In this document: piece by piece, positions 1-64,000 of the stretch
Numbering within the stretch: the stretch's first letter is position 1
How the letters are laid out: every line of letters begins with the position of its first letter
NCBI GenBank assembly: GCA_905233555.1
Contig: CAJODF010000001.1
Span: 84,232 to 148,231, forward strand
Length of the DNA stretch: 64,000 nucleotides
Source of the DNA: an uncultured Prevotella sp.
GTDB lineage: Bacteria; Bacteroidota; Bacteroidia; Bacteroidales; Bacteroidaceae
Reading direction: 5' to 3'
The notes under the pieces: model-generated
What the model saw: the letters and a program-made list of their open reading frames with translations, nothing else
What the model was told of the DNA's origin: nothing
The model's database searches: none
Translations under genes and position numbers: made by a program

Positions 1-1405
1 TCAGCCATTGGATGGCCTTGTCCCACTGGCAGAGACGCATGTACTTCGTGCCGATGAGATCGGAGAGCACCGTGTCGTTCTCGTGGAGGGTAGCCTTCAG
101 GAACTTGTCGAGTTTGTTGTTGGCGGGGGTGTTGGTGTAGAAGAGATATTTCTCCGTACTGCCGACATTGAGAGTGTCGAGGTCGAAACCACAGCCAGAA
201 CTAAAGAGTGCGCGACTGATGGCGGTAAGACGTATGGGGTTGGATCTGTAATGAGGCACGAGTACCTTGCTGGTAAGACGGTTTTCGGCTTCTAAGAAGA
301 AACTGCCTCCTTCTCCTTCTTGTTTCTGCTTGAGCCATTGCAGTTCGTCAGCCAGATAGTCGTCGAAGGCCTCGCCGGGCTTGGCCTGAGCGGCGGTGAT
401 ATAAAGCAACAGTACGCGGGCATTGTCCTTCATGCGGTCGGTGCCTTCGAGTTTGACGGCATCGAGGATGTCCTTGGCGGCTTTTTTCTGGTCGCCGGCG
501 AGGAACTCCAACCAAGCTTGGGCACTCTTCCACATGATGGGACAGTCGGTCTTGCCCTCGCGGACCACCAACTCACAGAACTGCTGCATCTGCCACGACT
601 CCTGTTTGTTGATGTCGCGGATGAACTGCTTACCGATGGAACCGCCACCGCCGTTGACAGCATCGGCGGCCTCCTGGGCATTGTTCACGAAGTCCTTGAG
701 CAACCAAGGCAGGGCCTTCGAGGTGGGGTTCTGTTTGTAGTGCTGACTGATGGCGAGGTAGGAACGTTTCTTATAGAACTGTGTCATCAGACTCTCCTCG
801 TCGTCCATCTCGGCAAAGAGTTCGCCAGCCTCAGCCTCACGACCGGTCTTGTAGAGGGCTCCGGCGTAGATATTCTTCATCATGTCCTTATAGACCGTCT
901 CGATAAACTGACTGGCAGTCTGTTCCCAGTAGGTGACGTTTTCCTGGTGCTGTCCCAGTATCATGTTACAGCGCATGTAGAGCAGGGCGTGCTGGGAGCG
1001 CAGTTTGGTCTTTGTCTTGCCGAGGGCATATGTGCGAACAGTCTGCAGCGTACGTTTCTGGCCCTCGATATCTTCCTTCGTGGGGTAATTCCACTCATAC
1101 TGTTTGCGCTGCTCGATATCGACGCAATCGAGATATTTCTGCAGGTTCTGGATATAACTGACCATCAGGGCATCGCCCTTCTGCTGGGCAGCCTTGATCA
1201 CCTCGTCGGCATTGAACCAAAAGTACTCCTCCGTCGAACCGAGGTAGGCTTTCCAGTTGTCGTTGCAGATTTTCTCCACGCGGTTTTTGAAGTTGTTGCC
1301 GATATAGGGGCTGAACAGGTAATAGTTGTCCGTACCACCTCCGGCACAGGCAAGCATCGGCAGCGTTATGGCTGTCAATAGACTAATGATGATAAATCTC
1401 TTCAT
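1..1405 (-). CDS. Hypothetical secreted/lipoprotein, C-terminus truncated by window edge
   Basis: Open frame on the minus strand from ATG at 1405 (MKRFIIISLLTAITLPMLACAGGGTDNYYLFSPYIGNNF...) with no stop down to position 1. Lipobox LACA. Missing from the ORF track, probably because the stop is outside the window; the + ORF 320..1381 is its antisense. Confidence 0.8.
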   Translation of the reverse strand, partial: MKRFIIISLLTAITLPMLACAGGGTDNYYLFSPYIGNNFKNRVEKICNDNWKAYLGSTEEYFWFNADEVIKAAQQKGDALMVSYIQNLQKYLDCVDIEQRKQYEWNYPTKEDIEGQKRTLQTVRTYALGKTKTKLRSQHALLYMRCNMILGQHQENVTYWEQTASQFIETVYKDMMKNIYAGALYKTGREAEAGELFAEMDDEESLMTQFYKKRSYLAISQHYKQNPTSKALPWLLKDFVNNAQEAADAVNGGGGSIGKQFIRDINKQESWQMQQFCELVVREGKTDCPIMWKSAQAWLEFLAGDQKKAAKDILDAVKLEGTDRMKDNARVLLLYITAAQAKPGEAFDDYLADELQWLKQKQEGEGGSFFLEAENRLTSKVLVPHYRSNPIRLTAISRALFSSGCGFDLDTLNVGSTEKYLFYTNTPANNKLDKFLKATLHENDTVLSDLIGTKYMRLCQWDKAIQWL

Positions 1406-2303
1406 AGGTTTCTGGTTTGTATCTGTTAATATTATCTTTGTCTAAATGATAGGTGATGATGGAACGACTGAGATCTGGACGCTCTTTCTCCATCGCCTGT
1501 TTTACCTTGAGTATCTCTTCTGCCTCAACGGTATGTTCTACGCGTATGCTGTGGATGTCCCTGACCCAGTGGAAGACAGGATAGGCGGCGGCTAAAGGCA
1601 GTGGGTATTTATCGAGCCGGTCCAGATAGGGATGTACATCGCGATAGTCGAGGATGGGGTTACGCTCCTCCCACTTTTTGGGATCGCCCGTATTGTAGAT
1701 CATCAGGGCACCGTAATCCACAGGTGGTGCCTCCATCGAGAGTTGATGCAAGCGGATGGTAGTAGAGAGTATAGCATTTCTCTTTTCACTATTCACTTTC
1801 CACTTTTCACTGACTTCCTTTAGGAAGTTGTAGTAGGTCTTGCGGCTCTTGGAGGTATAGTCGCAGTCGATCTGTATCTCGCGTACATTATTAATATTAT
1901 TCGTCTCGTTCATCTGTTGGATGCGCTTGACGAGTTTCTCTGCCAGACCTTCATACTTCTGATGCATGCAGTCTTCCGTGATATAGACGGTAGGGATGAT
2001 CTCGATGCTGTCAGGCAAGGTGTCGGAAAAGGTGATGGTGGCGTTGGGTTTGGGTTCTGCGGCCCCATCATTGAGTACTACGTCGAAATAGCGGCAATAG
2101 ATCTTATTGATATGGTATTGCTGGAGGAAAGCCCGTTCTGTCGAGTCGAGCCGGAGGTCGGTACGCCAGTAATAGACGGCATTGCCCTCCTCTAACTCGG
2201 CTATACCTTTCTGCTTATTGCATCCTACCATCAGCAGGCACAGCAACAGCCCTATCCAAATGATGTTTCTTTTAATACTCAATGTCCAATGGTCAATGTT
2301 CAA
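1383..2303 (-). CDS. Hypothetical lipoprotein
   Basis: 306 aa ORF with signal peptide and lipobox (WIGLLLCLLMVGCNK). Start appears to be TTG. Overlaps the next gene start by 23 nt. Confidence 0.75.
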   Translation of the reverse strand: MNIDHWTLSIKRNIIWIGLLLCLLMVGCNKQKGIAELEEGNAVYYWRTDLRLDSTERAFLQQYHINKIYCRYFDVVLNDGAAEPKPNATITFSDTLPDSIEIIPTVYITEDCMHQKYEGLAEKLVKRIQQMNETNNINNVREIQIDCDYTSKSRKTYYNFLKEVSEKWKVNSEKRNAILSTTIRLHQLSMEAPPVDYGALMIYNTGDPKKWEERNPILDYRDVHPYLDRLDKYPLPLAAAYPVFHWVRDIHSIRVEHTVEAEEILKVKQAMEKERPDLSRSIITYHLDKDNINRYKPETYEEIYHH

Positions 2304-2306
2304 TGA

Positions 2307-3665
2307 TTACAGTAGTTCAGGCAGTTGGAAGAGTTTGTTACTGTTGCTGCCCTTGATGAGGATATAATAGCCCTCGGGACAATGCTCCCGGATAGCGGCC
2401 TTCACCTCTTCCACATCGTGGAATTTCCTGAAAGCACAGGGGATATCCTTGAAGTTGTCACCCACGAGCCATACCTCATCATAGCCTGCCTGTTCCAGAT
2501 AGTTCACCATCTGACGGTGTTCCTTGTCGCTCTCAGTGCCCAGTTCGCCCATCTGTCCGAGGATGGCCATCTTCTTGTCGGCCTGAATCAGGCTGAAGTT
2601 CTCTAAGGCCGCCTGCATGGAGGTGGGGTTGGCGTTGTAGGCATCTACTATCAGGTGGTTCTTCTCTGTAATGGTCATCTGACTGCGGTTGTTCGAAGGC
2701 ACATAGTTCTCGAGGGCTTCACAGATTTTCTTGCGTTCCACGCCGAAGTTGATACCTACAGAGATGGCTGCTAGGAGATTGTCTATGTTATAGGCTCCGA
2801 TGAGGTGTGTCTGTACCTTGTGCCATTTGGTGCTACGACCTTCTTCCTCCAATGTCATCAGTGGTTCGCGCCAACGGAACTTGAGGAAGGGATTGCACTC
2901 TATCACCTCACCACTGATACAGGCATACTGATTGTCGGGGCTGGTGGAGTAGGGGGTGAGCCAAATCTCCTCATCGTCGCCAATCTGATCCATCAGGTAT
3001 TCGTTGTCGGCATTGATGAAGATAAGACCGTCCTCACGGGTACGGAGGAAATCATAGAGTTCGCACTTGGTCTTGATGACTCCTTCGAACGAGCCGAAAC
3101 CCTGCAGGTGGGCACGACCCACGTTGGTGATGAGACCACAGGTAGGCTCTGCCGTTTCTACGAGGGTCTTGATATCGCCCGGATGACTGGCACCCATTTC
3201 AATCACGGCTATCTCATGCTCTTTCGTCAGACGGAACAGCGTCTTGGGTACACCCACGTCGTTGTTGAAGTTGCCCTGGGTGTAGAGTACGTTGTATTTC
3301 TGTGAGAGCACGGCAGCGACCAGTTCCTTCGTGGTGGTCTTGCCGTTGGTGCCAGTGATGCCGATGACGGGGATATCGAACTGACGACGGTGCTCACGGG
3401 CCAGGTCCTTGAAGGTCTGCAAGCAGTCATCGACGAGGATGAGGCGATCACTAGATATCCTAGGATCTCCTAGGTTCCCTAGGATTGCCTTGTCGTCTAT
3501 AATTGCATAGGCACAACCCTTTTCCAAGGCCTGCAAGGCGAATTTGTTACCGTCGAACGACTCTCCTTTCAGGGCGAGGAAGATGCTTCCTTCAGGACAG
3601 TCACGACTGTCTGTCGTGATGCAGGGATGCTGCTGATAGAGGTTATATAGTTCCTTAATTTCCAT
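2307..3665 (-). CDS. murF: UDP-N-acetylmuramoyl-tripeptide--D-alanyl-D-alanine ligase
   Basis: Mur ligase motifs GITGTNGKTTTKELVAAVL, EMGASHPGDI, DAYNANPTSM. Confidence 0.95.
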   Translation of the reverse strand: MEIKELYNLYQQHPCITTDSRDCPEGSIFLALKGESFDGNKFALQALEKGCAYAIIDDKAILGNLGDPRISSDRLILVDDCLQTFKDLAREHRRQFDIPVIGITGTNGKTTTKELVAAVLSQKYNVLYTQGNFNNDVGVPKTLFRLTKEHEIAVIEMGASHPGDIKTLVETAEPTCGLITNVGRAHLQGFGSFEGVIKTKCELYDFLRTREDGLIFINADNEYLMDQIGDDEEIWLTPYSTSPDNQYACISGEVIECNPFLKFRWREPLMTLEEEGRSTKWHKVQTHLIGAYNIDNLLAAISVGINFGVERKKICEALENYVPSNNRSQMTITEKNHLIVDAYNANPTSMQAALENFSLIQADKKMAILGQMGELGTESDKEHRQMVNYLEQAGYDEVWLVGDNFKDIPCAFRKFHDVEEVKAAIREHCPEGYYILIKGSNSNKLFQLPELL

Positions 3666-3753
3666 AAACTTCGTAATTTTTGTGCAAAATTACAAAATAA
3701 TTATGAATTATGAATTATGAATTATGAATTATTTCGTAACTTTGTAGGCGAAT

Positions 3754-4542
3754 ATGGACTATACGTTGAATGTACATGGTCTTCTGATGGACCTTGACGT
3801 GCCTCAAGTGATGGGTATCCTGAATGTGACACCCGACTCTTTCTATGCTGGGAGTCGCAGTCAGACGGAGGAAGCAATTGCCGCTCGCTGCCACCAGATT
3901 ATCAGCGAAGGAGGTTCTCTCATCGATGTGGGTGCCTGTTCCACCCGTCCGGGTGCTGAGGTGGCATCTGAGGCGGAGGAGAGGGAACGGTTGCGCCTTG
4001 CTCTGGCTGTGGTGCGTCGCGAAATGCCTTCTGCCGTGGTTTCTGTCGATACCTTCCGTCCCGACGTGGCGCGGATGGTTGTAGAGGAGTATGGGGCCGA
4101 TATCATCAACGATGTGAGCGAAGGTAGTCCGGAGATGTTCCGTATGGTGGCCCGTCTGGGAATACCTTATATATTAATGTCTGTACAGCCTACGATGCGT
4201 GATACGCTGTTGACTTTTGCCCAAAAGGTACAGCAGTTGCGCGACTTCGGGGCCAAGGATATCATCCTTGATCCGGGCTTCGGCTTTGGTAAGACCCTAG
4301 AGCAGAATTACCAGATGATGAATGAGTTGGAGCAGTTGCAGACGATGGAACTTCCTGTGCTCGTAGGGGTCTCGCGTAAGTCGATGATCTACAAGAAGTT
4401 CGGTTGTACGCCCGATGAGTCGCTCAATGGTACGACGGCACTCAATACCATCGCTCTGATGAAGGGCGCCAGCATCCTCCGCGTACATGATGTGCGTGAG
4501 GCCGTGGAGTGTGTTAGCATCGTCCAGCAAATAAAATTGTAA
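3754..4542 (+). CDS. folP: Dihydropteroate synthase
   Basis: VMGILNVTPDSFYAGSR, DVGACSTRPGA, ILDPGFGFGKTLEQN, VGVSRKSMIYK. Confidence 0.95.
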   Translation: MDYTLNVHGLLMDLDVPQVMGILNVTPDSFYAGSRSQTEEAIAARCHQIISEGGSLIDVGACSTRPGAEVASEAEERERLRLALAVVRREMPSAVVSVDTFRPDVARMVVEEYGADIINDVSEGSPEMFRMVARLGIPYILMSVQPTMRDTLLTFAQKVQQLRDFGAKDIILDPGFGFGKTLEQNYQMMNELEQLQTMELPVLVGVSRKSMIYKKFGCTPDESLNGTTALNTIALMKGASILRVHDVREAVECVSIVQQIKL

Positions 4543-4565
4543 ATTGTTAAATAGTAAATTATAAG

Positions 4566-5348
4566 GTGTTTTTTGAATTTGGCATAAAGGACGTCATCGA
4601 CATATTACTGGTCGCTCTGATGTTGTTCTATATTTACCGGCTGATGCGTGAGTCGCGTTCGTTGAACGTGTTCATCGGCATCATGATGTTTGCCGCCCTT
4701 TGGTTGTTTGTCTCTCAGGTTCTGGAGATGCGTCTGTTGGGCTCCATCATGGATAAGTTGGTGAGTGTGGGTGTGATAGCGATGATTGTCATCTTCCAGG
4801 AAGACATCCGGAAGTTTCTCTATAACGTGGGTGCCCATCAGCGTATGAGAACCCTGTCCAAACTGTTCACCTCGAAGAATAAAGAGCGTGAGGCAAAGAT
4901 GGAGGTGATGACCACCATCATCCCGATCGTCATGGCTTCGCAGAATATGAGCCGTGGGAAGGTGGGTGCGTTGATTATCATTGAACGGAATGTGCCACTT
5001 GACGATATCATTGTGACTGGCGACCAGATTGATGCGAATGTCAACCAACAGTTGATAGAGAACATCTTCTTCAAGAACGCACCGCTTCACGACGGTGCCA
5101 TGATCATTTCGAAGAAACGCATCAAGGCGGCAGGATGTATCCTGCCCGTGAGCCACGACCTGAGTATTCCCAAGGAACTGGGTCTGCGCCATCGTGCGGC
5201 CATGGGTGTCTCACAGGAGAGTGATGCCGTGGCAGTGGTGGTCAGCGAGGAGACGGGTGGCATCTCTGTGGCTATCAGGGGAGAGTTCCACTTGCGCCTG
5301 TCGGCAGAGGATCTGGAGAGCCTTTTGAGCAAGGAACTGGCAGAGTAA
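4566..5348 (+). CDS. cdaA: Diadenylate cyclase, CdaA/DacA type membrane protein
   Basis: N-terminal TM segments, then DAC domain motifs (LHDGAMIISKKRIKAAGCILPVS, LGLRHRAAMGVSQESDAVAVVVSEETGGIS). GTG start. Confidence 0.92.
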   Translation: MFFEFGIKDVIDILLVALMLFYIYRLMRESRSLNVFIGIMMFAALWLFVSQVLEMRLLGSIMDKLVSVGVIAMIVIFQEDIRKFLYNVGAHQRMRTLSKLFTSKNKEREAKMEVMTTIIPIVMASQNMSRGKVGALIIIERNVPLDDIIVTGDQIDANVNQQLIENIFFKNAPLHDGAMIISKKRIKAAGCILPVSHDLSIPKELGLRHRAAMGVSQESDAVAVVVSEETGGISVAIRGEFHLRLSAEDLESLLSKELAE

Positions 5349-5385
5349 TGAATCAATTTTCAAAACAATTAAATATAAACAGACT

Positions 5386-6396
5386 ATGGATTTATTAAGT
5401 CAAATTGTTGCGCGTGCCAAGTCAAACAAGCAGCGCATCGTGCTCCCCGAGGCTACAGAGGAGCGTACACTTCGTGCAGCCGACAGAGTGTTGGCTGACG
5501 ATATTGCAGACATCATCCTGTTGGGTAATCCTGACGAGATCAATAAACTCGCTGCAGAGTGGGGACTGACCCATATCGGTCAGGCTACCATCATTGATCC
5601 GGAGAACAGTCCGAAGGCTGAGGAATATGCTGAGAAACTGGCAGAGTTGCGCAAGAGCAAGGGCATGACCATCGAGGAAGCCCGTAAGTTGGTGAAGAAC
5701 CCGCTCTACTATGGTTGTATGATTATCAAGACGGAAGGTGCTGACGGACAGATTTCCGGTGCCCTTTCTACCACAGGCGACACCCTGCGTCCTGCCCTGC
5801 AGATCATCAAGTGTGCCCCTGGCATCACCTGCGTGAGTGGCGGTCTGCTGCTTATCTCGAAGCAGAAGCAATATGGCGAGGACGGTGTGCTCGTAGTGGC
5901 TGACGTGGCTGTGACGCCGATGCCTGATGCAAATCAGTTGGCACAGATTGCTGTCTGCACAGCTCAGATGGCAAAGGCCGTGGCTGGTTTCGAGGATCCC
6001 CGTGTGGCTATGTTGAGTTTCTCGACGAAGGGTTCTGCCAAGCACGAGGTATGCGACAAGGTGATTGAGGCTACCCGTTTGGCCAAGGAGATGGCGCCCG
6101 ACCTGAAGATCGATGGTGAACTCCAGGCTGATGCTGCCCTTGTTCCGTCAGTCGGTGCCAAGAAGGCGCCCGGTTCTGACATCGCCGGTAAGGCCAATGT
6201 GCTCGTATTCCCCAACCTTGAGGTAGGAAACATCGGTTATAAGATGGTACAGCGTTTAGGTGATGCCATTGCCATCGGTCCTGTGTTGCAGGGTATTGCC
6301 CGTCCTGTCAACGACCTCTCCCGTGGTTGTTCGGTGGATGACATCTATTATATGGTTGCCATTACCGCCTGCCAGGCTATGGATGCGAAGAAGTGA
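5386..6396 (+). CDS. pta: Phosphate acetyltransferase
   Basis: 336 aa PTA-family protein (RIVLPEATEERTLRAADRVL, SFSTKGSAKHE, ANVLVFPNLEVGNIGYKMVQRL); adjacent to ackA. Confidence 0.95.
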   Translation: MDLLSQIVARAKSNKQRIVLPEATEERTLRAADRVLADDIADIILLGNPDEINKLAAEWGLTHIGQATIIDPENSPKAEEYAEKLAELRKSKGMTIEEARKLVKNPLYYGCMIIKTEGADGQISGALSTTGDTLRPALQIIKCAPGITCVSGGLLLISKQKQYGEDGVLVVADVAVTPMPDANQLAQIAVCTAQMAKAVAGFEDPRVAMLSFSTKGSAKHEVCDKVIEATRLAKEMAPDLKIDGELQADAALVPSVGAKKAPGSDIAGKANVLVFPNLEVGNIGYKMVQRLGDAIAIGPVLQGIARPVNDLSRGCSVDDIYYMVAITACQAMDAKK

Positions 6397-6431
6397 GAAG
6401 TGAAAAGTGAACAGTGAATAGTTAAGAAGTT

Positions 6432-7625
6432 ATGAAGATATTAGTATTGAATTGTGGCTCTTCGTCGATCAAGTACGCCCTGTACAACATGGACGACAAG
6501 AGCGTGATGACCAGTGGCGGTGCTGAGCGTGTGGGCTTGGACGGTGCCTTTGTCAAGGTGAAACTGGCCAATGGCGAGAAGAAACAGATCATGCACGACA
6601 TCCCCGAACATACCGAGGGTGTGAAGTTCATCTTCTCATTGCTCACCGATCCTGAGATTGGAGTTATCAAGAGTCTCGACGAAATTGATGCTGTGGGTCA
6701 TCGTATGGTGCATGGTGGCGAGAAGTTCAATAAGTCTGTCATCCTGACCGACGAGGTGCTGAAGACCTTTGAGGCGTGTTCTGATCTGGCGCCGTTGCAC
6801 AACCCAGCCAACCTGAAGGGTGTGAATGCCGTGAAGGAACTGATGCCGGGTCTGCCGCAGGTGGGCGTCTTTGATACCGCATTCCACCAGACCATGCCGC
6901 CTAAGGCATATATGTACGCCATTCCTTACGAACTCTATGAGAAGTACGGCATCCGCCGCTACGGTTTCCACGGAACCAGCCATCGTTATGTGTCTGCCCG
7001 TGCCTGTGAGTTCCTGGGCATCCCCGCTGAGGGCACGAAGATGGTGACCTGTCACGTTGGTAATGGTGGTTCGATTGCTGCCGTCGTCGATGGCAAGTGT
7101 ATTGACACTTCAATGGGTCTTACCCCGTTGGAGGGCCTGATGATGGGAACCCGTGCCGGTGATATCGATGGTGGCGCTATCACGTTTATCGAAAAGAAAC
7201 TCGGTTTGGATGCCGATGGCATGAGCAACCTGCTCAACAAGAAGAGTGGTGTGGCTGGTCTGACGGGCGGCTCTTCCGATATGCGTGATTTGGAGAGTGC
7301 TGCCAAGAGTGGTGACGAGCGTGCCAAACTGGCTCAGGATATGTATTTCTACCGCATCAAGAAATATATCGGTGCCTACGCTGCTGCGATGGGTGGCCTC
7401 GACGTGGTGGTGTTCACTGCCGGTGTCGGTGAGAACCAGATCAGCATGCGTTCTGAGGTGTGTAAGAACATGGAGTTCCTCGGCATCAAGTTCGACGAGG
7501 AGAAGAATAAGGTACGTGGAGAAGAGGTGGTCATCTCTGCCGACGACTCGAAGGTAAAAGTCGTTGTCATTCCTACCGATGAGGAACTGATGATTGCCAC
7601 CGACACGATGAATCTCCTGAAGTAA
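6432..7625 (+). CDS. ackA: Acetate kinase
   Basis: MKILVLNCGSSSIKYALYN, GHRMVHGGEKF, FHGTSHRYVS, GVGENQ. Confidence 0.97.
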   Translation: MKILVLNCGSSSIKYALYNMDDKSVMTSGGAERVGLDGAFVKVKLANGEKKQIMHDIPEHTEGVKFIFSLLTDPEIGVIKSLDEIDAVGHRMVHGGEKFNKSVILTDEVLKTFEACSDLAPLHNPANLKGVNAVKELMPGLPQVGVFDTAFHQTMPPKAYMYAIPYELYEKYGIRRYGFHGTSHRYVSARACEFLGIPAEGTKMVTCHVGNGGSIAAVVDGKCIDTSMGLTPLEGLMMGTRAGDIDGGAITFIEKKLGLDADGMSNLLNKKSGVAGLTGGSSDMRDLESAAKSGDERAKLAQDMYFYRIKKYIGAYAAAMGGLDVVVFTAGVGENQISMRSEVCKNMEFLGIKFDEEKNKVRGEEVVISADDSKVKVVVIPTDEELMIATDTMNLLK

Positions 7626-7646
7626 CCCAAACCTCTACTCACATTT

Positions 7647-7690
7647 AGGGAAATCCCGCAACACAATTCGGGATTTCCCTTTGTTTTTCC
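7647..7690 (+). terminator. Rho-independent terminator after ackA
   Basis: Perfect 12-bp stem AGGGAAATCCCG / CGGGATTTCCCT, 10-nt loop, followed by a T-rich run. Confidence 0.9.
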
Positions 7691-7763
7691 CCTTTCTTTG
7701 CCGTACCTTTGCAGTGTGATAATTAAACAAATGTCGAACTAAAGATATAGAAAGGGTACAATT

Positions 7764-8321
7764 ATGAAGAAGATCTACACAATGCTGATGATGGCGATGA
7801 TGGCACTGACCTTCACCTCTTGCGAGGATGAATTTATCGCCGACACCCTTGAGGGAACTTGGAGTGGAAACATGTTTATTTCCTCTTACTGGGATGGCAG
7901 GACATACGATATCACTCGTTCGGAGATTACCTTCGAGATAGATCCGTTCCGTTTTACCAAAGGCTCGGGCTACTGGGTGGACTATTATAGCCATGCTCCT
8001 TGGGACTATGTGGCCAACCATATTGACTGGTCTGTCAGGAACGGTGTCATCTACATCTATTTCATCGAGGATGGCGATAGGATAGAAATCCACGACTATC
8101 ACCTCAACTCCAAGCGTTTCTATGGCACGATCTACGATGGTGACAATCTGGTCGATTTCGAACTCTACTGCGTGAGCCGTCCGCGTTACGATGACTACTG
8201 CTGGGGCTTCGACAGTTGGTACGACGATTACTACTGGGCACGCACCCGCTCTGGCGAAGCCGACAGCACCAAGGTGATGGAGAAGCCGAAGCGCTTTGTG
8301 AATCCTGAACTGAAGAAATAA
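7764..8321 (+). CDS. Hypothetical small lipoprotein
   Basis: MKKIYTMLMMAMMALTFTSCEDEF signal/lipobox; rich in D/Y/W. Confidence 0.75.
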   Translation: MKKIYTMLMMAMMALTFTSCEDEFIADTLEGTWSGNMFISSYWDGRTYDITRSEITFEIDPFRFTKGSGYWVDYYSHAPWDYVANHIDWSVRNGVIYIYFIEDGDRIEIHDYHLNSKRFYGTIYDGDNLVDFELYCVSRPRYDDYCWGFDSWYDDYYWARTRSGEADSTKVMEKPKRFVNPELKK

Positions 8322-8354
8322 AAAGAAAGCCGTTCAGATCGAGCGGCTTTCTTT
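8322..8354. terminator. Bidirectional terminator between convergent genes
   Basis: AAAGAAAGCCG / CGGCTTTCTTT perfect 11-bp stem; overlaps the stop codon of the minus-strand kinase gene. Confidence 0.85.
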
Positions 8355-9411
8355 ATGCTATTGTCTTGTAGAGGGTCGTCGCATTGTGACGGCCCTCCAT
8401 CACGTCGAGGATTTCCTCTTCCGATGATAGGTTGAAGTCGCCGGGGATGGTATTCTTCAGGGCTGCAGCAGCGAGCGAGTAGTTCAGTTGCTGCTGTCTG
8501 TCGTTGGGGAAGAGACTGACGGCATGGAGCCAACCACCCATGAAGGCATCGCCCACACCAACGGGATCCACCACGTCGGGGATATCGATGATGGGTGCCT
8601 GCAACAATTTCCCTTCTGTCCAGAGCAGGGCTGTGAGGGTGTGATGACTCGACGATACAATATTGCGCATACCCATCATCCAGTGTTTCAGACGGGGATA
8701 CTGGGCGTGCAGTTCGTCGAACCACTCGCCGTATTCCTTCATCTGCATCTCGAAGTTGGAGTCGGTGGCGGTGAAGGGAGGCTGGGGATGCTGCGAGAGC
8801 CAGTCGAATTCGATGGCGTCGCCAAACATCATATCGCAACGGGAGAGCATCTTGCTCAGTGTCTCACGGGGAGTCGCCCCCTCGTATTTCCACAGGTTCT
8901 TGCGGTAGTTGATATCAAAGCAGACGGTCACACCCAGTTCGTCGGCAATGTCCAAGGCCTCGAAGGTGGCTGCCGCAGCCTGTTGGGAAATGGCAGCGGT
9001 AATGCCCGATACGCAGAAGTAGGCACAGTCCTTCAGTATCTCGCGCCAGGGAATCATACCCGGCTTCAGGTCATAGTAGGCTGAACCGCTACGGTCATAG
9101 ATCACCTTGGCAGCCCGCATACCTGCAGGTGGCTCGAAATAATAGGTACCGATGCGTTGACCGCCATAGAGTACATGACTTGTATCCACGCCCAACTGGG
9201 CCAGGTTCATGGCACCGGCATGACCCACGGGGGTGTCCGGCAGACGGGTGATATATGTCACATTCTCGCCCTGCGATGCCAGCGATACTGCCACATTGGC
9301 CTCACTGCCACCATACTTGCTGGTAAACATATCCCCCTGCGTCAGTCGCAGATGGTCTGGCTTTGAGAATCGGAGCAACAACTCTCCGAAAGTTACAATC
9401 TTCTTGCTCAT
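8353..9411 (-). CDS. kdgK: PfkB-family sugar kinase, probable 2-dehydro-3-deoxygluconokinase
   Basis: MSKKIVTFGELLLRFSKPDHLRL, YGGSEANVAVSLASQG, DPVGVGDAFMGGWLHA. Confidence 0.82.
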   Translation of the reverse strand: MSKKIVTFGELLLRFSKPDHLRLTQGDMFTSKYGGSEANVAVSLASQGENVTYITRLPDTPVGHAGAMNLAQLGVDTSHVLYGGQRIGTYYFEPPAGMRAAKVIYDRSGSAYYDLKPGMIPWREILKDCAYFCVSGITAAISQQAAAATFEALDIADELGVTVCFDINYRKNLWKYEGATPRETLSKMLSRCDMMFGDAIEFDWLSQHPQPPFTATDSNFEMQMKEYGEWFDELHAQYPRLKHWMMGMRNIVSSSHHTLTALLWTEGKLLQAPIIDIPDVVDPVGVGDAFMGGWLHAVSLFPNDRQQQLNYSLAAAALKNTIPGDFNLSSEEEILDVMEGRHNATTLYKTIA

Positions 9412-9463
9412 ATAGTTTAGTTTTCCCTTCTTCCCTTCTTACTTTTTTACCTTTTTACCTTTT

Positions 9464-10228
9464 CTACGGTTGGCTTTCGCCCTCAATATATTGCGACGTG
9501 AGTAGATGCTCACCATCATAGACCACGTAGGAGAACTGGGTGATCCAGTCACCAAGAATAATCATCCGGGCTTTTTTCGTCAGTTGCAAATCCACCTCGA
9601 TATGACGGTGGCCATAGATGAAATAATCCACATTGGGGTGATATTGGATATATTTCTTCGTGTAGAGCACCAGATGCTCGCGACTCTCGCCCATATAGGG
9701 AGGTTCCTCGTTGTTGGGGCGCTTCAGCCTACTGTGCTTGGCCCAATTCAGTCCGAACCACATACCCCAGCGGGGATGCAGAGCGGAAAAGGCCCATTGG
9801 CAGGTCTTATTGTGGAAGATGCTCTTGATCAGTTTGAAGTTCTTGTTGGGATCGCCGAGTCCGTCGCCGTGAGCCAGGAAGAAGATCTTTCCGTAGATCT
9901 CCGTTGTTTCGGGCTGCTTATGCAGGATGACGCCACATTCCTTTTCCAAGTATTCGTAGGCCCAGATATCGTGATTGCCTGTGAAGTAATGCACCTCCAC
10001 ACCCATGTCCGTCAGTTCGGAGATCTTTCCCAAGAAACGGGTGAAGCCCTTAGGCACCACGTATTTGTATTCGTACCAGAAGTCGAACATATCGCCGAGC
10101 AGATACACGGCTGCCGCTTTTTCCTTGATGGAGTCAAGGAAACGTACCAACCGTCGCTCCTGCATCCTCTGGTGCGGAACCGCCAGCGACCCAAGATGGG
10201 CATCAGATAAGAAATATATCGGTTTCAT
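9464..10228 (-). CDS. lpxH: UDP-2,3-diacylglucosamine diphosphatase (LpxH-type metallophosphoesterase)
   Basis: FLSDAHLGS, YLLGDMFDFWYEY, GNHDIWAYEYLEKECG, HGDGLGDPNKNFK, YGHRHIEVD. Confidence 0.88.
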   Translation of the reverse strand: MKPIYFLSDAHLGSLAVPHQRMQERRLVRFLDSIKEKAAAVYLLGDMFDFWYEYKYVVPKGFTRFLGKISELTDMGVEVHYFTGNHDIWAYEYLEKECGVILHKQPETTEIYGKIFFLAHGDGLGDPNKNFKLIKSIFHNKTCQWAFSALHPRWGMWFGLNWAKHSRLKRPNNEEPPYMGESREHLVLYTKKYIQYHPNVDYFIYGHRHIEVDLQLTKKARMIILGDWITQFSYVVYDGEHLLTSQYIEGESQP

Positions 10229-10230
10229 CT

Positions 10231-10551
10231 TTAATCAAATCCAAGTTCGACGCGGGCTTCTTCACTCATCATACTTTGATCCCAGGCAGGCTCGAACACC
10301 AAGTTGACATTGGCTCCCTTGATGCCCTCGACACTCTCCACCTTTGTACGCACATCTTCTAAGATATAGTCCGCCGCAGGACAGTTCGGTGCAGTAAAAG
10401 TCATCTCTAATTCCACCGTGCTGTCTTCTTGCACATCAATCTTATAGATCATTCCCAAGTCATAGATATTGACGGGAATCTCCGGATCATAGACCGTCTT
10501 CAACACATCCACAATCCGTTCCTCAAGCAATGTCTTTTCCTCTTGCGTCAT
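10231..10551 (-). CDS. DUF59/MIP18-family Fe-S assembly protein (SufT/PaaD-like)
   Basis: VLKTVYDPEIPVNIYDLGMIYKID, MTFTAPNCPAADYILEDV. Confidence 0.9.
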   Translation of the reverse strand: MTQEEKTLLEERIVDVLKTVYDPEIPVNIYDLGMIYKIDVQEDSTVELEMTFTAPNCPAADYILEDVRTKVESVEGIKGANVNLVFEPAWDQSMMSEEARVELGFD

Positions 10552-10574
10552 TCCTTCATTTTCTTTTCAGTCGG

Positions 10575-10606
10575 CAAAGGTAGTGCAAATTGAGCGAAAT
10601 ACCAAA
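10575..10606 (-). promoter_or_regulatory. Promoter of the sufT-like-lpxH-kdgK operon
   Basis: Minus strand TACCTTTG -7 box preceded by TTTGGTATTTCGCTCAATTTGCA. Confidence 0.65.
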
Positions 10607-10750
10607 GAAAAAGCAGAAAAGTATAAAGTTATTCTGATAATTTCTTTTGTTTTTTCTTGTCTGTTTCATTTTTATTCATTATCTTTGCAACCAAAAGAAT
10701 AAGAATAGCAGCAAAGATAACTTTATTACTAATCATTTAATTCAATCAAC

Positions 10751-12184
10751 ATGAGAAAGATTTTTAATTGGGTGATCGCCGCGACCCTTATCTGTGGCGC
10801 AAGTGTGCTGACATCGTGCAGCGACAAGAACGACAACCCTGTGGAACCCGAAAAGCCCGTGGTGAATGCAGACCGACAGGCCTTTGAGAAAGAATTCTCG
10901 AGCGCCTTGCAAAAGAGTGCTGAGCAGATACGCTTTGACGCCATCAAACAGGCTCTGGTAACTATCGGCACCTTCTTCGAAACTATCGATGAGGATGCGC
11001 TGGGTGAACAGGTGAAGAACATGATCCCTGATATCCTGGCGAGCACAAGTCCGATAGTAACTGAGACTCTGAGTGAGGAAGAATACAAGGCAGTATGCAC
11101 TACCTTGAATGAGCGCTTTGATATGAGCGAGGAGGACGTGAAGAAGATGGGCGGCTTCCTGCTGGTGGATGCCTACAACACCATCGGTACGAAGAAGGTA
11201 ACCTTTAAGGACGGCAAGGCTACACAGAGTGAGAATGACGGCTTCTGCATCGAGAACATTGACAAAGACGGCAAAAGTTCAAGTATTACGCTGAAGTTCA
11301 AGGACGAGCGCGACGGTGTGCGTTTCTTCGTTACCCGTGTGGCTAGTGTTATGCCCGTATGTATCCAGTTCCCTCAGCAGATTGACATCACCGTCTCAAC
11401 TGCTAACGGTTTTGAATTGAATGGTAGCGTAAGCCTGAGCACCGATGCTCCCTCGCGCTACATCTCGTTCAAGTACAGCCAATGGACAGGCATCTGCGGT
11501 CTGACTGCAGACTATGAGGGTCGTAACGAGACGTTACAAGCACTCATCAACCACGGTAAGGATCGTTCATTTGACATTGCTGTTGGTTTCGGCATCGATG
11601 GTGTTGAGAAGGCAACTCTTGCCGTACTGGGCATGAACAAGCCTTACTCGGATGAGTACATTGATAGCGATGAACTGAAGAGCCTGCGCGACTGCGGTCC
11701 ATTCTTCTCTGCCGCTTACGACGTGCTGAAGGCTATCAATGGCAGTACTGTGGATGATATTGAATTCACCCTTGGCGGAAGACTTGTCTTCAACGTCCAA
11801 GTTGATGATGTGGCTGCTTGTCTGCTCGCCCTCGGCAATATCCGTAAGATGCACGGCACACAACCGGGCTTCGAGGCTGTAGATAAGTACACACAGCTAC
11901 TGAACGATCATTTCCACTATACCGTTGGTATCAAGGGCACCAACATCAAGGCTCAGGGTAGTCTGGTTACCGTCATGAAGGGCTTTAATGAGAAGGAGTT
12001 CCAGCCAGCTTTGGCTCTGCAGTTCGCCGGTGAGACGAAACCAATGGTACTGTTGGATCGCATGAGCGAGCAGGATATGGCTAACTACAAAATGATGATA
12101 GGTGCCGTGGAGGAGATGGGCGAGTACGTTTCGGAAATGCTCAAGAAGTTGAAGGAGAAGTTTAGTGGGATTAAACTCATGTAA
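10751..12184 (+). CDS. Hypothetical lipoprotein
   Basis: MRKIFNWVIAATLICGASVLTSCSDKNDNPVEPEKP: lipobox followed by acidic/proline linker. Confidence 0.75.
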   Translation: MRKIFNWVIAATLICGASVLTSCSDKNDNPVEPEKPVVNADRQAFEKEFSSALQKSAEQIRFDAIKQALVTIGTFFETIDEDALGEQVKNMIPDILASTSPIVTETLSEEEYKAVCTTLNERFDMSEEDVKKMGGFLLVDAYNTIGTKKVTFKDGKATQSENDGFCIENIDKDGKSSSITLKFKDERDGVRFFVTRVASVMPVCIQFPQQIDITVSTANGFELNGSVSLSTDAPSRYISFKYSQWTGICGLTADYEGRNETLQALINHGKDRSFDIAVGFGIDGVEKATLAVLGMNKPYSDEYIDSDELKSLRDCGPFFSAAYDVLKAINGSTVDDIEFTLGGRLVFNVQVDDVAACLLALGNIRKMHGTQPGFEAVDKYTQLLNDHFHYTVGIKGTNIKAQGSLVTVMKGFNEKEFQPALALQFAGETKPMVLLDRMSEQDMANYKMMIGAVEEMGEYVSEMLKKLKEKFSGIKLM

Positions 12185-12228
12185 TCTATAGATTGGTACG
12201 GGGGGCGAACCCCACAGGTCATTACGAA

Positions 12229-12316
12229 CGAGCCGTAATCTCACCTTTAACGAGATTACGGCTCGTTGCTTACGACATTACGGCTCACCCCTCACGAGAT
12301 TACGGCTCGTGTTTTT
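12229..12316. repeat. 22-bp phased repeat array with internal inverted repeat
   Basis: Units start exactly at 12229, 12251, 12273, 12295; the last three are CGAGATTACGGCTCGTTGCTTA, CGACATTACGGCTCACCCCTCA, CGAGATTACGGCTCGTGTTTTT. Unit 1 carries the inverted core AACGAGCCGTAATCTC, pairing perfectly over 16 bp with unit 2. Confidence 0.85.
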
Positions 12317-12338
12317 TTACAAAATGTGATATTATCTT

Positions 12339-13025
12339 TCAGCACTTGCCTAACTCGTGGTAGGAGTAGTACTGACCGTCTGTGATGATGACATGATCCA
12401 TGAAGTGGATGCGCATCAGTTCGCAGGCTCGTTTGATGTCCTTGGTCAGTTCGTTGTCGGCATGGCTGGGGGTGAGGTTGCCTGAAGGGTGGTTGTGGCA
12501 GACGGCGAGGATAGTGGCATTGGCCAGCACGGCCTCGCGGATGATGATGCGGATATCGACGGCGGTTTCCGTGATGCCACCGTGTGAGATACGTACCTTT
12601 TTGATGAGGCGATGATTTTGGTTGAGTAGCAATATCCAGAACTCCTCTACGTCAAGGTCCTGCATCTGAGGGTGCATCTCGTTGTAGATCTTGGTGGCGC
12701 TATTCAGTTTTGGCCGTTCCTCGGGACTTTCCTGCTGGCGACGCTTTCCGAGTTCGCAGGCAGCGAGGATGGTGATGGCCTTTGCCTCACCGATGCCGTT
12801 ATAGGTGCAGAGGTCGCGGATGGTCTTCTTACCGAGGGTGTTGAGGTTGTTGTGACAGTCGTTGAGCACGGTTTTCATCAGATCGACGGCACTCTCTTTC
12901 GTAGAGCCGGAGCCGATGAGAATGGCCAATAACTCAGCATTACTCAGCGCTTCTGTTCCGAGTTCTGCCATCTTTTCACGCGGGCGGTCTTCTTTTGCCC
13001 ATTTGTTGATTGTAAGTTTTTCCAT
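12339..13025 (-). CDS. radC: RadC/JAB-domain DNA repair-like protein
   Basis: N-terminal HhH-like region, then JAB/MPN motif CHNHPSGNLTPSHADNELT. Confidence 0.93.
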   Translation of the reverse strand: MEKLTINKWAKEDRPREKMAELGTEALSNAELLAILIGSGSTKESAVDLMKTVLNDCHNNLNTLGKKTIRDLCTYNGIGEAKAITILAACELGKRRQQESPEERPKLNSATKIYNEMHPQMQDLDVEEFWILLLNQNHRLIKKVRISHGGITETAVDIRIIIREAVLANATILAVCHNHPSGNLTPSHADNELTKDIKRACELMRIHFMDHVIITDGQYYSYHELGKC

Positions 13026-13049
13026 AGTGATTTAAAGATTGATGAATAA

Positions 13050-14033
13050 CTATTTGTAGAATGTTCGTTCGAATGCTGTGAATTCGTCTTGTTTGAGAAC
13101 ACATCGTTTCAGCCAGGCTTCGATAAAGCCGAGACCGTAGCCCGTCAGTTGGACGAAGGCGGCAGGGATGCTGAGCAGACCCACCCAGAGACTACGGTTG
13201 CGGATAGAGGAATCGATGAAGATGATGCCGCTATAGAGTAAGAGTGGTAGCAGGGCCAGGATGCAGAAAACGGAAAGCATCAGACAACCGAGAACACCAA
13301 GAGTGAATACCGTCGGCAACAGATGCACGAGTTTCAAGGTGCCGGGGTGACGCTTGGTCAGGTTGATACGGGCGATACCACTGTTATACACTTGACGGAA
13401 GAACTTACGGAAGTCTGTGCGTCGTTTGTGCCATACCCATGCCTCTGGGAAGAGTCGGGGCTTGTAGCCTGCTTCCACGATGCGGTAGGAGAAATCGATG
13501 TCCTCACCGAAGCGCATCTTGGAAAAACCGCCCAGTTGGAGATAAACGTCGCGACGGATGCCCATATTGAAAGAACGGGGGTAGAACTTGTCTAATTTAG
13601 CTTTTCCTCCCCGGATGCCGCCTGTGGTAAAGAAGGAAGTCATGGAGTAGGAGATGGCCTTTTGTACTGGGGTGAAGGAGGGATGGGCTGCATCGGGACC
13701 GCCGAAACATTGAACTTCCTCCAAATTGCGGTCGATTGCGGCGAGATAACCCTCGGGGAGGACGACGTCGGAATCGAGGATGATGATCCAGTCGCCGTTG
13801 GCACGTTCGGCACCGTAATTCCGGCTTTGGCCTGGGCCGCTGTTCTCCTTGACGTAATAATGCAAAGCAAGGATGTCTGCGTATTTGTCGCAAACATCCT
13901 TGCAGGGGTTTACCGAACCATCTTCCACAATGATGACCTCGAAGTCCTGTTGTGTCTGATTAGATAGGCTTTCGAGTAATTCATCGACCTCGTCGGGACG
14001 ATTGAAGACGGGAACGATAATGGAAAATTTCAT
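13050..14033 (-). CDS. Glycosyltransferase family 2 with C-terminal TM segments
   Basis: FSIIVPVFNRPDEVDELLESLSNQT, IIILDSDVVLPEGYL, FGEDIDFSYRI. Confidence 0.9.
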   Translation of the reverse strand: MKFSIIVPVFNRPDEVDELLESLSNQTQQDFEVIIVEDGSVNPCKDVCDKYADILALHYYVKENSGPGQSRNYGAERANGDWIIILDSDVVLPEGYLAAIDRNLEEVQCFGGPDAAHPSFTPVQKAISYSMTSFFTTGGIRGGKAKLDKFYPRSFNMGIRRDVYLQLGGFSKMRFGEDIDFSYRIVEAGYKPRLFPEAWVWHKRRTDFRKFFRQVYNSGIARINLTKRHPGTLKLVHLLPTVFTLGVLGCLMLSVFCILALLPLLLYSGIIFIDSSIRNRSLWVGLLSIPAAFVQLTGYGLGFIEAWLKRCVLKQDEFTAFERTFYK

Positions 14034-14599
14034 TATTCCTTTACGCGCTGCAGATAACTGCCGTCACGGGTATCCACCTGAATGAGGTCGCCCTCATTGA
14101 TGAACAGGGGAACGCGTACCTCAACACCAGTCTCCAGAGTGGCGGGCTTCAGGGTGTTGGTGGCGGTGTCGCCCTTCACACCAGGCTCAGAATGAGTCAC
14201 GCGGAGCACCGTCTTAACGGGCATTTCAGCATAAAGGATAGTACCGTCGGTAGTGTCAGAGACAACCTCCACGATATCACTTTCCTTCATGTACTCATGA
14301 CCGATCACGAGTTCATTGTCGATGGGAATCTGCTCGAAGGTCTCCTGGTTCATGAAGATACGTCCACTCTGATCCTCGTAGAGATACTGGTAGGGGCGAC
14401 GCTCGATGACCACGTCCTCGAGTTTCTCACCGATGTTGTAGCGGCGTTCCAAAACGCGACCATCGGAAACGTTCTTCACCTTGATGATCATGATTGTGTT
14501 ACCCTTGCCTGGCTTTCTGTGCTGGAAATCGATGCACACCCAAATGCCACCGTCCATGCGGATGGCAGTGCCTTTTTTAATGTCTTGTGAATTAATCAT
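14033..14599 (-). CDS. efp: Elongation factor P
   Basis: MINSQDIKKGTAIRMDGGIWVCIDFQHRKPGKGNTIMIIKVKN; 188 aa. TAATG overlap with the downstream glycosyltransferase. Confidence 0.96.
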   Translation of the reverse strand: MINSQDIKKGTAIRMDGGIWVCIDFQHRKPGKGNTIMIIKVKNVSDGRVLERRYNIGEKLEDVVIERRPYQYLYEDQSGRIFMNQETFEQIPIDNELVIGHEYMKESDIVEVVSDTTDGTILYAEMPVKTVLRVTHSEPGVKGDTATNTLKPATLETGVEVRVPLFINEGDLIQVDTRDGSYLQRVKE

Positions 14600-14638
14600 A
14601 TAACTTCTAAAATATTGATTTTATATCGTTTTCGGCTG

Positions 14639-14670
14639 CAAAATTACTGTAAATTGAGCGAAAAACCAAA
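14639..14670 (-). promoter_or_regulatory. Promoter of efp
   Basis: Minus strand TAATTTTG -7 preceded by TTTGGTTTTTCGCTCAATTTACA, nearly identical to the sequence upstream of the sufT-like gene. Confidence 0.65.
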
Positions 14671-14709
14671 AAAACTCACATATTTCTTGCGTAATTCAAA
14701 AGAAATGAG

Positions 14710-14717
14710 TACTTTTG
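14710..14717 (+). promoter_or_regulatory. -7 box of the rpmH promoter
   Basis: TACTTTTG followed by CACCCC, about 47 nt before the rpmH ATG. Confidence 0.65.
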
Positions 14718-14763
14718 CACCCCAAATCGGTGAAAATAGTAACAAATAAATAAGTAAAAAGCA

Positions 14764-14919
14764 ATGAAAAGAACATTTCAGCCCCACAATCGCCGTCGCG
14801 TGAACAAGCACGGCTTCCGTGAGAGAATGGCCACCAAGAATGGCCGCTGCGTTTTGGCTTCACGTCGTGCCAAAGGACGTAAGAAGTTGACGGTTTCTGA
14901 CGAGAATCACGGAAAGTAA
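14764..14919 (+). CDS. rpmH: 50S ribosomal protein L34
   Basis: Translated by eye: [51 protein letters not shown], 51 aa. Below the length cut-off of the ORF track. Confidence 0.97.
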
Positions 14920-14947
14920 TTCTTCCGGTTTCGTAGAAAAATAAGTT

Positions 14948-14993
14948 AAAACAGAAAGAAGTAGAGGTAATCTTTGCTTCTTTCTGTTTTTTT
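14948..14993 (+). terminator. Terminator downstream of rpmH
   Basis: AAACAGAAAGAAG ... CTTCTTTCTGTTT stem followed by a T run. Confidence 0.85.
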
Positions 14994-15028
14994 GTTATTA
15001 CAAATTTGGTTTTTCATTCGTTTATTCG

Positions 15029-15036
15029 TACCTTTG
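15029..15036 (+). promoter_or_regulatory. -7 box just upstream of the PASTA gene
   Basis: TACCTTTG ends 5 nt before ATG 15042. Confidence 0.6.
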
Positions 15037-15041
15037 CAACC

Positions 15042-15704
15042 ATGAAAACAAAGGAGTTCTTCGGAAAGTTTGTAAGTGGCTATCTGCTGGGTAATCTGCT
15101 GGCGATGGCGCTGGTGATAGTTCTGCTCTGTATCGGTGTGAAATACGGACTGGAATGGTACACCCATCATGGGGAGGGTATCGTGGTGCCAAAGGTGGAG
15201 GGCATGGTCTATGCGAATGCCCGTACACTGGCGGAAGAAAAAGGACTGAATATCATGGTGACAGACTCAGGTTACAACAAGCGTCTGCCTGCCAACTGCA
15301 TTCTGGCCCAGAGTCCCGGTGAGGGTACTACCGTGAAGGAAGGACACACCATCTACGTGACGGTGAACTCGCCTTCGTCGCCTTCGTTCTCCATTCCTGA
15401 TGTGGTGGATAACAGTAGTTACCGTGAGGCGGAGGCCAAACTGATGGCCATCGGCTTTAAACTCCTCCCGCCGAAGTATGTGCCTGGCGAGAAGGACTGG
15501 GTGTATGGCATCCTCAGTCGAGGTCGTCGGGTATCGACGGGTGACATGGTGTCTATCGACTCTCCTCTGACGCTGATAATCGGTAGTGGTATGTACGACA
15601 GTGAAGAAGAGGACTTCGACTATGTGGAACCTGGCTACCAGCAGTTCATGACTGATGAGAGTGCTACTGAGATGGATGAGTTTGAGGAGATCACGGAGCC
15701 GTAA
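15042..15704 (+). CDS. PASTA-domain membrane protein
   Basis: One N-terminal TM helix then PASTA repeats (VVPKVEGMVYANARTLAEEKGLNIMVTDSGYN; SIPDVVDNSSYREAEAKLMAIGFKL). Start moved to 15042 from ORF start 15006 because the promoter box lies between them. Confidence 0.85.
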   Translation: MKTKEFFGKFVSGYLLGNLLAMALVIVLLCIGVKYGLEWYTHHGEGIVVPKVEGMVYANARTLAEEKGLNIMVTDSGYNKRLPANCILAQSPGEGTTVKEGHTIYVTVNSPSSPSFSIPDVVDNSSYREAEAKLMAIGFKLLPPKYVPGEKDWVYGILSRGRRVSTGDMVSIDSPLTLIIGSGMYDSEEEDFDYVEPGYQQFMTDESATEMDEFEEITEP

Positions 15705-15735
15705 GGGATGAGGAATGAGAAATGAGGATTGAGAA

Positions 15736-16803
15736 ATGAGTAATGATGATTACCTGGAGGATGTAGAACTTGAAGATGGGTTTGAAGAGGAATCTACGGA
15801 AGACGGGCAACTCTACGAGCATTTCCGCATAGAGGTGGACAAGGGCCAAGAGCCCGTCCGCATCGATAAGTTCCTGTCTGAGCACCAGCCCCATTCCAGT
15901 CGTAACCGTATCCAGAAAGCCGCTGAGGCGGGTTTTATCCATGTGAACGGGTCGCCTGTAAAGAGTAATTATAAGGTACATTCGGGAGATGTCGTCACTC
16001 TGATGCTCGACCGTCCGCACTATGATACAACGATAGAGCCAGAGGACATTCCTCTGGAAGTGGTCTTTGAGGATGATGACCTGATGGTCATTAACAAGCC
16101 GGCGGGTATGGTGGTCCATCCGGGCTGTGGCAACTTCAGTGGTACGCTGGTGAATGCTATCGCCTGGCATCTGAAAGATCTGGCGTCGTACGACCCGAAT
16201 GATCCGGAAGTGGGACTGGTGCACCGTATTGATAAGGATACCAGTGGTCTGCTGGTGGTGGCAAAGACCCCGGATGCGAAGACCTCGCTGGGGAAGCAGT
16301 TCTTCAACAAGACCACCCACCGCAGTTACAACGCCTTGGTGTGGGGTAACTTTGTGGAGGATGAGGGGCGGATAGAAGGCAATATCGGGCGCGACCCGAA
16401 GGACCGTCTGCGGATGGAGGTCTTTCCGCCAGACTCCGAGATTGGCAAGCCTGCCGTAACCCATTATAAGGTGCTGGAGCGCTATGGCTATGTGACCCTT
16501 GTAGAGTGCATTCTGGAGACAGGCCGTACCCATCAGATCAGGGCCCACATGAAGCACATCGGACATCCGCTGTTCTGTGACGAGCGCTATGGAGGCTGTG
16601 AAATACGGCGCGGAGAGCGTACGGCCAGTTACAAGGCCTTTATCCAGAACTGCTTCAAACTCTGTCCCCGTCAAGTGCTTCATGCCAAGACGCTAGGTTT
16701 CGTCCATCCTTCGACAGGCCAACAGATGGACTTCACGTCCGAGTGGCCGGAGGATATGGCTGCGCTCATCGACAAATGGCGAAAATATATAAGAACGAAA
16801 TAA
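15736..16803 (+). CDS. rluD: RluD-type 23S rRNA pseudouridine synthase (S4 domain)
   Basis: S4 RIDKFLSEHQPHSSRNRIQKAAEAGFIHVNG; GLVHRIDKDTSGLLVVAKT; ETGRTHQIRAHMKHIGHPLFCDERYGG. Confidence 0.93.
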   Translation: MSNDDYLEDVELEDGFEEESTEDGQLYEHFRIEVDKGQEPVRIDKFLSEHQPHSSRNRIQKAAEAGFIHVNGSPVKSNYKVHSGDVVTLMLDRPHYDTTIEPEDIPLEVVFEDDDLMVINKPAGMVVHPGCGNFSGTLVNAIAWHLKDLASYDPNDPEVGLVHRIDKDTSGLLVVAKTPDAKTSLGKQFFNKTTHRSYNALVWGNFVEDEGRIEGNIGRDPKDRLRMEVFPPDSEIGKPAVTHYKVLERYGYVTLVECILETGRTHQIRAHMKHIGHPLFCDERYGGCEIRRGERTASYKAFIQNCFKLCPRQVLHAKTLGFVHPSTGQQMDFTSEWPEDMAALIDKWRKYIRTK

Positions 16804-16810
16804 TATAAGA

Positions 16811-17803
16811 ATGAAAAACTTAAAGAGAACGATTGCCATCGTCTGTGGTGGCGACTCATCGGAACACGACGTGTCACTGCGCTCAGCACAGGGACTCTAT
16901 TCCTTCTTTGATAAGGAGCGTTACAATGTCTATATTGTAGATATCAAGGGACAGGACTGGCATGTGGAACTGCCCGATGGTACGACGGCCAAGATAGACC
17001 GCAATGACTTTTCGTTTATCGAGGACGGCAAGGCCCGTCTTTTCGACTACGCCTATATCACGATTCATGGCACACCGGGCGAGAACGGTCTGCTGCAAGG
17101 CTATTTCGACCTGATAGACCTGCCGTACTCTACAAGTGGCGTGCTGGTAGAGGCCATGACTTTCGACAAGTTCGTGCTAAACCAGTATCTGAGGGGCTAC
17201 GGCGTAAGTGTGGCCGACTCGCTATTGATTCGCAAGGGTTATGAGGAACTGGTGACTGACGACGAGATAGAAGAACGCATCGGCATGCCTTGTTTCGTCA
17301 AACCTGCTGCCGACGGTTCGTCATTTGGCGTGTCGAAGGTGAAGAACAAGGACCAGTTGGCTCCTGCCATCCGCAAGGCTATGATGGAGAGTTCGGAGAT
17401 TATGGTTGAGAGTTACCTTGAAGGCACAGAAATCTCCATTGGTGTTTTCAAGACAAAGGAAAGGTCTGTTGTACTGCCTGCTACGGAAGTGGTAACCTCG
17501 AATGAGTTCTTTGATTATGATGCCAAGTACAATGGCCAGGTTCAGGAGATTACACCGGCCCGTCTGTCGGAGGATATTACTGACAGGGTACGCAAGATTA
17601 CATCGCACATCTATGATATCCTGCATTGTAACGGCATCATCCGCATCGACTATATTATCTCGAAGGATGGTAAGATATCCATGTTGGAGGTGAACACCAC
17701 GCCGGGTATGACTGCCACCAGTTTCATTCCCCAGCAGGTAAAGGCTGCCGGTCTCTCTATGACGGAGGTGCTGACGGAGATTGTTGAGAACCAGTTCGTA
17801 TGA
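16811..17803 (+). CDS. ddl: D-alanine--D-alanine ligase
   Basis: CGGDSSEHDVSLRSAQGLYSF, FVKPAADGSSFGVSKV, IRIDYIISKDGKISMLEVNTTPGMTATS. Confidence 0.95.
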   Translation: MKNLKRTIAIVCGGDSSEHDVSLRSAQGLYSFFDKERYNVYIVDIKGQDWHVELPDGTTAKIDRNDFSFIEDGKARLFDYAYITIHGTPGENGLLQGYFDLIDLPYSTSGVLVEAMTFDKFVLNQYLRGYGVSVADSLLIRKGYEELVTDDEIEERIGMPCFVKPAADGSSFGVSKVKNKDQLAPAIRKAMMESSEIMVESYLEGTEISIGVFKTKERSVVLPATEVVTSNEFFDYDAKYNGQVQEITPARLSEDITDRVRKITSHIYDILHCNGIIRIDYIISKDGKISMLEVNTTPGMTATSFIPQQVKAAGLSMTEVLTEIVENQFV

Positions 17804-18960
17804 GTGAGTTTGACGAGATCAGGCCGTATGAGCCGGAAGAGATGAAGCAGGCCTTTGAAGACCTGTTGAACGACCGCCAGTTTCAGGTGGTGTTGAAAGG
17901 CTTTGCCCCTTGGTTGCCGAAGTCTCTGCGTAACGGTCTGCTGCGTCTTGCCTTCACGGGTGTCAAGACACCGCTCGACTTCCAGAAGCGGTTCATGAAA
18001 CCTGTAGTCAACTACATCATCCACAAGCATACGGACGGCTGTTCGTTTGACGATGTCGGCCTCACCTCTGCCGTTCCATCGGATTTAAAATCCGACGGCT
18101 CCCGTTTCACATTTGTCAGCAACCACCGTGACATTGTGCTCGACTCCGCCTTCCTCGATGTAAAACTGGTGAATGCCGGCTATCCTACGACCGTCGAGAT
18201 AGGTATTGGCGATAATCTGCTCATCTATCCTTGGATTAAGCGTTTGGTGCGTATGAACAAGGCCTTTACCGTGCGGCGCGGTCTCTCGCTCCGTGAGACG
18301 CTGGCCGCTTCGCAACTCATGAGCCGTTATATCCACTATGCTGTGACACAGAAGAAGGAGAATATCTGGATTGCCCAACGTGAGGGCAGGGCGAAGGACT
18401 CCGACGACCGTACGCAGGATGCTGTGCTAAAAATGCTGGCGATGGGCGGTGACTTGAAAGAACTCAATATCGTGCCGCTGACCATCAGTTATGAATATGA
18501 TCCCTGCGATTACCTTAAGGCACAAGAGTTCCAGCAGAAGCGTGACAATCCTGCTTTCAAGAAGTCGCGTCAGGATGACCTCGACAATATGAAGACAGGT
18601 ATTCTGGGCTATAAGGGTCGAGTGGTCTATCGGGCGGCTGCTCCCATCAACACTTGGTTGGGTGAACTTGACGAGTTGCCTAAGACGGATTATTACAAGG
18701 CTGTGGCCGAGCGGATGGACAAAGAGATTCATCGTGGTTACGAACTTTTCCCTTGCAACTATATCGCCCTTGATAAACTCAATGGTGATATGGCTCATGC
18801 CAGCCATTATTCTGAAACCGATAAACAGCGTTTTGAGCAATATCTCTCTAGCCAACTCGCCAAGATACAACTCCCAGACAAAGATGAGCCGTTCCTTCGC
18901 GAGCGTATCCTTACGATGTATGCTAATCCCGTCAGGAATAAAGTGAATAGTGAACAGTGA
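17800..18960 (+). CDS. 1-acyl-sn-glycerol-3-phosphate acyltransferase-like (PlsC/PlsB-type) protein
   Basis: Acyltransferase motif VSNHRDIVLDSAFLD, later IAQREGRAKDSDDRT; 4-nt overlap with ddl. Confidence 0.8.
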   Translation: MSEFDEIRPYEPEEMKQAFEDLLNDRQFQVVLKGFAPWLPKSLRNGLLRLAFTGVKTPLDFQKRFMKPVVNYIIHKHTDGCSFDDVGLTSAVPSDLKSDGSRFTFVSNHRDIVLDSAFLDVKLVNAGYPTTVEIGIGDNLLIYPWIKRLVRMNKAFTVRRGLSLRETLAASQLMSRYIHYAVTQKKENIWIAQREGRAKDSDDRTQDAVLKMLAMGGDLKELNIVPLTISYEYDPCDYLKAQEFQQKRDNPAFKKSRQDDLDNMKTGILGYKGRVVYRAAAPINTWLGELDELPKTDYYKAVAERMDKEIHRGYELFPCNYIALDKLNGDMAHASHYSETDKQRFEQYLSSQLAKIQLPDKDEPFLRERILTMYANPVRNKVNSEQ

Positions 18961-18963
18961 ATA

Positions 18964-19689
18964 ATGGTGGAAGTGATAAAAAGCAGACATAGCGTACAGA
19001 AGTTGATGGTGAAGTATCTGTTGATACTATTCACTATTCATTATTCATTATTCATTGCATCTTGCACACAAGATGCCTATGAGAAAGGTGAGGGCAAATA
19101 TTCCCTGATGCGAGCCGATTTTGTGGAGGCACGTGCCAATGCTCAGAAACAGATAGACCAGATTATTACCGACGATGGCGAGCAGTTGCAGGCTTCTAAG
19201 CCCTTTACTTCCAAATTGGTTGTCACCCCCGACTCTGTCTATCGTTGCATTCTATATTATAATAAGGTACGTGACGAGAAGGGACAATATGTCTTCGAAC
19301 CAGTTTCAATTGGTGAGGTGTCTTGTCCGAAGATTATTCCTTTATCAGGACTCGACAAGGAGATGAAGACTGATCCCGTGAAGTTCGAGAGTGCCTGGCT
19401 AAGTAAGTCGGGCAAGTATCTGAATCTGAGTCTTTACGTGATGACTGGCATGGCTGATGATGAGAAGGCGAGTCAGACACTCCATATCATTCAGGACGAC
19501 ATCATAACCCATCCTGATGCCACCCGTACCAGTTATCTCCGCCTATACCACGATCAAGCCGGTGTACCTGAGTATTATTCCTCTCAGGTCTATGCCAGTA
19601 TTCTCACCTCTCAGATTGAGGCCGACTCCGTCAACCTCACTATTAACACCTACAAAGGAACTATCACCAAAACCATCTCTTTGCGTTAG
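18964..19689 (+). CDS. Hypothetical lipoprotein (NigD-like family possible)
   Basis: Lipobox LFIASC after a short hydrophobic stretch; stop is immediately followed by the next ATG (TAGATG). Real start may be the internal ATG of MVKYLLILF. Confidence 0.7.
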   Translation: MVEVIKSRHSVQKLMVKYLLILFTIHYSLFIASCTQDAYEKGEGKYSLMRADFVEARANAQKQIDQIITDDGEQLQASKPFTSKLVVTPDSVYRCILYYNKVRDEKGQYVFEPVSIGEVSCPKIIPLSGLDKEMKTDPVKFESAWLSKSGKYLNLSLYVMTGMADDEKASQTLHIIQDDIITHPDATRTSYLRLYHDQAGVPEYYSSQVYASILTSQIEADSVNLTINTYKGTITKTISLR

Positions 19690-22131
19690 ATGAGACAGAT
19701 ATTGATTAATGTATTCATCACCATGATGATAATGTGCACAGCCAATGGTTATGCACAACTCGTCATTAATGAACTGATGCAGTCGAATATTGACTGTGTG
19801 ATGGATGATATCAAGGAGTATCCCGACTCATGGGTGGAGTTGTATAATCCAAGCAAAAAAGACATCAACCTGAGAAACTACAGGATTGGTGAGACCGACA
19901 ACCCGGATGATGCCTGGAAACTACCCAATATAACGGTAGAGCCAGGGCAGTACGTTCTCATTTATTGCGATACGGAAGCCAAGGGACTGCACACGGACTT
20001 CCGGCTGGATTCCGGAAAGGGCATGGATGTCTATCTCTTTAGAGACGGAAATGTCATGGATAAGATTACGGGACTGGAAAAACAACCAGCACCCAATATT
20101 GCCTATGGCCGGGAAAACGATGGTAGCGACATCTGGGGCTATCAACTTACACCCACTCCAAAGGCCAAGAACGCAGGAAAGGTCTGCGATAGAGACCATA
20201 TACTTGGGGAGCCCGTCTTCAGTGAAAATGGGTATGTGACAGAGAAGAAACGTAACATGAATCTGAAACTGAGTCTCCCAGATGATGCACCAGAAGGGAC
20301 AATCATCAGATACACCATCGATGGGTCTGAACCCACCCTCACTACTGGCACGACATACACGAAGTCAATCAGGTTCTCAAATTCCCGCGTGATTCGTGCC
20401 AGACTCTTCTGTGAAGGATGGCTGTCACCCAGAAGCACCACTCAGTCGTATATCGTGCACGGACGGGATGTTACGCTACCTGTCATTTCCATCAGTCTGA
20501 ACCAAGAGTTTCTGAATGACTCGGTTACTGGCATTTTCGCTTGTAATCAGGAGTCGTATTCGAAAAACAACTGGCGCAGGCCACTTAACATCGAGTTTTT
20601 CTTTGAAGGTAATCAGGATAGTCAATTGAACCAACTCTGTGAGATGCGTATCTCAGGGTCCGCCTCACGAGGATGCGCCAAGAAGTCGATGGCCCTTTAT
20701 GCCCATAAGCGGTTTGGGACGAAACGCTTTGACTATGAGTTCTTTCCTGACCAGAAACCCGGTGTAAGGGATTTCAAATCGCTTGTACTCCGTAATGCCG
20801 GTAATGATTATGACTACCTCTATATGCGTGATGCCATCATACAACGATCTATGGCCCAGTACGCGGATCTCGACTGGCAGGCATGGAGACCAGCCATCAT
20901 CTATATCAACGGTTCCTATTACGGTATGTTGAACATCCGCGAAAGGGCTAATGGAAATAATATCTATACCAACTACAACGGATTGGAAGACATAGACCTA
21001 TTGGAAAATAATGACCTGAAAGAGGGAACAAAGGACAAATACATACAATTCCAGACCTTCTATAAAGAACATGGTCACACTTTGGCGGAATATGCAGAGC
21101 GCATGGACTGGGAGGAGTATATCAACCTCATGATCATGAACCTCTACTTCAACAATCAAGACTTCCCGGGCAACAACAATGTTATGTGGAGACCTAGGGC
21201 AGAGGGTGGCAGATGGCGTTGGATAGCAAAGGATACCGACTTTGGTATTGGACTCTACGATTATCCTTCTGATTACAACACCATAAAATGGATTAATACG
21301 CCTGACTATGACAGTGACAGAGCCTGGGCAAATAAAGAGGAATACACACGCCTCTTCCGCCGACTGATGGAAGATAAAGACTTTTATCGTGAATTCATCG
21401 ACCGTTGCTGTATCTATATGGGAGATTTCCTGAATGAGAGGGGTGTCCGCGCCATCTGGGATCCTATGTACGAAATGATCAAGTACGAGTATCCTTATCA
21501 TCGTAACCTCATCAACCGATGGTGGCCTAAGTATGACGAGGAACTGAACAAAGGTCATGAATGGGTGGCAAAGCGTACTGACTATTTCTATGCGATGTTG
21601 GGCGACTACTACGAACTAGGCAAGCCTTTTACCCTGACTGTCAACAAGGAGACTCCCCATCGGGAAAATCTGTCCATCAACTTTAACGGCATAGACCTTC
21701 ACTATCCGTCATTTGAGGGGAAGTTCTTTGCTGACCGTCAAATAACACTTAAGGCAAGACCTGCAGAAGAGGATGTAGAAGTCATTGGATGGAAAATCAT
21801 CAAAACTGAGCAAACAGGTGCAGTGAGCACACAGGAAATAAAGGGAGACGTATGCTCTCTCCTGACTCCTTCTTGCAACAGCATTGCCATTGAAACGATT
21901 CTCGGTGGTAAGGCTGGTATCACCACTGCTGAGGCTCAGACATGGAACTGGTTACGTGGAGATGAGGGCATTGTCGTCGTAAATGTGCCACAGGGAATAT
22001 CTGTCAGACTCTATGATACCAGAGGTATGCTCCTATTCCAGACTACCGCCACAGGAACGGAAATTCACATACCTGCTGCCAAAGGAAAACTTTACCTCCT
22101 AAAGGTGGGTAAAGACACTATCAAACTATAA
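19690..22131 (+). CDS. CotH kinase-like secreted protein with lamin-tail-like, chitobiase-C-like and T9SS-like C-terminal domains
   Basis: LTD-like LVINELMQSNIDCVMDDIKEYPDSWVELYNPS; CHB_HEX_C-like IIRYTIDGSEPTLTTGTTYT; CotH-like MRISGSASRGCAKKSMALYAHKRFG...YINGSYYGMLNIRER...RWRWIAKDTDFGIGLYD; C-terminus VRLYDTRGMLLFQTTATGTEIHIPAAKGKLYLLKVGKDTIKL. Confidence 0.85.
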   Translation: MRQILINVFITMMIMCTANGYAQLVINELMQSNIDCVMDDIKEYPDSWVELYNPSKKDINLRNYRIGETDNPDDAWKLPNITVEPGQYVLIYCDTEAKGLHTDFRLDSGKGMDVYLFRDGNVMDKITGLEKQPAPNIAYGRENDGSDIWGYQLTPTPKAKNAGKVCDRDHILGEPVFSENGYVTEKKRNMNLKLSLPDDAPEGTIIRYTIDGSEPTLTTGTTYTKSIRFSNSRVIRARLFCEGWLSPRSTTQSYIVHGRDVTLPVISISLNQEFLNDSVTGIFACNQESYSKNNWRRPLNIEFFFEGNQDSQLNQLCEMRISGSASRGCAKKSMALYAHKRFGTKRFDYEFFPDQKPGVRDFKSLVLRNAGNDYDYLYMRDAIIQRSMAQYADLDWQAWRPAIIYINGSYYGMLNIRERANGNNIYTNYNGLEDIDLLENNDLKEGTKDKYIQFQTFYKEHGHTLAEYAERMDWEEYINLMIMNLYFNNQDFPGNNNVMWRPRAEGGRWRWIAKDTDFGIGLYDYPSDYNTIKWINTPDYDSDRAWANKEEYTRLFRRLMEDKDFYREFIDRCCIYMGDFLNERGVRAIWDPMYEMIKYEYPYHRNLINRWWPKYDEELNKGHEWVAKRTDYFYAMLGDYYELGKPFTLTVNKETPHRENLSINFNGIDLHYPSFEGKFFADRQITLKARPAEEDVEVIGWKIIKTEQTGAVSTQEIKGDVCSLLTPSCNSIAIETILGGKAGITTAEAQTWNWLRGDEGIVVVNVPQGISVRLYDTRGMLLFQTTATGTEIHIPAAKGKLYLLKVGKDTIKL

Positions 22132-22138
22132 TATAACA

Positions 22139-22168
22139 AGTAGTGCCGTATTTTGCTACGGCACTACT
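22139..22168. terminator. Hairpin between convergent genes
   Basis: AGTAGTGCCGTA-TTTTGC-TACGGCACTACT, perfect 12-bp stem. Confidence 0.8.
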
Positions 22169-22240
22169 AATTTTGCTACTCCAGTACTATTTTAAATTAC
22201 TACGGTACTATTTCTAAATAGTAGGGTATTATTTCGGAGC
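22139..22240. repeat. Degenerate ~20-24 bp repeat array
   Basis: Repeats of the type CTAC[GT]SCaGTACTATTTt: GCTACGGCACTACTAA, GCTACTCCAGTACTATT, TACTACGGTACTATTTC, TAGTAGGGTATTATTTC. Confidence 0.6.
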
Positions 22241-23791
22241 ATTGTTGTAGATACTTTTGAGCGTATAGTTGGCATCGTTACTGGTGGCTGCCTTGATCAT
22301 CGTCTTCACGATTGACTCTGCACCACTATAGTAGGTGCCATCATTGTGATTGAAGTAGTAATGGTGCTCATCGCCACCTCCTTGGGTCTTTGCGTCCCAG
22401 TTGTCCCATAAAACGACTGGGAGGTTATAGGTGTGAGCGGCGCGGCAGACATATTCCAGATAGTAGTTGCGGAAGAGGTTAGCACGGTCTGTTGTGTGGA
22501 TCACACAGCCATACTCGCCAATATATACAGGGATGTTTTTGGCGATGAATTTCTCCTGCAGTTTCTGGAAGATTTCCACTACATGCTCTTCGTTGCTGCC
22601 CGTGACATTGTTATTTCCTGTATGTCCCCAGTCAGAAATGTTGTCTTTCACTGGCGTAAGCGTGAAGGAACTTGGATCGTAGAAGTGAACGCTGACCATG
22701 ATACGGTTAGCAGCATCGGTAGGCAACTTGAAACTATTCTCAAGTGCGAATATTGGATTGGAGGCATAGGCAGGTACACCAATCCATCGTTTGGCGTTCT
22801 TGCTGCCAGTGGCACGGATGGTATTCACTACCAACTGGTTCCACTCGTTGAGTGTGTTATACTGCTTGCCACCATCAGTTTTGTTGTCGCCCCATCCCCA
22901 TTTTCCGTCTTGTACCTCGTTGAAGGCCTCAAAGAAGAGGAAGTCGCCCTTGTCCTTGAAGGCTTCGGCAATCTGTTTCCAGGTCTTTTCTATACGGTCC
23001 TTGATTTCATCGTTCTTGGTGGCGTTGATGGCTGCCGTCTTGATATCAGTCCAATATTCATCGTGGTGGATGTTCAGGATGACATTCAGACCTGCGGCTT
23101 CTGCCCACTCTACATTCTGTTTCACCTCTGCCATGAAGGCGGCATCGATCGTCCAATTAGGGTCATTGGGATTCTGATAGTTACCCCATGTGACAGGAAT
23201 GCGGACCGTTCTGACACCAGCGGCTTTCAGGTTTGTGTAAAGGGCGGCTGTCGGTGTGGCGTTATCCCAATATCCCCATTGGTTGGGCTCCCCGTCCTTA
23301 CCTGAACTGGTGTCGAAATGGTTGCCGAGGTTCCAACCCCAACCGAGTAGCTTGGCAAGGACCACGGCGTCGTTGTCAAGCGGCTTGGCACCTTCTTTGG
23401 TTGTGAAATTCAGTGTGAACTCTGATGCTGAGGAATTGGCATCCGTTGTCGATACAATGGCGCCTTTCTCAACCTTCAGGGTGTAACTTTTTGCCTCTTT
23501 CAAATCGAGAGGAATGTCAACAGACATGGCTGTTTTGGCATTGCTTTTGGCGGTAACTGCGGTACCATTGAGCGTGATGCCTGAACCAGTTACCCTTACC
23601 GTTGTATTGTAGTCTAGCGTGAGCACAGTGGTAGATGCTGCATCCACCTCTGCTCCCTCATTGATAGACTGTGAGCGCAGGATGATATTGACGCTTGGCG
23701 TCGGCTCTGGCTCATTATTACTGTTACTGCTTCCGCAACTGAACATTGTCATTGATGCTACGAGCATCAGGAATTGATAGATCTTTCTCAT
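22229..23791 (-). CDS. GH5-family endoglucanase-like lipoprotein
   Basis: GWNLGNHFDTSSG, VRIPVTWGNYQNPNDPNW, NIHHDEYW, FEAFNEVQDGKWGWG (acid/base region), VYIGEYGCV (nucleophile region). Lipobox MTMFSCGSS. ORF extends to 23887 but the promoter at 23831-23838 favours Met at 23791. Confidence 0.9.
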   Translation of the reverse strand: MRKIYQFLMLVASMTMFSCGSSNSNNEPEPTPSVNIILRSQSINEGAEVDAASTTVLTLDYNTTVRVTGSGITLNGTAVTAKSNAKTAMSVDIPLDLKEAKSYTLKVEKGAIVSTTDANSSASEFTLNFTTKEGAKPLDNDAVVLAKLLGWGWNLGNHFDTSSGKDGEPNQWGYWDNATPTAALYTNLKAAGVRTVRIPVTWGNYQNPNDPNWTIDAAFMAEVKQNVEWAEAAGLNVILNIHHDEYWTDIKTAAINATKNDEIKDRIEKTWKQIAEAFKDKGDFLFFEAFNEVQDGKWGWGDNKTDGGKQYNTLNEWNQLVVNTIRATGSKNAKRWIGVPAYASNPIFALENSFKLPTDAANRIMVSVHFYDPSSFTLTPVKDNISDWGHTGNNNVTGSNEEHVVEIFQKLQEKFIAKNIPVYIGEYGCVIHTTDRANLFRNYYLEYVCRAAHTYNLPVVLWDNWDAKTQGGGDEHHYYFNHNDGTYYSGAESIVKTMIKAATSNDANYTLKSIYNNAPK

Positions 23792-23830
23792 CTTGACGAT
23801 TCGTTTTGATTGTTTAGTTATACTTCGCTG

Positions 23831-23838
23831 CAAAGATA
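23831..23838 (-). promoter_or_regulatory. -7 box of a separate promoter for the GH5 gene
   Basis: Minus strand TATCTTTGCAGC about 40 nt before ATG 23791. Confidence 0.6.
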
Positions 23839-23885
23839 TGAAAAGTTTCTGTAATTGCCAAATATTATTGAGGATTTTTGAAAGC

Positions 23886-23917
23886 AAGAGCCTGTTATCG
23901 CGCGATAACAGGCTCTT
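23886..23917. terminator. 32-bp perfect palindrome between the TIG/SGBP gene and GH5
   Basis: AAGAGCCTGTTATCGCGCGATAACAGGCTCTT equals its own reverse complement. Confidence 0.75.
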
Positions 23918-23942
23918 ATTGTGAGTTTATAACCTATTGTGG

Positions 23943-25772
23943 TTACAAAAGTACAACCTTCTTGACGATGATACCAGCACCGCAGATGACGAGACCGCCA
24001 GCATTGCGCAACTGCTCTATGTCGGCATCAGTGAGAACGGTCTTAATCGTCGTCTCTGATGGGTCAGGAGAAGCATTGCCGTCAGGACCCCAGCCCTGTG
24101 TAGAGGGCAGTGCAGCCCAACTACCGTTACCGAAGCGGATGTTAATGTAGCCCGGAGCGGGGTCATACTCGTAATACACCTTCAGTGTTGTGCCTGCTTT
24201 CACCTGAGTCCAGTCATAACCGCCCCATGAGAGGTCTGTCATACCTTGTTCCCAACTTCCCAGTTTGAATGAACCACTCCAGATGGTGTTCTCCAGAATA
24301 GAGAGGGTAATCTTTGTAACTGTGAAGTATGCACCGCAGATGACGAGACCGCCGTTGGCAACCATCTCATCGATCATGGCCTGAGTCAGGGTCACGGAGA
24401 ACTTGGTGTCCTCAGCACTCAGCGGATTCACATCGGCAGTACCAGGCAGTGCAGCCCATGAACCGTTACCGACACGGATCTGTGACCAGCCTGCTGACAT
24501 ATCCGGTGTGAGATAGACGGTCAGCACCTGTCCAGCCTTGGCGGTTGACCAGTCGTAGCCACCCCATGCCAGATCCTGTAAGCCGGCATTCCATTCGCCG
24601 ATGACGAACTTACCTGCCCAGATGCTGATTTCAGGAGCCTCGCTATACATAGAGATCTTGTCAGACTCAACGCTGTAGTTGCTATGCTGTACGAGAACGA
24701 TCTTACCATCACCCATACCCTCAGGAACCACAAATGAGATTTCGGTTGCGCTCTTCTTGAAGTCTGTCCAAATGGCATCGATAGCAGGTAGGATCAGATG
24801 TGTGATGCGATCCAACTTATCACCCTTGATGGTGATGGTCTGTCCTGCCTTCACATCCTTCACTGGGCTCGTGCTGCTGACGGTAGCCAGAGGCACGGTG
24901 ATATCGACAGCGGTTGTCAGGCCAGAGGCAGAGGTCAGCACGATACTACCTGATACGGTGTTGTCGGGAACCTGAACCAAGATGGATTTGCCATCCTCGG
25001 CTACACTGAACTCCACATCCTCAACAGCGGGGAAGTCAACACATGTCACGAGGTCGAGGTTCTCACCAGTAACCTTGATGGTCTCTCCAAACTCTGGAGC
25101 GGCATTCGAAACACCTGTAGCCCGTGCTGCATCGACATCAAGGTCATCGATGACAATGTTTTCAGCACCATCAGAACCATCATTATAGGCTACTTCACCA
25201 CTCTTTGCCTCCATCGGCACGTATACCTGAATCTCATTACGAGTGTTCGAAACGAAATCTTCTGCATTGACAACTACGTGATCGAAGAAAACGACTTGAC
25301 CGATATTCCATACATATTCACCTTTGATGGTAACGATGTCACCAGGATGGACGGGATTCGGAGAGATGGAAGCGACCTTGATTTCCTCGGCAAAGGTGAT
25401 GTTAGAGACAGACTCGATGGTCTTTCCGTCGTTGGTCACCAGACGAAGTTTACCCGGTACACACTGGTCGGGAATCGTCACAATCATCTCCTCAGAATTC
25501 TTAACTTGGAAACTACCACTGATAAATGTCGTGGCAGGCGTGACTTTCTGGTTGCCTTCGGGGAAGAGCACCTCTTTCACATTGTTGAGATTGGTACCTG
25601 TCACACGCATGGTCTCGCCACGGGTAATCGGCATGGGACCGAAGCCCAGAATGTTCACGCCGCTTTTGTTGTACTGGTTGGTATCAAGACTGTCGTCGCT
25701 ACAACTGGTGAATCCAGCCAGTCCAACCAGTGCTGCCATGGCCAATACTGATATTTTGCGAATCATTTTCAT
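23943..25772 (-). CDS. IPT/TIG-repeat surface lipoprotein (putative glycan-binding) with duplicated C-terminal module
   Basis: Lipobox AGFTSCSDD; TIG-like blocks (GETMRVTGTNLNNVKEVLFP; GDIVTIKGEYVWNIGQVVF; GETIKVTGENLDLVTCVDFP); C-terminal duplication around WGGYDW...RxGNGSWAALP. Confidence 0.82.
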   Translation of the reverse strand: MKMIRKISVLAMAALVGLAGFTSCSDDSLDTNQYNKSGVNILGFGPMPITRGETMRVTGTNLNNVKEVLFPEGNQKVTPATTFISGSFQVKNSEEMIVTIPDQCVPGKLRLVTNDGKTIESVSNITFAEEIKVASISPNPVHPGDIVTIKGEYVWNIGQVVFFDHVVVNAEDFVSNTRNEIQVYVPMEAKSGEVAYNDGSDGAENIVIDDLDVDAARATGVSNAAPEFGETIKVTGENLDLVTCVDFPAVEDVEFSVAEDGKSILVQVPDNTVSGSIVLTSASGLTTAVDITVPLATVSSTSPVKDVKAGQTITIKGDKLDRITHLILPAIDAIWTDFKKSATEISFVVPEGMGDGKIVLVQHSNYSVESDKISMYSEAPEISIWAGKFVIGEWNAGLQDLAWGGYDWSTAKAGQVLTVYLTPDMSAGWSQIRVGNGSWAALPGTADVNPLSAEDTKFSVTLTQAMIDEMVANGGLVICGAYFTVTKITLSILENTIWSGSFKLGSWEQGMTDLSWGGYDWTQVKAGTTLKVYYEYDPAPGYINIRFGNGSWAALPSTQGWGPDGNASPDPSETTIKTVLTDADIEQLRNAGGLVICGAGIIVKKVVLL

Positions 25773-25810
25773 ATTCTTTACCTTTTTACTTTTTTACTTT
25801 TTTGCCTTTA

Positions 25811-27109
25811 TCAATACGCTACCGCACGGATATTATCGATACGGATGATAGGATGACAGGTTGTACCACTCGTTACACCACTCCAAATAAAGAGGGTCAG
25901 GCCCGTGAAGTTTTCGGATGTCAGAGGTGTGCCGGCAGCGGTTCCGTCATTCTTATATTTGAAGGTGGAAATAGGTATCGTCACTGTTGTCCACTTTCCG
26001 CCAGTGTCGTATGAACCGGTCTTGCTCCAAGGTGTCCAGAGGGCACGTGGATAGTCCGTTCCGTTGAAGAACGTGTTGTTGGCAGTCGGCAGGGTCACCT
26101 GTGCGTCACCAGAGAAGATACACTGCATGGAGAGGTTTGTCCAAGGATTGCTAGAAGGGATGTTTACCTCAAACTTCAAGGCCATGTTGGCAAAGTCAGC
26201 AAAACTAACGAGATCAGACAGACGTGAGTTCACACCAGTGAAAGTGCCGTCCCAGTCGCCCGGCCAATATTCGAAGGAGACGTTACCATCCATCCAGGAA
26301 CCGTCCTCAAGGTCGCAGTCGCCCAAAAGCAGATAACTGCCGTCAAGTGAATTCTCATCGCTTACAATCTGTTGGTTATGCCAACCGTGGTTAGTTAGAC
26401 CTGTAGAGGCCTCACCTGCATCGTATGTGCCAAAGTCGTTGAACAGCATACCGCGGGTATCACGATAGTTGAACTTGGCCTTTGTCTTGCCATAGACAGA
26501 CGTGACTTCTACCGGGCCTTCTGTCAAACCTACCGGAACAGTGAAGGTGATATGGCTAATGTCGAACTCTTCGATGGGCATTCTGTTTCCATTGATGGTC
26601 AGTGTGAGCGGGGTATTAGGATCATCGACAAAGTAGTTACCGTAGATGGTAGCCTGCTCGCCACTCTGAGCCCACTCATTAGTCATGTTGTTGATGGTCG
26701 GACCAGGAACGAGCACCTTGAAGTCGTAAGATGTCGTGTCATTGGCATTGTTGACCATGAAGATTTTGTTGAATACCTCTCCGGGAATCTTTCCTGGGAC
26801 GGTGACAATCATCGTGTTGTCTGTGATGAGACTCGGAATCAGTTTGGCTTCCTGGTCATTGAAGAACATCTTGGTGATGCTACGCAGGTTTTCACCGACA
26901 ATACAGATGCTATTGTCCATGTAGGCACCTGTAATGATGGAGTCTGCGCTCTCAACATTTACAGGGCGTATATAGCGGATGGTTGGTGTGCCACCGCTGA
27001 TTTCGTACTTGTCCGGCTCGTCTTTACAAGAAGAGAAAAACGCTACTTGACAAGTGATAAGTGCTGTGCAAAACACCCAGCGGCTTATTTTATTTATCTT
27101 GGTAATCAT
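25811..27109 (-). CDS. Surface glycan-binding protein, SGBP-B-like (TIG + C-terminal glycan-binding domain)
   Basis: Lipobox FFSSCKDE; TIG-like segments; C-terminal NDFGTYDAGEASTGLTNHGWHNQ...IPSSNPWTNLSMQCIFSG...RIDNIRAVAY. Position after susD. Confidence 0.8.
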   Translation of the reverse strand: MITKINKISRWVFCTALITCQVAFFSSCKDEPDKYEISGGTPTIRYIRPVNVESADSIITGAYMDNSICIVGENLRSITKMFFNDQEAKLIPSLITDNTMIVTVPGKIPGEVFNKIFMVNNANDTTSYDFKVLVPGPTINNMTNEWAQSGEQATIYGNYFVDDPNTPLTLTINGNRMPIEEFDISHITFTVPVGLTEGPVEVTSVYGKTKAKFNYRDTRGMLFNDFGTYDAGEASTGLTNHGWHNQQIVSDENSLDGSYLLLGDCDLEDGSWMDGNVSFEYWPGDWDGTFTGVNSRLSDLVSFADFANMALKFEVNIPSSNPWTNLSMQCIFSGDAQVTLPTANNTFFNGTDYPRALWTPWSKTGSYDTGGKWTTVTIPISTFKYKNDGTAAGTPLTSENFTGLTLFIWSGVTSGTTCHPIIRIDNIRAVAY

Positions 27110-27148
27110 AATTTCTTTTTTCTAATTACTAATTTCTAATTGTAAATC

Positions 27149-28882
27149 TTAGTACTGGTAGGTCTCACGTACATCCACGTGGATGGCGTCCTCCTTCAGA
27201 TGTGGGTTGAAGGTGAGGTCTTCCATCGGGAACGGAATGGTGAAACTGTTGACAGTTACGTTAGGTGCTGGCGTATCTTCGTCATAAACCGTATATTGGT
27301 CTTTACCATCGTCATCGGCGTTAATAAGCAGCCACTGACCGGTCGTGAAATAGTTCTTGAACGTCATGTTCAGGTTCCAATACTGGTTACGACGCTGGTT
27401 CTTCAGCTCGGCAATAGCGCGATCAGGATTGTAATAAGCCAGACGTACGAAATCGTACCAACGGTCACCCTCGCAAGCCAACTCCAAACGGCGTTCCTTC
27501 CAAATCTTGTCAAAATCCAAAGTGGTCTCGGCTGTAGCATTGGGAATAGCACGCTGACGGACGGCATTAAATGCGTTGAGAGCATCCGGGTCACTGGTCT
27601 GTCCCTGCAGGACCTTAGCCTCTGCGAATACCAGATAGATATCTGAAAGGCGAAGAATTGGGGTGCAAAGTGAACTGGCCATACGGGCGGCAGAGGTGCC
27701 GAGAACCGTCAGGTGGTCAGCATTGTTGCCATAGAGGTGCTTCACTACGTTACAGCCAGTGGGAGAACGGTGCTCACCCCAAGCGGCAGGGTTGTAGTCC
27801 TTGTCATATTCGAAGCGCATGTAATCAAAACCGCCTTTGTCACGCCAGAGGTAGGGAACAATGTCGCCAACGGTCATCATCGTAGCCTTGCGGCGGGTGT
27901 CAACGTCAGGACGGGTTGCAGGATCGTCGAGGACATTGAATCCAAATGCATCCTGAAGGTCAACTGACGGGCCACCCCATTCGCCCCATACATCACCGTA
28001 TTCATCGATACCGGTCATACCGAGGTCAGACTGGAAAGTGTTCTGTGAAGTCCACTGTGAACTTACCACCCAGCGCCAAGCAATCATGTTCTCCTTTGAC
28101 TTGTTGCCTTCAAGTTTGAAGACATCAGCATAGTTCTTTTCAAGTTGACGTCCAGAGTTGTCGATGACATCCTTAGCCAAAGTGGCAGCCATCTGTAAGT
28201 CACTGTTGTTCAGTGAACCACTGACACCAGCCTTGGTCAGATAAACCTTAGCGAGTAGGGCCTTGGCGCAGTATTTGTCGAGACGACCTTCTGTACACTG
28301 TTCAGGAAGCCACTCAATGGCTTTCTCCAAAGTCATAATGATATACTCATAGACATCGGCCTTCTGAACCTTTTTCTGTTCGTTGTAGGTACCGGACTCA
28401 ATCATTGATGCATTTTCGTGTACGATGGGTACATCACCAAAGGTACGTACCAAATAGAAGTAGGCCATAGCCTTCCAAAGTAGGCACTCACCCATGGTCT
28501 GTTTCTTTACCGCCTCAGAGGCACCACCGCCTTCAATGTATTTACGAACAATGTTGGAGTGACCATTGACAGCCCACAGAGAATAGGACATGTTGCGCAG
28601 GTCCTCGTCGTTAGAGTTGAGCGAGAAGTTCAGGTAGGGGCTTGATCCCCAGTAGTAGTTGCCTGACAGCACCTCACCCACCTTGAAGAAGCCACGCTGG
28701 AAATCGTACCAGGGTGAGTTGTACAGATAATCCACGGCAGCGATGCACTCAGCATCGGTCTTATAATAGCCGCTGGCCACATAACTGTCTTCTGTCGGAC
28801 GATCCAGGAAGTCTTCACAGGAAGTCAGTCCCAGTCCGATAACAGAGGCTGCTAAGAATATTTTGATTTGATTCTTTTTCAT
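27149..28882 (-). CDS. SusD/RagB-family nutrient-binding lipoprotein
   Basis: LTSCEDFLDRPTEDSYVASGYYKTDAECIAAVDYLYNSPW; C-terminal RRLELACEGDRWYDFVRLAYYN. Confidence 0.95.
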   Translation of the reverse strand: MKKNQIKIFLAASVIGLGLTSCEDFLDRPTEDSYVASGYYKTDAECIAAVDYLYNSPWYDFQRGFFKVGEVLSGNYYWGSSPYLNFSLNSNDEDLRNMSYSLWAVNGHSNIVRKYIEGGGASEAVKKQTMGECLLWKAMAYFYLVRTFGDVPIVHENASMIESGTYNEQKKVQKADVYEYIIMTLEKAIEWLPEQCTEGRLDKYCAKALLAKVYLTKAGVSGSLNNSDLQMAATLAKDVIDNSGRQLEKNYADVFKLEGNKSKENMIAWRWVVSSQWTSQNTFQSDLGMTGIDEYGDVWGEWGGPSVDLQDAFGFNVLDDPATRPDVDTRRKATMMTVGDIVPYLWRDKGGFDYMRFEYDKDYNPAAWGEHRSPTGCNVVKHLYGNNADHLTVLGTSAARMASSLCTPILRLSDIYLVFAEAKVLQGQTSDPDALNAFNAVRQRAIPNATAETTLDFDKIWKERRLELACEGDRWYDFVRLAYYNPDRAIAELKNQRRNQYWNLNMTFKNYFTTGQWLLINADDDGKDQYTVYDEDTPAPNVTVNSFTIPFPMEDLTFNPHLKEDAIHVDVRETYQY

Positions 28883-28902
28883 ATTGATTGTCCTCCTTTA
28901 CT

Positions 28903-31900
28903 TTAGAATGATAAGTTAATACCGAATGTGCATGTGAAGGGTGAAGGATAACGTCCGTTATCAAGACCGAACACATAGCCGTTGGCATCCGTCGTAGAGG
29001 CACCGATTTCAGGATCGTAGCCGTCGTATTTAGTCAGTGTCAGCACATTCTGCAGGTTGCAGTAGATGCGCAGGTTGTCCAGATAGAGTTTGTTCACAAT
29101 CTTCTTCGGGAAGGTATAACCGAGTGAAATGTTCTTCAGACGGACGTATGAACCATCCTCGATATAACGACTGGAAATGTTCTGGTTGTAGGTGTTACCA
29201 ATGGCGACACGTGGTGTCTTGGTTTCGGGGTTGGTGACATAGACATTGCTGATGTCGTTGTACCACATACTTCCGTCTTCATACACCTTACCTGGATCGA
29301 TAGCGGCCAGTTGTGCGCGATCGGCAATCTTCTCCTGGATCTGGTTGTTCCAGGTACTCGTCATCGAGGTCAGGGGGATAGAGGTGTAGTTCATCACCTT
29401 GTTACCGACAGAACCGTTGATGAAGATCGACAGGTCGAAGTTCTTGTAATTGAACGTGTTGGTAAAGCCGAAGGTGAAATCAGGCAGCGGAGAACCGATA
29501 TTGGTCTTATCGTTCTCGTCGATGATACCGTTACCATCTACATCTTTGAACTTCAAGTCACCAGGCCATACCGTATTGCTCTTACTGTATTTTGTCGGAT
29601 CCGTCTGGTGGCGATAAGCAATAATATTACCGTTTTCATCGGTCTCAGTAACACACGACTGTATGTAAAGGGTATTGACCGGCGAACTTAGAATATCGTC
29701 AAAGTCCTTATAAACACCTTCTACTTCATATCCATAGAAGTCATACATCGGACGACCTACAGAAGACACAGCCACAACATCGCTCCACTGACCATAACCG
29801 ATGATGGCTGCAGAGGTTGTACCCTGAAGGGCTACCAGTTTGTTCTTGTTGAACGAGAACTGCAAGTCGGTATCCCAACTGAAGGCCTTTGTCTGAACCG
29901 GTGTAGCCTTGACTTCGATTTCAAGACCGGTGTTACGCATGGTGCCGTAGTTTCCATAAGGAGCGGAGAGGGCAGACGAACCGTTACCCTGTGTTCCTAA
30001 GTAAGAAGGCAACTGCATCTTCATCAGCATGTCCTTCGATTCCTTGCGGTACCAGTCGATGGTCAAATTGATACGGTTGTTCAAGAAACCGAGGTCAAGA
30101 CCTAAGTCTATCTGTTCCTGTGTCTCCCACTGGATGGACTCGTTAGGCAGACCTGTCGGACGATAGGACTGTCCTAATGATGAAGGCATCACGCCGAGGG
30201 CAACACCCCATTTGTAACCACCGATGTTGGCGTTACCGGTCTGTCCCCAACCCACACGGATCTTACCGTTGCTGAGAATATTCTGATTCTTCATGAAGGC
30301 CTCGTTAGAGAAGCGCCAACTGGCAGCCACAGAATGGAAGCCTGCCCAACGGTTGTTAGGACCGAAGTTGGACGAGCCGTCATAACGGAATGTATAAGTC
30401 GCATAGTAGCGATCATCATAATTATAGGTTTCGCGCGTGAAGAACGAAGCCATTGAGGCGCTGCCGAAACCAGAGCTGAAGTCTTTGTCGGCTTTTTCTG
30501 CAAGTGACGGGTTCTGTACGTCGTTACGTGGCAGGTTCTGACCTGTGATACCTTGGTATTTCCAAATGGACTCCCAGCATTCCTGACCGAGCATAGCAGT
30601 TAAGTTATGTTTACCAAAGTTACCGGTATAGGTCAGATAGTTCTTCAGTTGCCAGAATTTGTTGGTGTTGCTCTGCCAGTGATCCTGGTTGGCAGGCTTC
30701 TGCCAGCCACCGAGGTCAACAGAAGGCTCCCAAGTCTCTGCATTCGAGCCGGAGATGTCATAACCTAATTCTGCATGCCAGACGAGATTCTTCAGGAAAC
30801 TGACTTCTGCGAAGATGTTACCTGTCAACTTACGGCGCTCCAACGTATATTGGTTCATGTTGGCCAGAGCCACAGGGTTGGGGTTCGTATAACCCTCACG
30901 CACCTCTGCATAGTAGTTACCGAAGACATCATAGATCGGCATATCGGGCAGGGTGGTCAGTGAGTAAGTAATGATACCCTCGCTACCATCTGCTCTCTTC
31001 AGATCATCGTTGGTGGTAGAGAAGGTGGTTGACATACCGAGTTTCAGCCAGGACTTCAACTGTGCGTCGAGGTTGGCACGTACGGAATAGCGCTTGAAGT
31101 TAGAACCGATGATGGTACCTTCCTGATTCATGAAGTTACCTGATACATAGTACTGCACCTTGTCAGTACCACCCTGAGCAGATACCTGATGCTGGTGCTG
31201 GAGAGCCGTCTGGAAAATGGCATCCTGCCAGTTGGTACCATTGCCAAGGATAGAGGGATCTGAATAGTTGGCATTGGCCTGACTCTTCTGAATCCAGCCG
31301 TCGTTGACAAAACTCTGATAGTACTCTGCATATTCGCGGAGGTTCATCATGTCAAGACGCTTCACCTGGCGGTTGACAGCAAACATGCCGTCGTAGTTGA
31401 ACTTTGCCTCGCCGGCCTTACCACGCTTGGTGGTGATAAGCACGACACCATTGGCACCCTGGGCACCATAGATGGCGGTAGCAGAAGCATCCTTCAGAAT
31501 CTCCATCGAAACGATATCGGAGGGGTTCAGGGTTGACAGTGGGGAGATGGTAGAAACCTTACCGTTACCAAGACGGTCGGCCAGACCGTAGTCTGCACCT
31601 GACTGTCCACCGCTCTGCACGATCACGCCGTCGATGACATAGAGGGGTTCCTGATTGGCGTTAATAGAACCGATACCACGCACACGGATAGAGGATGATG
31701 AACCAGGCGCACCAGAAGTTGTAACGGCAGTCACACCAGTGGCACGTCCTTGCAGACTCTGATCCAAAGAGGTAATGACGGTTCCCTTCAGGGATTGTTC
31801 GTTGATGGAAGAGGAAGAACCAGAGAGGTCGCTCTTCTTCATCGTACCATAACCGACGACCACCACTTCGTCAAGCATCTGCTTGTCTTCTTCGATGGTA

Positions 31901-32220
31901 ATCTCATAGTTGGTCTGATTAGCAGTGATTTTCACTTCCTTGTTCAGATAGCCAATGTAAGAAACGACCAGGGTCTGACCCGGGCTGGCGTTCAGTGTGA
32001 AGTTACCGTCGAAATCGGTGGCTACACCGTTCGCCGTTCCTTTCACAACGACACTGGCTCCAATGACGGGGCCAGAAGCATCGACTACAGTACCTGTAAT
32101 CTTCTTTGCCTGCTGCACCTCTTGTACGGCGTCAGCGGCATTGGCTTTGGGTGAATAACATAATCCCAGGAGGGAGAATGCACCCACCAGCAGCGCTGTT
32201 TTCCTAAAAGTTTTGTTCAT
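28903..32220 (-). CDS. SusC/RagA-family TonB-linked outer-membrane protein
   Basis: Carboxypeptidase-like repeat (ITGTVVDASGPVIGASVVVKGTANGVATDFDGNFTL), DEVVVVGYGTMKKSDLSGS plug, IRVRGIGSINANQEPLYVIDGV, YGAQGANGVVLITTKRG. Confidence 0.97.
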   Translation of the reverse strand: MNKTFRKTALLVGAFSLLGLCYSPKANAADAVQEVQQAKKITGTVVDASGPVIGASVVVKGTANGVATDFDGNFTLNASPGQTLVVSYIGYLNKEVKITANQTNYEITIEEDKQMLDEVVVVGYGTMKKSDLSGSSSSINEQSLKGTVITSLDQSLQGRATGVTAVTTSGAPGSSSSIRVRGIGSINANQEPLYVIDGVIVQSGGQSGADYGLADRLGNGKVSTISPLSTLNPSDIVSMEILKDASATAIYGAQGANGVVLITTKRGKAGEAKFNYDGMFAVNRQVKRLDMMNLREYAEYYQSFVNDGWIQKSQANANYSDPSILGNGTNWQDAIFQTALQHQHQVSAQGGTDKVQYYVSGNFMNQEGTIIGSNFKRYSVRANLDAQLKSWLKLGMSTTFSTTNDDLKRADGSEGIITYSLTTLPDMPIYDVFGNYYAEVREGYTNPNPVALANMNQYTLERRKLTGNIFAEVSFLKNLVWHAELGYDISGSNAETWEPSVDLGGWQKPANQDHWQSNTNKFWQLKNYLTYTGNFGKHNLTAMLGQECWESIWKYQGITGQNLPRNDVQNPSLAEKADKDFSSGFGSASMASFFTRETYNYDDRYYATYTFRYDGSSNFGPNNRWAGFHSVAASWRFSNEAFMKNQNILSNGKIRVGWGQTGNANIGGYKWGVALGVMPSSLGQSYRPTGLPNESIQWETQEQIDLGLDLGFLNNRINLTIDWYRKESKDMLMKMQLPSYLGTQGNGSSALSAPYGNYGTMRNTGLEIEVKATPVQTKAFSWDTDLQFSFNKNKLVALQGTTSAAIIGYGQWSDVVAVSSVGRPMYDFYGYEVEGVYKDFDDILSSPVNTLYIQSCVTETDENGNIIAYRHQTDPTKYSKSNTVWPGDLKFKDVDGNGIIDENDKTNIGSPLPDFTFGFTNTFNYKNFDLSIFINGSVGNKVMNYTSIPLTSMTSTWNNQIQEKIADRAQLAAIDPGKVYEDGSMWYNDISNVYVTNPETKTPRVAIGNTYNQNISSRYIEDGSYVRLKNISLGYTFPKKIVNKLYLDNLRIYCNLQNVLTLTKYDGYDPEIGASTTDANGYVFGLDNGRYPSPFTCTFGINLSF

Positions 32221-32277
32221 ACGTTAGTTATATATAAAATAATGTTAGAATTGTAGTACTTAGTTCTAAATCCGTTG

Positions 32278-32285
32278 CAAAGATA
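32278..32285 (-). promoter_or_regulatory. -7 box of the SusCD-SGBP operon
   Basis: Minus strand TATCTTTGCAACGG about 60 nt before the SusC ATG. Confidence 0.6.
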
Positions 32286-32466
32286 AGATAAATTGCCGAA
32301 ATAGAAGCAACTTTTTTTGATTATTATTGATACTATTTTGTCCTTTTCCCTGTTTTTTAACAAAAATGAGGGAAAAGAGTGTGTAAATGTGCTAATAAGT
32401 GTAACTATTACACAGGCGTATTTTGGACCATTTTTGCCTTAAATGTAAACAATACACTTAAAAACG

Positions 32467-33498
32467 TTAGCCGATGAGAATCTGTTCCAGTGTATTGATT
32501 TCTTCCTCAGTTGTAGCCCAACTGGTGACAAAGCGGCAGATGGTATGATGGTGGTCGGTTTGACCGAAATGCGAGAACTCTACTTTACGCTCCAGTTGTT
32601 CTACCTGTTCGTTGTCGATGACGACGAATTGTTGGTTAGTGGGGGAATCTACATAGAATTCGAAACCCTTGCGCTTGAAAATTTCCTTCATCCGCATGGC
32701 CATCTTGATGGCATGTTCAGAAAGTTTGAAATAAAGGTTGTTGCTAAACAGCGCATCAAACTGCAAACCAATCAGTGCACCTTTGGCAATCACGGCACCG
32801 TGCTGTTTCTGGATGGAGAAGAAATGCTTGTGGGCTTTGCGGTTGGTGAAGACCACTGCCTCGCCACAGAGGGCTCCAATCTTTGTACCGCCAATATAAA
32901 ACACGTCACAGTGGCGGGCGAGATAGGGTAGGGAAACATCGTTGCCTTCGGCCATCAGACCATAGCCGAGGCGGGCACCGTCGATATAGAGCGGTATCTT
33001 GTAGCGTTGGCAGACCTGATAGATGTCGTCGAGTTCCTTGGCCGTGTAGAGTGTGCCGAACTCGGTGGGGAAGGTGATATAGACCAATCCCGGATGCACG
33101 GCATGATCCTTGTTGCCGTCGTGCATATAGTCGTCGAGGTATTTGTCGAGTGTCTTGGCGGCCATCTTGCCGTCGGTGTCTGCAATGGTGATGATTTTGT
33201 GTTCCGTGAACTCCACGGCTCCGGCCTCGTGGACATTGATGTGGCCTGATCCCACACAGATGACGCCCTCGTATTGATAGAGCATCGAGTCGATGGTCGT
33301 GGCATTGGTCTGGGTGCCTCCTGTCAGGAAGAATATTTGTGCGTCAGGCATGCCGCATGCCTCACGGATGCGGGCCTTGGCGCGTTCGCTGAACTCGTCA
33401 AAGCCGTAGGGCGTAGGCTTAGCGTTGTTGTACTTTATCAGGTTGTCAAGTACCTCCTGACAGGCACCGTTGTTGTAGTCGCATTCGAATGATATCAT
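32467..33498 (-). CDS. ltaE: Low-specificity L-threonine aldolase
   Basis: PLP beta-eliminating lyase fold: FLTGGTQTNATTIDSML, HINVHEAGAVEFTEHKI, PLYIDGARLGYGL, DVFYIGGTKIGALCGEAVVF. Confidence 0.9.
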   Translation of the reverse strand: MISFECDYNNGACQEVLDNLIKYNNAKPTPYGFDEFSERAKARIREACGMPDAQIFFLTGGTQTNATTIDSMLYQYEGVICVGSGHINVHEAGAVEFTEHKIITIADTDGKMAAKTLDKYLDDYMHDGNKDHAVHPGLVYITFPTEFGTLYTAKELDDIYQVCQRYKIPLYIDGARLGYGLMAEGNDVSLPYLARHCDVFYIGGTKIGALCGEAVVFTNRKAHKHFFSIQKQHGAVIAKGALIGLQFDALFSNNLYFKLSEHAIKMAMRMKEIFKRKGFEFYVDSPTNQQFVVIDNEQVEQLERKVEFSHFGQTDHHHTICRFVTSWATTEEEINTLEQILIG

Positions 33499-33605
33499 TG
33501 TTTTGTTTGTTTATTGGTTGCAAAATTACGAAATAATCTGTAACAATCTGTGTAATCTGTGGCTTTTTTTGTATCTTTGCAACCAAATTTCATTCAACCA
33601 CGACG

Positions 33606-34574
33606 ATGATGAGATGGAAAAGGGTATTGATGATGCTTTGGGCAATGGCTCTGCTGCTGTTACTCTCTTCATGGGACGACGGCAAGGGTTCGCTGATCGG
33701 CCCGATTCCATCAGAACCGGTCTATGCCGATTCGTCGCAGTGGTTTATCCGTGACCGAGGCGGAAAGGCCGACCTTTTTTATATTATTTCTACCGAGACG
33801 GGCGACCATCTGATGAATGGTGATACCTGTCACTTTGCTGATACCTATGATGACTATCTGCGTGGGCGTATGGCGCATGAGATGCATGCTGTGGATTCCT
33901 TCTATTCCGGTGACTGCAACTATTACTCCCCTTACTACCGTCAGGTATCTATGCAATCATGGGGTTCTTTGGAGGCTACGATGGCGCGACTGCCCTTGGC
34001 GCTCGCCGATGTGCGACGCAGTTGGGACTATTACATAGCGCATTACAACCAAGGTCGGCCCTTCGTGATTGCGGGTTACAGTCAGGGAGCACACGCCATG
34101 ATGGACATCATGCGACGAATGCCCGACAGTATTGCCTCGCGGATGGTGGCTGCTTATGTCGTCGGCTATAGGGTGACGCAGGAGGATTTGGATTCCTGTC
34201 CGTTGATACGGCCTGCGCAGGGGGCAACGGACACGGGGGTGACGATCTGTTTTAACTCTGTGCGCTCGCCGAAGGATACTATACTGGTGGTGAGCGGAGG
34301 TAACTTGCTGTGCATCAATCCGGTGAACTGGCGGACGGACACGGTCAGTGCATCGTTCGTTGTCGTTGACCATAGGCGTACTGATACGTTGACAGCGCAG
34401 TGCGATCCTGGGAATCATTTGGTATTGGTTGGGAACTATCCCGACAACAGGCCGATGCCAGTTATCGGCGTACCTGGCAACTACCACCATCGGGAACTGA
34501 AATTCTACTATCCTTATATCTGCCAGAACATTATGGATCGTGTGGCAGCATATTTTGAGAAAAAAGAAGAGTGA
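33606..34574 (+). CDS. DUF3089-type alpha/beta-hydrolase lipoprotein-like protein
   Basis: FVIAGYSQGAHAM nucleophile elbow; ADLFYIISTET; VVGYRVTQEDL. Confidence 0.8.
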   Translation: MMRWKRVLMMLWAMALLLLLSSWDDGKGSLIGPIPSEPVYADSSQWFIRDRGGKADLFYIISTETGDHLMNGDTCHFADTYDDYLRGRMAHEMHAVDSFYSGDCNYYSPYYRQVSMQSWGSLEATMARLPLALADVRRSWDYYIAHYNQGRPFVIAGYSQGAHAMMDIMRRMPDSIASRMVAAYVVGYRVTQEDLDSCPLIRPAQGATDTGVTICFNSVRSPKDTILVVSGGNLLCINPVNWRTDTVSASFVVVDHRRTDTLTAQCDPGNHLVLVGNYPDNRPMPVIGVPGNYHHRELKFYYPYICQNIMDRVAAYFEKKEE

Positions 34575-34596
34575 GGCGGCTGACCTCACTCTTCTT
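34564..34596. terminator. Bidirectional terminator
   Basis: AAGAAGAGTGAGG / CCTCACTCTTCTT perfect 13-bp stem between convergent genes. Confidence 0.88.
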
Positions 34597-34600
34597 GTAT

Positions 34601-35575
34601 TTATAGTGCTTCGAGCATTCGTTTAATAACTACCGAACAACTGATTTCCCGGTTGGCGGCCTCTGGGATGACGAGGCTGTTGGGTGACTCGATTACATCG
34701 TCGGTGACGATGAGATTGCGGCGCACGGGTAGGCAATGCAGGAACTTGCCGTTGTTGGTCCACGACATGTGCTCGGTATCTACCGTCCACGACATATCCT
34801 TTGAAGTGATCTTGCCATAGTCGGCAGGATTCGTCACGCCAGGGTTCGACCAGTTCTTGGCGTAGATGAAGTCGGCACCCTCGAAGGCTTTCTTCTGGTC
34901 GTACTCCACACGGGCATTGCCGATGAATTTCGGATCGAGTTCGTAACCCTCGGGGTGGGTGATGACGAGGTCAACGTCGGCGGCATTCATCCACTGGGCG
35001 AACGAGTTAGGTACAGCCTGTGGCAAGGCGCGGCAATGGGGAGCCCAGGTGAGCACTACCTTCGGACGTTCTACTGGCTTATGCTCCTCAATCGTGATGA
35101 GGTCGGCGAAGGCCTGTAAGGGATGCACGGTGGCGGTCTCCATAGCGAAGACAGGACGGCCGGAATACTTGATAAACTGATTCAGCACCGTCTCGGCATA
35201 GTCGTACTCACGGTCGGTAAGCCCAGCGAACGAGCGCACACCGATAAGGTCGCAGTAGCAGCCCATTACAGGAATGGCTTCCAACAGGTGTTCACTCTTG
35301 TCGCCGTCCATAATGACACCGCGTTCAGTCTCTAACTTCCACGCGCCGGCATTCACATCGAGCACAATCACGTTCATGCCGAGGTTCATTGCTGCCTTCT
35401 GAGTGGAGAGGCGGGTGCGGAGGCTGTTATTGAAGAATATCATCATCAGGGTTTTGTTCCGTCCCAGATGCTGATACTTATAACGGTCTAGTTTGATTTC
35501 CTGTGCTTCGGCGAGGGCTTTCCGGAGGTCGCCGATATCCTCCACATTAATAAATGATTTCATATCACTTTTCAT
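34601..35575 (-). CDS. N-acetyl- or N-succinylornithine carbamoyltransferase (ArgF')
   Basis: Transcarbamylase family (MIFFNNSLRTRLSTQKAAMNLG; HPLQAFADLITIEEH; HCLPVRRNLIVTDDVI); in arg/pro cluster. Confidence 0.9.
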   Translation of the reverse strand: MKSDMKSFINVEDIGDLRKALAEAQEIKLDRYKYQHLGRNKTLMMIFFNNSLRTRLSTQKAAMNLGMNVIVLDVNAGAWKLETERGVIMDGDKSEHLLEAIPVMGCYCDLIGVRSFAGLTDREYDYAETVLNQFIKYSGRPVFAMETATVHPLQAFADLITIEEHKPVERPKVVLTWAPHCRALPQAVPNSFAQWMNAADVDLVITHPEGYELDPKFIGNARVEYDQKKAFEGADFIYAKNWSNPGVTNPADYGKITSKDMSWTVDTEHMSWTNNGKFLHCLPVRRNLIVTDDVIESPNSLVIPEAANREISCSVVIKRMLEAL

Positions 35576-35584
35576 TTTTCACTT

Positions 35585-36826
35585 TTAACTTCTAATTTGG
35601 CCTTCTCCCTCGATGAGCCACTTGTAAGTGCAAATCTCTTCAAGTGCCATTGGACCGCGGGGGCCAAGTTTCTGGGTGGAGATACCAATCTCCGCACCGA
35701 GGCCGAACTGCGCGCCGTCGGTAAACGAAGTCGGTGCGTTCCAATAGACGCAGGCCGCATCGACATGTGCTTGGAACTTACGGGCCGTCTCCTCATTCAT
35801 CGTGACGATGGCCTCGCTGTGGCCAGAGCCATTCTTGTCGATGTGGTCTAAGGCCTCTTCGAGTGAAGCAACGGTCTTGATGGCCATCTTGTAGTCCATG
35901 AATTCTGTGCCGTAACTCTCGGTGGTGGCGTGTTCTAAGTATGGGTATTTGCCGTAGAGAGGGGCAAAAGCCTGCTCGTCGGCATAGATGATAACACTCT
36001 TCTCGGCCATTGTCTCGCAGAGGGGGAATAGGTCGTTAAGGCGACTTTCGTGTATGATGAGGCAGTCCAGTGCATTGCAGACCGAGACACGGCGGGTTTT
36101 GGCATTGTTGATGATGGCGCGTCCCATTTTCAAGTCGCCGTCCTTATCGAAGTAGGTGTTTACCACGCCGGCACCCGTCTCGATGACCGGCACGCGGGCG
36201 GTATCACGGACAAAGTCGATGAGTTTTCGTCCGCCGCGTGGGATGCAGAGGTCGATGTAGCCAACCGCATTCAACATTTCACCTGTGGCTTCGTGGGTGG
36301 CGGGCAGCAGGGCCACCACATCTTTGCTTACACCATATTTCTCTAAGATTTCATGAATCAGTGCCACCTCCTCGCGGTTGGAGCAATCGGCATCCTTGCC
36401 ACCTTTCAGTACGCAGGCATTGCCGCTTTTGAAACAGAGCGAGAAAACATCGAAGGTCACATTCGGCCGAGCCTCGTAGATCATCCCAATAACACCGAAG
36501 GGCACACTAATGCGACAAAGACGAAGACCGTTGGGCAACGTCTTCTGCTTCGTGACATGTCCGAGGGGCGTAGGCAGGGTGGCGACGTTCCGCATATCGG
36601 CAGCGATACCCTCCAAGCGGCTCTCCGTCAGTTGGAGACGGTCATAGAGAGGATTGTTTCTCGACATCTTGGCCAAATCCTGGGCATTCGCCTCCAAGAT
36701 TCTCACCTTATTATATATTATAGCGTCGGCAACAGCATTCAGTATTTCGTTGCGCTGCTCGTCGCTCAGCAGGGCCAGACTTTTGCTAGCCCGTTTTACT
36801 TTTTCAAATGTTTCTTTCAGTTGCAT
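35585..36826 (-). CDS. proA: Glutamate-5-semialdehyde dehydrogenase
   Basis: [66 protein letters not shown]. Confidence 0.96.
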
Positions 36827-37590
36827 GGCGTAAATTCAGTATGTGGGGTTGATTCGGGTTGATTCATCAAATCGACCAAGATGTTCTCACGCTCGCCGTT
36901 GGCGATGATCACGCGGATGCCGGCCTGCGATACCTTGCTGGCGGTGGTGTACTTCGAGTGCATGCCACCACGACCGAAGGCACTCTTCTCTTCCTTGATA
37001 TATTGCGACAGGTCGGTGCCTGGCTCCACACGGGGTATGATGCGCGAAGACGGATTGTCAGGATGACCATCGTAGATGCCGTCGATATTGGAAAGCAGGA
37101 TGAGTGTGTCGGCCTGCATCATCTGTGCGATGAGGCCCGATAGTTCGTCGTTATCGGTGAACATCAACTCGGTGACGCTCACGGTGTCGTTCTCATTGAC
37201 GATGGGCAGCACATTGTTTTCCAGCATCACCGTCATACAGGCCCGCTGGTTGCGGTACTGCTCGCCAGGTTCGAAGTTCTCTTTCATGGTCAGCACCTGT
37301 CCGACATGAATACCAAACTCGCGGAACAGATCGTAGTAAAGACCTACGAGTTTGACCTGTCCGACAGCGGAGAACAACTGACGCTGTTCTACGGAGTCAA
37401 GCGAGTGGTCTATGGTCAGTTCTCGTCGTCCGCAGGCAACGGCACCTGATGATACGAGTATTACCTCGATGCCCTGCTTCCTAAGCCATGCCACTTGGTC
37501 AACGAGTGCCGACATACGGGTGACATCCAGTTTCCCGTCTGTCCGTGTCAGCACGTTTGAGCCAATTTTAATAACTATTCTTCTTTTCAT
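36817..37590 (-). CDS. proB: Glutamate 5-kinase
   Basis: [66 protein letters not shown]. Confidence 0.96.
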
Positions 37591-37946
37591 ATCAGTGCTA
37601 CATCTATGATGTGGTCTATCTCGGGTTGGGAGCCAATCATGCCAACGATACTGATGATGTCGAAGCGTACTTCTCGGCCAGTACGATGGCTCTTGACATA
37701 ATGATTGATAGCTGATTGCAGACTCTTCCGTTTCTTGTAGTCGATGGCTTCTTCGGGATCACCGAACAGTCGGTTACGACGAGTCTTTACTTCCACAATT
37801 ACCAACGTATTACCGTCCTTTGACACAATGTCAAGGTCGTGGTGTCCTGATTTCCAGTCGCGCTCTAATATCTCATAGCCTTTCTTTTCCAGATAGGCTG
37901 CGGCTATGTCCTCACCCCACTTACCCAGTTCATTATGCGCCGCCAT
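37587..37946 (-). CDS. YraN family protein (UPF0102)
   Basis: NELGKWGEDIAAAYLEKKGYEILERDWKSGHHDLDIVSKDGNTLVIVEVKTRRN. Confidence 0.93.
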   Translation of the reverse strand: MAAHNELGKWGEDIAAAYLEKKGYEILERDWKSGHHDLDIVSKDGNTLVIVEVKTRRNRLFGDPEEAIDYKKRKSLQSAINHYVKSHRTGREVRFDIISIVGMIGSQPEIDHIIDVALI

Positions 37947-39613
37947 TATTTCTCCGCGTCTTTTTTCCGGATTTCTACACGGCGGATCTTACCACTGATG
38001 GTCTTGGGCAGTTCGTCGACGAACTCGACGATACGGGGATACTTATAAGGAGCCGTCTCTTTCTTGACGTGCTGCTGCAGTTCCTTGATGAGATCTTCAC
38101 CAGCCTTGTCCTTCCATTCCTTGCCGAGTACGACGGTAGCCTTCACCACCATGCCGCGGATATCATCGGGCACACCGGTAATGGCGCATTCTACAACAGC
38201 GGGGTGGGTCATCAGGGCACTTTCCACCTCGAACGGGCCAATGCGATAACCTGAGGATTTTATTACATCATCGATACGGCCTTCGAACCAGTAGTAACCA
38301 TCCTCGTCGCGCCAAGCCATATCGCCTGTATGGTAGAGTCCATCATGCCAAGCCTCACGGGTCAGTTCGGGATCCCGGTAGTACTCCTTGAAAAGTCCGA
38401 TGGGCTTTCGGTCACCGACACGTACCACGATCTCGCCTTTCTCACCATCCTCACAACTGGTACCGTCGGCACGTATGAGGTCGATGTCGTACTGGGCATT
38501 GGGGATACCCATACTGCCTGGCTTCGGTGTCATCCAAGGGAAGGTGCCAAGGGTCATCGTGGTCTCGGTCTGGCCGAAACCCTCCATGATGTTGAGTCCG
38601 ATTTTCTCTTTGAGTTTATCGAAGACGGCAGGGTTAAGGGCCTCACCGGCCGTGCAGCAGTATTCCAGCGAAGAAAGGTCGTATTTACTCAAATCCTCTC
38701 GTATCATAAAGCGGTAGATGGTCGGGGGAGCGCAAAAACTCGTCACCTTGTACTTCTCCATCTGTCGCAGAAGTGTGTCAGCGTTGAACTTCTCATGGTC
38801 GAATACGAACACGGTTGCACCAGCAAACCACTGTCCATAGAACTTACCCCAGACGGCCTTGCCCCAACCGGTGTCGGCCACTGTCAGATGGAGTGAACCT
38901 TCGTGGAGGTTGTGCCAGAAGACGCCCGTTGACAAATGTCCCATCGCGTAGAGATAGTCATGGGCCACCATCTTCGGCTCGCCACTCGTTCCGCTGGTGA
39001 AATACATCAGCATTGTATCGTCGTTGGTATTGACGAAGGCGGGACGCACGAACTTCGGCGCCTGTTTCCATTCCGTTTGCCAGTCGTGGAATCCCTCGGG
39101 GATGGGCTTGCCGTGGTCGGTGATGGCGATATACTGCTTCACCGTTGGACTCTCGTCCATAGCAGCCTGAATCTGGCTCACCACGTAGGCGTCATCCACG
39201 CAGATGATTGCCTTTACGCTCGCCCGCGTATTTCTGTATACTATGTCGTGCTTCGTCAGCATGTGGGTGGCAGGAATTACAATGGCGCCAATTTTACAGA
39301 GGGCGAGCATCACGACCCACCACTCATAGCGGCGTTTCAGAATGAGCATCACTGGGTCGTTCTTGCCTATGCCCAGTGTCTGCAAATACGAGGCGGCCTG
39401 ATCCGTCTGCTCTTTCAGTTCGGCAAAGGTCGTACGGATCTCTTCACCTTGGTCGTTGGTCCAAAGGATGGCAAGACCATCGGGTTTCTCCTCGGCCCAG
39501 ATGTCCATCACATCATAGGCGAAATTGAAGTTCTCCGGGATGATGAACTCTAAGTTCTTATTGTAATCCTCAACAGACGTGAATGTCGTCTGCTTCAAAA
39601 ATCTCTCAATCAT
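37946..39613 (-). CDS. AMP-forming acyl-CoA synthetase
   Basis: MLMYFTSGTSGEPKMVAHD, GFGQTETTMTLG, YHTGDMAWRDEDGYYWFEGRIDDVIKSSGYRIGPFEVESAL, PKTISGKIRR. Confidence 0.93.
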   Translation of the reverse strand: MIERFLKQTTFTSVEDYNKNLEFIIPENFNFAYDVMDIWAEEKPDGLAILWTNDQGEEIRTTFAELKEQTDQAASYLQTLGIGKNDPVMLILKRRYEWWVVMLALCKIGAIVIPATHMLTKHDIVYRNTRASVKAIICVDDAYVVSQIQAAMDESPTVKQYIAITDHGKPIPEGFHDWQTEWKQAPKFVRPAFVNTNDDTMLMYFTSGTSGEPKMVAHDYLYAMGHLSTGVFWHNLHEGSLHLTVADTGWGKAVWGKFYGQWFAGATVFVFDHEKFNADTLLRQMEKYKVTSFCAPPTIYRFMIREDLSKYDLSSLEYCCTAGEALNPAVFDKLKEKIGLNIMEGFGQTETTMTLGTFPWMTPKPGSMGIPNAQYDIDLIRADGTSCEDGEKGEIVVRVGDRKPIGLFKEYYRDPELTREAWHDGLYHTGDMAWRDEDGYYWFEGRIDDVIKSSGYRIGPFEVESALMTHPAVVECAITGVPDDIRGMVVKATVVLGKEWKDKAGEDLIKELQQHVKKETAPYKYPRIVEFVDELPKTISGKIRRVEIRKKDAEK

Positions 39614-39624
39614 ATAAGTCTAGT

Positions 39625-40182
39625 CTATTCTACTGTAAACGCAAGGAATTTTACGGGTTTGTCGCCGACTGCCAGCATGCCATGGGGCTTAGTGGAGTCG
39701 AAATAGATGCTGTCGCCCTCTTCAAGTATCATAGTTTTGCCACCGATGTAGAGTTCCATCTTGCCTTCAAGGATAAGGTTGAATTCCTGTCCCGGGTGCG
39801 AGTTTTTGTAGATGGTACGGGCACCGGGCTTCGGCTCTACTGTGACAATGAAAACATCTGCTTTGTGGTTGACAAAACCGCCGACAAGCGACTGGTATTT
39901 ATATGCCTTTGTGCGCTCGATGCTCATGCCCTGACCCTTGCGCGTCACATAGTATGACTTCATGTGTGGTGCCTCGGCAAAGATGAGTTCTTCTGTTGAT
40001 ACACCATATTTGTGGGCTATCTTCATCAGGTTGGAGATGGTAATATCCAGTTCGCCAGCCTCTATTTTCTCATATTTCTCCGTCGAAATACCGATGGTCT
40101 CTGCCATCTCGCTCACGGGGATGTCGAGCACATCGCGCAATCCGCGCAGTCGCTCACCAATTTGCTTTAATTGTTCGTCCAT
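39625..40182 (-). CDS. XRE-family HTH regulator with C-terminal cupin domain
   Basis: N-terminal HTH (IGERLRGLRDVLDIPVSEMAETIGISTEKYEKIEAGELDITISNLMKIA); C-terminal cupin (HPGQEFNLILEGKMELYIGGKTMILEEGDSIYFDSTKPHGM). Confidence 0.92.
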   Translation of the reverse strand: MDEQLKQIGERLRGLRDVLDIPVSEMAETIGISTEKYEKIEAGELDITISNLMKIAHKYGVSTEELIFAEAPHMKSYYVTRKGQGMSIERTKAYKYQSLVGGFVNHKADVFIVTVEPKPGARTIYKNSHPGQEFNLILEGKMELYIGGKTMILEEGDSIYFDSTKPHGMLAVGDKPVKFLAFTVE

Positions 40183-40194
40183 ATCTTAAAAAAA

Positions 40195-40977
40195 TTACTT
40201 TGCTCCAGCCTTCAAGCCTCTAATCACTGCTGAGGTAAAACCTGCATGTTCCATCTCATTTAGGCCCTTGATGGTCACGCCGCCAGGCGTTGTCACTAGG
40301 TCGATGGCAGCCTCAGGGTGCAGACCACTAGCGTCCAGAAGTTCCACGGCTCCCTTCATCGTCTGCATCACAATTTTCTTGGCATCATCGGCCTTGAAAC
40401 CGAGTTCCACACCGCCCTCGGAGGCAGCACGGATATAGCGCATGGCATAGGCGATGCCGCAGGAGGCGAGGGTAGTACCTGCTGCTAAGTGCTGTTCGTC
40501 GGTGATGAGCGTATTGCCCATCTCGTCGAAGATGCCTTTCACCACTTCTGTATGGTGCTGTGCCACAGCACCGCATGGTACGATGAATGTCATCGAGGCC
40601 ATCTCGGCGATGGCAATATTCGGAATCACAAGGAACAGCGGTGGACAATTCTCACCCAACCACTCCTTTATGCTGGCTGACGACACACCTGCTGCTATCA
40701 CAATCAGAATCTGCTTCTTTGGATCCAGTTCTGGTTTGATATCTTTCAGTACGCTCTCCACGAGCCATGGCTTGACCACGACACAGATGATATCTGCACT
40801 GTCTGCGGCCAATTTATTGTCAGTTGTTACACAGACCCCCGTCTTTGCAAACTTCTCCACCACGGCCTGCGACGGATCGCTCACGGTGATGTCCTCGTTC
40901 TTGAACTGCTGGCCTTTGATGAGGCCCTCTACGGTGGCACCGCCCATCGCACCGGCACCGATTACTGATATTTTCAT
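40195..40977 (-). CDS. proC: Pyrroline-5-carboxylate reductase
   Basis: SVIGAGAMGGATVEGL; TTPGGVTIKGLNEMEHAGFTSAVI. Confidence 0.95.
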   Translation of the reverse strand: MKISVIGAGAMGGATVEGLIKGQQFKNEDITVSDPSQAVVEKFAKTGVCVTTDNKLAADSADIICVVVKPWLVESVLKDIKPELDPKKQILIVIAAGVSSASIKEWLGENCPPLFLVIPNIAIAEMASMTFIVPCGAVAQHHTEVVKGIFDEMGNTLITDEQHLAAGTTLASCGIAYAMRYIRAASEGGVELGFKADDAKKIVMQTMKGAVELLDASGLHPEAAIDLVTTPGGVTIKGLNEMEHAGFTSAVIRGLKAGAK

Positions 40978-40982
40978 CTTCT

Positions 40983-42125
40983 TTAATCTTCCTCTTCTGG
41001 TTGTACTCTAATTAGTCTCTCTATAAAATCATCGGCCTCAGCCTTGTTGAGACACAGAGGCGGCAACAGACGCAAGATGTTTTGTCCGGCACAACCCGTA
41101 AAGCAGTGCTCGTGCTTGATAAGCGGCTTGCGTACCATCTTGTGTGGCATATCCAACTCAATACCAATCATTAGTCCGCGACCGCGCACCTCCTTAATAT
41201 GCGAACTGCCGATGCCGCGGATGCCGTCCATCAAGTAGTCGCCTATCACGCGGGCATTCTCTACCAGTCCCTCATCTTCGAACACGTCGAGCACAGCCAG
41301 TGCTGCCGCACAGGCGAGGTGATTGCCGCCGAAAGTAGTGCCTAATTGTCCATAGACAGGCTCAAACTCTGGCGATATCAGTACAGCACCCATCGGGAAG
41401 CCGTTGGCGATGCCCTTGGCTACGGTGATAATATCAGGTTTGATGCCTAACCACTGGTGGGCAAAGAACTTACCGCTTCGTCCATAGCCACACTGAATCT
41501 CGTCGCATATCAGGACCGCACCATAGCGCTTGCAGGCATAAGCCAGTCCTTGGGCAAATTCCGGTGTGGCCATCTGAATGCCGCCCACGCCTTGGATGCA
41601 CTCTAAGATAACGGCTGCCACGCCGCCTTTTGACAACTCGCGTACCCACGGTTCCAAGTCATTCATTGGCAGGAAGCGTGTGTGATGGTTATCGTTGATG
41701 GGGGCGATGATCTTGGGATTGTTCGTCACCTCGACAGCCAGACTTGTCCGTCCGTGGAAGGCCTTCTCACAACTCAGCACACGGGTATTACCTGTCTTAA
41801 ACGATGCCAACTTCAGTGCATTTTCATTGGCCTCGGCACCAGAGTTAATGAGGAACAATTGGTAGTCGTCGTAGCCAGATATCTTGCCTAATCGCTCTGC
41901 CAGTTGCACCTGCAGTTTGTTAATGACCGAGTTAGAATAGAATCCAATCTTGCTGAGTTGCTCTGTTACCTTTTCTATATAGTGTGGGTGCGAGTGTCCG
42001 ATGCTAATGACAGCATGACCACCATATAGGTCAAGGTATTCCTGACCCTTGTCATCCCACACTTTGCAGCCCTTACCCTTGACTATATTCACGTCGAAGA
42101 GCGGATAAACATCGAATAGTTTCAT
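40983..42125 (-). CDS. argD: Acetylornithine (or succinylornithine) aminotransferase
   Basis: Class-III PLP aminotransferase: FLINSGAEANENALKLA, AVILECIQGVGGIQ, LICDEIQCGYGRSGKFFAHQWLGIKPDIITVAKGIANGFPMGA. Confidence 0.93.
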   Translation of the reverse strand: MKLFDVYPLFDVNIVKGKGCKVWDDKGQEYLDLYGGHAVISIGHSHPHYIEKVTEQLSKIGFYSNSVINKLQVQLAERLGKISGYDDYQLFLINSGAEANENALKLASFKTGNTRVLSCEKAFHGRTSLAVEVTNNPKIIAPINDNHHTRFLPMNDLEPWVRELSKGGVAAVILECIQGVGGIQMATPEFAQGLAYACKRYGAVLICDEIQCGYGRSGKFFAHQWLGIKPDIITVAKGIANGFPMGAVLISPEFEPVYGQLGTTFGGNHLACAAALAVLDVFEDEGLVENARVIGDYLMDGIRGIGSSHIKEVRGRGLMIGIELDMPHKMVRKPLIKHEHCFTGCAGQNILRLLPPLCLNKAEADDFIERLIRVQPEEED

Positions 42126-42148
42126 ATCATTACCTTTCTATATTTGGC

Positions 42149-42162
42149 TGCAAAGTTACTGC
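42149..42162 (-). promoter_or_regulatory. Separate promoter for argD and downstream genes
   Basis: Minus strand TAACTTTGCAGCC just upstream of argD with an upstream TTTG at about 18-nt spacing. Confidence 0.6.
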
Positions 42163-42207
42163 AAATATCCGACAAACTGCAACTTTCTTTCGTCTTTTTG
42201 CATAAAA

Positions 42208-42245
42208 ATGTCAATTGCACGCGATAAAACGCATGCAATTGACAT
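42208..42245 (-). terminator. Terminator closing the FAS1/SusCD cassette
   Basis: ATGTCAATTGCA ... TGCAATTGACAT perfect 12-bp arms plus 3 inner bp, followed on the minus strand by TTTTTA. Confidence 0.82.
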
Positions 42246-42298
42246 ATTCTTGCGTTACCGCCTCTAATATTAGCAGTAACATGTTTTGAAAAACAGAA

Positions 42299-44110
42299 TT
42301 ACATACCTATCTGTCCGTTCCACTGGAGATACCAGTTACGCTGGTCGCTGAGGTCTTTCTTGATCTCACTGCGCATGGCTCCGCTGTTCTCCTTGCCGCG
42401 ACGGCTATAGACCTGACGGGACAGGAACTCTCCAGGATTGGGCTGGCGGAAAGCAAAGCGCATGATATCGTAGAAGCGGGTTCCTTCGAAGGCCAGTTCA
42501 AGACCACACTCGTTGAGTAGCAGACTATCGACAAAAGCCGTCTGGATGGGTTTCTTCTCATCTTCTGTCATCAGAGAGTCATCGGGTAACTGGTAGAATT
42601 CATTCATTGGCGTCCAGCCAGAGCCACGGCTATGGATACCTATTGTATTGTGATTATCCTCAGTGCGATTGGTTGCCAACTCATTGGCGGTGAAGATGCC
42701 ATATCGCTCTTCCGGGAAATCGAGACGGCTGATCCATATAGAATCGCTTTCTGAGCAATAAGGATAGACAGACTCTCTTAAGACTGCGTTATTAAGACCT
42801 TGTGACAACATCTGGAATGCAGCACGTGGGAATCCGGCGCCATTGAGGGCTTCAGCCAGTCGTAGATAGACCATCTGGCGACGATAAATATGGACGTTCT
42901 GAGACCAATATTTATCATTGTATACAGTCTCAATGCGTTCGCCAGACAGACGATCGGTCGTGAAACCTTCATCATAATATTGGTACAGTCGTAAATCACC
43001 AGACATATGATCAGGAAGATCTGCAGGAGCATAAAAGAAAGTGGTTCCGTTTGTTCCTACACAACAGTGTGTCTGACTGCTTGACAAATCGAACATATAG
43101 GTCGAAGGCACGATACTGACACGATAGTCATTATCCTGCTGTGAGTTGAAGAGGTTGCGCAGTTCGCTGTAATGTCCTTCGGCAGGGATGGAGTCGCCAG
43201 CAATCATGGTGATAATCTCAGCATTGGCTCCTACTGTCTCTGATGTGAGACTTCCTGAACTATAACTACGGAATGAGTTCCAGTCTCCAGAACCCGGTAC
43301 CCATGTATAAAGGCTTAGGCCAATAGGATAGGCAGAGTTGTTTCCGTTACGCTCGTTGATATACTTGTAGTAGCGTGTGGCAGCTTCACGGTAGGTTGCA
43401 GTATTCTTTGTAACACTTGCTAACCACAGATTTAAGTCTCCGAGTACAATGTTGAGAGGGAAGTAGAACAAAAGTGAGGCATTACCGCGGATGGTTCCGT
43501 AACGAGGGTATTCGTTGGCCCAGCGGTCAGTCAGTGGTGCAAGATCGTTGATAAAGTACTCGCATACTGCCTGAAGATCATATTTCGGATAATTCTTCTC
43601 GGCCTCTACCTTAGTGAGTATCGGTTCTGTAACGAACGGGATGCTACCGTAATTGAGCACAAGTTGGAGATAGGTCCAAGCACGAATGCTTTTAACGGCT
43701 GCATACTCTCTCATGAAAATATAATCATTACGGTTGTTCTTCAAAGCCGTATCAACCTTTGCGATAAAATAGTTACAATTGTTGATGATAGCATAATAGT
43801 CGCGCGGCTGGTTGTAGCGATTGTCATCACCGATATTAAAAAAGGCCATGTCGCGTAGGTCGCTGTTGGCAGCATTGGTAATATCGACAAGATCACCACG
43901 AACCTCTCCGAGAAGGATGGTGCGGTCGGCAATGGACTGCAATTTGTTGAGGATACCGATGACGCTGTAAATGGAGTCTGTCGCATTATCCAATTTGTTA
44001 TTCTCAGTGAATACGACATGCTCTGATTGCTGGTCGAAGAAATCGGAGCAAGAGGCCATGCCGCAGATGGCGCAGGTCGCAAAAACGAGTTTATATATCT
44101 TAGTAATCAT
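42299..44110 (-). CDS. SusD/RagB-family lipoprotein (second pair of cassette)
   Basis: MASCSDFFDQQSEHVVFTENNKLDNATDSIYSVIGIL; C-terminal NECGLELAFEGTRFYDIMRFAFRQ. Confidence 0.9.
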   Translation of the reverse strand: MITKIYKLVFATCAICGMASCSDFFDQQSEHVVFTENNKLDNATDSIYSVIGILNKLQSIADRTILLGEVRGDLVDITNAANSDLRDMAFFNIGDDNRYNQPRDYYAIINNCNYFIAKVDTALKNNRNDYIFMREYAAVKSIRAWTYLQLVLNYGSIPFVTEPILTKVEAEKNYPKYDLQAVCEYFINDLAPLTDRWANEYPRYGTIRGNASLLFYFPLNIVLGDLNLWLASVTKNTATYREAATRYYKYINERNGNNSAYPIGLSLYTWVPGSGDWNSFRSYSSGSLTSETVGANAEIITMIAGDSIPAEGHYSELRNLFNSQQDNDYRVSIVPSTYMFDLSSSQTHCCVGTNGTTFFYAPADLPDHMSGDLRLYQYYDEGFTTDRLSGERIETVYNDKYWSQNVHIYRRQMVYLRLAEALNGAGFPRAAFQMLSQGLNNAVLRESVYPYCSESDSIWISRLDFPEERYGIFTANELATNRTEDNHNTIGIHSRGSGWTPMNEFYQLPDDSLMTEDEKKPIQTAFVDSLLLNECGLELAFEGTRFYDIMRFAFRQPNPGEFLSRQVYSRRGKENSGAMRSEIKKDLSDQRNWYLQWNGQIGM

Positions 44111-44139
44111 AATTCTTAATTCTTAATTCTAATTATTAA

Positions 44140-47100
44140 TTACAGTTTAATCTTGATTCCAGCCACGATAGAACGGCTTTGACTGAGTTGTCCCACATCG
44201 ATACCCTGACCGATGACGTTAGAGGTCATGGTGAACTCAGGATCGCTGCCTAGATACTTTGTCAGAGTGAAGACGTTATTTGCTTGAACCCAGAATTGCA
44301 GGCCCTGCAGATACTCGTTCTGGAGTGGTAGGTCATAACTCAGAGTGATGCTCTTCAGACGCAGATAACTACCGTCTTCGATCCAACGGTCGCTAAAGCG
44401 GGAGTTGCCCATAGGATCTTGGAATGTAATCTGCGGAATGTCGGTCTGCTGACCTTCCACCTGCCAACGGCGAATAAGTGCCGTTGTCTGGTTCATGAAA
44501 CGGTTGCCGCCTTCCAGTTGAGCGCGTTGATAATTATAGACATCATTACCTAATGAGTAATTGAAACGGAGATCCAGTTTCAAGTGCTTATAGGTGATGG
44601 CCGTGAAGATATTACCATAGATGTCGGGGTTCGGATCGCCGATAAACGTACGGTCTGCCTCGGTAATCTGATGGTCACCGTTGAGGTCGGCAAAATGGAT
44701 GTCACCTGCCTTGAAATAGGTACGGTCAATACCGTTCTCTCCGAGGATATAGAGACCAGCAGCCTCTGCCTCTGCTGTTGTGGAGAAGACGCCGAGTGAC
44801 TTGTAGCCATAGAAGAGGTTGGCAGCCTGACCTACCTGTGTACGGATGGTTGCTCCATAGACATCATTGTCAACGTAGGCCTGACCTTCTGGCAATTGGG
44901 TGATTTCGTTCTTGTAGTGACCGATGCTACCGCCTACTTCCCATTGCAGGTTCTTGAGAGAGATTACCTTGAGTGCTGCCGAAACATCGAAACCTTGGTT
45001 CTTCAGTTTACCGTCGTTCGTCCAGTTCTCGCTCAGACCGCTAAGGAATCCCAATGACTGGCGGGTAAGCAGGTTATCTGTGTTGGAGCGGAAATAGTTC
45101 GCACTCAGATTCAAGCGGTTGTTGAAGAGACTCGTCTCTAAGCCGACATTGAAGCGGCGTGTGGTCTCCCACTGGATTTTCGAGTTACCGATACCATCAA
45201 AGACCAGACCAGAGATGGTGTTCAGGAATTGTGAAGCACTGAAGTAACTGCGAGCGGCATAGTAGTCGATATCATCGTTGCCACTCACATCAAAGCCGGC
45301 TGTCAGGCGCAGGTAATTGATCGCTTTAACCTTAGCCATCCAAGATTCGTTGCTGATAACCCATGATGCCTGCACGCCAGGGAATATACCCCAGGCAGCG
45401 TCGAACATGCGGAAGTTACCACCGTCTCGACCGAAGCGTGAGGAACCTTCAACTGTCACATTGGCCTGTAAGAAATAGCGGTTCTTGTAGTTGTATTCCC
45501 CTTGAGCATACCAAGCCAGAGAATTCCAGTTGTCACTGGTACCAAAGTCATTAGTGTTTGTAAGGCTCGACTTCATGAATGGTTGTTTATCGTTACCTGT
45601 ATTGTATCCTAACAGAGAAGTCATCGAATATGACTCCCAGTTGATACGTGCACCGCCGAAGAGGTGGATGAAGTGGGCATTGTAACGGTTACTCCAGTCG
45701 AGGCGGGTGTCGCTCATCAAAGAGTTCTGCTTGGAGGCTAATGAACGGACCTCATTCTCACGGTATGCACCGATACTGCCGACATAATAACTCGGCGTAC
45801 CATTGACAGGGATATAGTAAATCTCGTTGGTGTTGACAAGATTATAACTGAAATGCTCGGAGAGCGTCAGGTTACGGCTTAATCTGAATGAGGGCGTAAC
45901 CGTCAAGTTCAGCATAGAGTTCTCCAAACGGTTCTTGTTCTCGGCCTCACTATATTCATTGATGGCTGCAGGGTTTCCTAACTGCCAGTTGTAATTCTTA
46001 TAGTTGGCCAGTGCCTCAGAAAGATATGACTCTTCTTCAATATCGTAGTGCGTTTTAGACAATTCTCCGCGACCGTAACTATAGGCGCTGAGGAATGGGC
46101 TCTTAGCATATGCCAGAAATCCAGGAGCCGTCGGCGTGCCTTCATCATAACTGGCAGGTGCGCCATCATTACGAATGTCACGGGTGATATTGCCAAAGGA
46201 TGCGTCGAAACGAATACTGAATCGTTCGCTAAGTGAGATATCCGTGTTGAAACGGATATTCAGACGATCCATGTCATTGTACCTTAGTGTACTCTGCTGG
46301 TTGACGTAGCCGACCGAAAGACTATAGTTAGCCACGGCATCACCACCTTCGACATTGATACCATAGTTCTGTGTCATGGCCGTATGATACACAAAGTCTT
46401 TCCAGTCTGTCTCCTGATGGTACTGTTTGTAATAATAGTATTCAGGATCCTCATTGAGGAACTTAAAGGTACGGTTACGGGTGTTTGTGGTCTTCAGCAG
46501 CTCCGAAGCATAACTGCGGTACTGTCCTGCATCCATCATAGAGAGGAATTTCGGTTTAAGGACAACTCCTGCTGAGACATTGGCCGTGATTCGGGTGGCC
46601 ATTGACTTGTTACGCTTAGTCTGGATGAGAATGACACCGTTTGCACCTTTGGCACCATAGAGAGCCGTTCCATTACGCATGACGGTTACCTTCTCAATAT
46701 CCGACGGATTGATGGTTGAAAGGATGTCGTTGAAGAAACCTTCGTGGAGCATGGTGCGGCCATACTGTTGGTCGATGATGACACCATCGACTACAACTAA
46801 TGGTTGGGCATTGACATTCAGGGAGTTTAGTCCCTGTACGAACATCACATTACCGACACCGGGGGTACCGTTACGGGTTATACTATAGACCTGAGCACCC
46901 AGATGCTTCTGCACCTCGTCCTTAATATTAACGGAGTTGGTGTAAGCAAAATCCTTGGTGCTGTAGTCGCCACGTACATTAATCTGTTTGTCGTATTCTG
47001 CCGCGAAGGTCACCGGATAAAGTTTTACCTCGTACTGTTCCTCCTGGCTCTGCAGTCCTAGACGTACAGGATTGAAGTCAGGCATATTGATATAGACTGA

Positions 47101-47388
47101 CGTGGTAAACGTGGGAACATCCAACTTGTAGAAGCCGTTTTCCTCGGTGAGCGTGCTATAGCCTTCCACATCGTCAGCGCTAACGATTGTACCTGCGACA
47201 GGCTGGCCTGTGGTAGCGTTCAATACACGTCCGCGGATTGTTCTCGTGGGATACTGCTTATGCTTGGGCTTCAACTTGCGGGCAAGGGTCTCAATGAAGT
47301 CCTCAGACTCTGTGTCCTCGTCCTGTGCTACGATGCTTAAGGGAAAAGCCATCAGCAGTGTAAGTCCTAATATAATGTATTTTTTCAT
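44140..47388 (-). CDS. SusC/RagA-family TonB-linked outer-membrane protein, divergent (second pair of cassette)
   Basis: CarboxypepD-like RTIRGRVLNATTGQPVAGTIVSADDVEGY; QPLVVVDGVIIDQQYG; ALYGAKGANGVILIQTKRN; C-terminal YLRLKSITLSYDLP. Confidence 0.93.
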   Translation of the reverse strand: MKKYIILGLTLLMAFPLSIVAQDEDTESEDFIETLARKLKPKHKQYPTRTIRGRVLNATTGQPVAGTIVSADDVEGYSTLTEENGFYKLDVPTFTTSVYINMPDFNPVRLGLQSQEEQYEVKLYPVTFAAEYDKQINVRGDYSTKDFAYTNSVNIKDEVQKHLGAQVYSITRNGTPGVGNVMFVQGLNSLNVNAQPLVVVDGVIIDQQYGRTMLHEGFFNDILSTINPSDIEKVTVMRNGTALYGAKGANGVILIQTKRNKSMATRITANVSAGVVLKPKFLSMMDAGQYRSYASELLKTTNTRNRTFKFLNEDPEYYYYKQYHQETDWKDFVYHTAMTQNYGINVEGGDAVANYSLSVGYVNQQSTLRYNDMDRLNIRFNTDISLSERFSIRFDASFGNITRDIRNDGAPASYDEGTPTAPGFLAYAKSPFLSAYSYGRGELSKTHYDIEEESYLSEALANYKNYNWQLGNPAAINEYSEAENKNRLENSMLNLTVTPSFRLSRNLTLSEHFSYNLVNTNEIYYIPVNGTPSYYVGSIGAYRENEVRSLASKQNSLMSDTRLDWSNRYNAHFIHLFGGARINWESYSMTSLLGYNTGNDKQPFMKSSLTNTNDFGTSDNWNSLAWYAQGEYNYKNRYFLQANVTVEGSSRFGRDGGNFRMFDAAWGIFPGVQASWVISNESWMAKVKAINYLRLTAGFDVSGNDDIDYYAARSYFSASQFLNTISGLVFDGIGNSKIQWETTRRFNVGLETSLFNNRLNLSANYFRSNTDNLLTRQSLGFLSGLSENWTNDGKLKNQGFDVSAALKVISLKNLQWEVGGSIGHYKNEITQLPEGQAYVDNDVYGATIRTQVGQAANLFYGYKSLGVFSTTAEAEAAGLYILGENGIDRTYFKAGDIHFADLNGDHQITEADRTFIGDPNPDIYGNIFTAITYKHLKLDLRFNYSLGNDVYNYQRAQLEGGNRFMNQTTALIRRWQVEGQQTDIPQITFQDPMGNSRFSDRWIEDGSYLRLKSITLSYDLPLQNEYLQGLQFWVQANNVFTLTKYLGSDPEFTMTSNVIGQGIDVGQLSQSRSIVAGIKIKL

Positions 47389-47420
47389 ATCCTTACAGTT
47401 CTTATATTCATACTATAACA

Positions 47421-49229
47421 TTATTTCTTCAACCAGTAGAAAATGTCGCCATCGCCATGAGGTTCAATGGTAAACCGTTCTTCATCAACAATAGCGATAC
47501 CATGAGGTACGAGCATGATACAGTCGATCATCATCGTTTTAGTAAATGTATCGGTCTCTTTTCTGCCTACATTGGTTGTTATGGTCAGCGTTACCTGTGG
47601 TTCAGCCTCTATCAGACCGTATGTACAGCAGGGGAACTTAAAGTCTTCTGCTAGCAGGAGATAGTTGACTTCGTCACGCGTTGTAGTAATGGAATCCCCA
47701 AAGACTACTGTTTCTGTCGTACCTTTCTGGTTATGGAAATTCATTTCGCAATGCAGCCTGGTTGGGAGACGCTGGGCCTCGGTAGCATTACTGTCATTGG
47801 CGAGCGCTGGAGCGGTGACGAGATAGATGTCATAACCAATGTTGGAAAGTACATCCTCAATATTGAAGGTCACAGAGTGTTGTAATCTACTGTTATTGGT
47901 GGCTTCTACGAACTCCACATACCCATCATCCCAGACCTTGCCGTAGAAGGGGTTGTTGTTCATGACGCGACGAGTAACAGGTATAATGGTTCCTACCTCT
48001 TCCTTCGTTTTCGAATCTTCGGTCTTACTTACCTCCTTGATACTGCCACGATTCTCGGCTTCAATGATAATCCACTGATAGAAGGTATTCAACTTGTTAA
48101 TGCGCCAGTTGTCAGTCTTCATCACCTGACCATTAGTACAAGGAACATTCTCCGTACCATTGAAGACACCGTTAGGTCCAAACGGTTTCTGTGTGTTGGT
48201 AGCAGAGATACCACCATATTGATAATAGTGAAGGTTGTTATTACCCCAACTATATCGGCGGCTAACGTATGTCCTTGCTGCATTTGTGGAAAGGGCGGAG
48301 TCTGTCAGGTGTGTATCTGTATTGAGCGTCCGACTAAATATCGTTCCTTCCATAATGGCAAGACGAGGAAGAGTATACACCATCGAATCACGGAACTTCA
48401 CCTGATCGTCGTAATTGAAATAAGGTTGATACTCGTCAAGCAACTCTTTCCATGCCGCATTCGTAGGTGCGACCATCCAATAAGTACTATCTTCTTCATT
48501 CAGTTCTGCATTGAGAAAATCGAAGAGATCGTTTCGCTGTACGAAGACAGAATCAAGATAGACGGTTTTTCCATCGACAATACCTCCAGGAATGCTTCGA
48601 CCGGGGATAAACTCATGGCGGTAGAAGTGATCGCTGTAGAAGAAATTCGTGACACTATCAAGATCAGCGTCCTTACGCAGATATTCGAAAATGTTAGGTG
48701 CGAAATCTGCTTTCCCGTCAATCGTGAAGAGAACACCATTGCTGTAGAGTTCGTTCTTAGTCAGAATAGTACTATTTCCAAATGTGCTGGTTGTCAGTTT
48801 GATTTTCTTACCATTCATCATTAGAAGCGAGTCGTTAGTGGTCTCGTAGATGGAGTGGTTATACATAGCAATGTGGTTATGTATAAACTCCTTGACGACA
48901 GTGTTGTCATTAATGTTCACCTTGCCCTTTTCAGCGTTGAAGGCAGCAATCAGTTCGTCGGCCTCTTGGGCTGAAAAATGTTCGTTGGTCGGGGCGAAGA
49001 CGGTGAACACTTGGCTGCTGGATAATGACTTGTCAAAACCGCAGCCTAGAATGACCTTAGCGAAATTGCTCAGGTTGCTGTTCTGCGTAATGCCCTCCCA
49101 GAGCGTATAATCTTTCATGTCTTTGCCCTTATCCTCAAAGTGGTCGTTCCACGTGTCGGAGCAGGCTGCGAAGGTAAGGACCGCCAATGCAAGTCCTATT
49201 ACCTTATTATATATATGTTTATTGCTCAT
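47421..49229 (-). CDS. FAS1/fasciclin-like lipoprotein with C-terminal beta-sandwich-like region
   Basis: Lipobox TFAACSDT; FAS1-like VFTVFAPTNEHFSAQEADELI and second degenerate TYWMVAPTNAAWKELLDEYQPYF. Confidence 0.82.
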   Translation of the reverse strand: MSNKHIYNKVIGLALAVLTFAACSDTWNDHFEDKGKDMKDYTLWEGITQNSNLSNFAKVILGCGFDKSLSSSQVFTVFAPTNEHFSAQEADELIAAFNAEKGKVNINDNTVVKEFIHNHIAMYNHSIYETTNDSLLMMNGKKIKLTTSTFGNSTILTKNELYSNGVLFTIDGKADFAPNIFEYLRKDADLDSVTNFFYSDHFYRHEFIPGRSIPGGIVDGKTVYLDSVFVQRNDLFDFLNAELNEEDSTYWMVAPTNAAWKELLDEYQPYFNYDDQVKFRDSMVYTLPRLAIMEGTIFSRTLNTDTHLTDSALSTNAARTYVSRRYSWGNNNLHYYQYGGISATNTQKPFGPNGVFNGTENVPCTNGQVMKTDNWRINKLNTFYQWIIIEAENRGSIKEVSKTEDSKTKEEVGTIIPVTRRVMNNNPFYGKVWDDGYVEFVEATNNSRLQHSVTFNIEDVLSNIGYDIYLVTAPALANDSNATEAQRLPTRLHCEMNFHNQKGTTETVVFGDSITTTRDEVNYLLLAEDFKFPCCTYGLIEAEPQVTLTITTNVGRKETDTFTKTMMIDCIMLVPHGIAIVDEERFTIEPHGDGDIFYWLKK

Positions 49230-49264
49230 AACTTTTCACTTTTCATTTTTCACTTATTACTTTC

Positions 49265-51358
49265 TTAGAGGTCGTCTTCCATTTCACCTTCACCGCCAGT
49301 GCCATAAACACTCTTTGGGACAAGTTCCAAGAAGTCGAGTGCGAACTCGTTGTTGTTTCCTTGCTTACCATCGGAGGCCACCCTAATTCTCATATAATGG
49401 TCTTTGGTAGAATCAAGAAATGTCTGGCTGATGATTTTGCGCATACCGATATTATAGACGCAATTCCATGCCCTTGAACCTGGCGACATTCCCGCTTCGC
49501 AGTAGATGGAGCGCGGATGAGTATAGACGCCGAGGTTCTTCATACTCTTGATATATTCGGCTTTATCTTCATCAGACAAGTTGTTATAAGTATTGATATC
49601 ACTGATAAAACTATCGCCGATGTAATAATCAGAGTCCATGTTTTTGGTCATATCCAAAGGAATTCCTTGTGGTATGCCATCTACATAGATTTGGGCGACA
49701 CCACGAGTGGTTTGGGATGTAAAGCCCAGACGTATCTGCCATTCACCGTCGAATGGTATCGGCGGCAGACGGAACGTGAAGTCATAGTCTCCATACAGAC
49801 AAAACTCATCCCACATATATATATCATAAATTGAACCGGGTCTTCTCCACTGGAATTTGCAGTTGGAGAATGATACACCGTCAAGATAACCATCGGGGAA
49901 ATACCAGTTGCGACCGTTCTTTTCATCGGTGCTACCAGCCTCAAATGGATTTCCTAAGATACGGAGACCATTTGTTATAAACTCTGGGAAGACAGTGTTG
50001 AAGTCCATGCGGATACGTTGGTTATGTACTTTGTCCTGAACATCCTTGCTAAAGGCTACGATGTCATCAACATAGAAGTAATGGCCGTTGAGTCCATCGT
50101 GTTTGTAATCGTCATCCATAGGTTCAATACGCTGTCCTGTGAAACTACAAGTTTCATCGTAGCGTCTGTTGATATAGCGATCACCTTTAATGCTTCCTCC
50201 CAGATATTTATCGACGGTCACCTTATCCACTTTGATCATCTTGTGGGGTAGGAGGGTGTAATGCCAGTCACAAGGATTGATTCGTGTCTCATCAATACCG
50301 ATGGCGCCATTAAAGTTGGCCTTGTTGGTAACTTCTTGGGGAGTCAAATCATCGGTACCGGCAGCAATCTTGTTCAGGATGTGGTACTGGACGAAACGGC
50401 GTAGGGGATTGACACTGTCCGTGAGGTTCTCAAAACTGTGGCCAGATGCATTCACGTCCTGAGGATAGACCTCGTCATAGATGGTGCAGGCCAGATTATA
50501 GAGGGCACGAAGGTCGCCCTTCGGAATATTGTATTTCGCCTCTAATAATGAGTCTGGCTCAATGAAGAACGTGTAACCATATTTCTTGGTATCAGGTGCT
50601 TCATACTTCTTTGCACCTACAGTTTGTTCATACTCACCTGATGCTCCGTAAAGCGGTACGTAATCCTTTGGATTATAGTCTTCATCTTCCACCAACATCA
50701 CATCATTGATGACATCTGTAGCCACTAAGGCTTTGTAGAATGTGCTGATTTTGGGGTTCTCTCGTAACATGTCTGAGATGTAACTGTTCGACTTCTCAAT
50801 GACTGCGTCGATGGGCTGCATGATACCATTCTCAACGGAGTCATCTTTCAGGTCGAATTTGATCTTGGCCAGTCCTTCAAGTACGATGACAGCGTTACTG
50901 TCGTTATCAAAGCCAGGTTCAGTTCCCAAATAGCGGTTCATCATATTCATTGATGGCATTTTATGTCCAATCATATCATATGTGGTGTACATATAGGAAA
51001 TCAGATGCGTACGGGCGATAGTGTCGCATTCGAGATCGCTTAACTGGGAAACGCTGCTGAGACCACGTTTTCTAAGGTATGCATCAATCGCATCGTTCGA
51101 TGGTGCAAAGCAGGTGTAATGGCCGTAGGTGGCAAGCAGATCCATTAGATGGGCTCTTTCCACAATCTCTGCGAACTCACTGTATTCTGGACGATCCGGA
51201 CTTTTCAGCCAGTCGCTCATCATCTCACCTGTAAAGGTGTAGAAATACTCGCTGTCAGGCTCGTCTGAGCAACTGGACAGCATCAGCATATTAAGGGGAG
51301 TCAATATGGCAAAGAATAGGGCTCCCACAATTCCTTTATATAGATTCTTTCGTCTCAT
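49265..51358 (-). CDS. FAS1/fasciclin-like lipoprotein with C-terminal beta-sandwich-like region
   Basis: Lipobox MLSSCSDE; FAS1-like YTCFAPSNDAIDAYLRKRGLSSVSQLSDLECDTIARTHLISYM; long C-terminal region (FDGEWQIRLGFTSQTTRGVAQIYVDGIPQG). Confidence 0.8.
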   Translation of the reverse strand: MRRKNLYKGIVGALFFAILTPLNMLMLSSCSDEPDSEYFYTFTGEMMSDWLKSPDRPEYSEFAEIVERAHLMDLLATYGHYTCFAPSNDAIDAYLRKRGLSSVSQLSDLECDTIARTHLISYMYTTYDMIGHKMPSMNMMNRYLGTEPGFDNDSNAVIVLEGLAKIKFDLKDDSVENGIMQPIDAVIEKSNSYISDMLRENPKISTFYKALVATDVINDVMLVEDEDYNPKDYVPLYGASGEYEQTVGAKKYEAPDTKKYGYTFFIEPDSLLEAKYNIPKGDLRALYNLACTIYDEVYPQDVNASGHSFENLTDSVNPLRRFVQYHILNKIAAGTDDLTPQEVTNKANFNGAIGIDETRINPCDWHYTLLPHKMIKVDKVTVDKYLGGSIKGDRYINRRYDETCSFTGQRIEPMDDDYKHDGLNGHYFYVDDIVAFSKDVQDKVHNQRIRMDFNTVFPEFITNGLRILGNPFEAGSTDEKNGRNWYFPDGYLDGVSFSNCKFQWRRPGSIYDIYMWDEFCLYGDYDFTFRLPPIPFDGEWQIRLGFTSQTTRGVAQIYVDGIPQGIPLDMTKNMDSDYYIGDSFISDINTYNNLSDEDKAEYIKSMKNLGVYTHPRSIYCEAGMSPGSRAWNCVYNIGMRKIISQTFLDSTKDHYMRIRVASDGKQGNNNEFALDFLELVPKSVYGTGGEGEMEDDL

Positions 51359-51366
51359 ATCAATCT

Positions 51367-53124
51367 TTATTTTTTAGTCGTCTTTTCGTAACTATCATTT
51401 TCGCCACTACCGAAAGCAGGATTCTGCACAAGATTGTGGTTGACCTTCATCTCGTCAAGATTATATGGCCAATAGATAGCATCCATCTTTGTCAGGTGGT
51501 TGCTAATCAGTCCTTCACCTGTTGTGGCTTTTGAAAGAGCAGCCGCTTTCAATACAGAAGTATTGCCTGTGCGCTGAGAGACACGCACAAGGTCGAACCA
51601 CCGTTTACCCTCGTACATCAGTTCGCGTTGGCGCTCCCTTAGAACTAATGTCTCCATGGATGCCTTGGAATTGTAGTCGGCTCTACGGAGTGTGTCCACA
51701 AGTTTGCTTTGGCAGAGAGCACGTTTGTTAACTGCGTTGATGAGGGTAAAGGCTCTGTCAAAAAGAGTCTTGTTATAATCGCTGGTTTCTTGATCGATAC
51801 CTTCACGAGCCATCTGTGTCAGGGCTTCAGCCTTGAGAAGCATGATGTCCGTCAGACGATAGATTACCCAGTTGGATCCATTCTCGTTCTGTGAGTATTT
51901 TGAATCATAGGTGACATCCATACTGGAACCATTGATTTCAATTTCTCTTGTCGTATATTTGTTGATGGATTGGTTGTTCACATTGCAGTCGAAATACATG
52001 CGGGCATCCACCTTCTTATTGCGGTCATCAAAAATCGTACGACCCGTCGTCTTTTCGATATCAGAGAAGATATGATCAGGGGGAGCCACCAAACCGATAG
52101 TAGCGTTGGAGTTGCCGTAGAAGGTATTGACAGCCGCATTGGCAGGCATACCGTTATTACTTGGATTGTCATCGAAGACTAATTGGAAGATAATCTCCTG
52201 GTTGGTCTTATCCACATAATTCCTATCACTGCCAAACAAGATACTGTAGGCATCACCATAATAACCTGTTGAAGTAGAGTTGCTTACCAGTGGGAAACCA
52301 TTGAAACGCGCATCATCATCTTCATTAGAGAAAGAACTGGAACGCTTCTGGCGGTTCTCCTCGGCAATGAGTTTTTTTGAATCAATAACCATGTCAGCAT
52401 AGCGGATACAGTTCTGATAGTCTTTCTTCCAAAGGTAGAGTTCGCAGAGCAGAGCATGAATGGCATCTTGTGTGATACGTCCTGTCTGGTACAATTCCTT
52501 CGTGACGGGGTAGCGTTTGACGGCAAAGTTCTGTACGCCTTCTAAGTCGTAGATCAATGAGTCAAGCACATCGTCAAACTTAGTGGCTGGCAGGTCCATC
52601 TTCTGGCTGTCGTCGATATACGCCTCTCTTGAGAAGGGTACGTCGCGGAAAGCACGAATCAGATAGAAGTAGCAGAGACTGCGGAGTGTAACCATCTCTG
52701 CGATGTTGGCTTGCAATTCGCTCTCTGTATAGGCGGGATCGTCGGCGGCTACATCAGGTGCATACTTGATGACCGTGTTACAACGGTTGATAACGGTATA
52801 GAATCCTCCCCAGTTGGTGTAGGAATTCTTGGCATCAATGTTCTCTTTCAGAATCTTCTCAAGGTTTCCGTCAGAGGATACGTTGTTACCAGGACCGATA
52901 TTGTCGCTGCGGAACTCGCCCCATACCATCATGCGTTTGATGACGGCTTCTGCTTGCATACCTGAGTAACAGCCTGCAATGACAGCATCTACATCGGCCT
53001 TTTCATTCCAGAATTGCTCCAGGATAATCTCATTCTGAGGCTTGATCTCTAAGAAATCTGTGCATGAAGAGAGGCCACAGATTGCGCTGAAGGCGCATAT
53101 TATATAATAATGTATTCTTTTCAT
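51367..53124 (-). CDS. SusD/RagB-family lipoprotein (first pair of cassette)
   Basis: GLSSCTDFLEIKPQNEIILEQFWNEKADVDAVIAGCYSGMQ; RQRELMYEGKRWFDLVRVSQR. Confidence 0.94.
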   Translation of the reverse strand: MKRIHYYIICAFSAICGLSSCTDFLEIKPQNEIILEQFWNEKADVDAVIAGCYSGMQAEAVIKRMMVWGEFRSDNIGPGNNVSSDGNLEKILKENIDAKNSYTNWGGFYTVINRCNTVIKYAPDVAADDPAYTESELQANIAEMVTLRSLCYFYLIRAFRDVPFSREAYIDDSQKMDLPATKFDDVLDSLIYDLEGVQNFAVKRYPVTKELYQTGRITQDAIHALLCELYLWKKDYQNCIRYADMVIDSKKLIAEENRQKRSSSFSNEDDDARFNGFPLVSNSTSTGYYGDAYSILFGSDRNYVDKTNQEIIFQLVFDDNPSNNGMPANAAVNTFYGNSNATIGLVAPPDHIFSDIEKTTGRTIFDDRNKKVDARMYFDCNVNNQSINKYTTREIEINGSSMDVTYDSKYSQNENGSNWVIYRLTDIMLLKAEALTQMAREGIDQETSDYNKTLFDRAFTLINAVNKRALCQSKLVDTLRRADYNSKASMETLVLRERQRELMYEGKRWFDLVRVSQRTGNTSVLKAAALSKATTGEGLISNHLTKMDAIYWPYNLDEMKVNHNLVQNPAFGSGENDSYEKTTKK

Positions 53125-53136
53125 ATTCGTATCTTT

Positions 53137-56100
53137 TTAGAACTCAACAGTGATACCTAATGTGTATGAACGGGAACGCGGTGTCTGGGCGCTGTCGATA
53201 GCGGGAGAGTAACCACCGCTTGAGATGTCCGGGTCAACACCGGAATACTTCGTGATAACAAACGGGTTGTTGGCACTCAAATACAGACTGATGCGGTTGA
53301 CACCAAGTGCCTGTGCGTATTTTCTGCGGATGTTATAGTTCAATTGTGCATAACCCATACGCAGATAAGAACCATCTTCCACAAAGCGATCGCTGATAAG
53401 CGTGTTGTAGTTGGAGTTGCTTCCGTACATAGCACGTGGAATAGATGTGACATCGCCTTCCTTACGCCAGCGATAGTTCACGGCCTGACTCTGGTTGTCG
53501 TTGCCAATCATAGCTTCGGCGTGCAGACGGGCCCTGTTAATAATCTTATTACCAAAGCGGTATGTGAACTGGGTACTCAGACGCCAGTCTCCATATGTGA
53601 AGGAGAAACCAAAGCCACCTGTCAACTTAGGCAGTGAAGAGCCTAGATAGACGATATCGAGTGCATTGATCTGACCGTCATGGTTGATATCCTCATAGAT
53701 GGCATCACCACCGTTGAAACGGTAGTTTCGGCCAGTGGCATCGTTGGTGTAGTTGAACATCATGCGGACGGGATCACCTTTACCGTCAACGATGACGCTC
53801 CCGTCGGCAGCCAGAGCCACAGGAGCCGTCTTCCCTTCTGCGAGGAACTGGGCGCGCTCTTCTGGCGTCATGTTCTTAAAGGTGCTGTAGTTATACTGAT
53901 AAACACCCTTGTAGCGGAATCCATAGATAGCGCCTAACGGGTTGTGCAACTGTACACGCTGCAGGGTCTCGTCGTTCGAGAAACCATAAACGGTATTGTA
54001 ATTGTCCAGTGTCAGATCGTCCAATTCCAGCAATTCATTGCGGTTGTTACCGAAGTTGGCGTTTACATCTACCCAGAACTTCTTGCCGATGGTAATGACA
54101 CGGTTGCTGTTGATGTGGAACTCCCAACCGGTGTTCCTCATCTTACCTAGGTTCTTATAGGCCACATTCTCGTATCCCGTGTTAGAGGGAATACGGTAGT
54201 TGGATAACAGCATATCGGTGGTTGTCTGTGAGTAACCCTCGATGGTCACGGTCAGACGGTCATTGAAGAAACCTAAGTCGATACCGCCATTCCAACTCTC
54301 GGTGATTTGCCATTTCATGTCAGTCAGGCGGATATTGTTTGGCTTCATGGCCTGCATATCAATGTACCTGTCGGTAGAACCATACTTCGAGGTGTAGAGA
54401 TAATCCTGACCAGGTTGTTGACCCGAACGGCCCCAACTGGGACGGATGGCGAACATTGACAACCACTTGTGGGTAGGCTCCATCCAAGGCTCGTCGCTAA
54501 TGATCCACTTCAAAGAGAGTGAGGGGAAGTAACCCCAGCGGCTACTTGGACCGAATTTCGTTGTACCGTCAGCACGCAGAGAACCGTCGATGATATAGCG
54601 TCCTTTGTAAGCGTAGTGAGCGGATGCTGTGAAGTACATGGAGCGATGCTGGCTGTAGTTAGAGCTCAGGTTGGTAATCATTCCACCGCCCTGCGTCGTG
54701 GTGATACCTGTAGGAACACCTTTTTTATCTTCCGACTGGCTGGTGGAAGAACCACTGTTCAATTCAAAACGTCCCAGCATCATGAAGGAGTGATCCTTGT
54801 TCTTGAAGGCAGGAATCAGCGTCAAGGTCTGTTTGGTGTTGAAAGATACGCTCTTTGAGGAACTGTCAGAGGTCGTGTTGACACCCTGATCCCAAGAAAC
54901 TGTCTTCAATTCCTGTGGATAATATCTGTTTGAATAGCCGTTGTTGATATTCAAATAGACCTGACCACGCCAGTTCAACTGCCAGTGGTCGTCGTCCATA
55001 CCGAGCAGTTGGTACTGAATAATCAATTCAGGCTGCATGTCGTAGGTGCTCTGCTGGTTTTTTGCCAGATGTGCACTGGCTACGGGGTTTACGTAGGTCT
55101 TTTGGTCGTTGTTGAAGACCGAACTACCGCTCTGCAGCATCGTATAATAAGAAGAGGTGTTTTCACCCGTCACAGGATTCTGCTCGTAGATGCTCATGTT
55201 TGGCATTTTCTTCATGGCGATGTCGAGCAGACCGTCAGAGTTACGGTCGTTCTTAGTATAAGTCATGGCGAAGTTGGTGCTGACGCGGATGCGTTCACTG
55301 ACATTATAGTCGAGGGCCACACGGGTGGAGAAACGCTGTAACTTCTGTTCAATCATCGTACCTGTTTCGTGGTCGAAACCGGCACCGATACGGAAGAGGG
55401 CTTTTTCACCACCACCCTGTACGGTAACATAGTGGTTCTGACGGAGACCCCATTGGGTGACAGCATCGCGCCAGTCTGTATTGTTGTTATACTGCTCGTA
55501 TTCCGAGAACGACGGGTCGTAGTTCAGTTCAGGAATGTCTGCGGCAGCATCGCTCTGCTCTGGGTTGAAGTACGACTCTTTCAGAAGCATCGTGTAATCG
55601 TCACCATTCAGGAGTTCATATCCCTTTGGCTGATAGGTGCCTGTCAGTTTCAGTGAGTACGAGAGTCTTGGCTTGCCTCGTACACCACGCTTAGTGGTCA
55701 ACTCAATGACACCGTTACCGCCTTGTGAACCGTAGATGGCCGTAGCTGCAGCATCTTTAAGTACGCGGATATCGGAGATGTCTTCAGGGTTGATGTTCAA
55801 CAGTTCGGCAAACTTCTCGTTGTTAGCCGAGTTGAGGTCAAAGTTGTTAAGATCTACCTGACGCACATTTCCGTCCACAACGATCAGCGGGTTGGAATTG
55901 GTGAGAGTAGAGAGTGATGAGGCACCACGCAGACGCATGGTAGAACCAGAACCCAGGTCACCTGAGTTACCGATGATGTCAAGACCGGCGATACGGCCCG
56001 TCAGAGCCTCATCAATAGTGGTGTAGGCCATACCTTCCACTTCCTTCATTGAGAAGTTCTGTGTTGCGTTGGCCACCTCTCGTTGCGGAATAGGCAGGTT

Positions 56101-56460
56101 GTTACCACCGACACGTCTTTGTGACTTAATGGTCACAGGGGCTATCGTGGTGTTATCGGTCATGACAATCTTGTAGTTTGTCTTGTTGATGGCCTGTGTG
56201 ACGGTCTTCATACCTACATAACTGAAACGGATCTTGTCCTTCTGGTTCCTGACCTTCATCGTGAAGTTACCATTCAGGTCGGTGACAGCAGATTCGATGA
56301 TACGGCCATTGCCGTCGATCTCGCAGACAGTGGCACCCATCAGGGGCCCCATCTCATCGCTCACGTTACCGTGAACGGAGGTGATTGCCTCCTGTGCACT
56401 GATGATTGTGACTGCCATCAATGCTATTATAATAGTGATATATCTTTTAAAAGTAATCAT
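53137..56460 (-). CDS. SusC/RagA-family TonB-linked outer-membrane protein (first pair of cassette)
   Basis: VHGNVSDEMGPLMGATVCEIDGNG; MRLRGASSLSTLTNSNPLIVVDGNVRQ; AIYGSQGGNGVIELTTKRG. Confidence 0.96.
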   Translation of the reverse strand: MITFKRYITIIIALMAVTIISAQEAITSVHGNVSDEMGPLMGATVCEIDGNGRIIESAVTDLNGNFTMKVRNQKDKIRFSYVGMKTVTQAINKTNYKIVMTDNTTIAPVTIKSQRRVGGNNLPIPQREVANATQNFSMKEVEGMAYTTIDEALTGRIAGLDIIGNSGDLGSGSTMRLRGASSLSTLTNSNPLIVVDGNVRQVDLNNFDLNSANNEKFAELLNINPEDISDIRVLKDAAATAIYGSQGGNGVIELTTKRGVRGKPRLSYSLKLTGTYQPKGYELLNGDDYTMLLKESYFNPEQSDAAADIPELNYDPSFSEYEQYNNNTDWRDAVTQWGLRQNHYVTVQGGGEKALFRIGAGFDHETGTMIEQKLQRFSTRVALDYNVSERIRVSTNFAMTYTKNDRNSDGLLDIAMKKMPNMSIYEQNPVTGENTSSYYTMLQSGSSVFNNDQKTYVNPVASAHLAKNQQSTYDMQPELIIQYQLLGMDDDHWQLNWRGQVYLNINNGYSNRYYPQELKTVSWDQGVNTTSDSSSKSVSFNTKQTLTLIPAFKNKDHSFMMLGRFELNSGSSTSQSEDKKGVPTGITTTQGGGMITNLSSNYSQHRSMYFTASAHYAYKGRYIIDGSLRADGTTKFGPSSRWGYFPSLSLKWIISDEPWMEPTHKWLSMFAIRPSWGRSGQQPGQDYLYTSKYGSTDRYIDMQAMKPNNIRLTDMKWQITESWNGGIDLGFFNDRLTVTIEGYSQTTTDMLLSNYRIPSNTGYENVAYKNLGKMRNTGWEFHINSNRVITIGKKFWVDVNANFGNNRNELLELDDLTLDNYNTVYGFSNDETLQRVQLHNPLGAIYGFRYKGVYQYNYSTFKNMTPEERAQFLAEGKTAPVALAADGSVIVDGKGDPVRMMFNYTNDATGRNYRFNGGDAIYEDINHDGQINALDIVYLGSSLPKLTGGFGFSFTYGDWRLSTQFTYRFGNKIINRARLHAEAMIGNDNQSQAVNYRWRKEGDVTSIPRAMYGSNSNYNTLISDRFVEDGSYLRMGYAQLNYNIRRKYAQALGVNRISLYLSANNPFVITKYSGVDPDISSGGYSPAIDSAQTPRSRSYTLGITVEF

Positions 56461-56488
56461 AATTTCTAATTCTTTTTCTAATTTCTAA

Positions 56489-59140
56489 TTACTTTCTCCT
56501 TACTTTATTAAGTTTTTCCCTCCAAGGTGTCATCTCTTCAGCGAGAAGGACGCCGTCTATCTGATGAACGACAGCATCGGATGCCATGTAGGTTGTCGTG
56601 GGATTTTCGTTGGTATCAACATTAAACCAGTACTCACGACAAATGCGATTGTAGAGTCCGTTAGTCTTCACGACATGGCGCTTGTTGCCAAGCACATCCT
56701 GAACCCACATCTGTCCGCCTTCATGATTGGCGATAAGAGGATAGAAACGGCTTGTCTCGGCATTACGTCTCATCGTTTCATAGGAGTTCTCATACTTGCC
56801 TTCTTCTGGAGCCATGTTGATGGCAATAGAATGGTCTTGTATGTGGTAACGGATGAAGTCAACAATGATGTCCCTAATCATATTTTGGGCTTCATCATCG
56901 CTGTCTCCGAGAGAGTCGGTCTGAGCCTCATAGTCATCCCATGTGGGCAACAAACCGTCATCAATTAGTTTTCTGATGGACTCGTTGGTCGGAACATAGA
57001 TAGTATAATTATAGTTGTCAAGCAGACGCAGGTTCTTGTTGCCTTGTTTGCTCAGACCGGCACTATACTTGTTCCTTAATTTAGAGTCTAAAAGGTCAGC
57101 GCCTTCCAAAAGTTCCAAAAATTCTGAGAATTCTGGTCTTTCCTTCAGGGTCATATAAACGGACTTTTCGGTCGCTAATGGCGCTTGCTCGTCTAACAAA
57201 TAAGATTTACCATTGACTTTCGTGTAAATATCTTTGTCGTTAACGGGCAATACTTTATTATTGTGATCTGTCTGCCAGCCACCTGCAAGAGCCAATCGGC
57301 CGTCTGAAGCCTTGGTGACGCGGAGGAGAGTGCCTCCCTTTGACTTGTAGAACTCATGGCCGTCCTCAATGTCACCAACGATGATCAACTGATTCATCAG
57401 TCTATACAGACAATCAACGACGATGTTTGTTGTCACAGTTTCCTGAGCTACATCGCCCAAGGTGATAGTACCGTCATCTTCAATCGTACATCTGTAGCGA
57501 CGGGCCTGAACTTTCTGATTGTCACCCTTCTTTTCATCGTAATAAAATTCAAGGACGGTTGGAGCGGTAATGTTCTCTGTGTCATAGGTGGATATATCAA
57601 GATACTGCAACATGGCATTGTTCGTAGGCAGAATCAGGCTATACCTCGAGTCCATAGAAAGCAGATAGGGCAGGAAGTTTAACTTCAAAGCCGGTGAAGA
57701 GGTGTCGCTCGAGGGTAAAAGTGAGGCTGCTGAGATGGCCCAGTAGATGACATTCATGACTGTGGGGTGGGCTGTCGCAGGAGAAACCACTGAAGAAAAC
57801 TCCGCTGGAGTGAAAACGCGGTTGGTCATATAGACCACGCCGTTACAACCCATAAAGCATGAATCGACATCTGCCATCTTAACACCCATCTCTTCCTTAG
57901 CATCGTTCAGAATCTTGTCGAACTTAGTGGGGACGACCTCCGTGAACACAGGTAGCATATGGATGTTGAGAAGGGTTGATAGCGTCTTCACGGGGAGACT
58001 GTCTATGACACCATATTCTTCCTGCAGTTCCTTGCCTTCCTGGTTCCACCATCTCTCCAATGCTTCGTTTGTGGGAACCAACATGGCACCGGCATCGTAG
58101 TTCAAACTATTGTTTGTTGTAGCATTGATGTATTGGTTCCATCCTGGGTCGAATCTCAATCTGGCATTTACAGCCTCACCTGCCGGCGTATTGTCGTTTG
58201 TACCATTGGCAGATGCGTTGCTGTAATAGCGAACGGTATAGACGGAATCCTGATTGTTATAGAGTCGGTTGTATTCCCTGGTGCCCTCTGCATCAAAATA
58301 AGGCGCACAGAAACGGTCGAGCAACTGTGACCAGTGTGATAGGTCTGGATGCTGACGGATAATCTCTGCCATGTTGGGAGAAGATTCAACAACACCGTTC
58401 ACCTTCTGGATATAGCCGTTTTTGCAGGTGATGTCACGCTCTATGACTTTCTTGCCGTTTACCCATGCTTCGTTGATGTCGTTAGCCTGATGGTTCGTCA
58501 AAATGTCAAGGTCTGATTCTGTAATCTTGTTCGTCTTCATAAAGGCGGGTAAGAAATGAATCATCGGAGCGGCTGTGGCATCCTTCAATACGGGAATACT
58601 TCTGCCTTTGTCCCTGAACTTGGCCCATACCTCAGTATTCGGCATCTGGCTGGGACTCAGAATCTGCACGGAGTCGTAAATACTGGTTGCCGTCTCGCGG
58701 CGCATCGTACGACCCTCCTCCGGATGGTTGTCCTCGCCTTGAGGCCTACCATTCGACATCAACTCAATCAGGTAGGCATTGTTGATCATTGAGTTGTTAA
58801 GCAGAAGTTTCTTCTGCGACATAGATAGTTGTTCGTAACGGTTTACACCCCATGAGTTTTTGGTAAACCATTGCTTGAAAGCCGAGTCGTTGGCTGCAAA
58901 CAGGGTCTTCGAACCAGTATGGCTGAGAACCTCGTGTTGTCCCAAGTCGTCAATCAACCTTAGCATCGTGGTGTAATTGCCATCTTCCTCCAGACGCTCA
59001 TAGATTGAGTTTCCTAACCATTCAGGCTGTCCTGTAAGAACGTCGTCTTTACAGCCTTGAAAGGTTGAGGCACCCATCAGCAGTCCGCAGGCGGCAATGA
59101 GCCACTGACGCCATTGTTTTGCGATTTGTCTCTGTTCCAT
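56489..59140 (-). CDS. Multi-domain FAS1/fasciclin-like lipoprotein, first gene of cassette
   Basis: Four FAS1 H1-like motifs: KTLFAANDSAFKQWF, AMLVPTNEALERWWN, YSLILPTNNAMLQYLD, YTIYVPTNESIRKLID; lipobox TFQGCKDD. Confidence 0.85.
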   Translation of the reverse strand: MEQRQIAKQWRQWLIAACGLLMGASTFQGCKDDVLTGQPEWLGNSIYERLEEDGNYTTMLRLIDDLGQHEVLSHTGSKTLFAANDSAFKQWFTKNSWGVNRYEQLSMSQKKLLLNNSMINNAYLIELMSNGRPQGEDNHPEEGRTMRRETATSIYDSVQILSPSQMPNTEVWAKFRDKGRSIPVLKDATAAPMIHFLPAFMKTNKITESDLDILTNHQANDINEAWVNGKKVIERDITCKNGYIQKVNGVVESSPNMAEIIRQHPDLSHWSQLLDRFCAPYFDAEGTREYNRLYNNQDSVYTVRYYSNASANGTNDNTPAGEAVNARLRFDPGWNQYINATTNNSLNYDAGAMLVPTNEALERWWNQEGKELQEEYGVIDSLPVKTLSTLLNIHMLPVFTEVVPTKFDKILNDAKEEMGVKMADVDSCFMGCNGVVYMTNRVFTPAEFSSVVSPATAHPTVMNVIYWAISAASLLPSSDTSSPALKLNFLPYLLSMDSRYSLILPTNNAMLQYLDISTYDTENITAPTVLEFYYDEKKGDNQKVQARRYRCTIEDDGTITLGDVAQETVTTNIVVDCLYRLMNQLIIVGDIEDGHEFYKSKGGTLLRVTKASDGRLALAGGWQTDHNNKVLPVNDKDIYTKVNGKSYLLDEQAPLATEKSVYMTLKERPEFSEFLELLEGADLLDSKLRNKYSAGLSKQGNKNLRLLDNYNYTIYVPTNESIRKLIDDGLLPTWDDYEAQTDSLGDSDDEAQNMIRDIIVDFIRYHIQDHSIAINMAPEEGKYENSYETMRRNAETSRFYPLIANHEGGQMWVQDVLGNKRHVVKTNGLYNRICREYWFNVDTNENPTTTYMASDAVVHQIDGVLLAEEMTPWREKLNKVRRK

Positions 59141-59210
59141 AATTTTTTTGTTACTTTATTTTTGTTGGTTATTGTTAGTTGCGTTATGGCATTTTGATTC
59201 GTTGCGGATG

Positions 59211-59218
59211 CAAATTTA
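59211..59218 (-). promoter_or_regulatory. -7 box of the FAS1/SusCD cassette
   Basis: Minus strand TAAATTTGCATCC about 70 nt upstream of ATG 59140; the next genes follow with short gaps of 8-35 nt. Confidence 0.5.
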
Positions 59219-59358
59219 GTTTATTTTTCCTAATAAGAAATCTTGTTTTATAACAAATTTTATAATAGATACATTTTGCAAAGTTTATGTAACATCAAAA
59301 AATGTCTTTTTCACATAAAAAACCTGAAATAAGTGTAATGATGACCCGCAAAATAAAA

Positions 59359-59380
59359 CCTCGGCTCAAAAGAGCCAAGG
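59359..59380 (-). terminator. Terminator downstream of argC
   Basis: Minus strand CCTTGGCTC-TTTT-GAGCCGAGG followed by TTTTATTTT. Confidence 0.85.
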
Positions 59381-59410
59381 CTTTGTTTATGGATTGTTGT
59401 TCCTATACTG

Positions 59411-59476
59411 GCGCACTTCAGTGCACCTAGGAGCGCACTCTAGTTCTTTAGTAGGCGCACTGCTCAGAAGGCTGAA
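59411..59476. repeat. 22-bp phased GCGCACT repeat at the argC 3' end
   Basis: GCGCACT at exactly 59411, 59433, 59455. Confidence 0.7.
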
Positions 59477-60429
59477 GCCTTTAGTCTTAACCCGGCGTAC
59501 TCATCGATGCCGAACATGATATTCATGTTTTGCACTGCTTGGCCGACGGCACCTTTCAGCAGATTGTCTATGCAGGAGGTGACGAGCAATTTATCCCCGT
59601 ACTTCTCCACATGGACTAAGGCTTTGTTGGTGTTCACCACCTGCTTCAAGTCGAGCGACTTGTCGCTATAGTGGGTAAAAGCAGTGTCTTTGTAGAAATC
59701 CTTGTAGGCTTCGATGATATCCTCAACAGGTGCCTTGGTCCTAATGACTGCCGTACAGAAGATGCCTCGTGCAAAGTCACCGCGATAAGGAATAAAGTCG
59801 ATATCAACATCCAGATAACCCTGTACTTGCTTCAGACTCTGACGGATTTCCGCGATATGCTGGTGCTGGAAGGGCTTATAAATGCTCAGGTTGTTGTTGC
59901 GCCATGAGAAATGGGTAGTAGCACCTGGTTTCTGGCCTGCTCCCGTCGAGCCCGTAATGGCATTGACGGCCACATCCTCCTTCAATAGGTTCAGATTGGC
60001 AGCAGGCAACAGGGCTACTTGAATACAGGTAGCGAAGCAGCCGGGATTGGCCACGTGCTGAGCCTTTGCTATCTCCGCTTTGTTGATTTCAGGAAGGCCA
60101 TAGACATAGTTGTGATCACCCTTAATTCTGAAGTCCTGTGCCAGATCGATAATCTTCACGTTCTCTGGGATGGCGTGCTCCTTCAGGAAGGCCTCGCTCT
60201 TACCGTGACCAAAGCAGAAGAATATCACGTCAATACTCTCAAAAGGCATCTGGTCTGTAAATTTCAAATCCGTTTCACCGATGAGCCCTTCATGGACATC
60301 GCTTACTGGATTTCCGGCATTACTTTCTGAATTTGCGAAGACAATCTCTGCCTCTGGATGGTTGAGTAGCAGACGGATGAGCTCTCCTCCCGTATAGCCT
60401 GCTGCTCCCAATATACCGACCTTAATCAT
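59464..60429 (-). CDS. argC: N-acetyl-gamma-glutamyl-phosphate reductase
   Basis: VGILGAAGYTGGELIRLLLNHPEAEI; VANPGCFATCIQVALLPA; FIPYRGDFARGIFCT. Confidence 0.95.
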   Translation of the reverse strand: MIKVGILGAAGYTGGELIRLLLNHPEAEIVFANSESNAGNPVSDVHEGLIGETDLKFTDQMPFESIDVIFFCFGHGKSEAFLKEHAIPENVKIIDLAQDFRIKGDHNYVYGLPEINKAEIAKAQHVANPGCFATCIQVALLPAANLNLLKEDVAVNAITGSTGAGQKPGATTHFSWRNNNLSIYKPFQHQHIAEIRQSLKQVQGYLDVDIDFIPYRGDFARGIFCTAVIRTKAPVEDIIEAYKDFYKDTAFTHYSDKSLDLKQVVNTNKALVHVEKYGDKLLVTSCIDNLLKGAVGQAVQNMNIMFGIDEYAGLRLKASAF

Positions 60430-61628
60430 CTTTTCTCGTCTTTATGGATTCCGTAGTAAACGCGGAGTGGGGTAGAACTGACCTTGATGAAACCCTTTGC
60501 CTCGTCGGCAGTCCAGCCTGTCTGCGTCTCCCCGTATTCGCCGAGTTTGCTCTTTGTCAGGTCGTTGACAGAGTCGATGCCTACGGTCTCGAAGCCATAG
60601 GGACGGAGTTTCAGAATGGCTGTACCCGTTACGTTGCGTTGGCTGCTGGTCAGCATGGCTTCGATATCGGGCATCACGGGCTCCAAGTATTGACTCTCGT
60701 GGAGGAACATACCGTACCAGTTGGCTACTTGGTCCTTCCAGTACTGTTGCCACTTGCTCAGTGTCGATTTTTCCAACAGACGATGTGCTTCGATGATCAG
60801 TTTCGGGGCTGCGGCCTCAAAGCCCACACGACCCTTTATACCGATGATAGTGTCTCCCACATTGGCATCACGTCCGATAGCATAGGAGGCACCAATCTCT
60901 TCGATTTTCTGGATGGCCTTGATATGATCGTCATATTTTTCACCGTTTACAGCCACAATTTCACCCTTCTCAAACTGAATCTTCAACAACGACTCCTGTT
61001 CTTTGGCTGTGACGTGCTTCAAATAGGCTTCCTCGGGAAGACCTTGTGTGGGGTCAAGTAGTTCACCACCGCAGATGCTGGTGCCCCAAATACCTACATT
61101 ATAAGAATACTTCAGTTTGGTGAAGTCTGCAAAAAAACCATGTTCGTTTAGATAATCAACCTCTTCTTTACGGGTCAGTTTCTTGTCACGTGTCAGGGTA
61201 ATGATTTCCACACCAGGTGCCATCACGAGGAAGGTCATATCGAAGCGGATCTGGTCGTTGCCGGCTCCCGTAGAACCATGGGCGATGGCGTCAGCACCTA
61301 TCTCTTTCGCGTAGCGCGCGATAGCGATGGCCTGGAAAATACGCTCTGATGACACAGAGATGGGGTAGCAGTTATTACGGAGCACATTACCGAAGATCAT
61401 GTATTTCAGCGACTTGGCATAATACTCCTGTGTTACGTCGAGAGTAACATACTGTACAGCGCCCAGTTTATAGGCGTTTTCTTCGTTTTTCTTCAACTGT
61501 TCCTCGCTGAAACCGCCTGTATTGGCGCAGGCTGCATATACATCCCAGCCGTCCTGGGTCAGTTTCATCACGGTGTAACTGGTGTCAAGCCCACCAGAAA
61601 AGGCTACTACTACTTTCTTGTTTGCCAT
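60426..61628 (-). CDS. argG: Argininosuccinate synthase
   Basis: KKVVVAFSGGLDTSYTVMKL; IAHGSTGAGNDQIRFD; ATGA-type overlap with argC. Confidence 0.95.
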   Translation of the reverse strand: MANKKVVVAFSGGLDTSYTVMKLTQDGWDVYAACANTGGFSEEQLKKNEENAYKLGAVQYVTLDVTQEYYAKSLKYMIFGNVLRNNCYPISVSSERIFQAIAIARYAKEIGADAIAHGSTGAGNDQIRFDMTFLVMAPGVEIITLTRDKKLTRKEEVDYLNEHGFFADFTKLKYSYNVGIWGTSICGGELLDPTQGLPEEAYLKHVTAKEQESLLKIQFEKGEIVAVNGEKYDDHIKAIQKIEEIGASYAIGRDANVGDTIIGIKGRVGFEAAAPKLIIEAHRLLEKSTLSKWQQYWKDQVANWYGMFLHESQYLEPVMPDIEAMLTSSQRNVTGTAILKLRPYGFETVGIDSVNDLTKSKLGEYGETQTGWTADEAKGFIKVSSTPLRVYYGIHKDEKR

Positions 61629-61648
61629 ATCTATTCTATTTTTATTCT

Positions 61649-62263
61649 TTATTTTTCTACCTTCCCATCGATCTGACGGATGCGCTCTATCACTTCGTCG
61701 GGTATCTTGGCGGGCAGATGTTCCGTTGGGTCATATAACATGGCCGTACAGATACAGTATTTCCGTCCTGTCCGATGCAGCACATCAACATTGCAACAGC
61801 CTTCGCAACCTTTCCAGAAGGCCTCGTCTTCCGTTAGGTCGGCAAAGGTGACGGGCTGATAGCCTAAGGCTGTATTCATGGCCATAACGGCGGCGCCACT
61901 CGTCAAGGAGAAAATCTTGGCGTGCGGCCAACGGGTACGAGCCAGCGAAAAGGTCATATCTTTGATGCGTTTAGCCACGTGGTGTCCGCGGTAGTCAGGA
62001 TGAACAATCAGACCGGAGGTGGTCACATATTGTTGGTTTTCCCAAGTCTCGATATAACTGAATCCTGCAAACTGCCCATCTCTCGTAAGGGCAATAACGG
62101 CTTTTGCCTCCTGCATCTTTTTGGCCAGATATTCGTGTGTTCGCTTGGCAATACCTGTGCCACGTACCTTGGCAGCGTCCGCAATCGTCTCTAAGATGGT
62201 ATCGACGTATTTCTCATGCTCCGGCCCTGCTACAAGGACTTCAATTTCTATTTCTTGTTCCAT
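61649..62263 (-). CDS. GNAT-family N-acyltransferase in arg operon
   Basis: GNAT-like core FAGFSYIETWENQQYVTTSGLIVHPDYRGHHVAKRIKD; unusual C-terminal cysteine cluster CEGCCNVDVLHRTGRKYCIC. Confidence 0.82.
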   Translation of the reverse strand: MEQEIEIEVLVAGPEHEKYVDTILETIADAAKVRGTGIAKRTHEYLAKKMQEAKAVIALTRDGQFAGFSYIETWENQQYVTTSGLIVHPDYRGHHVAKRIKDMTFSLARTRWPHAKIFSLTSGAAVMAMNTALGYQPVTFADLTEDEAFWKGCEGCCNVDVLHRTGRKYCICTAMLYDPTEHLPAKIPDEVIERIRQIDGKVEK

Positions 62264-62296
62264 TATTATTATGCATTATGCATTATTAATTATGAA

Positions 62297-62773
62297 TTAT
62301 CTCATATTTGGTACAACATCACTGAGGGCTTCTGATACATCCTGATGCCTGACCCCCTCCTTGATGACGATGAATATGGTGTCGTCGCCAGCGATGGTGC
62401 CGATAATCTCGGGGATATCGCTGTTGTCAATGTTCCAGGCGATGGAACTGGCATAGCCCGGGCGCGTCTTGATGACACCCATGTTGCCCGAATAGTTGAT
62501 GCTGACAAAGCCAGGCACCTTAAGCATCTCACGGATGCTGTTAGGGGTACTCACTCGTTTATACATGGTTTCATTAGGCAGTACATAGACGTAACTACCG
62601 CTCATCGAGGCGGCCTTGGCCACCTTCAATTGTTTCAGGTCACGACTCAATGTGGCCTGAGTCAGTTTGAAACCTTCTTTCTGCAGGGCGGCTAATAGTT
62701 CGTCCTGACTACCCAGTTGCTGACTCGAAATGATGAGGCGGAGGGCCTCTAACCGACTGTTTTTTACTTTCAT
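62297..62773 (-). CDS. argR: Arginine repressor
   Basis: RLEALRLIISSQQLGSQDELLAALQKEGFKLTQATLSRDLKQLKVAK; C-terminal GTIAGDDTIFIVIKEG. Start taken at Met 62773 (the ORF runs to 62827 but crosses the promoter). Confidence 0.93.
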   Translation of the reverse strand: MKVKNSRLEALRLIISSQQLGSQDELLAALQKEGFKLTQATLSRDLKQLKVAKAASMSGSYVYVLPNETMYKRVSTPNSIREMLKVPGFVSINYSGNMGVIKTRPGYASSIAWNIDNSDIPEIIGTIAGDDTIFIVIKEGVRHQDVSEALSDVVPNMR

Positions 62774-62795
62774 GTTGGTATATTTATACAAAGTC

Positions 62796-62825
62796 GGCTG
62801 CAAAATTACATAATATTTTGCAGCC
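62796..62825 (-). promoter_or_regulatory. Inverted repeat overlapping the argR promoter
   Basis: GGCTGCAAAAT-TACATAAT-ATTTTGCAGCC, perfect 11-bp arms; minus strand reads TTGGCTGC...TAATTTTGCAGCC, so it spans the -33 to -7 region. Confidence 0.75.
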
Positions 62826-62836
62826 AACCAAATATT

Positions 62837-62854
62837 TCTGCATATTTTTGCAGA
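62837..62854. promoter_or_regulatory. ARG-box-like palindrome upstream of argR
   Basis: TCTGCATATTTTTGCAGA, close to the ArgR box pattern WNTGNATWWWWATNCANW. Confidence 0.6.
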
Positions 62855-62879
62855 TAATCTTGTATAATTACCTTACTTG

Positions 62880-63488
62880 TTATTTTTTCATATCGAAGCC
62901 GACGCGTACACCCTCATATTGCTTGCTCAGTTCTCCGATGGTCTGGAGGTCTGTTCTGCCGCTCAGTGCGGCCATCGTCTGTAAGATATTCAACAGTTTT
63001 TTGCCCTCAAATAGAATGGAGATACCGTTCAGTTCTCTCTTGGCATAACAGTTGATCGAGAGCAGCAAGCCCTTCAGTTTGATTTGCTGGTCTGCCTCAT
63101 TGAAAGTATAGGTGCCACTGAAATTCGTACCCGCAATCTTTGAGGAAAAAGTGCCGTCTTGGTTAAAGGTGATATAGGTGTTGCTCGATGAGAGACCTAC
63201 CTGATTGTAATAAGGTAGCAGTTTCTCTTCAATCTGTACGGCCGCTACCTCGCCGCCAGCCTTTGCCAATAGGTTCTTGCTTGTAAAGGCACAACCAGGA
63301 CCGTCGTATTTCCAGGTTCCAATAAGGCCTTGTGCACTAACCTTGTCAAGGCCGATAACACTGGTGATAGCATTTACAACGCCCGTTCCGTTTGTCATGG
63401 CACTCAGAACCTGGTTCATGTTGCCACAACTGGTCATCAGCATACAGATGCCTGCGACCACTCCAATCATAATCTTTTTCATCTTCAT
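62880..63488 (-). CDS. DUF4923-like lipoprotein
   Basis: CMLMTSCGNMNQVLSAMTNGTGVVNAITSVIGLDKVSAQGLIGTWKYDGPGCAFTSKNLLAKAGGEVAA. Confidence 0.82.
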   Translation of the reverse strand: MKMKKIMIGVVAGICMLMTSCGNMNQVLSAMTNGTGVVNAITSVIGLDKVSAQGLIGTWKYDGPGCAFTSKNLLAKAGGEVAAVQIEEKLLPYYNQVGLSSSNTYITFNQDGTFSSKIAGTNFSGTYTFNEADQQIKLKGLLLSINCYAKRELNGISILFEGKKLLNILQTMAALSGRTDLQTIGELSKQYEGVRVGFDMKK

Positions 63489-63617
63489 TATTATTGATTC
63501 GTTATCTTTTCTTCTATCTCTTATTCACCCCTAAAGCGCTGCGAAGTTACAAACTTTTCCGTCAAAAATCTCTTTTTTACAATAAATTAACAGAAAGTAA
63601 GCCGGGTAAAGAAAACG

Positions 63618-63705
63618 GTAGGGCTATTGTAGCGCTATTGTAGCGCTATTGTAACGCTATTGTAGGGCTATTGTAACGCTATTGTAGGGCTATTGTAGCG
63701 CTAAT
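63618..63705. repeat. 11-bp tandem repeat, 8 units
   Basis: GTAGGGCTATT, GTAGCGCTATT x2, GTAACGCTATT, GTAGGGCTATT, GTAACGCTATT, GTAGGGCTATT, GTAGCGCTAAT; exact 11-bp period. Confidence 0.95.
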
Positions 63706-63827
63706 GGAGTGCTCGTCATCTTTTTATCGCGCGTATTATATAATAAGGTGTGCCTTTTCTTTGGTCTTGATGTTAGTCAAGAGTGGAAGAGATTTTGCAT
63801 GAAAAGTGAAAATTTTCCCGAAAAAGT

Positions 63828-63858
63828 TTTGTGGGTTCGGAAAAAAGCAGTACCTTTG
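63828..63858 (+). promoter_or_regulatory. Strong promoter, probably of an rRNA operon
   Basis: TTTG-N19-TACCTTTG, then CACCCGCTTTCG. Confidence 0.75.
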
Positions 63859-63859
63859 C

Positions 63860-64000
63860 ACCCGCTTTCGCCCAAAAAGTTGGGCTGGGGCACTAAAAAG
63901 AAGAGTGTTCTTTGATAGATTTACATAGACAGAAGTAGTACAAGAAGCGAGTGCCTTTATATTATTATATTGGTACTTGGGTAGAAAGAAAACAGACCGT
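63860..64000 (+). other. Probable rRNA operon 5' leader (16S gene just beyond window)
   Basis: BoxA-like TGTTCTTTGATA at 63907-63918 (consensus TGCTCTTTAACA), no ORF, strong promoter upstream, resembles Bacteroidetes pre-16S leaders from memory. Confidence 0.6.

Follow-up and report, generated by a model that had tools for sequence, protein, structure and literature searches.

The rhamnogalacturonan-I (RG-I) PUL of Bacteroides thetaiotaomicron, BT4145-BT4183, is HTCS-controlled and induced on RG-I (PMC8002723, PMC3243724), and part of it runs in the order BT4164/4165-4166-4167(SGBP)-4168/4169-4170(lyase) (PMC8002723). Classical Sus-like PULs (SusC, SusD, SGBP-B) likewise combine SusC/SusD and surface lipoproteins in one operon. 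A FAS1 gene is drawn together with SusD and glycoside hydrolases in the cellulose/hemicellulose-like PUL of Gramella portivictoriae shown in Fig. 6 of PMC4891872.

Here, we analyzed a seven-gene FAS1/SusCD cassette in a stretch of 64,000 nucleotides from an uncultured Prevotella sp. (the window). Judged from sequence, the seven genes are one copy, from a rumen Prevotella, of a predicted surface-protein set that is ancient, strictly ordered, and spread across the Bacteroidia, and that most likely serves to capture and import complex plant sugars such as RG-I, a component of pectin. Compared by published gene order, BT4164-BT4170 (SusC-SusD-x-SGBP-SusC-SusD-lyase) corresponds to cassette positions 2-7 followed by the PL11 or PL4 gene that relatives carry after SusD2; both layouts place two SusCD pairs around two surface proteins, and FasC sits where the B. 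thetaiotaomicron locus has BT4167, an SGBP that binds RG-I (PMC8002723). The term "undescribed," used in a preliminary description of this DNA, is therefore doubtful. The systems nevertheless differ, as FAS1 domains are present in the cassette proteins but are unmentioned for BT4166/4167 in PMC8002723 and PMC3243724, and the window copy, unlike the B. thetaiotaomicron PUL, has no enzymes or regulators and lies inside an arginine cluster. Relative to classical Sus-like PULs, the cassette has three FAS1 lipoproteins in place of SGBPs, two different SusCD pairs, and a fixed seven-gene order. The G. portivictoriae PUL as drawn carries GH5, GH9, and GH26, unlike the window cassette. A xyloglucan-type PUL at a separate location in the window (22229-32220) also combines SusCD with surface binding proteins on the same strand, but these are an SGBP-B XBD protein and a TIG-domain protein, accompanied by a GH5 and no FAS1.

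The seven-gene cassette and its proteins

The cassette consists of seven minus-strand ORFs in the order FAS1x4-SusC-SusD-FAS1-FAS1-SusC-SusD, separated by gaps of 28, 12, 8, 35, 32, and 29 nt, so that an adjacent susC-susD pair occurs twice (Table 1). A Bacteroidetes-type -7 motif, TAAATTTG, lies at 59218-59211, ahead of FasA.

Table 1. Features of the cassette and of the arginine genes on either side of it
Feature	Positions	Strand	Basis
argR, GNAT, argG, argC (left half of split arginine cluster)	59464..62827	-	Pfam
Terminator-like hairpin after argC, setting argC apart from the cassette	59350..59380	-	
Bacteroidetes-type promoter-like site (TTTG ... TAAATTTG), upstream of FasA	59211..59257	-	Direct sequence reading
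FasA, 883 aa, predicted surface lipoprotein, four FAS1 domains	56489..59140	-	Pfam PF02469, AlphaFold, Foldseek
SusC1, 1107 aa, SusC/RagA TonB-dependent transporter	53137..56460	-	TIGR04056 675 bits; Plug, CarbopepD_reg_2
SusD1 lipoprotein, 585 aa	51367..53124	-	PF07980 7e-24, PF14322
FasB, 697 aa, FAS1 lipoprotein with C-terminal CBM35-like beta-sandwich	49265..51358	-	PF02469, AlphaFold, Foldseek
FasC, 602 aa, FAS1 lipoprotein	47421..49229	-	PF02469; profile-profile match to FasB and FasA
SusC2, 1082 aa, SusC/RagA TonB-dependent transporter, lineage distinct from SusC1	44140..47388	-	TIGR04056 534 bits; monophyletic in tree
SusD2 lipoprotein, 603 aa	42299..44110	-	PF07980 1.6e-7, PF14322
Intrinsic terminator-like hairpin, 16 pairs, downstream of SusD2	42208..42245	-	
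argD (right half of split arginine cluster)	40983..42125	-	Pfam/TIGR00707

Pfam Fasciclin matches all three FAS1 proteins, SusD_RagB and SusD-like_3 match both SusDs, and both SusCs score above the TIGR04056 cut-off of 368 bits. The FAS1 fold was also recovered by Foldseek, with matches to TGFBIp, periostin, and fasciclin I. The AlphaFold model of FasA (pLDDT 78) follows the four-FAS1-domain array of TGFBIp/periostin (best E 9e-16); that of FasB (pLDDT 84) matches fasciclin/TGFBIp, its C-terminal region resembling CBM35 modules and 7ehg MiXBM. Each FAS1 protein has a lipobox plus acidic residues (in FasA, the lipobox cysteine is followed by KDD), and FasB has its CBM35-like region besides; we infer a surface location for these proteins. 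No hydrolase was found within the cassette by Pfam or fold, and Foldseek gave no convincing match to a catalytic fold for the FasA and FasB models. The idea that the FAS1 proteins conceal a hydrolase in their C-terminal parts was considered and rejected on the basis of FasB, which matches CBM35-like modules and no catalytic fold.

The ORF recheck agrees exactly with the gene order, strand, and six gap lengths of the preliminary description, and the single promoter and terminator that it proposed correspond to the promoter-like site and the 16-bp-stem hairpin. Its FAS1 and SusCD assignments are borne out by families (Pfam/TIGR04056) and folds, and its statement that the cassette contains no enzyme holds.

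Conservation, insertion site, and neighboring genes

The exact order FasA-SusC1-SusD1-FasB-FasC-SusC2-SusD2 on one strand was found in 114 complete examples among the fetched loci, besides the window, and this identity of order argues that the architecture is not due to chance. Carriers include rumen Prevotella, which have several paralogous cassette types per genome, and extend to further genera of the same family, to different families of the order, and to additional orders of the class. Xylanibacter brevis ATCC 19188 has a type I copy (L098), and in a second genus of the family, probably Bacteroides, 18 of 96 species have the cassette. The FasA profile matched 141 of 201 genomes in the family and 43 of 246 across the order; a sample of 297 yielded six matches from outside the order. 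Gene order is retained down to 13-40% protein identity. In an analysis of 24 cassettes, pairwise-distance correlations among the seven proteins ranged from r 0.80 to 0.96, indicative of co-evolution, and the SusC2/SusD2 clades were separate from the SusC1/SusD1 clades. The two SusCD pairs and the FAS1 proteins, grouped together by the preliminary description, thus form one co-evolving unit.

The window cassette interrupts an arginine-biosynthesis cluster, a point not made in the preliminary description: argC and argD are contiguous in relatives, and the cassette sits between them. A promoter-like motif, TAACTTTG, lies at 42158-42151, ahead of argD. Neither a CAZyme nor an HTCS or ECF regulator was found in the ~10 kb downstream of the cassette or on its upstream side as far as the end of the contig, ~4 kb past argC, and no HTCS, SusR, or ECF regulator is adjacent to it. 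Likewise, neither the window cassette nor its neighbors include rhamnogalacturonan lyase (PL4/9/11), GH28, GH105, or GH106. Linked CAZymes, not found within ~10 kb of the window cassette, are present in many relatives, in which the cassette is often part of a PUL.

Among these, a PL11 gene directly follows SusD2 on the same strand at 39 nt (L237) and 7 nt (L251), a PL4 gene overlaps the end of SusD2 (L210), and pectate-lyase genes lie immediately ahead of FasA in L173 and L203. GH28, GH105-type (GH88 family), GH106, and PL22 are further pectin-type neighbors, and RG-I-type enzymes (PL4/9/11, GH28, GH105, GH106) accompany the cassette in L210, L236-L239, L222, L225, and L251. An L-rhamnose operon (RhaT, kinase, isomerase-like, aldolase-dehydrogenase) adjoins the cassette in genome G530 and, by sequence reading, in G748. 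More broadly, relatives' neighbors include GH51, GH35, GH2, GH5, GH28, GH78, and GH106 genes, several on the same strand with gaps below 60 nt, and at least 4 of 22 cassettes have an HTCS (Y_Y_Y; hybrid two-component regulator) gene within 5 kb, where 0.75 would be expected (P 0.007). Prevotella copies have GH51 fusions 16-29 nt upstream, as well as GH35, GH43, GH10, and GH2; the closest relatives of the window cassette are flanked by T9SS-type, CBM4_9-like proteins and not by RG-I lyases, and a copy of this neighbor in the window genome was considered and rejected, as the search gave only weak partial matches. Pectin genes are absent near the cassette in some far relatives, one of which (G455) has it beside an N-glycan cluster. 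Cassette surroundings are not enriched in the GH43 family, which was ruled out as the defining enzyme. A conserved metallopeptidase partner, considered from a cluster of upstream genes, was also rejected, its MHEMLHG motif occurring in L102 only; the clustering is due to shared C-terminal jelly-roll and T9SS-type modules.

Because relatives carry enzymes next to the cassette, the absence of enzymes belongs to this insertion site rather than to the system: location inside the arginine-synthesis cluster explains why the window copy lacks adjoining genes for digestive enzymes. This orphan copy, placed between argC and argD without such genes, therefore probably relies on enzymes from other parts of the genome or from other rumen microbes.

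Proposed function and competing readings

We consider it probable, at roughly two in three, that the cassette is an ancient Sus-like module for glycan uptake in which FAS1 proteins act as SGBPs and RG-I is the ancestral ligand. The three surface FAS1 lipoproteins would take over glycan binding from the usual SGBPs, holding a branched acidic plant glycan, ancestrally RG-I pectin, and would hand fragments to two different SusC-SusD pedal-bin transporters, which would import the oligosaccharides using TonB energy. Lyases, hydrolases, or an HTCS regulator adjoin the module in many lineages; in that of the window, enzymes would probably come from elsewhere in the genome or from other rumen microbes. 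The substitution of FAS1 lipoproteins for SGBPs, put forward in the preliminary description, is supported as regards their place in the cassette. Its "no enzymes" does not extend to the system, given the rhamnogalacturonan lyases, pectate lyase, GHs, and HTCS adjoining relatives, and the undegraded or host-derived ligand that it suggested finds little support, the sole hint being the N-glycan genes in G455; we rejected that reading. A further-reaching version is tentative and on the unlikely side: the seven proteins may form a fixed complex in which the three FAS1 proteins bridge two non-interchangeable SusCDs, a double utilisome with a backbone pair and a side-chain pair, constituting a Bacteroidia-wide unit unrecognized as a family.

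The ligand of the same type of importer could differ in the Prevotella type I cassettes, being arabinan, type-II arabinogalactan/AGP, or arabinoxylan rather than RG-I. Prevotella neighbors favor the RG-I backbone no more than they do arabinan, galactan, xylan, or arabinogalactan: type I loci adjoin GH51 fusions (L120, L122), GH35 (L139), GH10/GH43/SASA (L124), and GH51 (L142), type II occurs with GH115, and type III with a GH95-type gene. We nonetheless regard this as unlikely, since the Pfam scan past adjacent genes covered few type I loci, the association that runs deepest and widest is the one with RG-I enzymes, and RG-I itself bears side chains of arabinan and galactan.

Readings other than glycan import appear far less probable. 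FAS1 domains mediate adhesion in eukaryotes, a mussel-symbiont FAS1 gene has been interpreted as adhesive (PMC10199937), and the window copy has no enzymes, all of which would fit a system that attaches the cell to plant particles or other cells, with the SusCD pairs as anchors or sensors. Such a role is very improbable in view of the two intact TonB-dependent transporters, which close relatives conserve best of the seven proteins (median identity 72-73% versus 53-60% for the other five), and of the catabolic PUL genes and HTCS beside relatives. RagAB-like import of peptides or glycopeptides from a protein or glycoprotein ligand, to which a secreted metallopeptidase-like gene (MHEMLHG) directly after the cassette in L102 and a PNGase F gene near it in G455 could point, merits equally little credence, as such neighbors are exceptional and carbohydrate enzymes predominate.

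FAS1 proteins are usually taken for adhesins. The conserved cassette instead shows them to be standing components of Sus-like loci in Bacteroidia, and the glycan-uptake reading suggests RG-I-type pectin as a candidate substrate for many loci combining fasciclin domains with SusCD, rumen Prevotella accounting for much of their number. The finding also makes testable the concrete question of what leads some PULs to retain two distinct SusCD pairs side by side.

Composition and conservation of the cassette

By Pfam and NCBIfam, the cassette comprises two SusC/RagA transporters, two SusD proteins, and three FAS1 proteins, and its seven ORFs match the order, strand, and gaps of the preliminary description exactly. 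The FAS1 identity assigned there was borne out for all three proteins by Pfam/NCBIfam, and for FasA and FasB also by AlphaFold and Foldseek. The FasA model tracks TGFBIp/periostin along their four FAS1 domains; the 697-aa FasB joins FAS1 domains to a C-terminal region like CBM35 modules and 7ehg MiXBM. A search for hydrolases in the cassette proteins using Pfam, NCBIfam, and AlphaFold with Foldseek found none. The residues after the lipobox cysteines are K-D-D, S-D-E, S-D, or T-D; acidic-type residues at this position accord with surface export in Bacteroidetes, and by this signal the cassette lipoproteins would fit such export.

A FasB scan matched 78 loci of conserved gene order; their records, for the most part ruminant MAGs, are labeled Prevotella, Prevotellaceae, or Bacteroidaceae. 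Single genomes carry up to four paralogous cassette types, all identical in order. Within the family, 141 of the 201 genomes matched the FasA profile; at order level the count was 43 of 246, and a phylum sample (n = 297) gave six genomes beyond the order. Eleven loci representing other orders and additional genera of the family were picked by nothing but the FasA profile, and every one shows the complete order. The same is true of the loci fetched from one genus, probably Bacteroides, with matches in 18 of 96 species. The exact seven-gene order was found in 114 fetched loci in total, the exceptions being mostly contig-end cuts, doubled FasB, or absent FasB. FasB is tandemly duplicated in relative loci L049 and L081; L182 and L199 are cassettes without it.

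Across 24 cassettes, the pairwise distances of the seven proteins are all mutually correlated (0.80-0.96); part of this is shared genome descent, an effect that same-genus paralogous types lessen without removing. SusC2 and SusD2 each form their own clade (support 1.0 and 0.99), and SusC1/SusD1 grouping has weak support in the same tree analysis. The cassette is a real, ancient module.

The argC-argD junction

The cassette is set off from argC and argD by terminator-like hairpins and Bacteroidetes-type promoter motifs, and the window reaches the contig end upstream of it. In relatives L165, L166, L167, L170, and L171, argC is contiguous with argD, a few to ~60 nt apart; in others (L160-L164), the two genes are parted by differing inserts (11.5, 6.2, 7.3, and 5 kb), of which several start with a kelch + AraC-HTH gene. 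Contiguous in many relatives and variously filled in others, the junction is a recurrent insertion site, with the cassette as one of its cargos. A T9SS-type CBM4_9-like gene lies between cassette and argC in the close relative L168, and arg genes flank the cassette on both sides, one side inverted, in L117, L118, and L133. The window cassette is an orphan, sited at a hot spot for insertions. CotH proteins, one of which is encoded elsewhere in the window, also adjoin the cassettes of L120 and L151.

Features of the window and of relatives' cassettes
Feature	Position	Locus
argC, argG, GNAT gene, argR	upstream of cassette	window
argD, proC, XRE-cupin regulator, AMP-binding enzyme	downstream of cassette	window
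Amino-acid kinase (proB-like), aldehyde-dehydrogenase family gene (proA-like), carbamoyltransferase	further downstream	window
Junction between argC and argD	42126-59463	window
Xyloglucan-type PUL (SusC, SusD, SGBP-B XBD, TIG protein, GH5)	22229-32220	window
CotH-kinase/LTD/chitobiase-C-like protein	19690-22131	window
PL11 rhamnogalacturonan lyase	after SusD2, directly adjacent, same strand	L237, L251
PL4	overlaps SusD2 end, same strand	L210
Pectate lyase	directly before FasA, same strand	L173, L203
GH51 fusions	directly before FasA, same strand	L120, L122
GH35, GH2, GH5, GH51, GH78	directly after SusD2, same strand	relatives
T9SS-type multi-jelly-roll protein (examples among others)	2175-6062; 12741-16436; 2217-5753	L126; L123; L131

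Neighboring genes and the probable ligand

The absence of enzymes noted in the preliminary description holds for the window locus only; in relatives, PL and GH genes adjoin the cassette. Their wider neighborhoods contain GH28, GH105-type, GH106, PL22, and GDSL/CE12-like genes, as well as an operon for L-rhamnose catabolism; CE12 and several others were named by sequence reading only. Pectin, rhamnogalacturonan-I (RG-I), or rhamnose genes lie within 14 kb in 5 or 6 of the 10 far loci whose two flanks were read; five of ten corresponds to P 7e-7 to 6e-5 if, as we assumed, 2-5% of positions are that near. The 5-kb surroundings of the 22 order-level cassettes are enriched in hybrid two-component regulator genes (at least 4 observed versus 0.75 expected, P 0.007), and a neighborhood count gave no enrichment of GH43 near them.

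Most type I cassettes, one of the paralogous Prevotella types, have a ~1200-aa T9SS-type multi-jelly-roll protein directly upstream on the same strand; two were scanned, with no Pfam match. This protein is likely an eighth cassette partner, missing in the window. L102 encodes, 17 nt after SusD2, a secreted protein that resembles metallopeptidases (MHEMLHG) and shares these C-terminal modules.

A PNGase F gene and GH92/GH38-looking genes flank the seven-gene cassette in L206 and L218, both from genome G455, and these neighbors suggest N-glycans as an alternative ligand. The module most likely imports glycans of the pectin type, its FAS1 proteins acting as glycan binders.

The Bacteroides thetaiotaomicron RG-I PUL, induced on RG-I, runs SusC-SusD BT4164/4165, BT4166, the RG-I-binding SGBP BT4167, SusC-SusD BT4168/4169, and the outer-membrane lyase BT4170 (PMC8002723, PMC3243724). 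Compared by published order, this layout corresponds to cassette positions 2-7 followed by a lyase. FAS1 with SusCD receives passing mentions only in the open-access papers found (PMC4891872, PMC10199937). The system had been proposed as undescribed, which stands at most for recognition of the module and its FAS1 proteins, the B. thetaiotaomicron layout having been published. If the sequences agree, FasC is the counterpart of a protein already described as an RG-I binder, BT4167.
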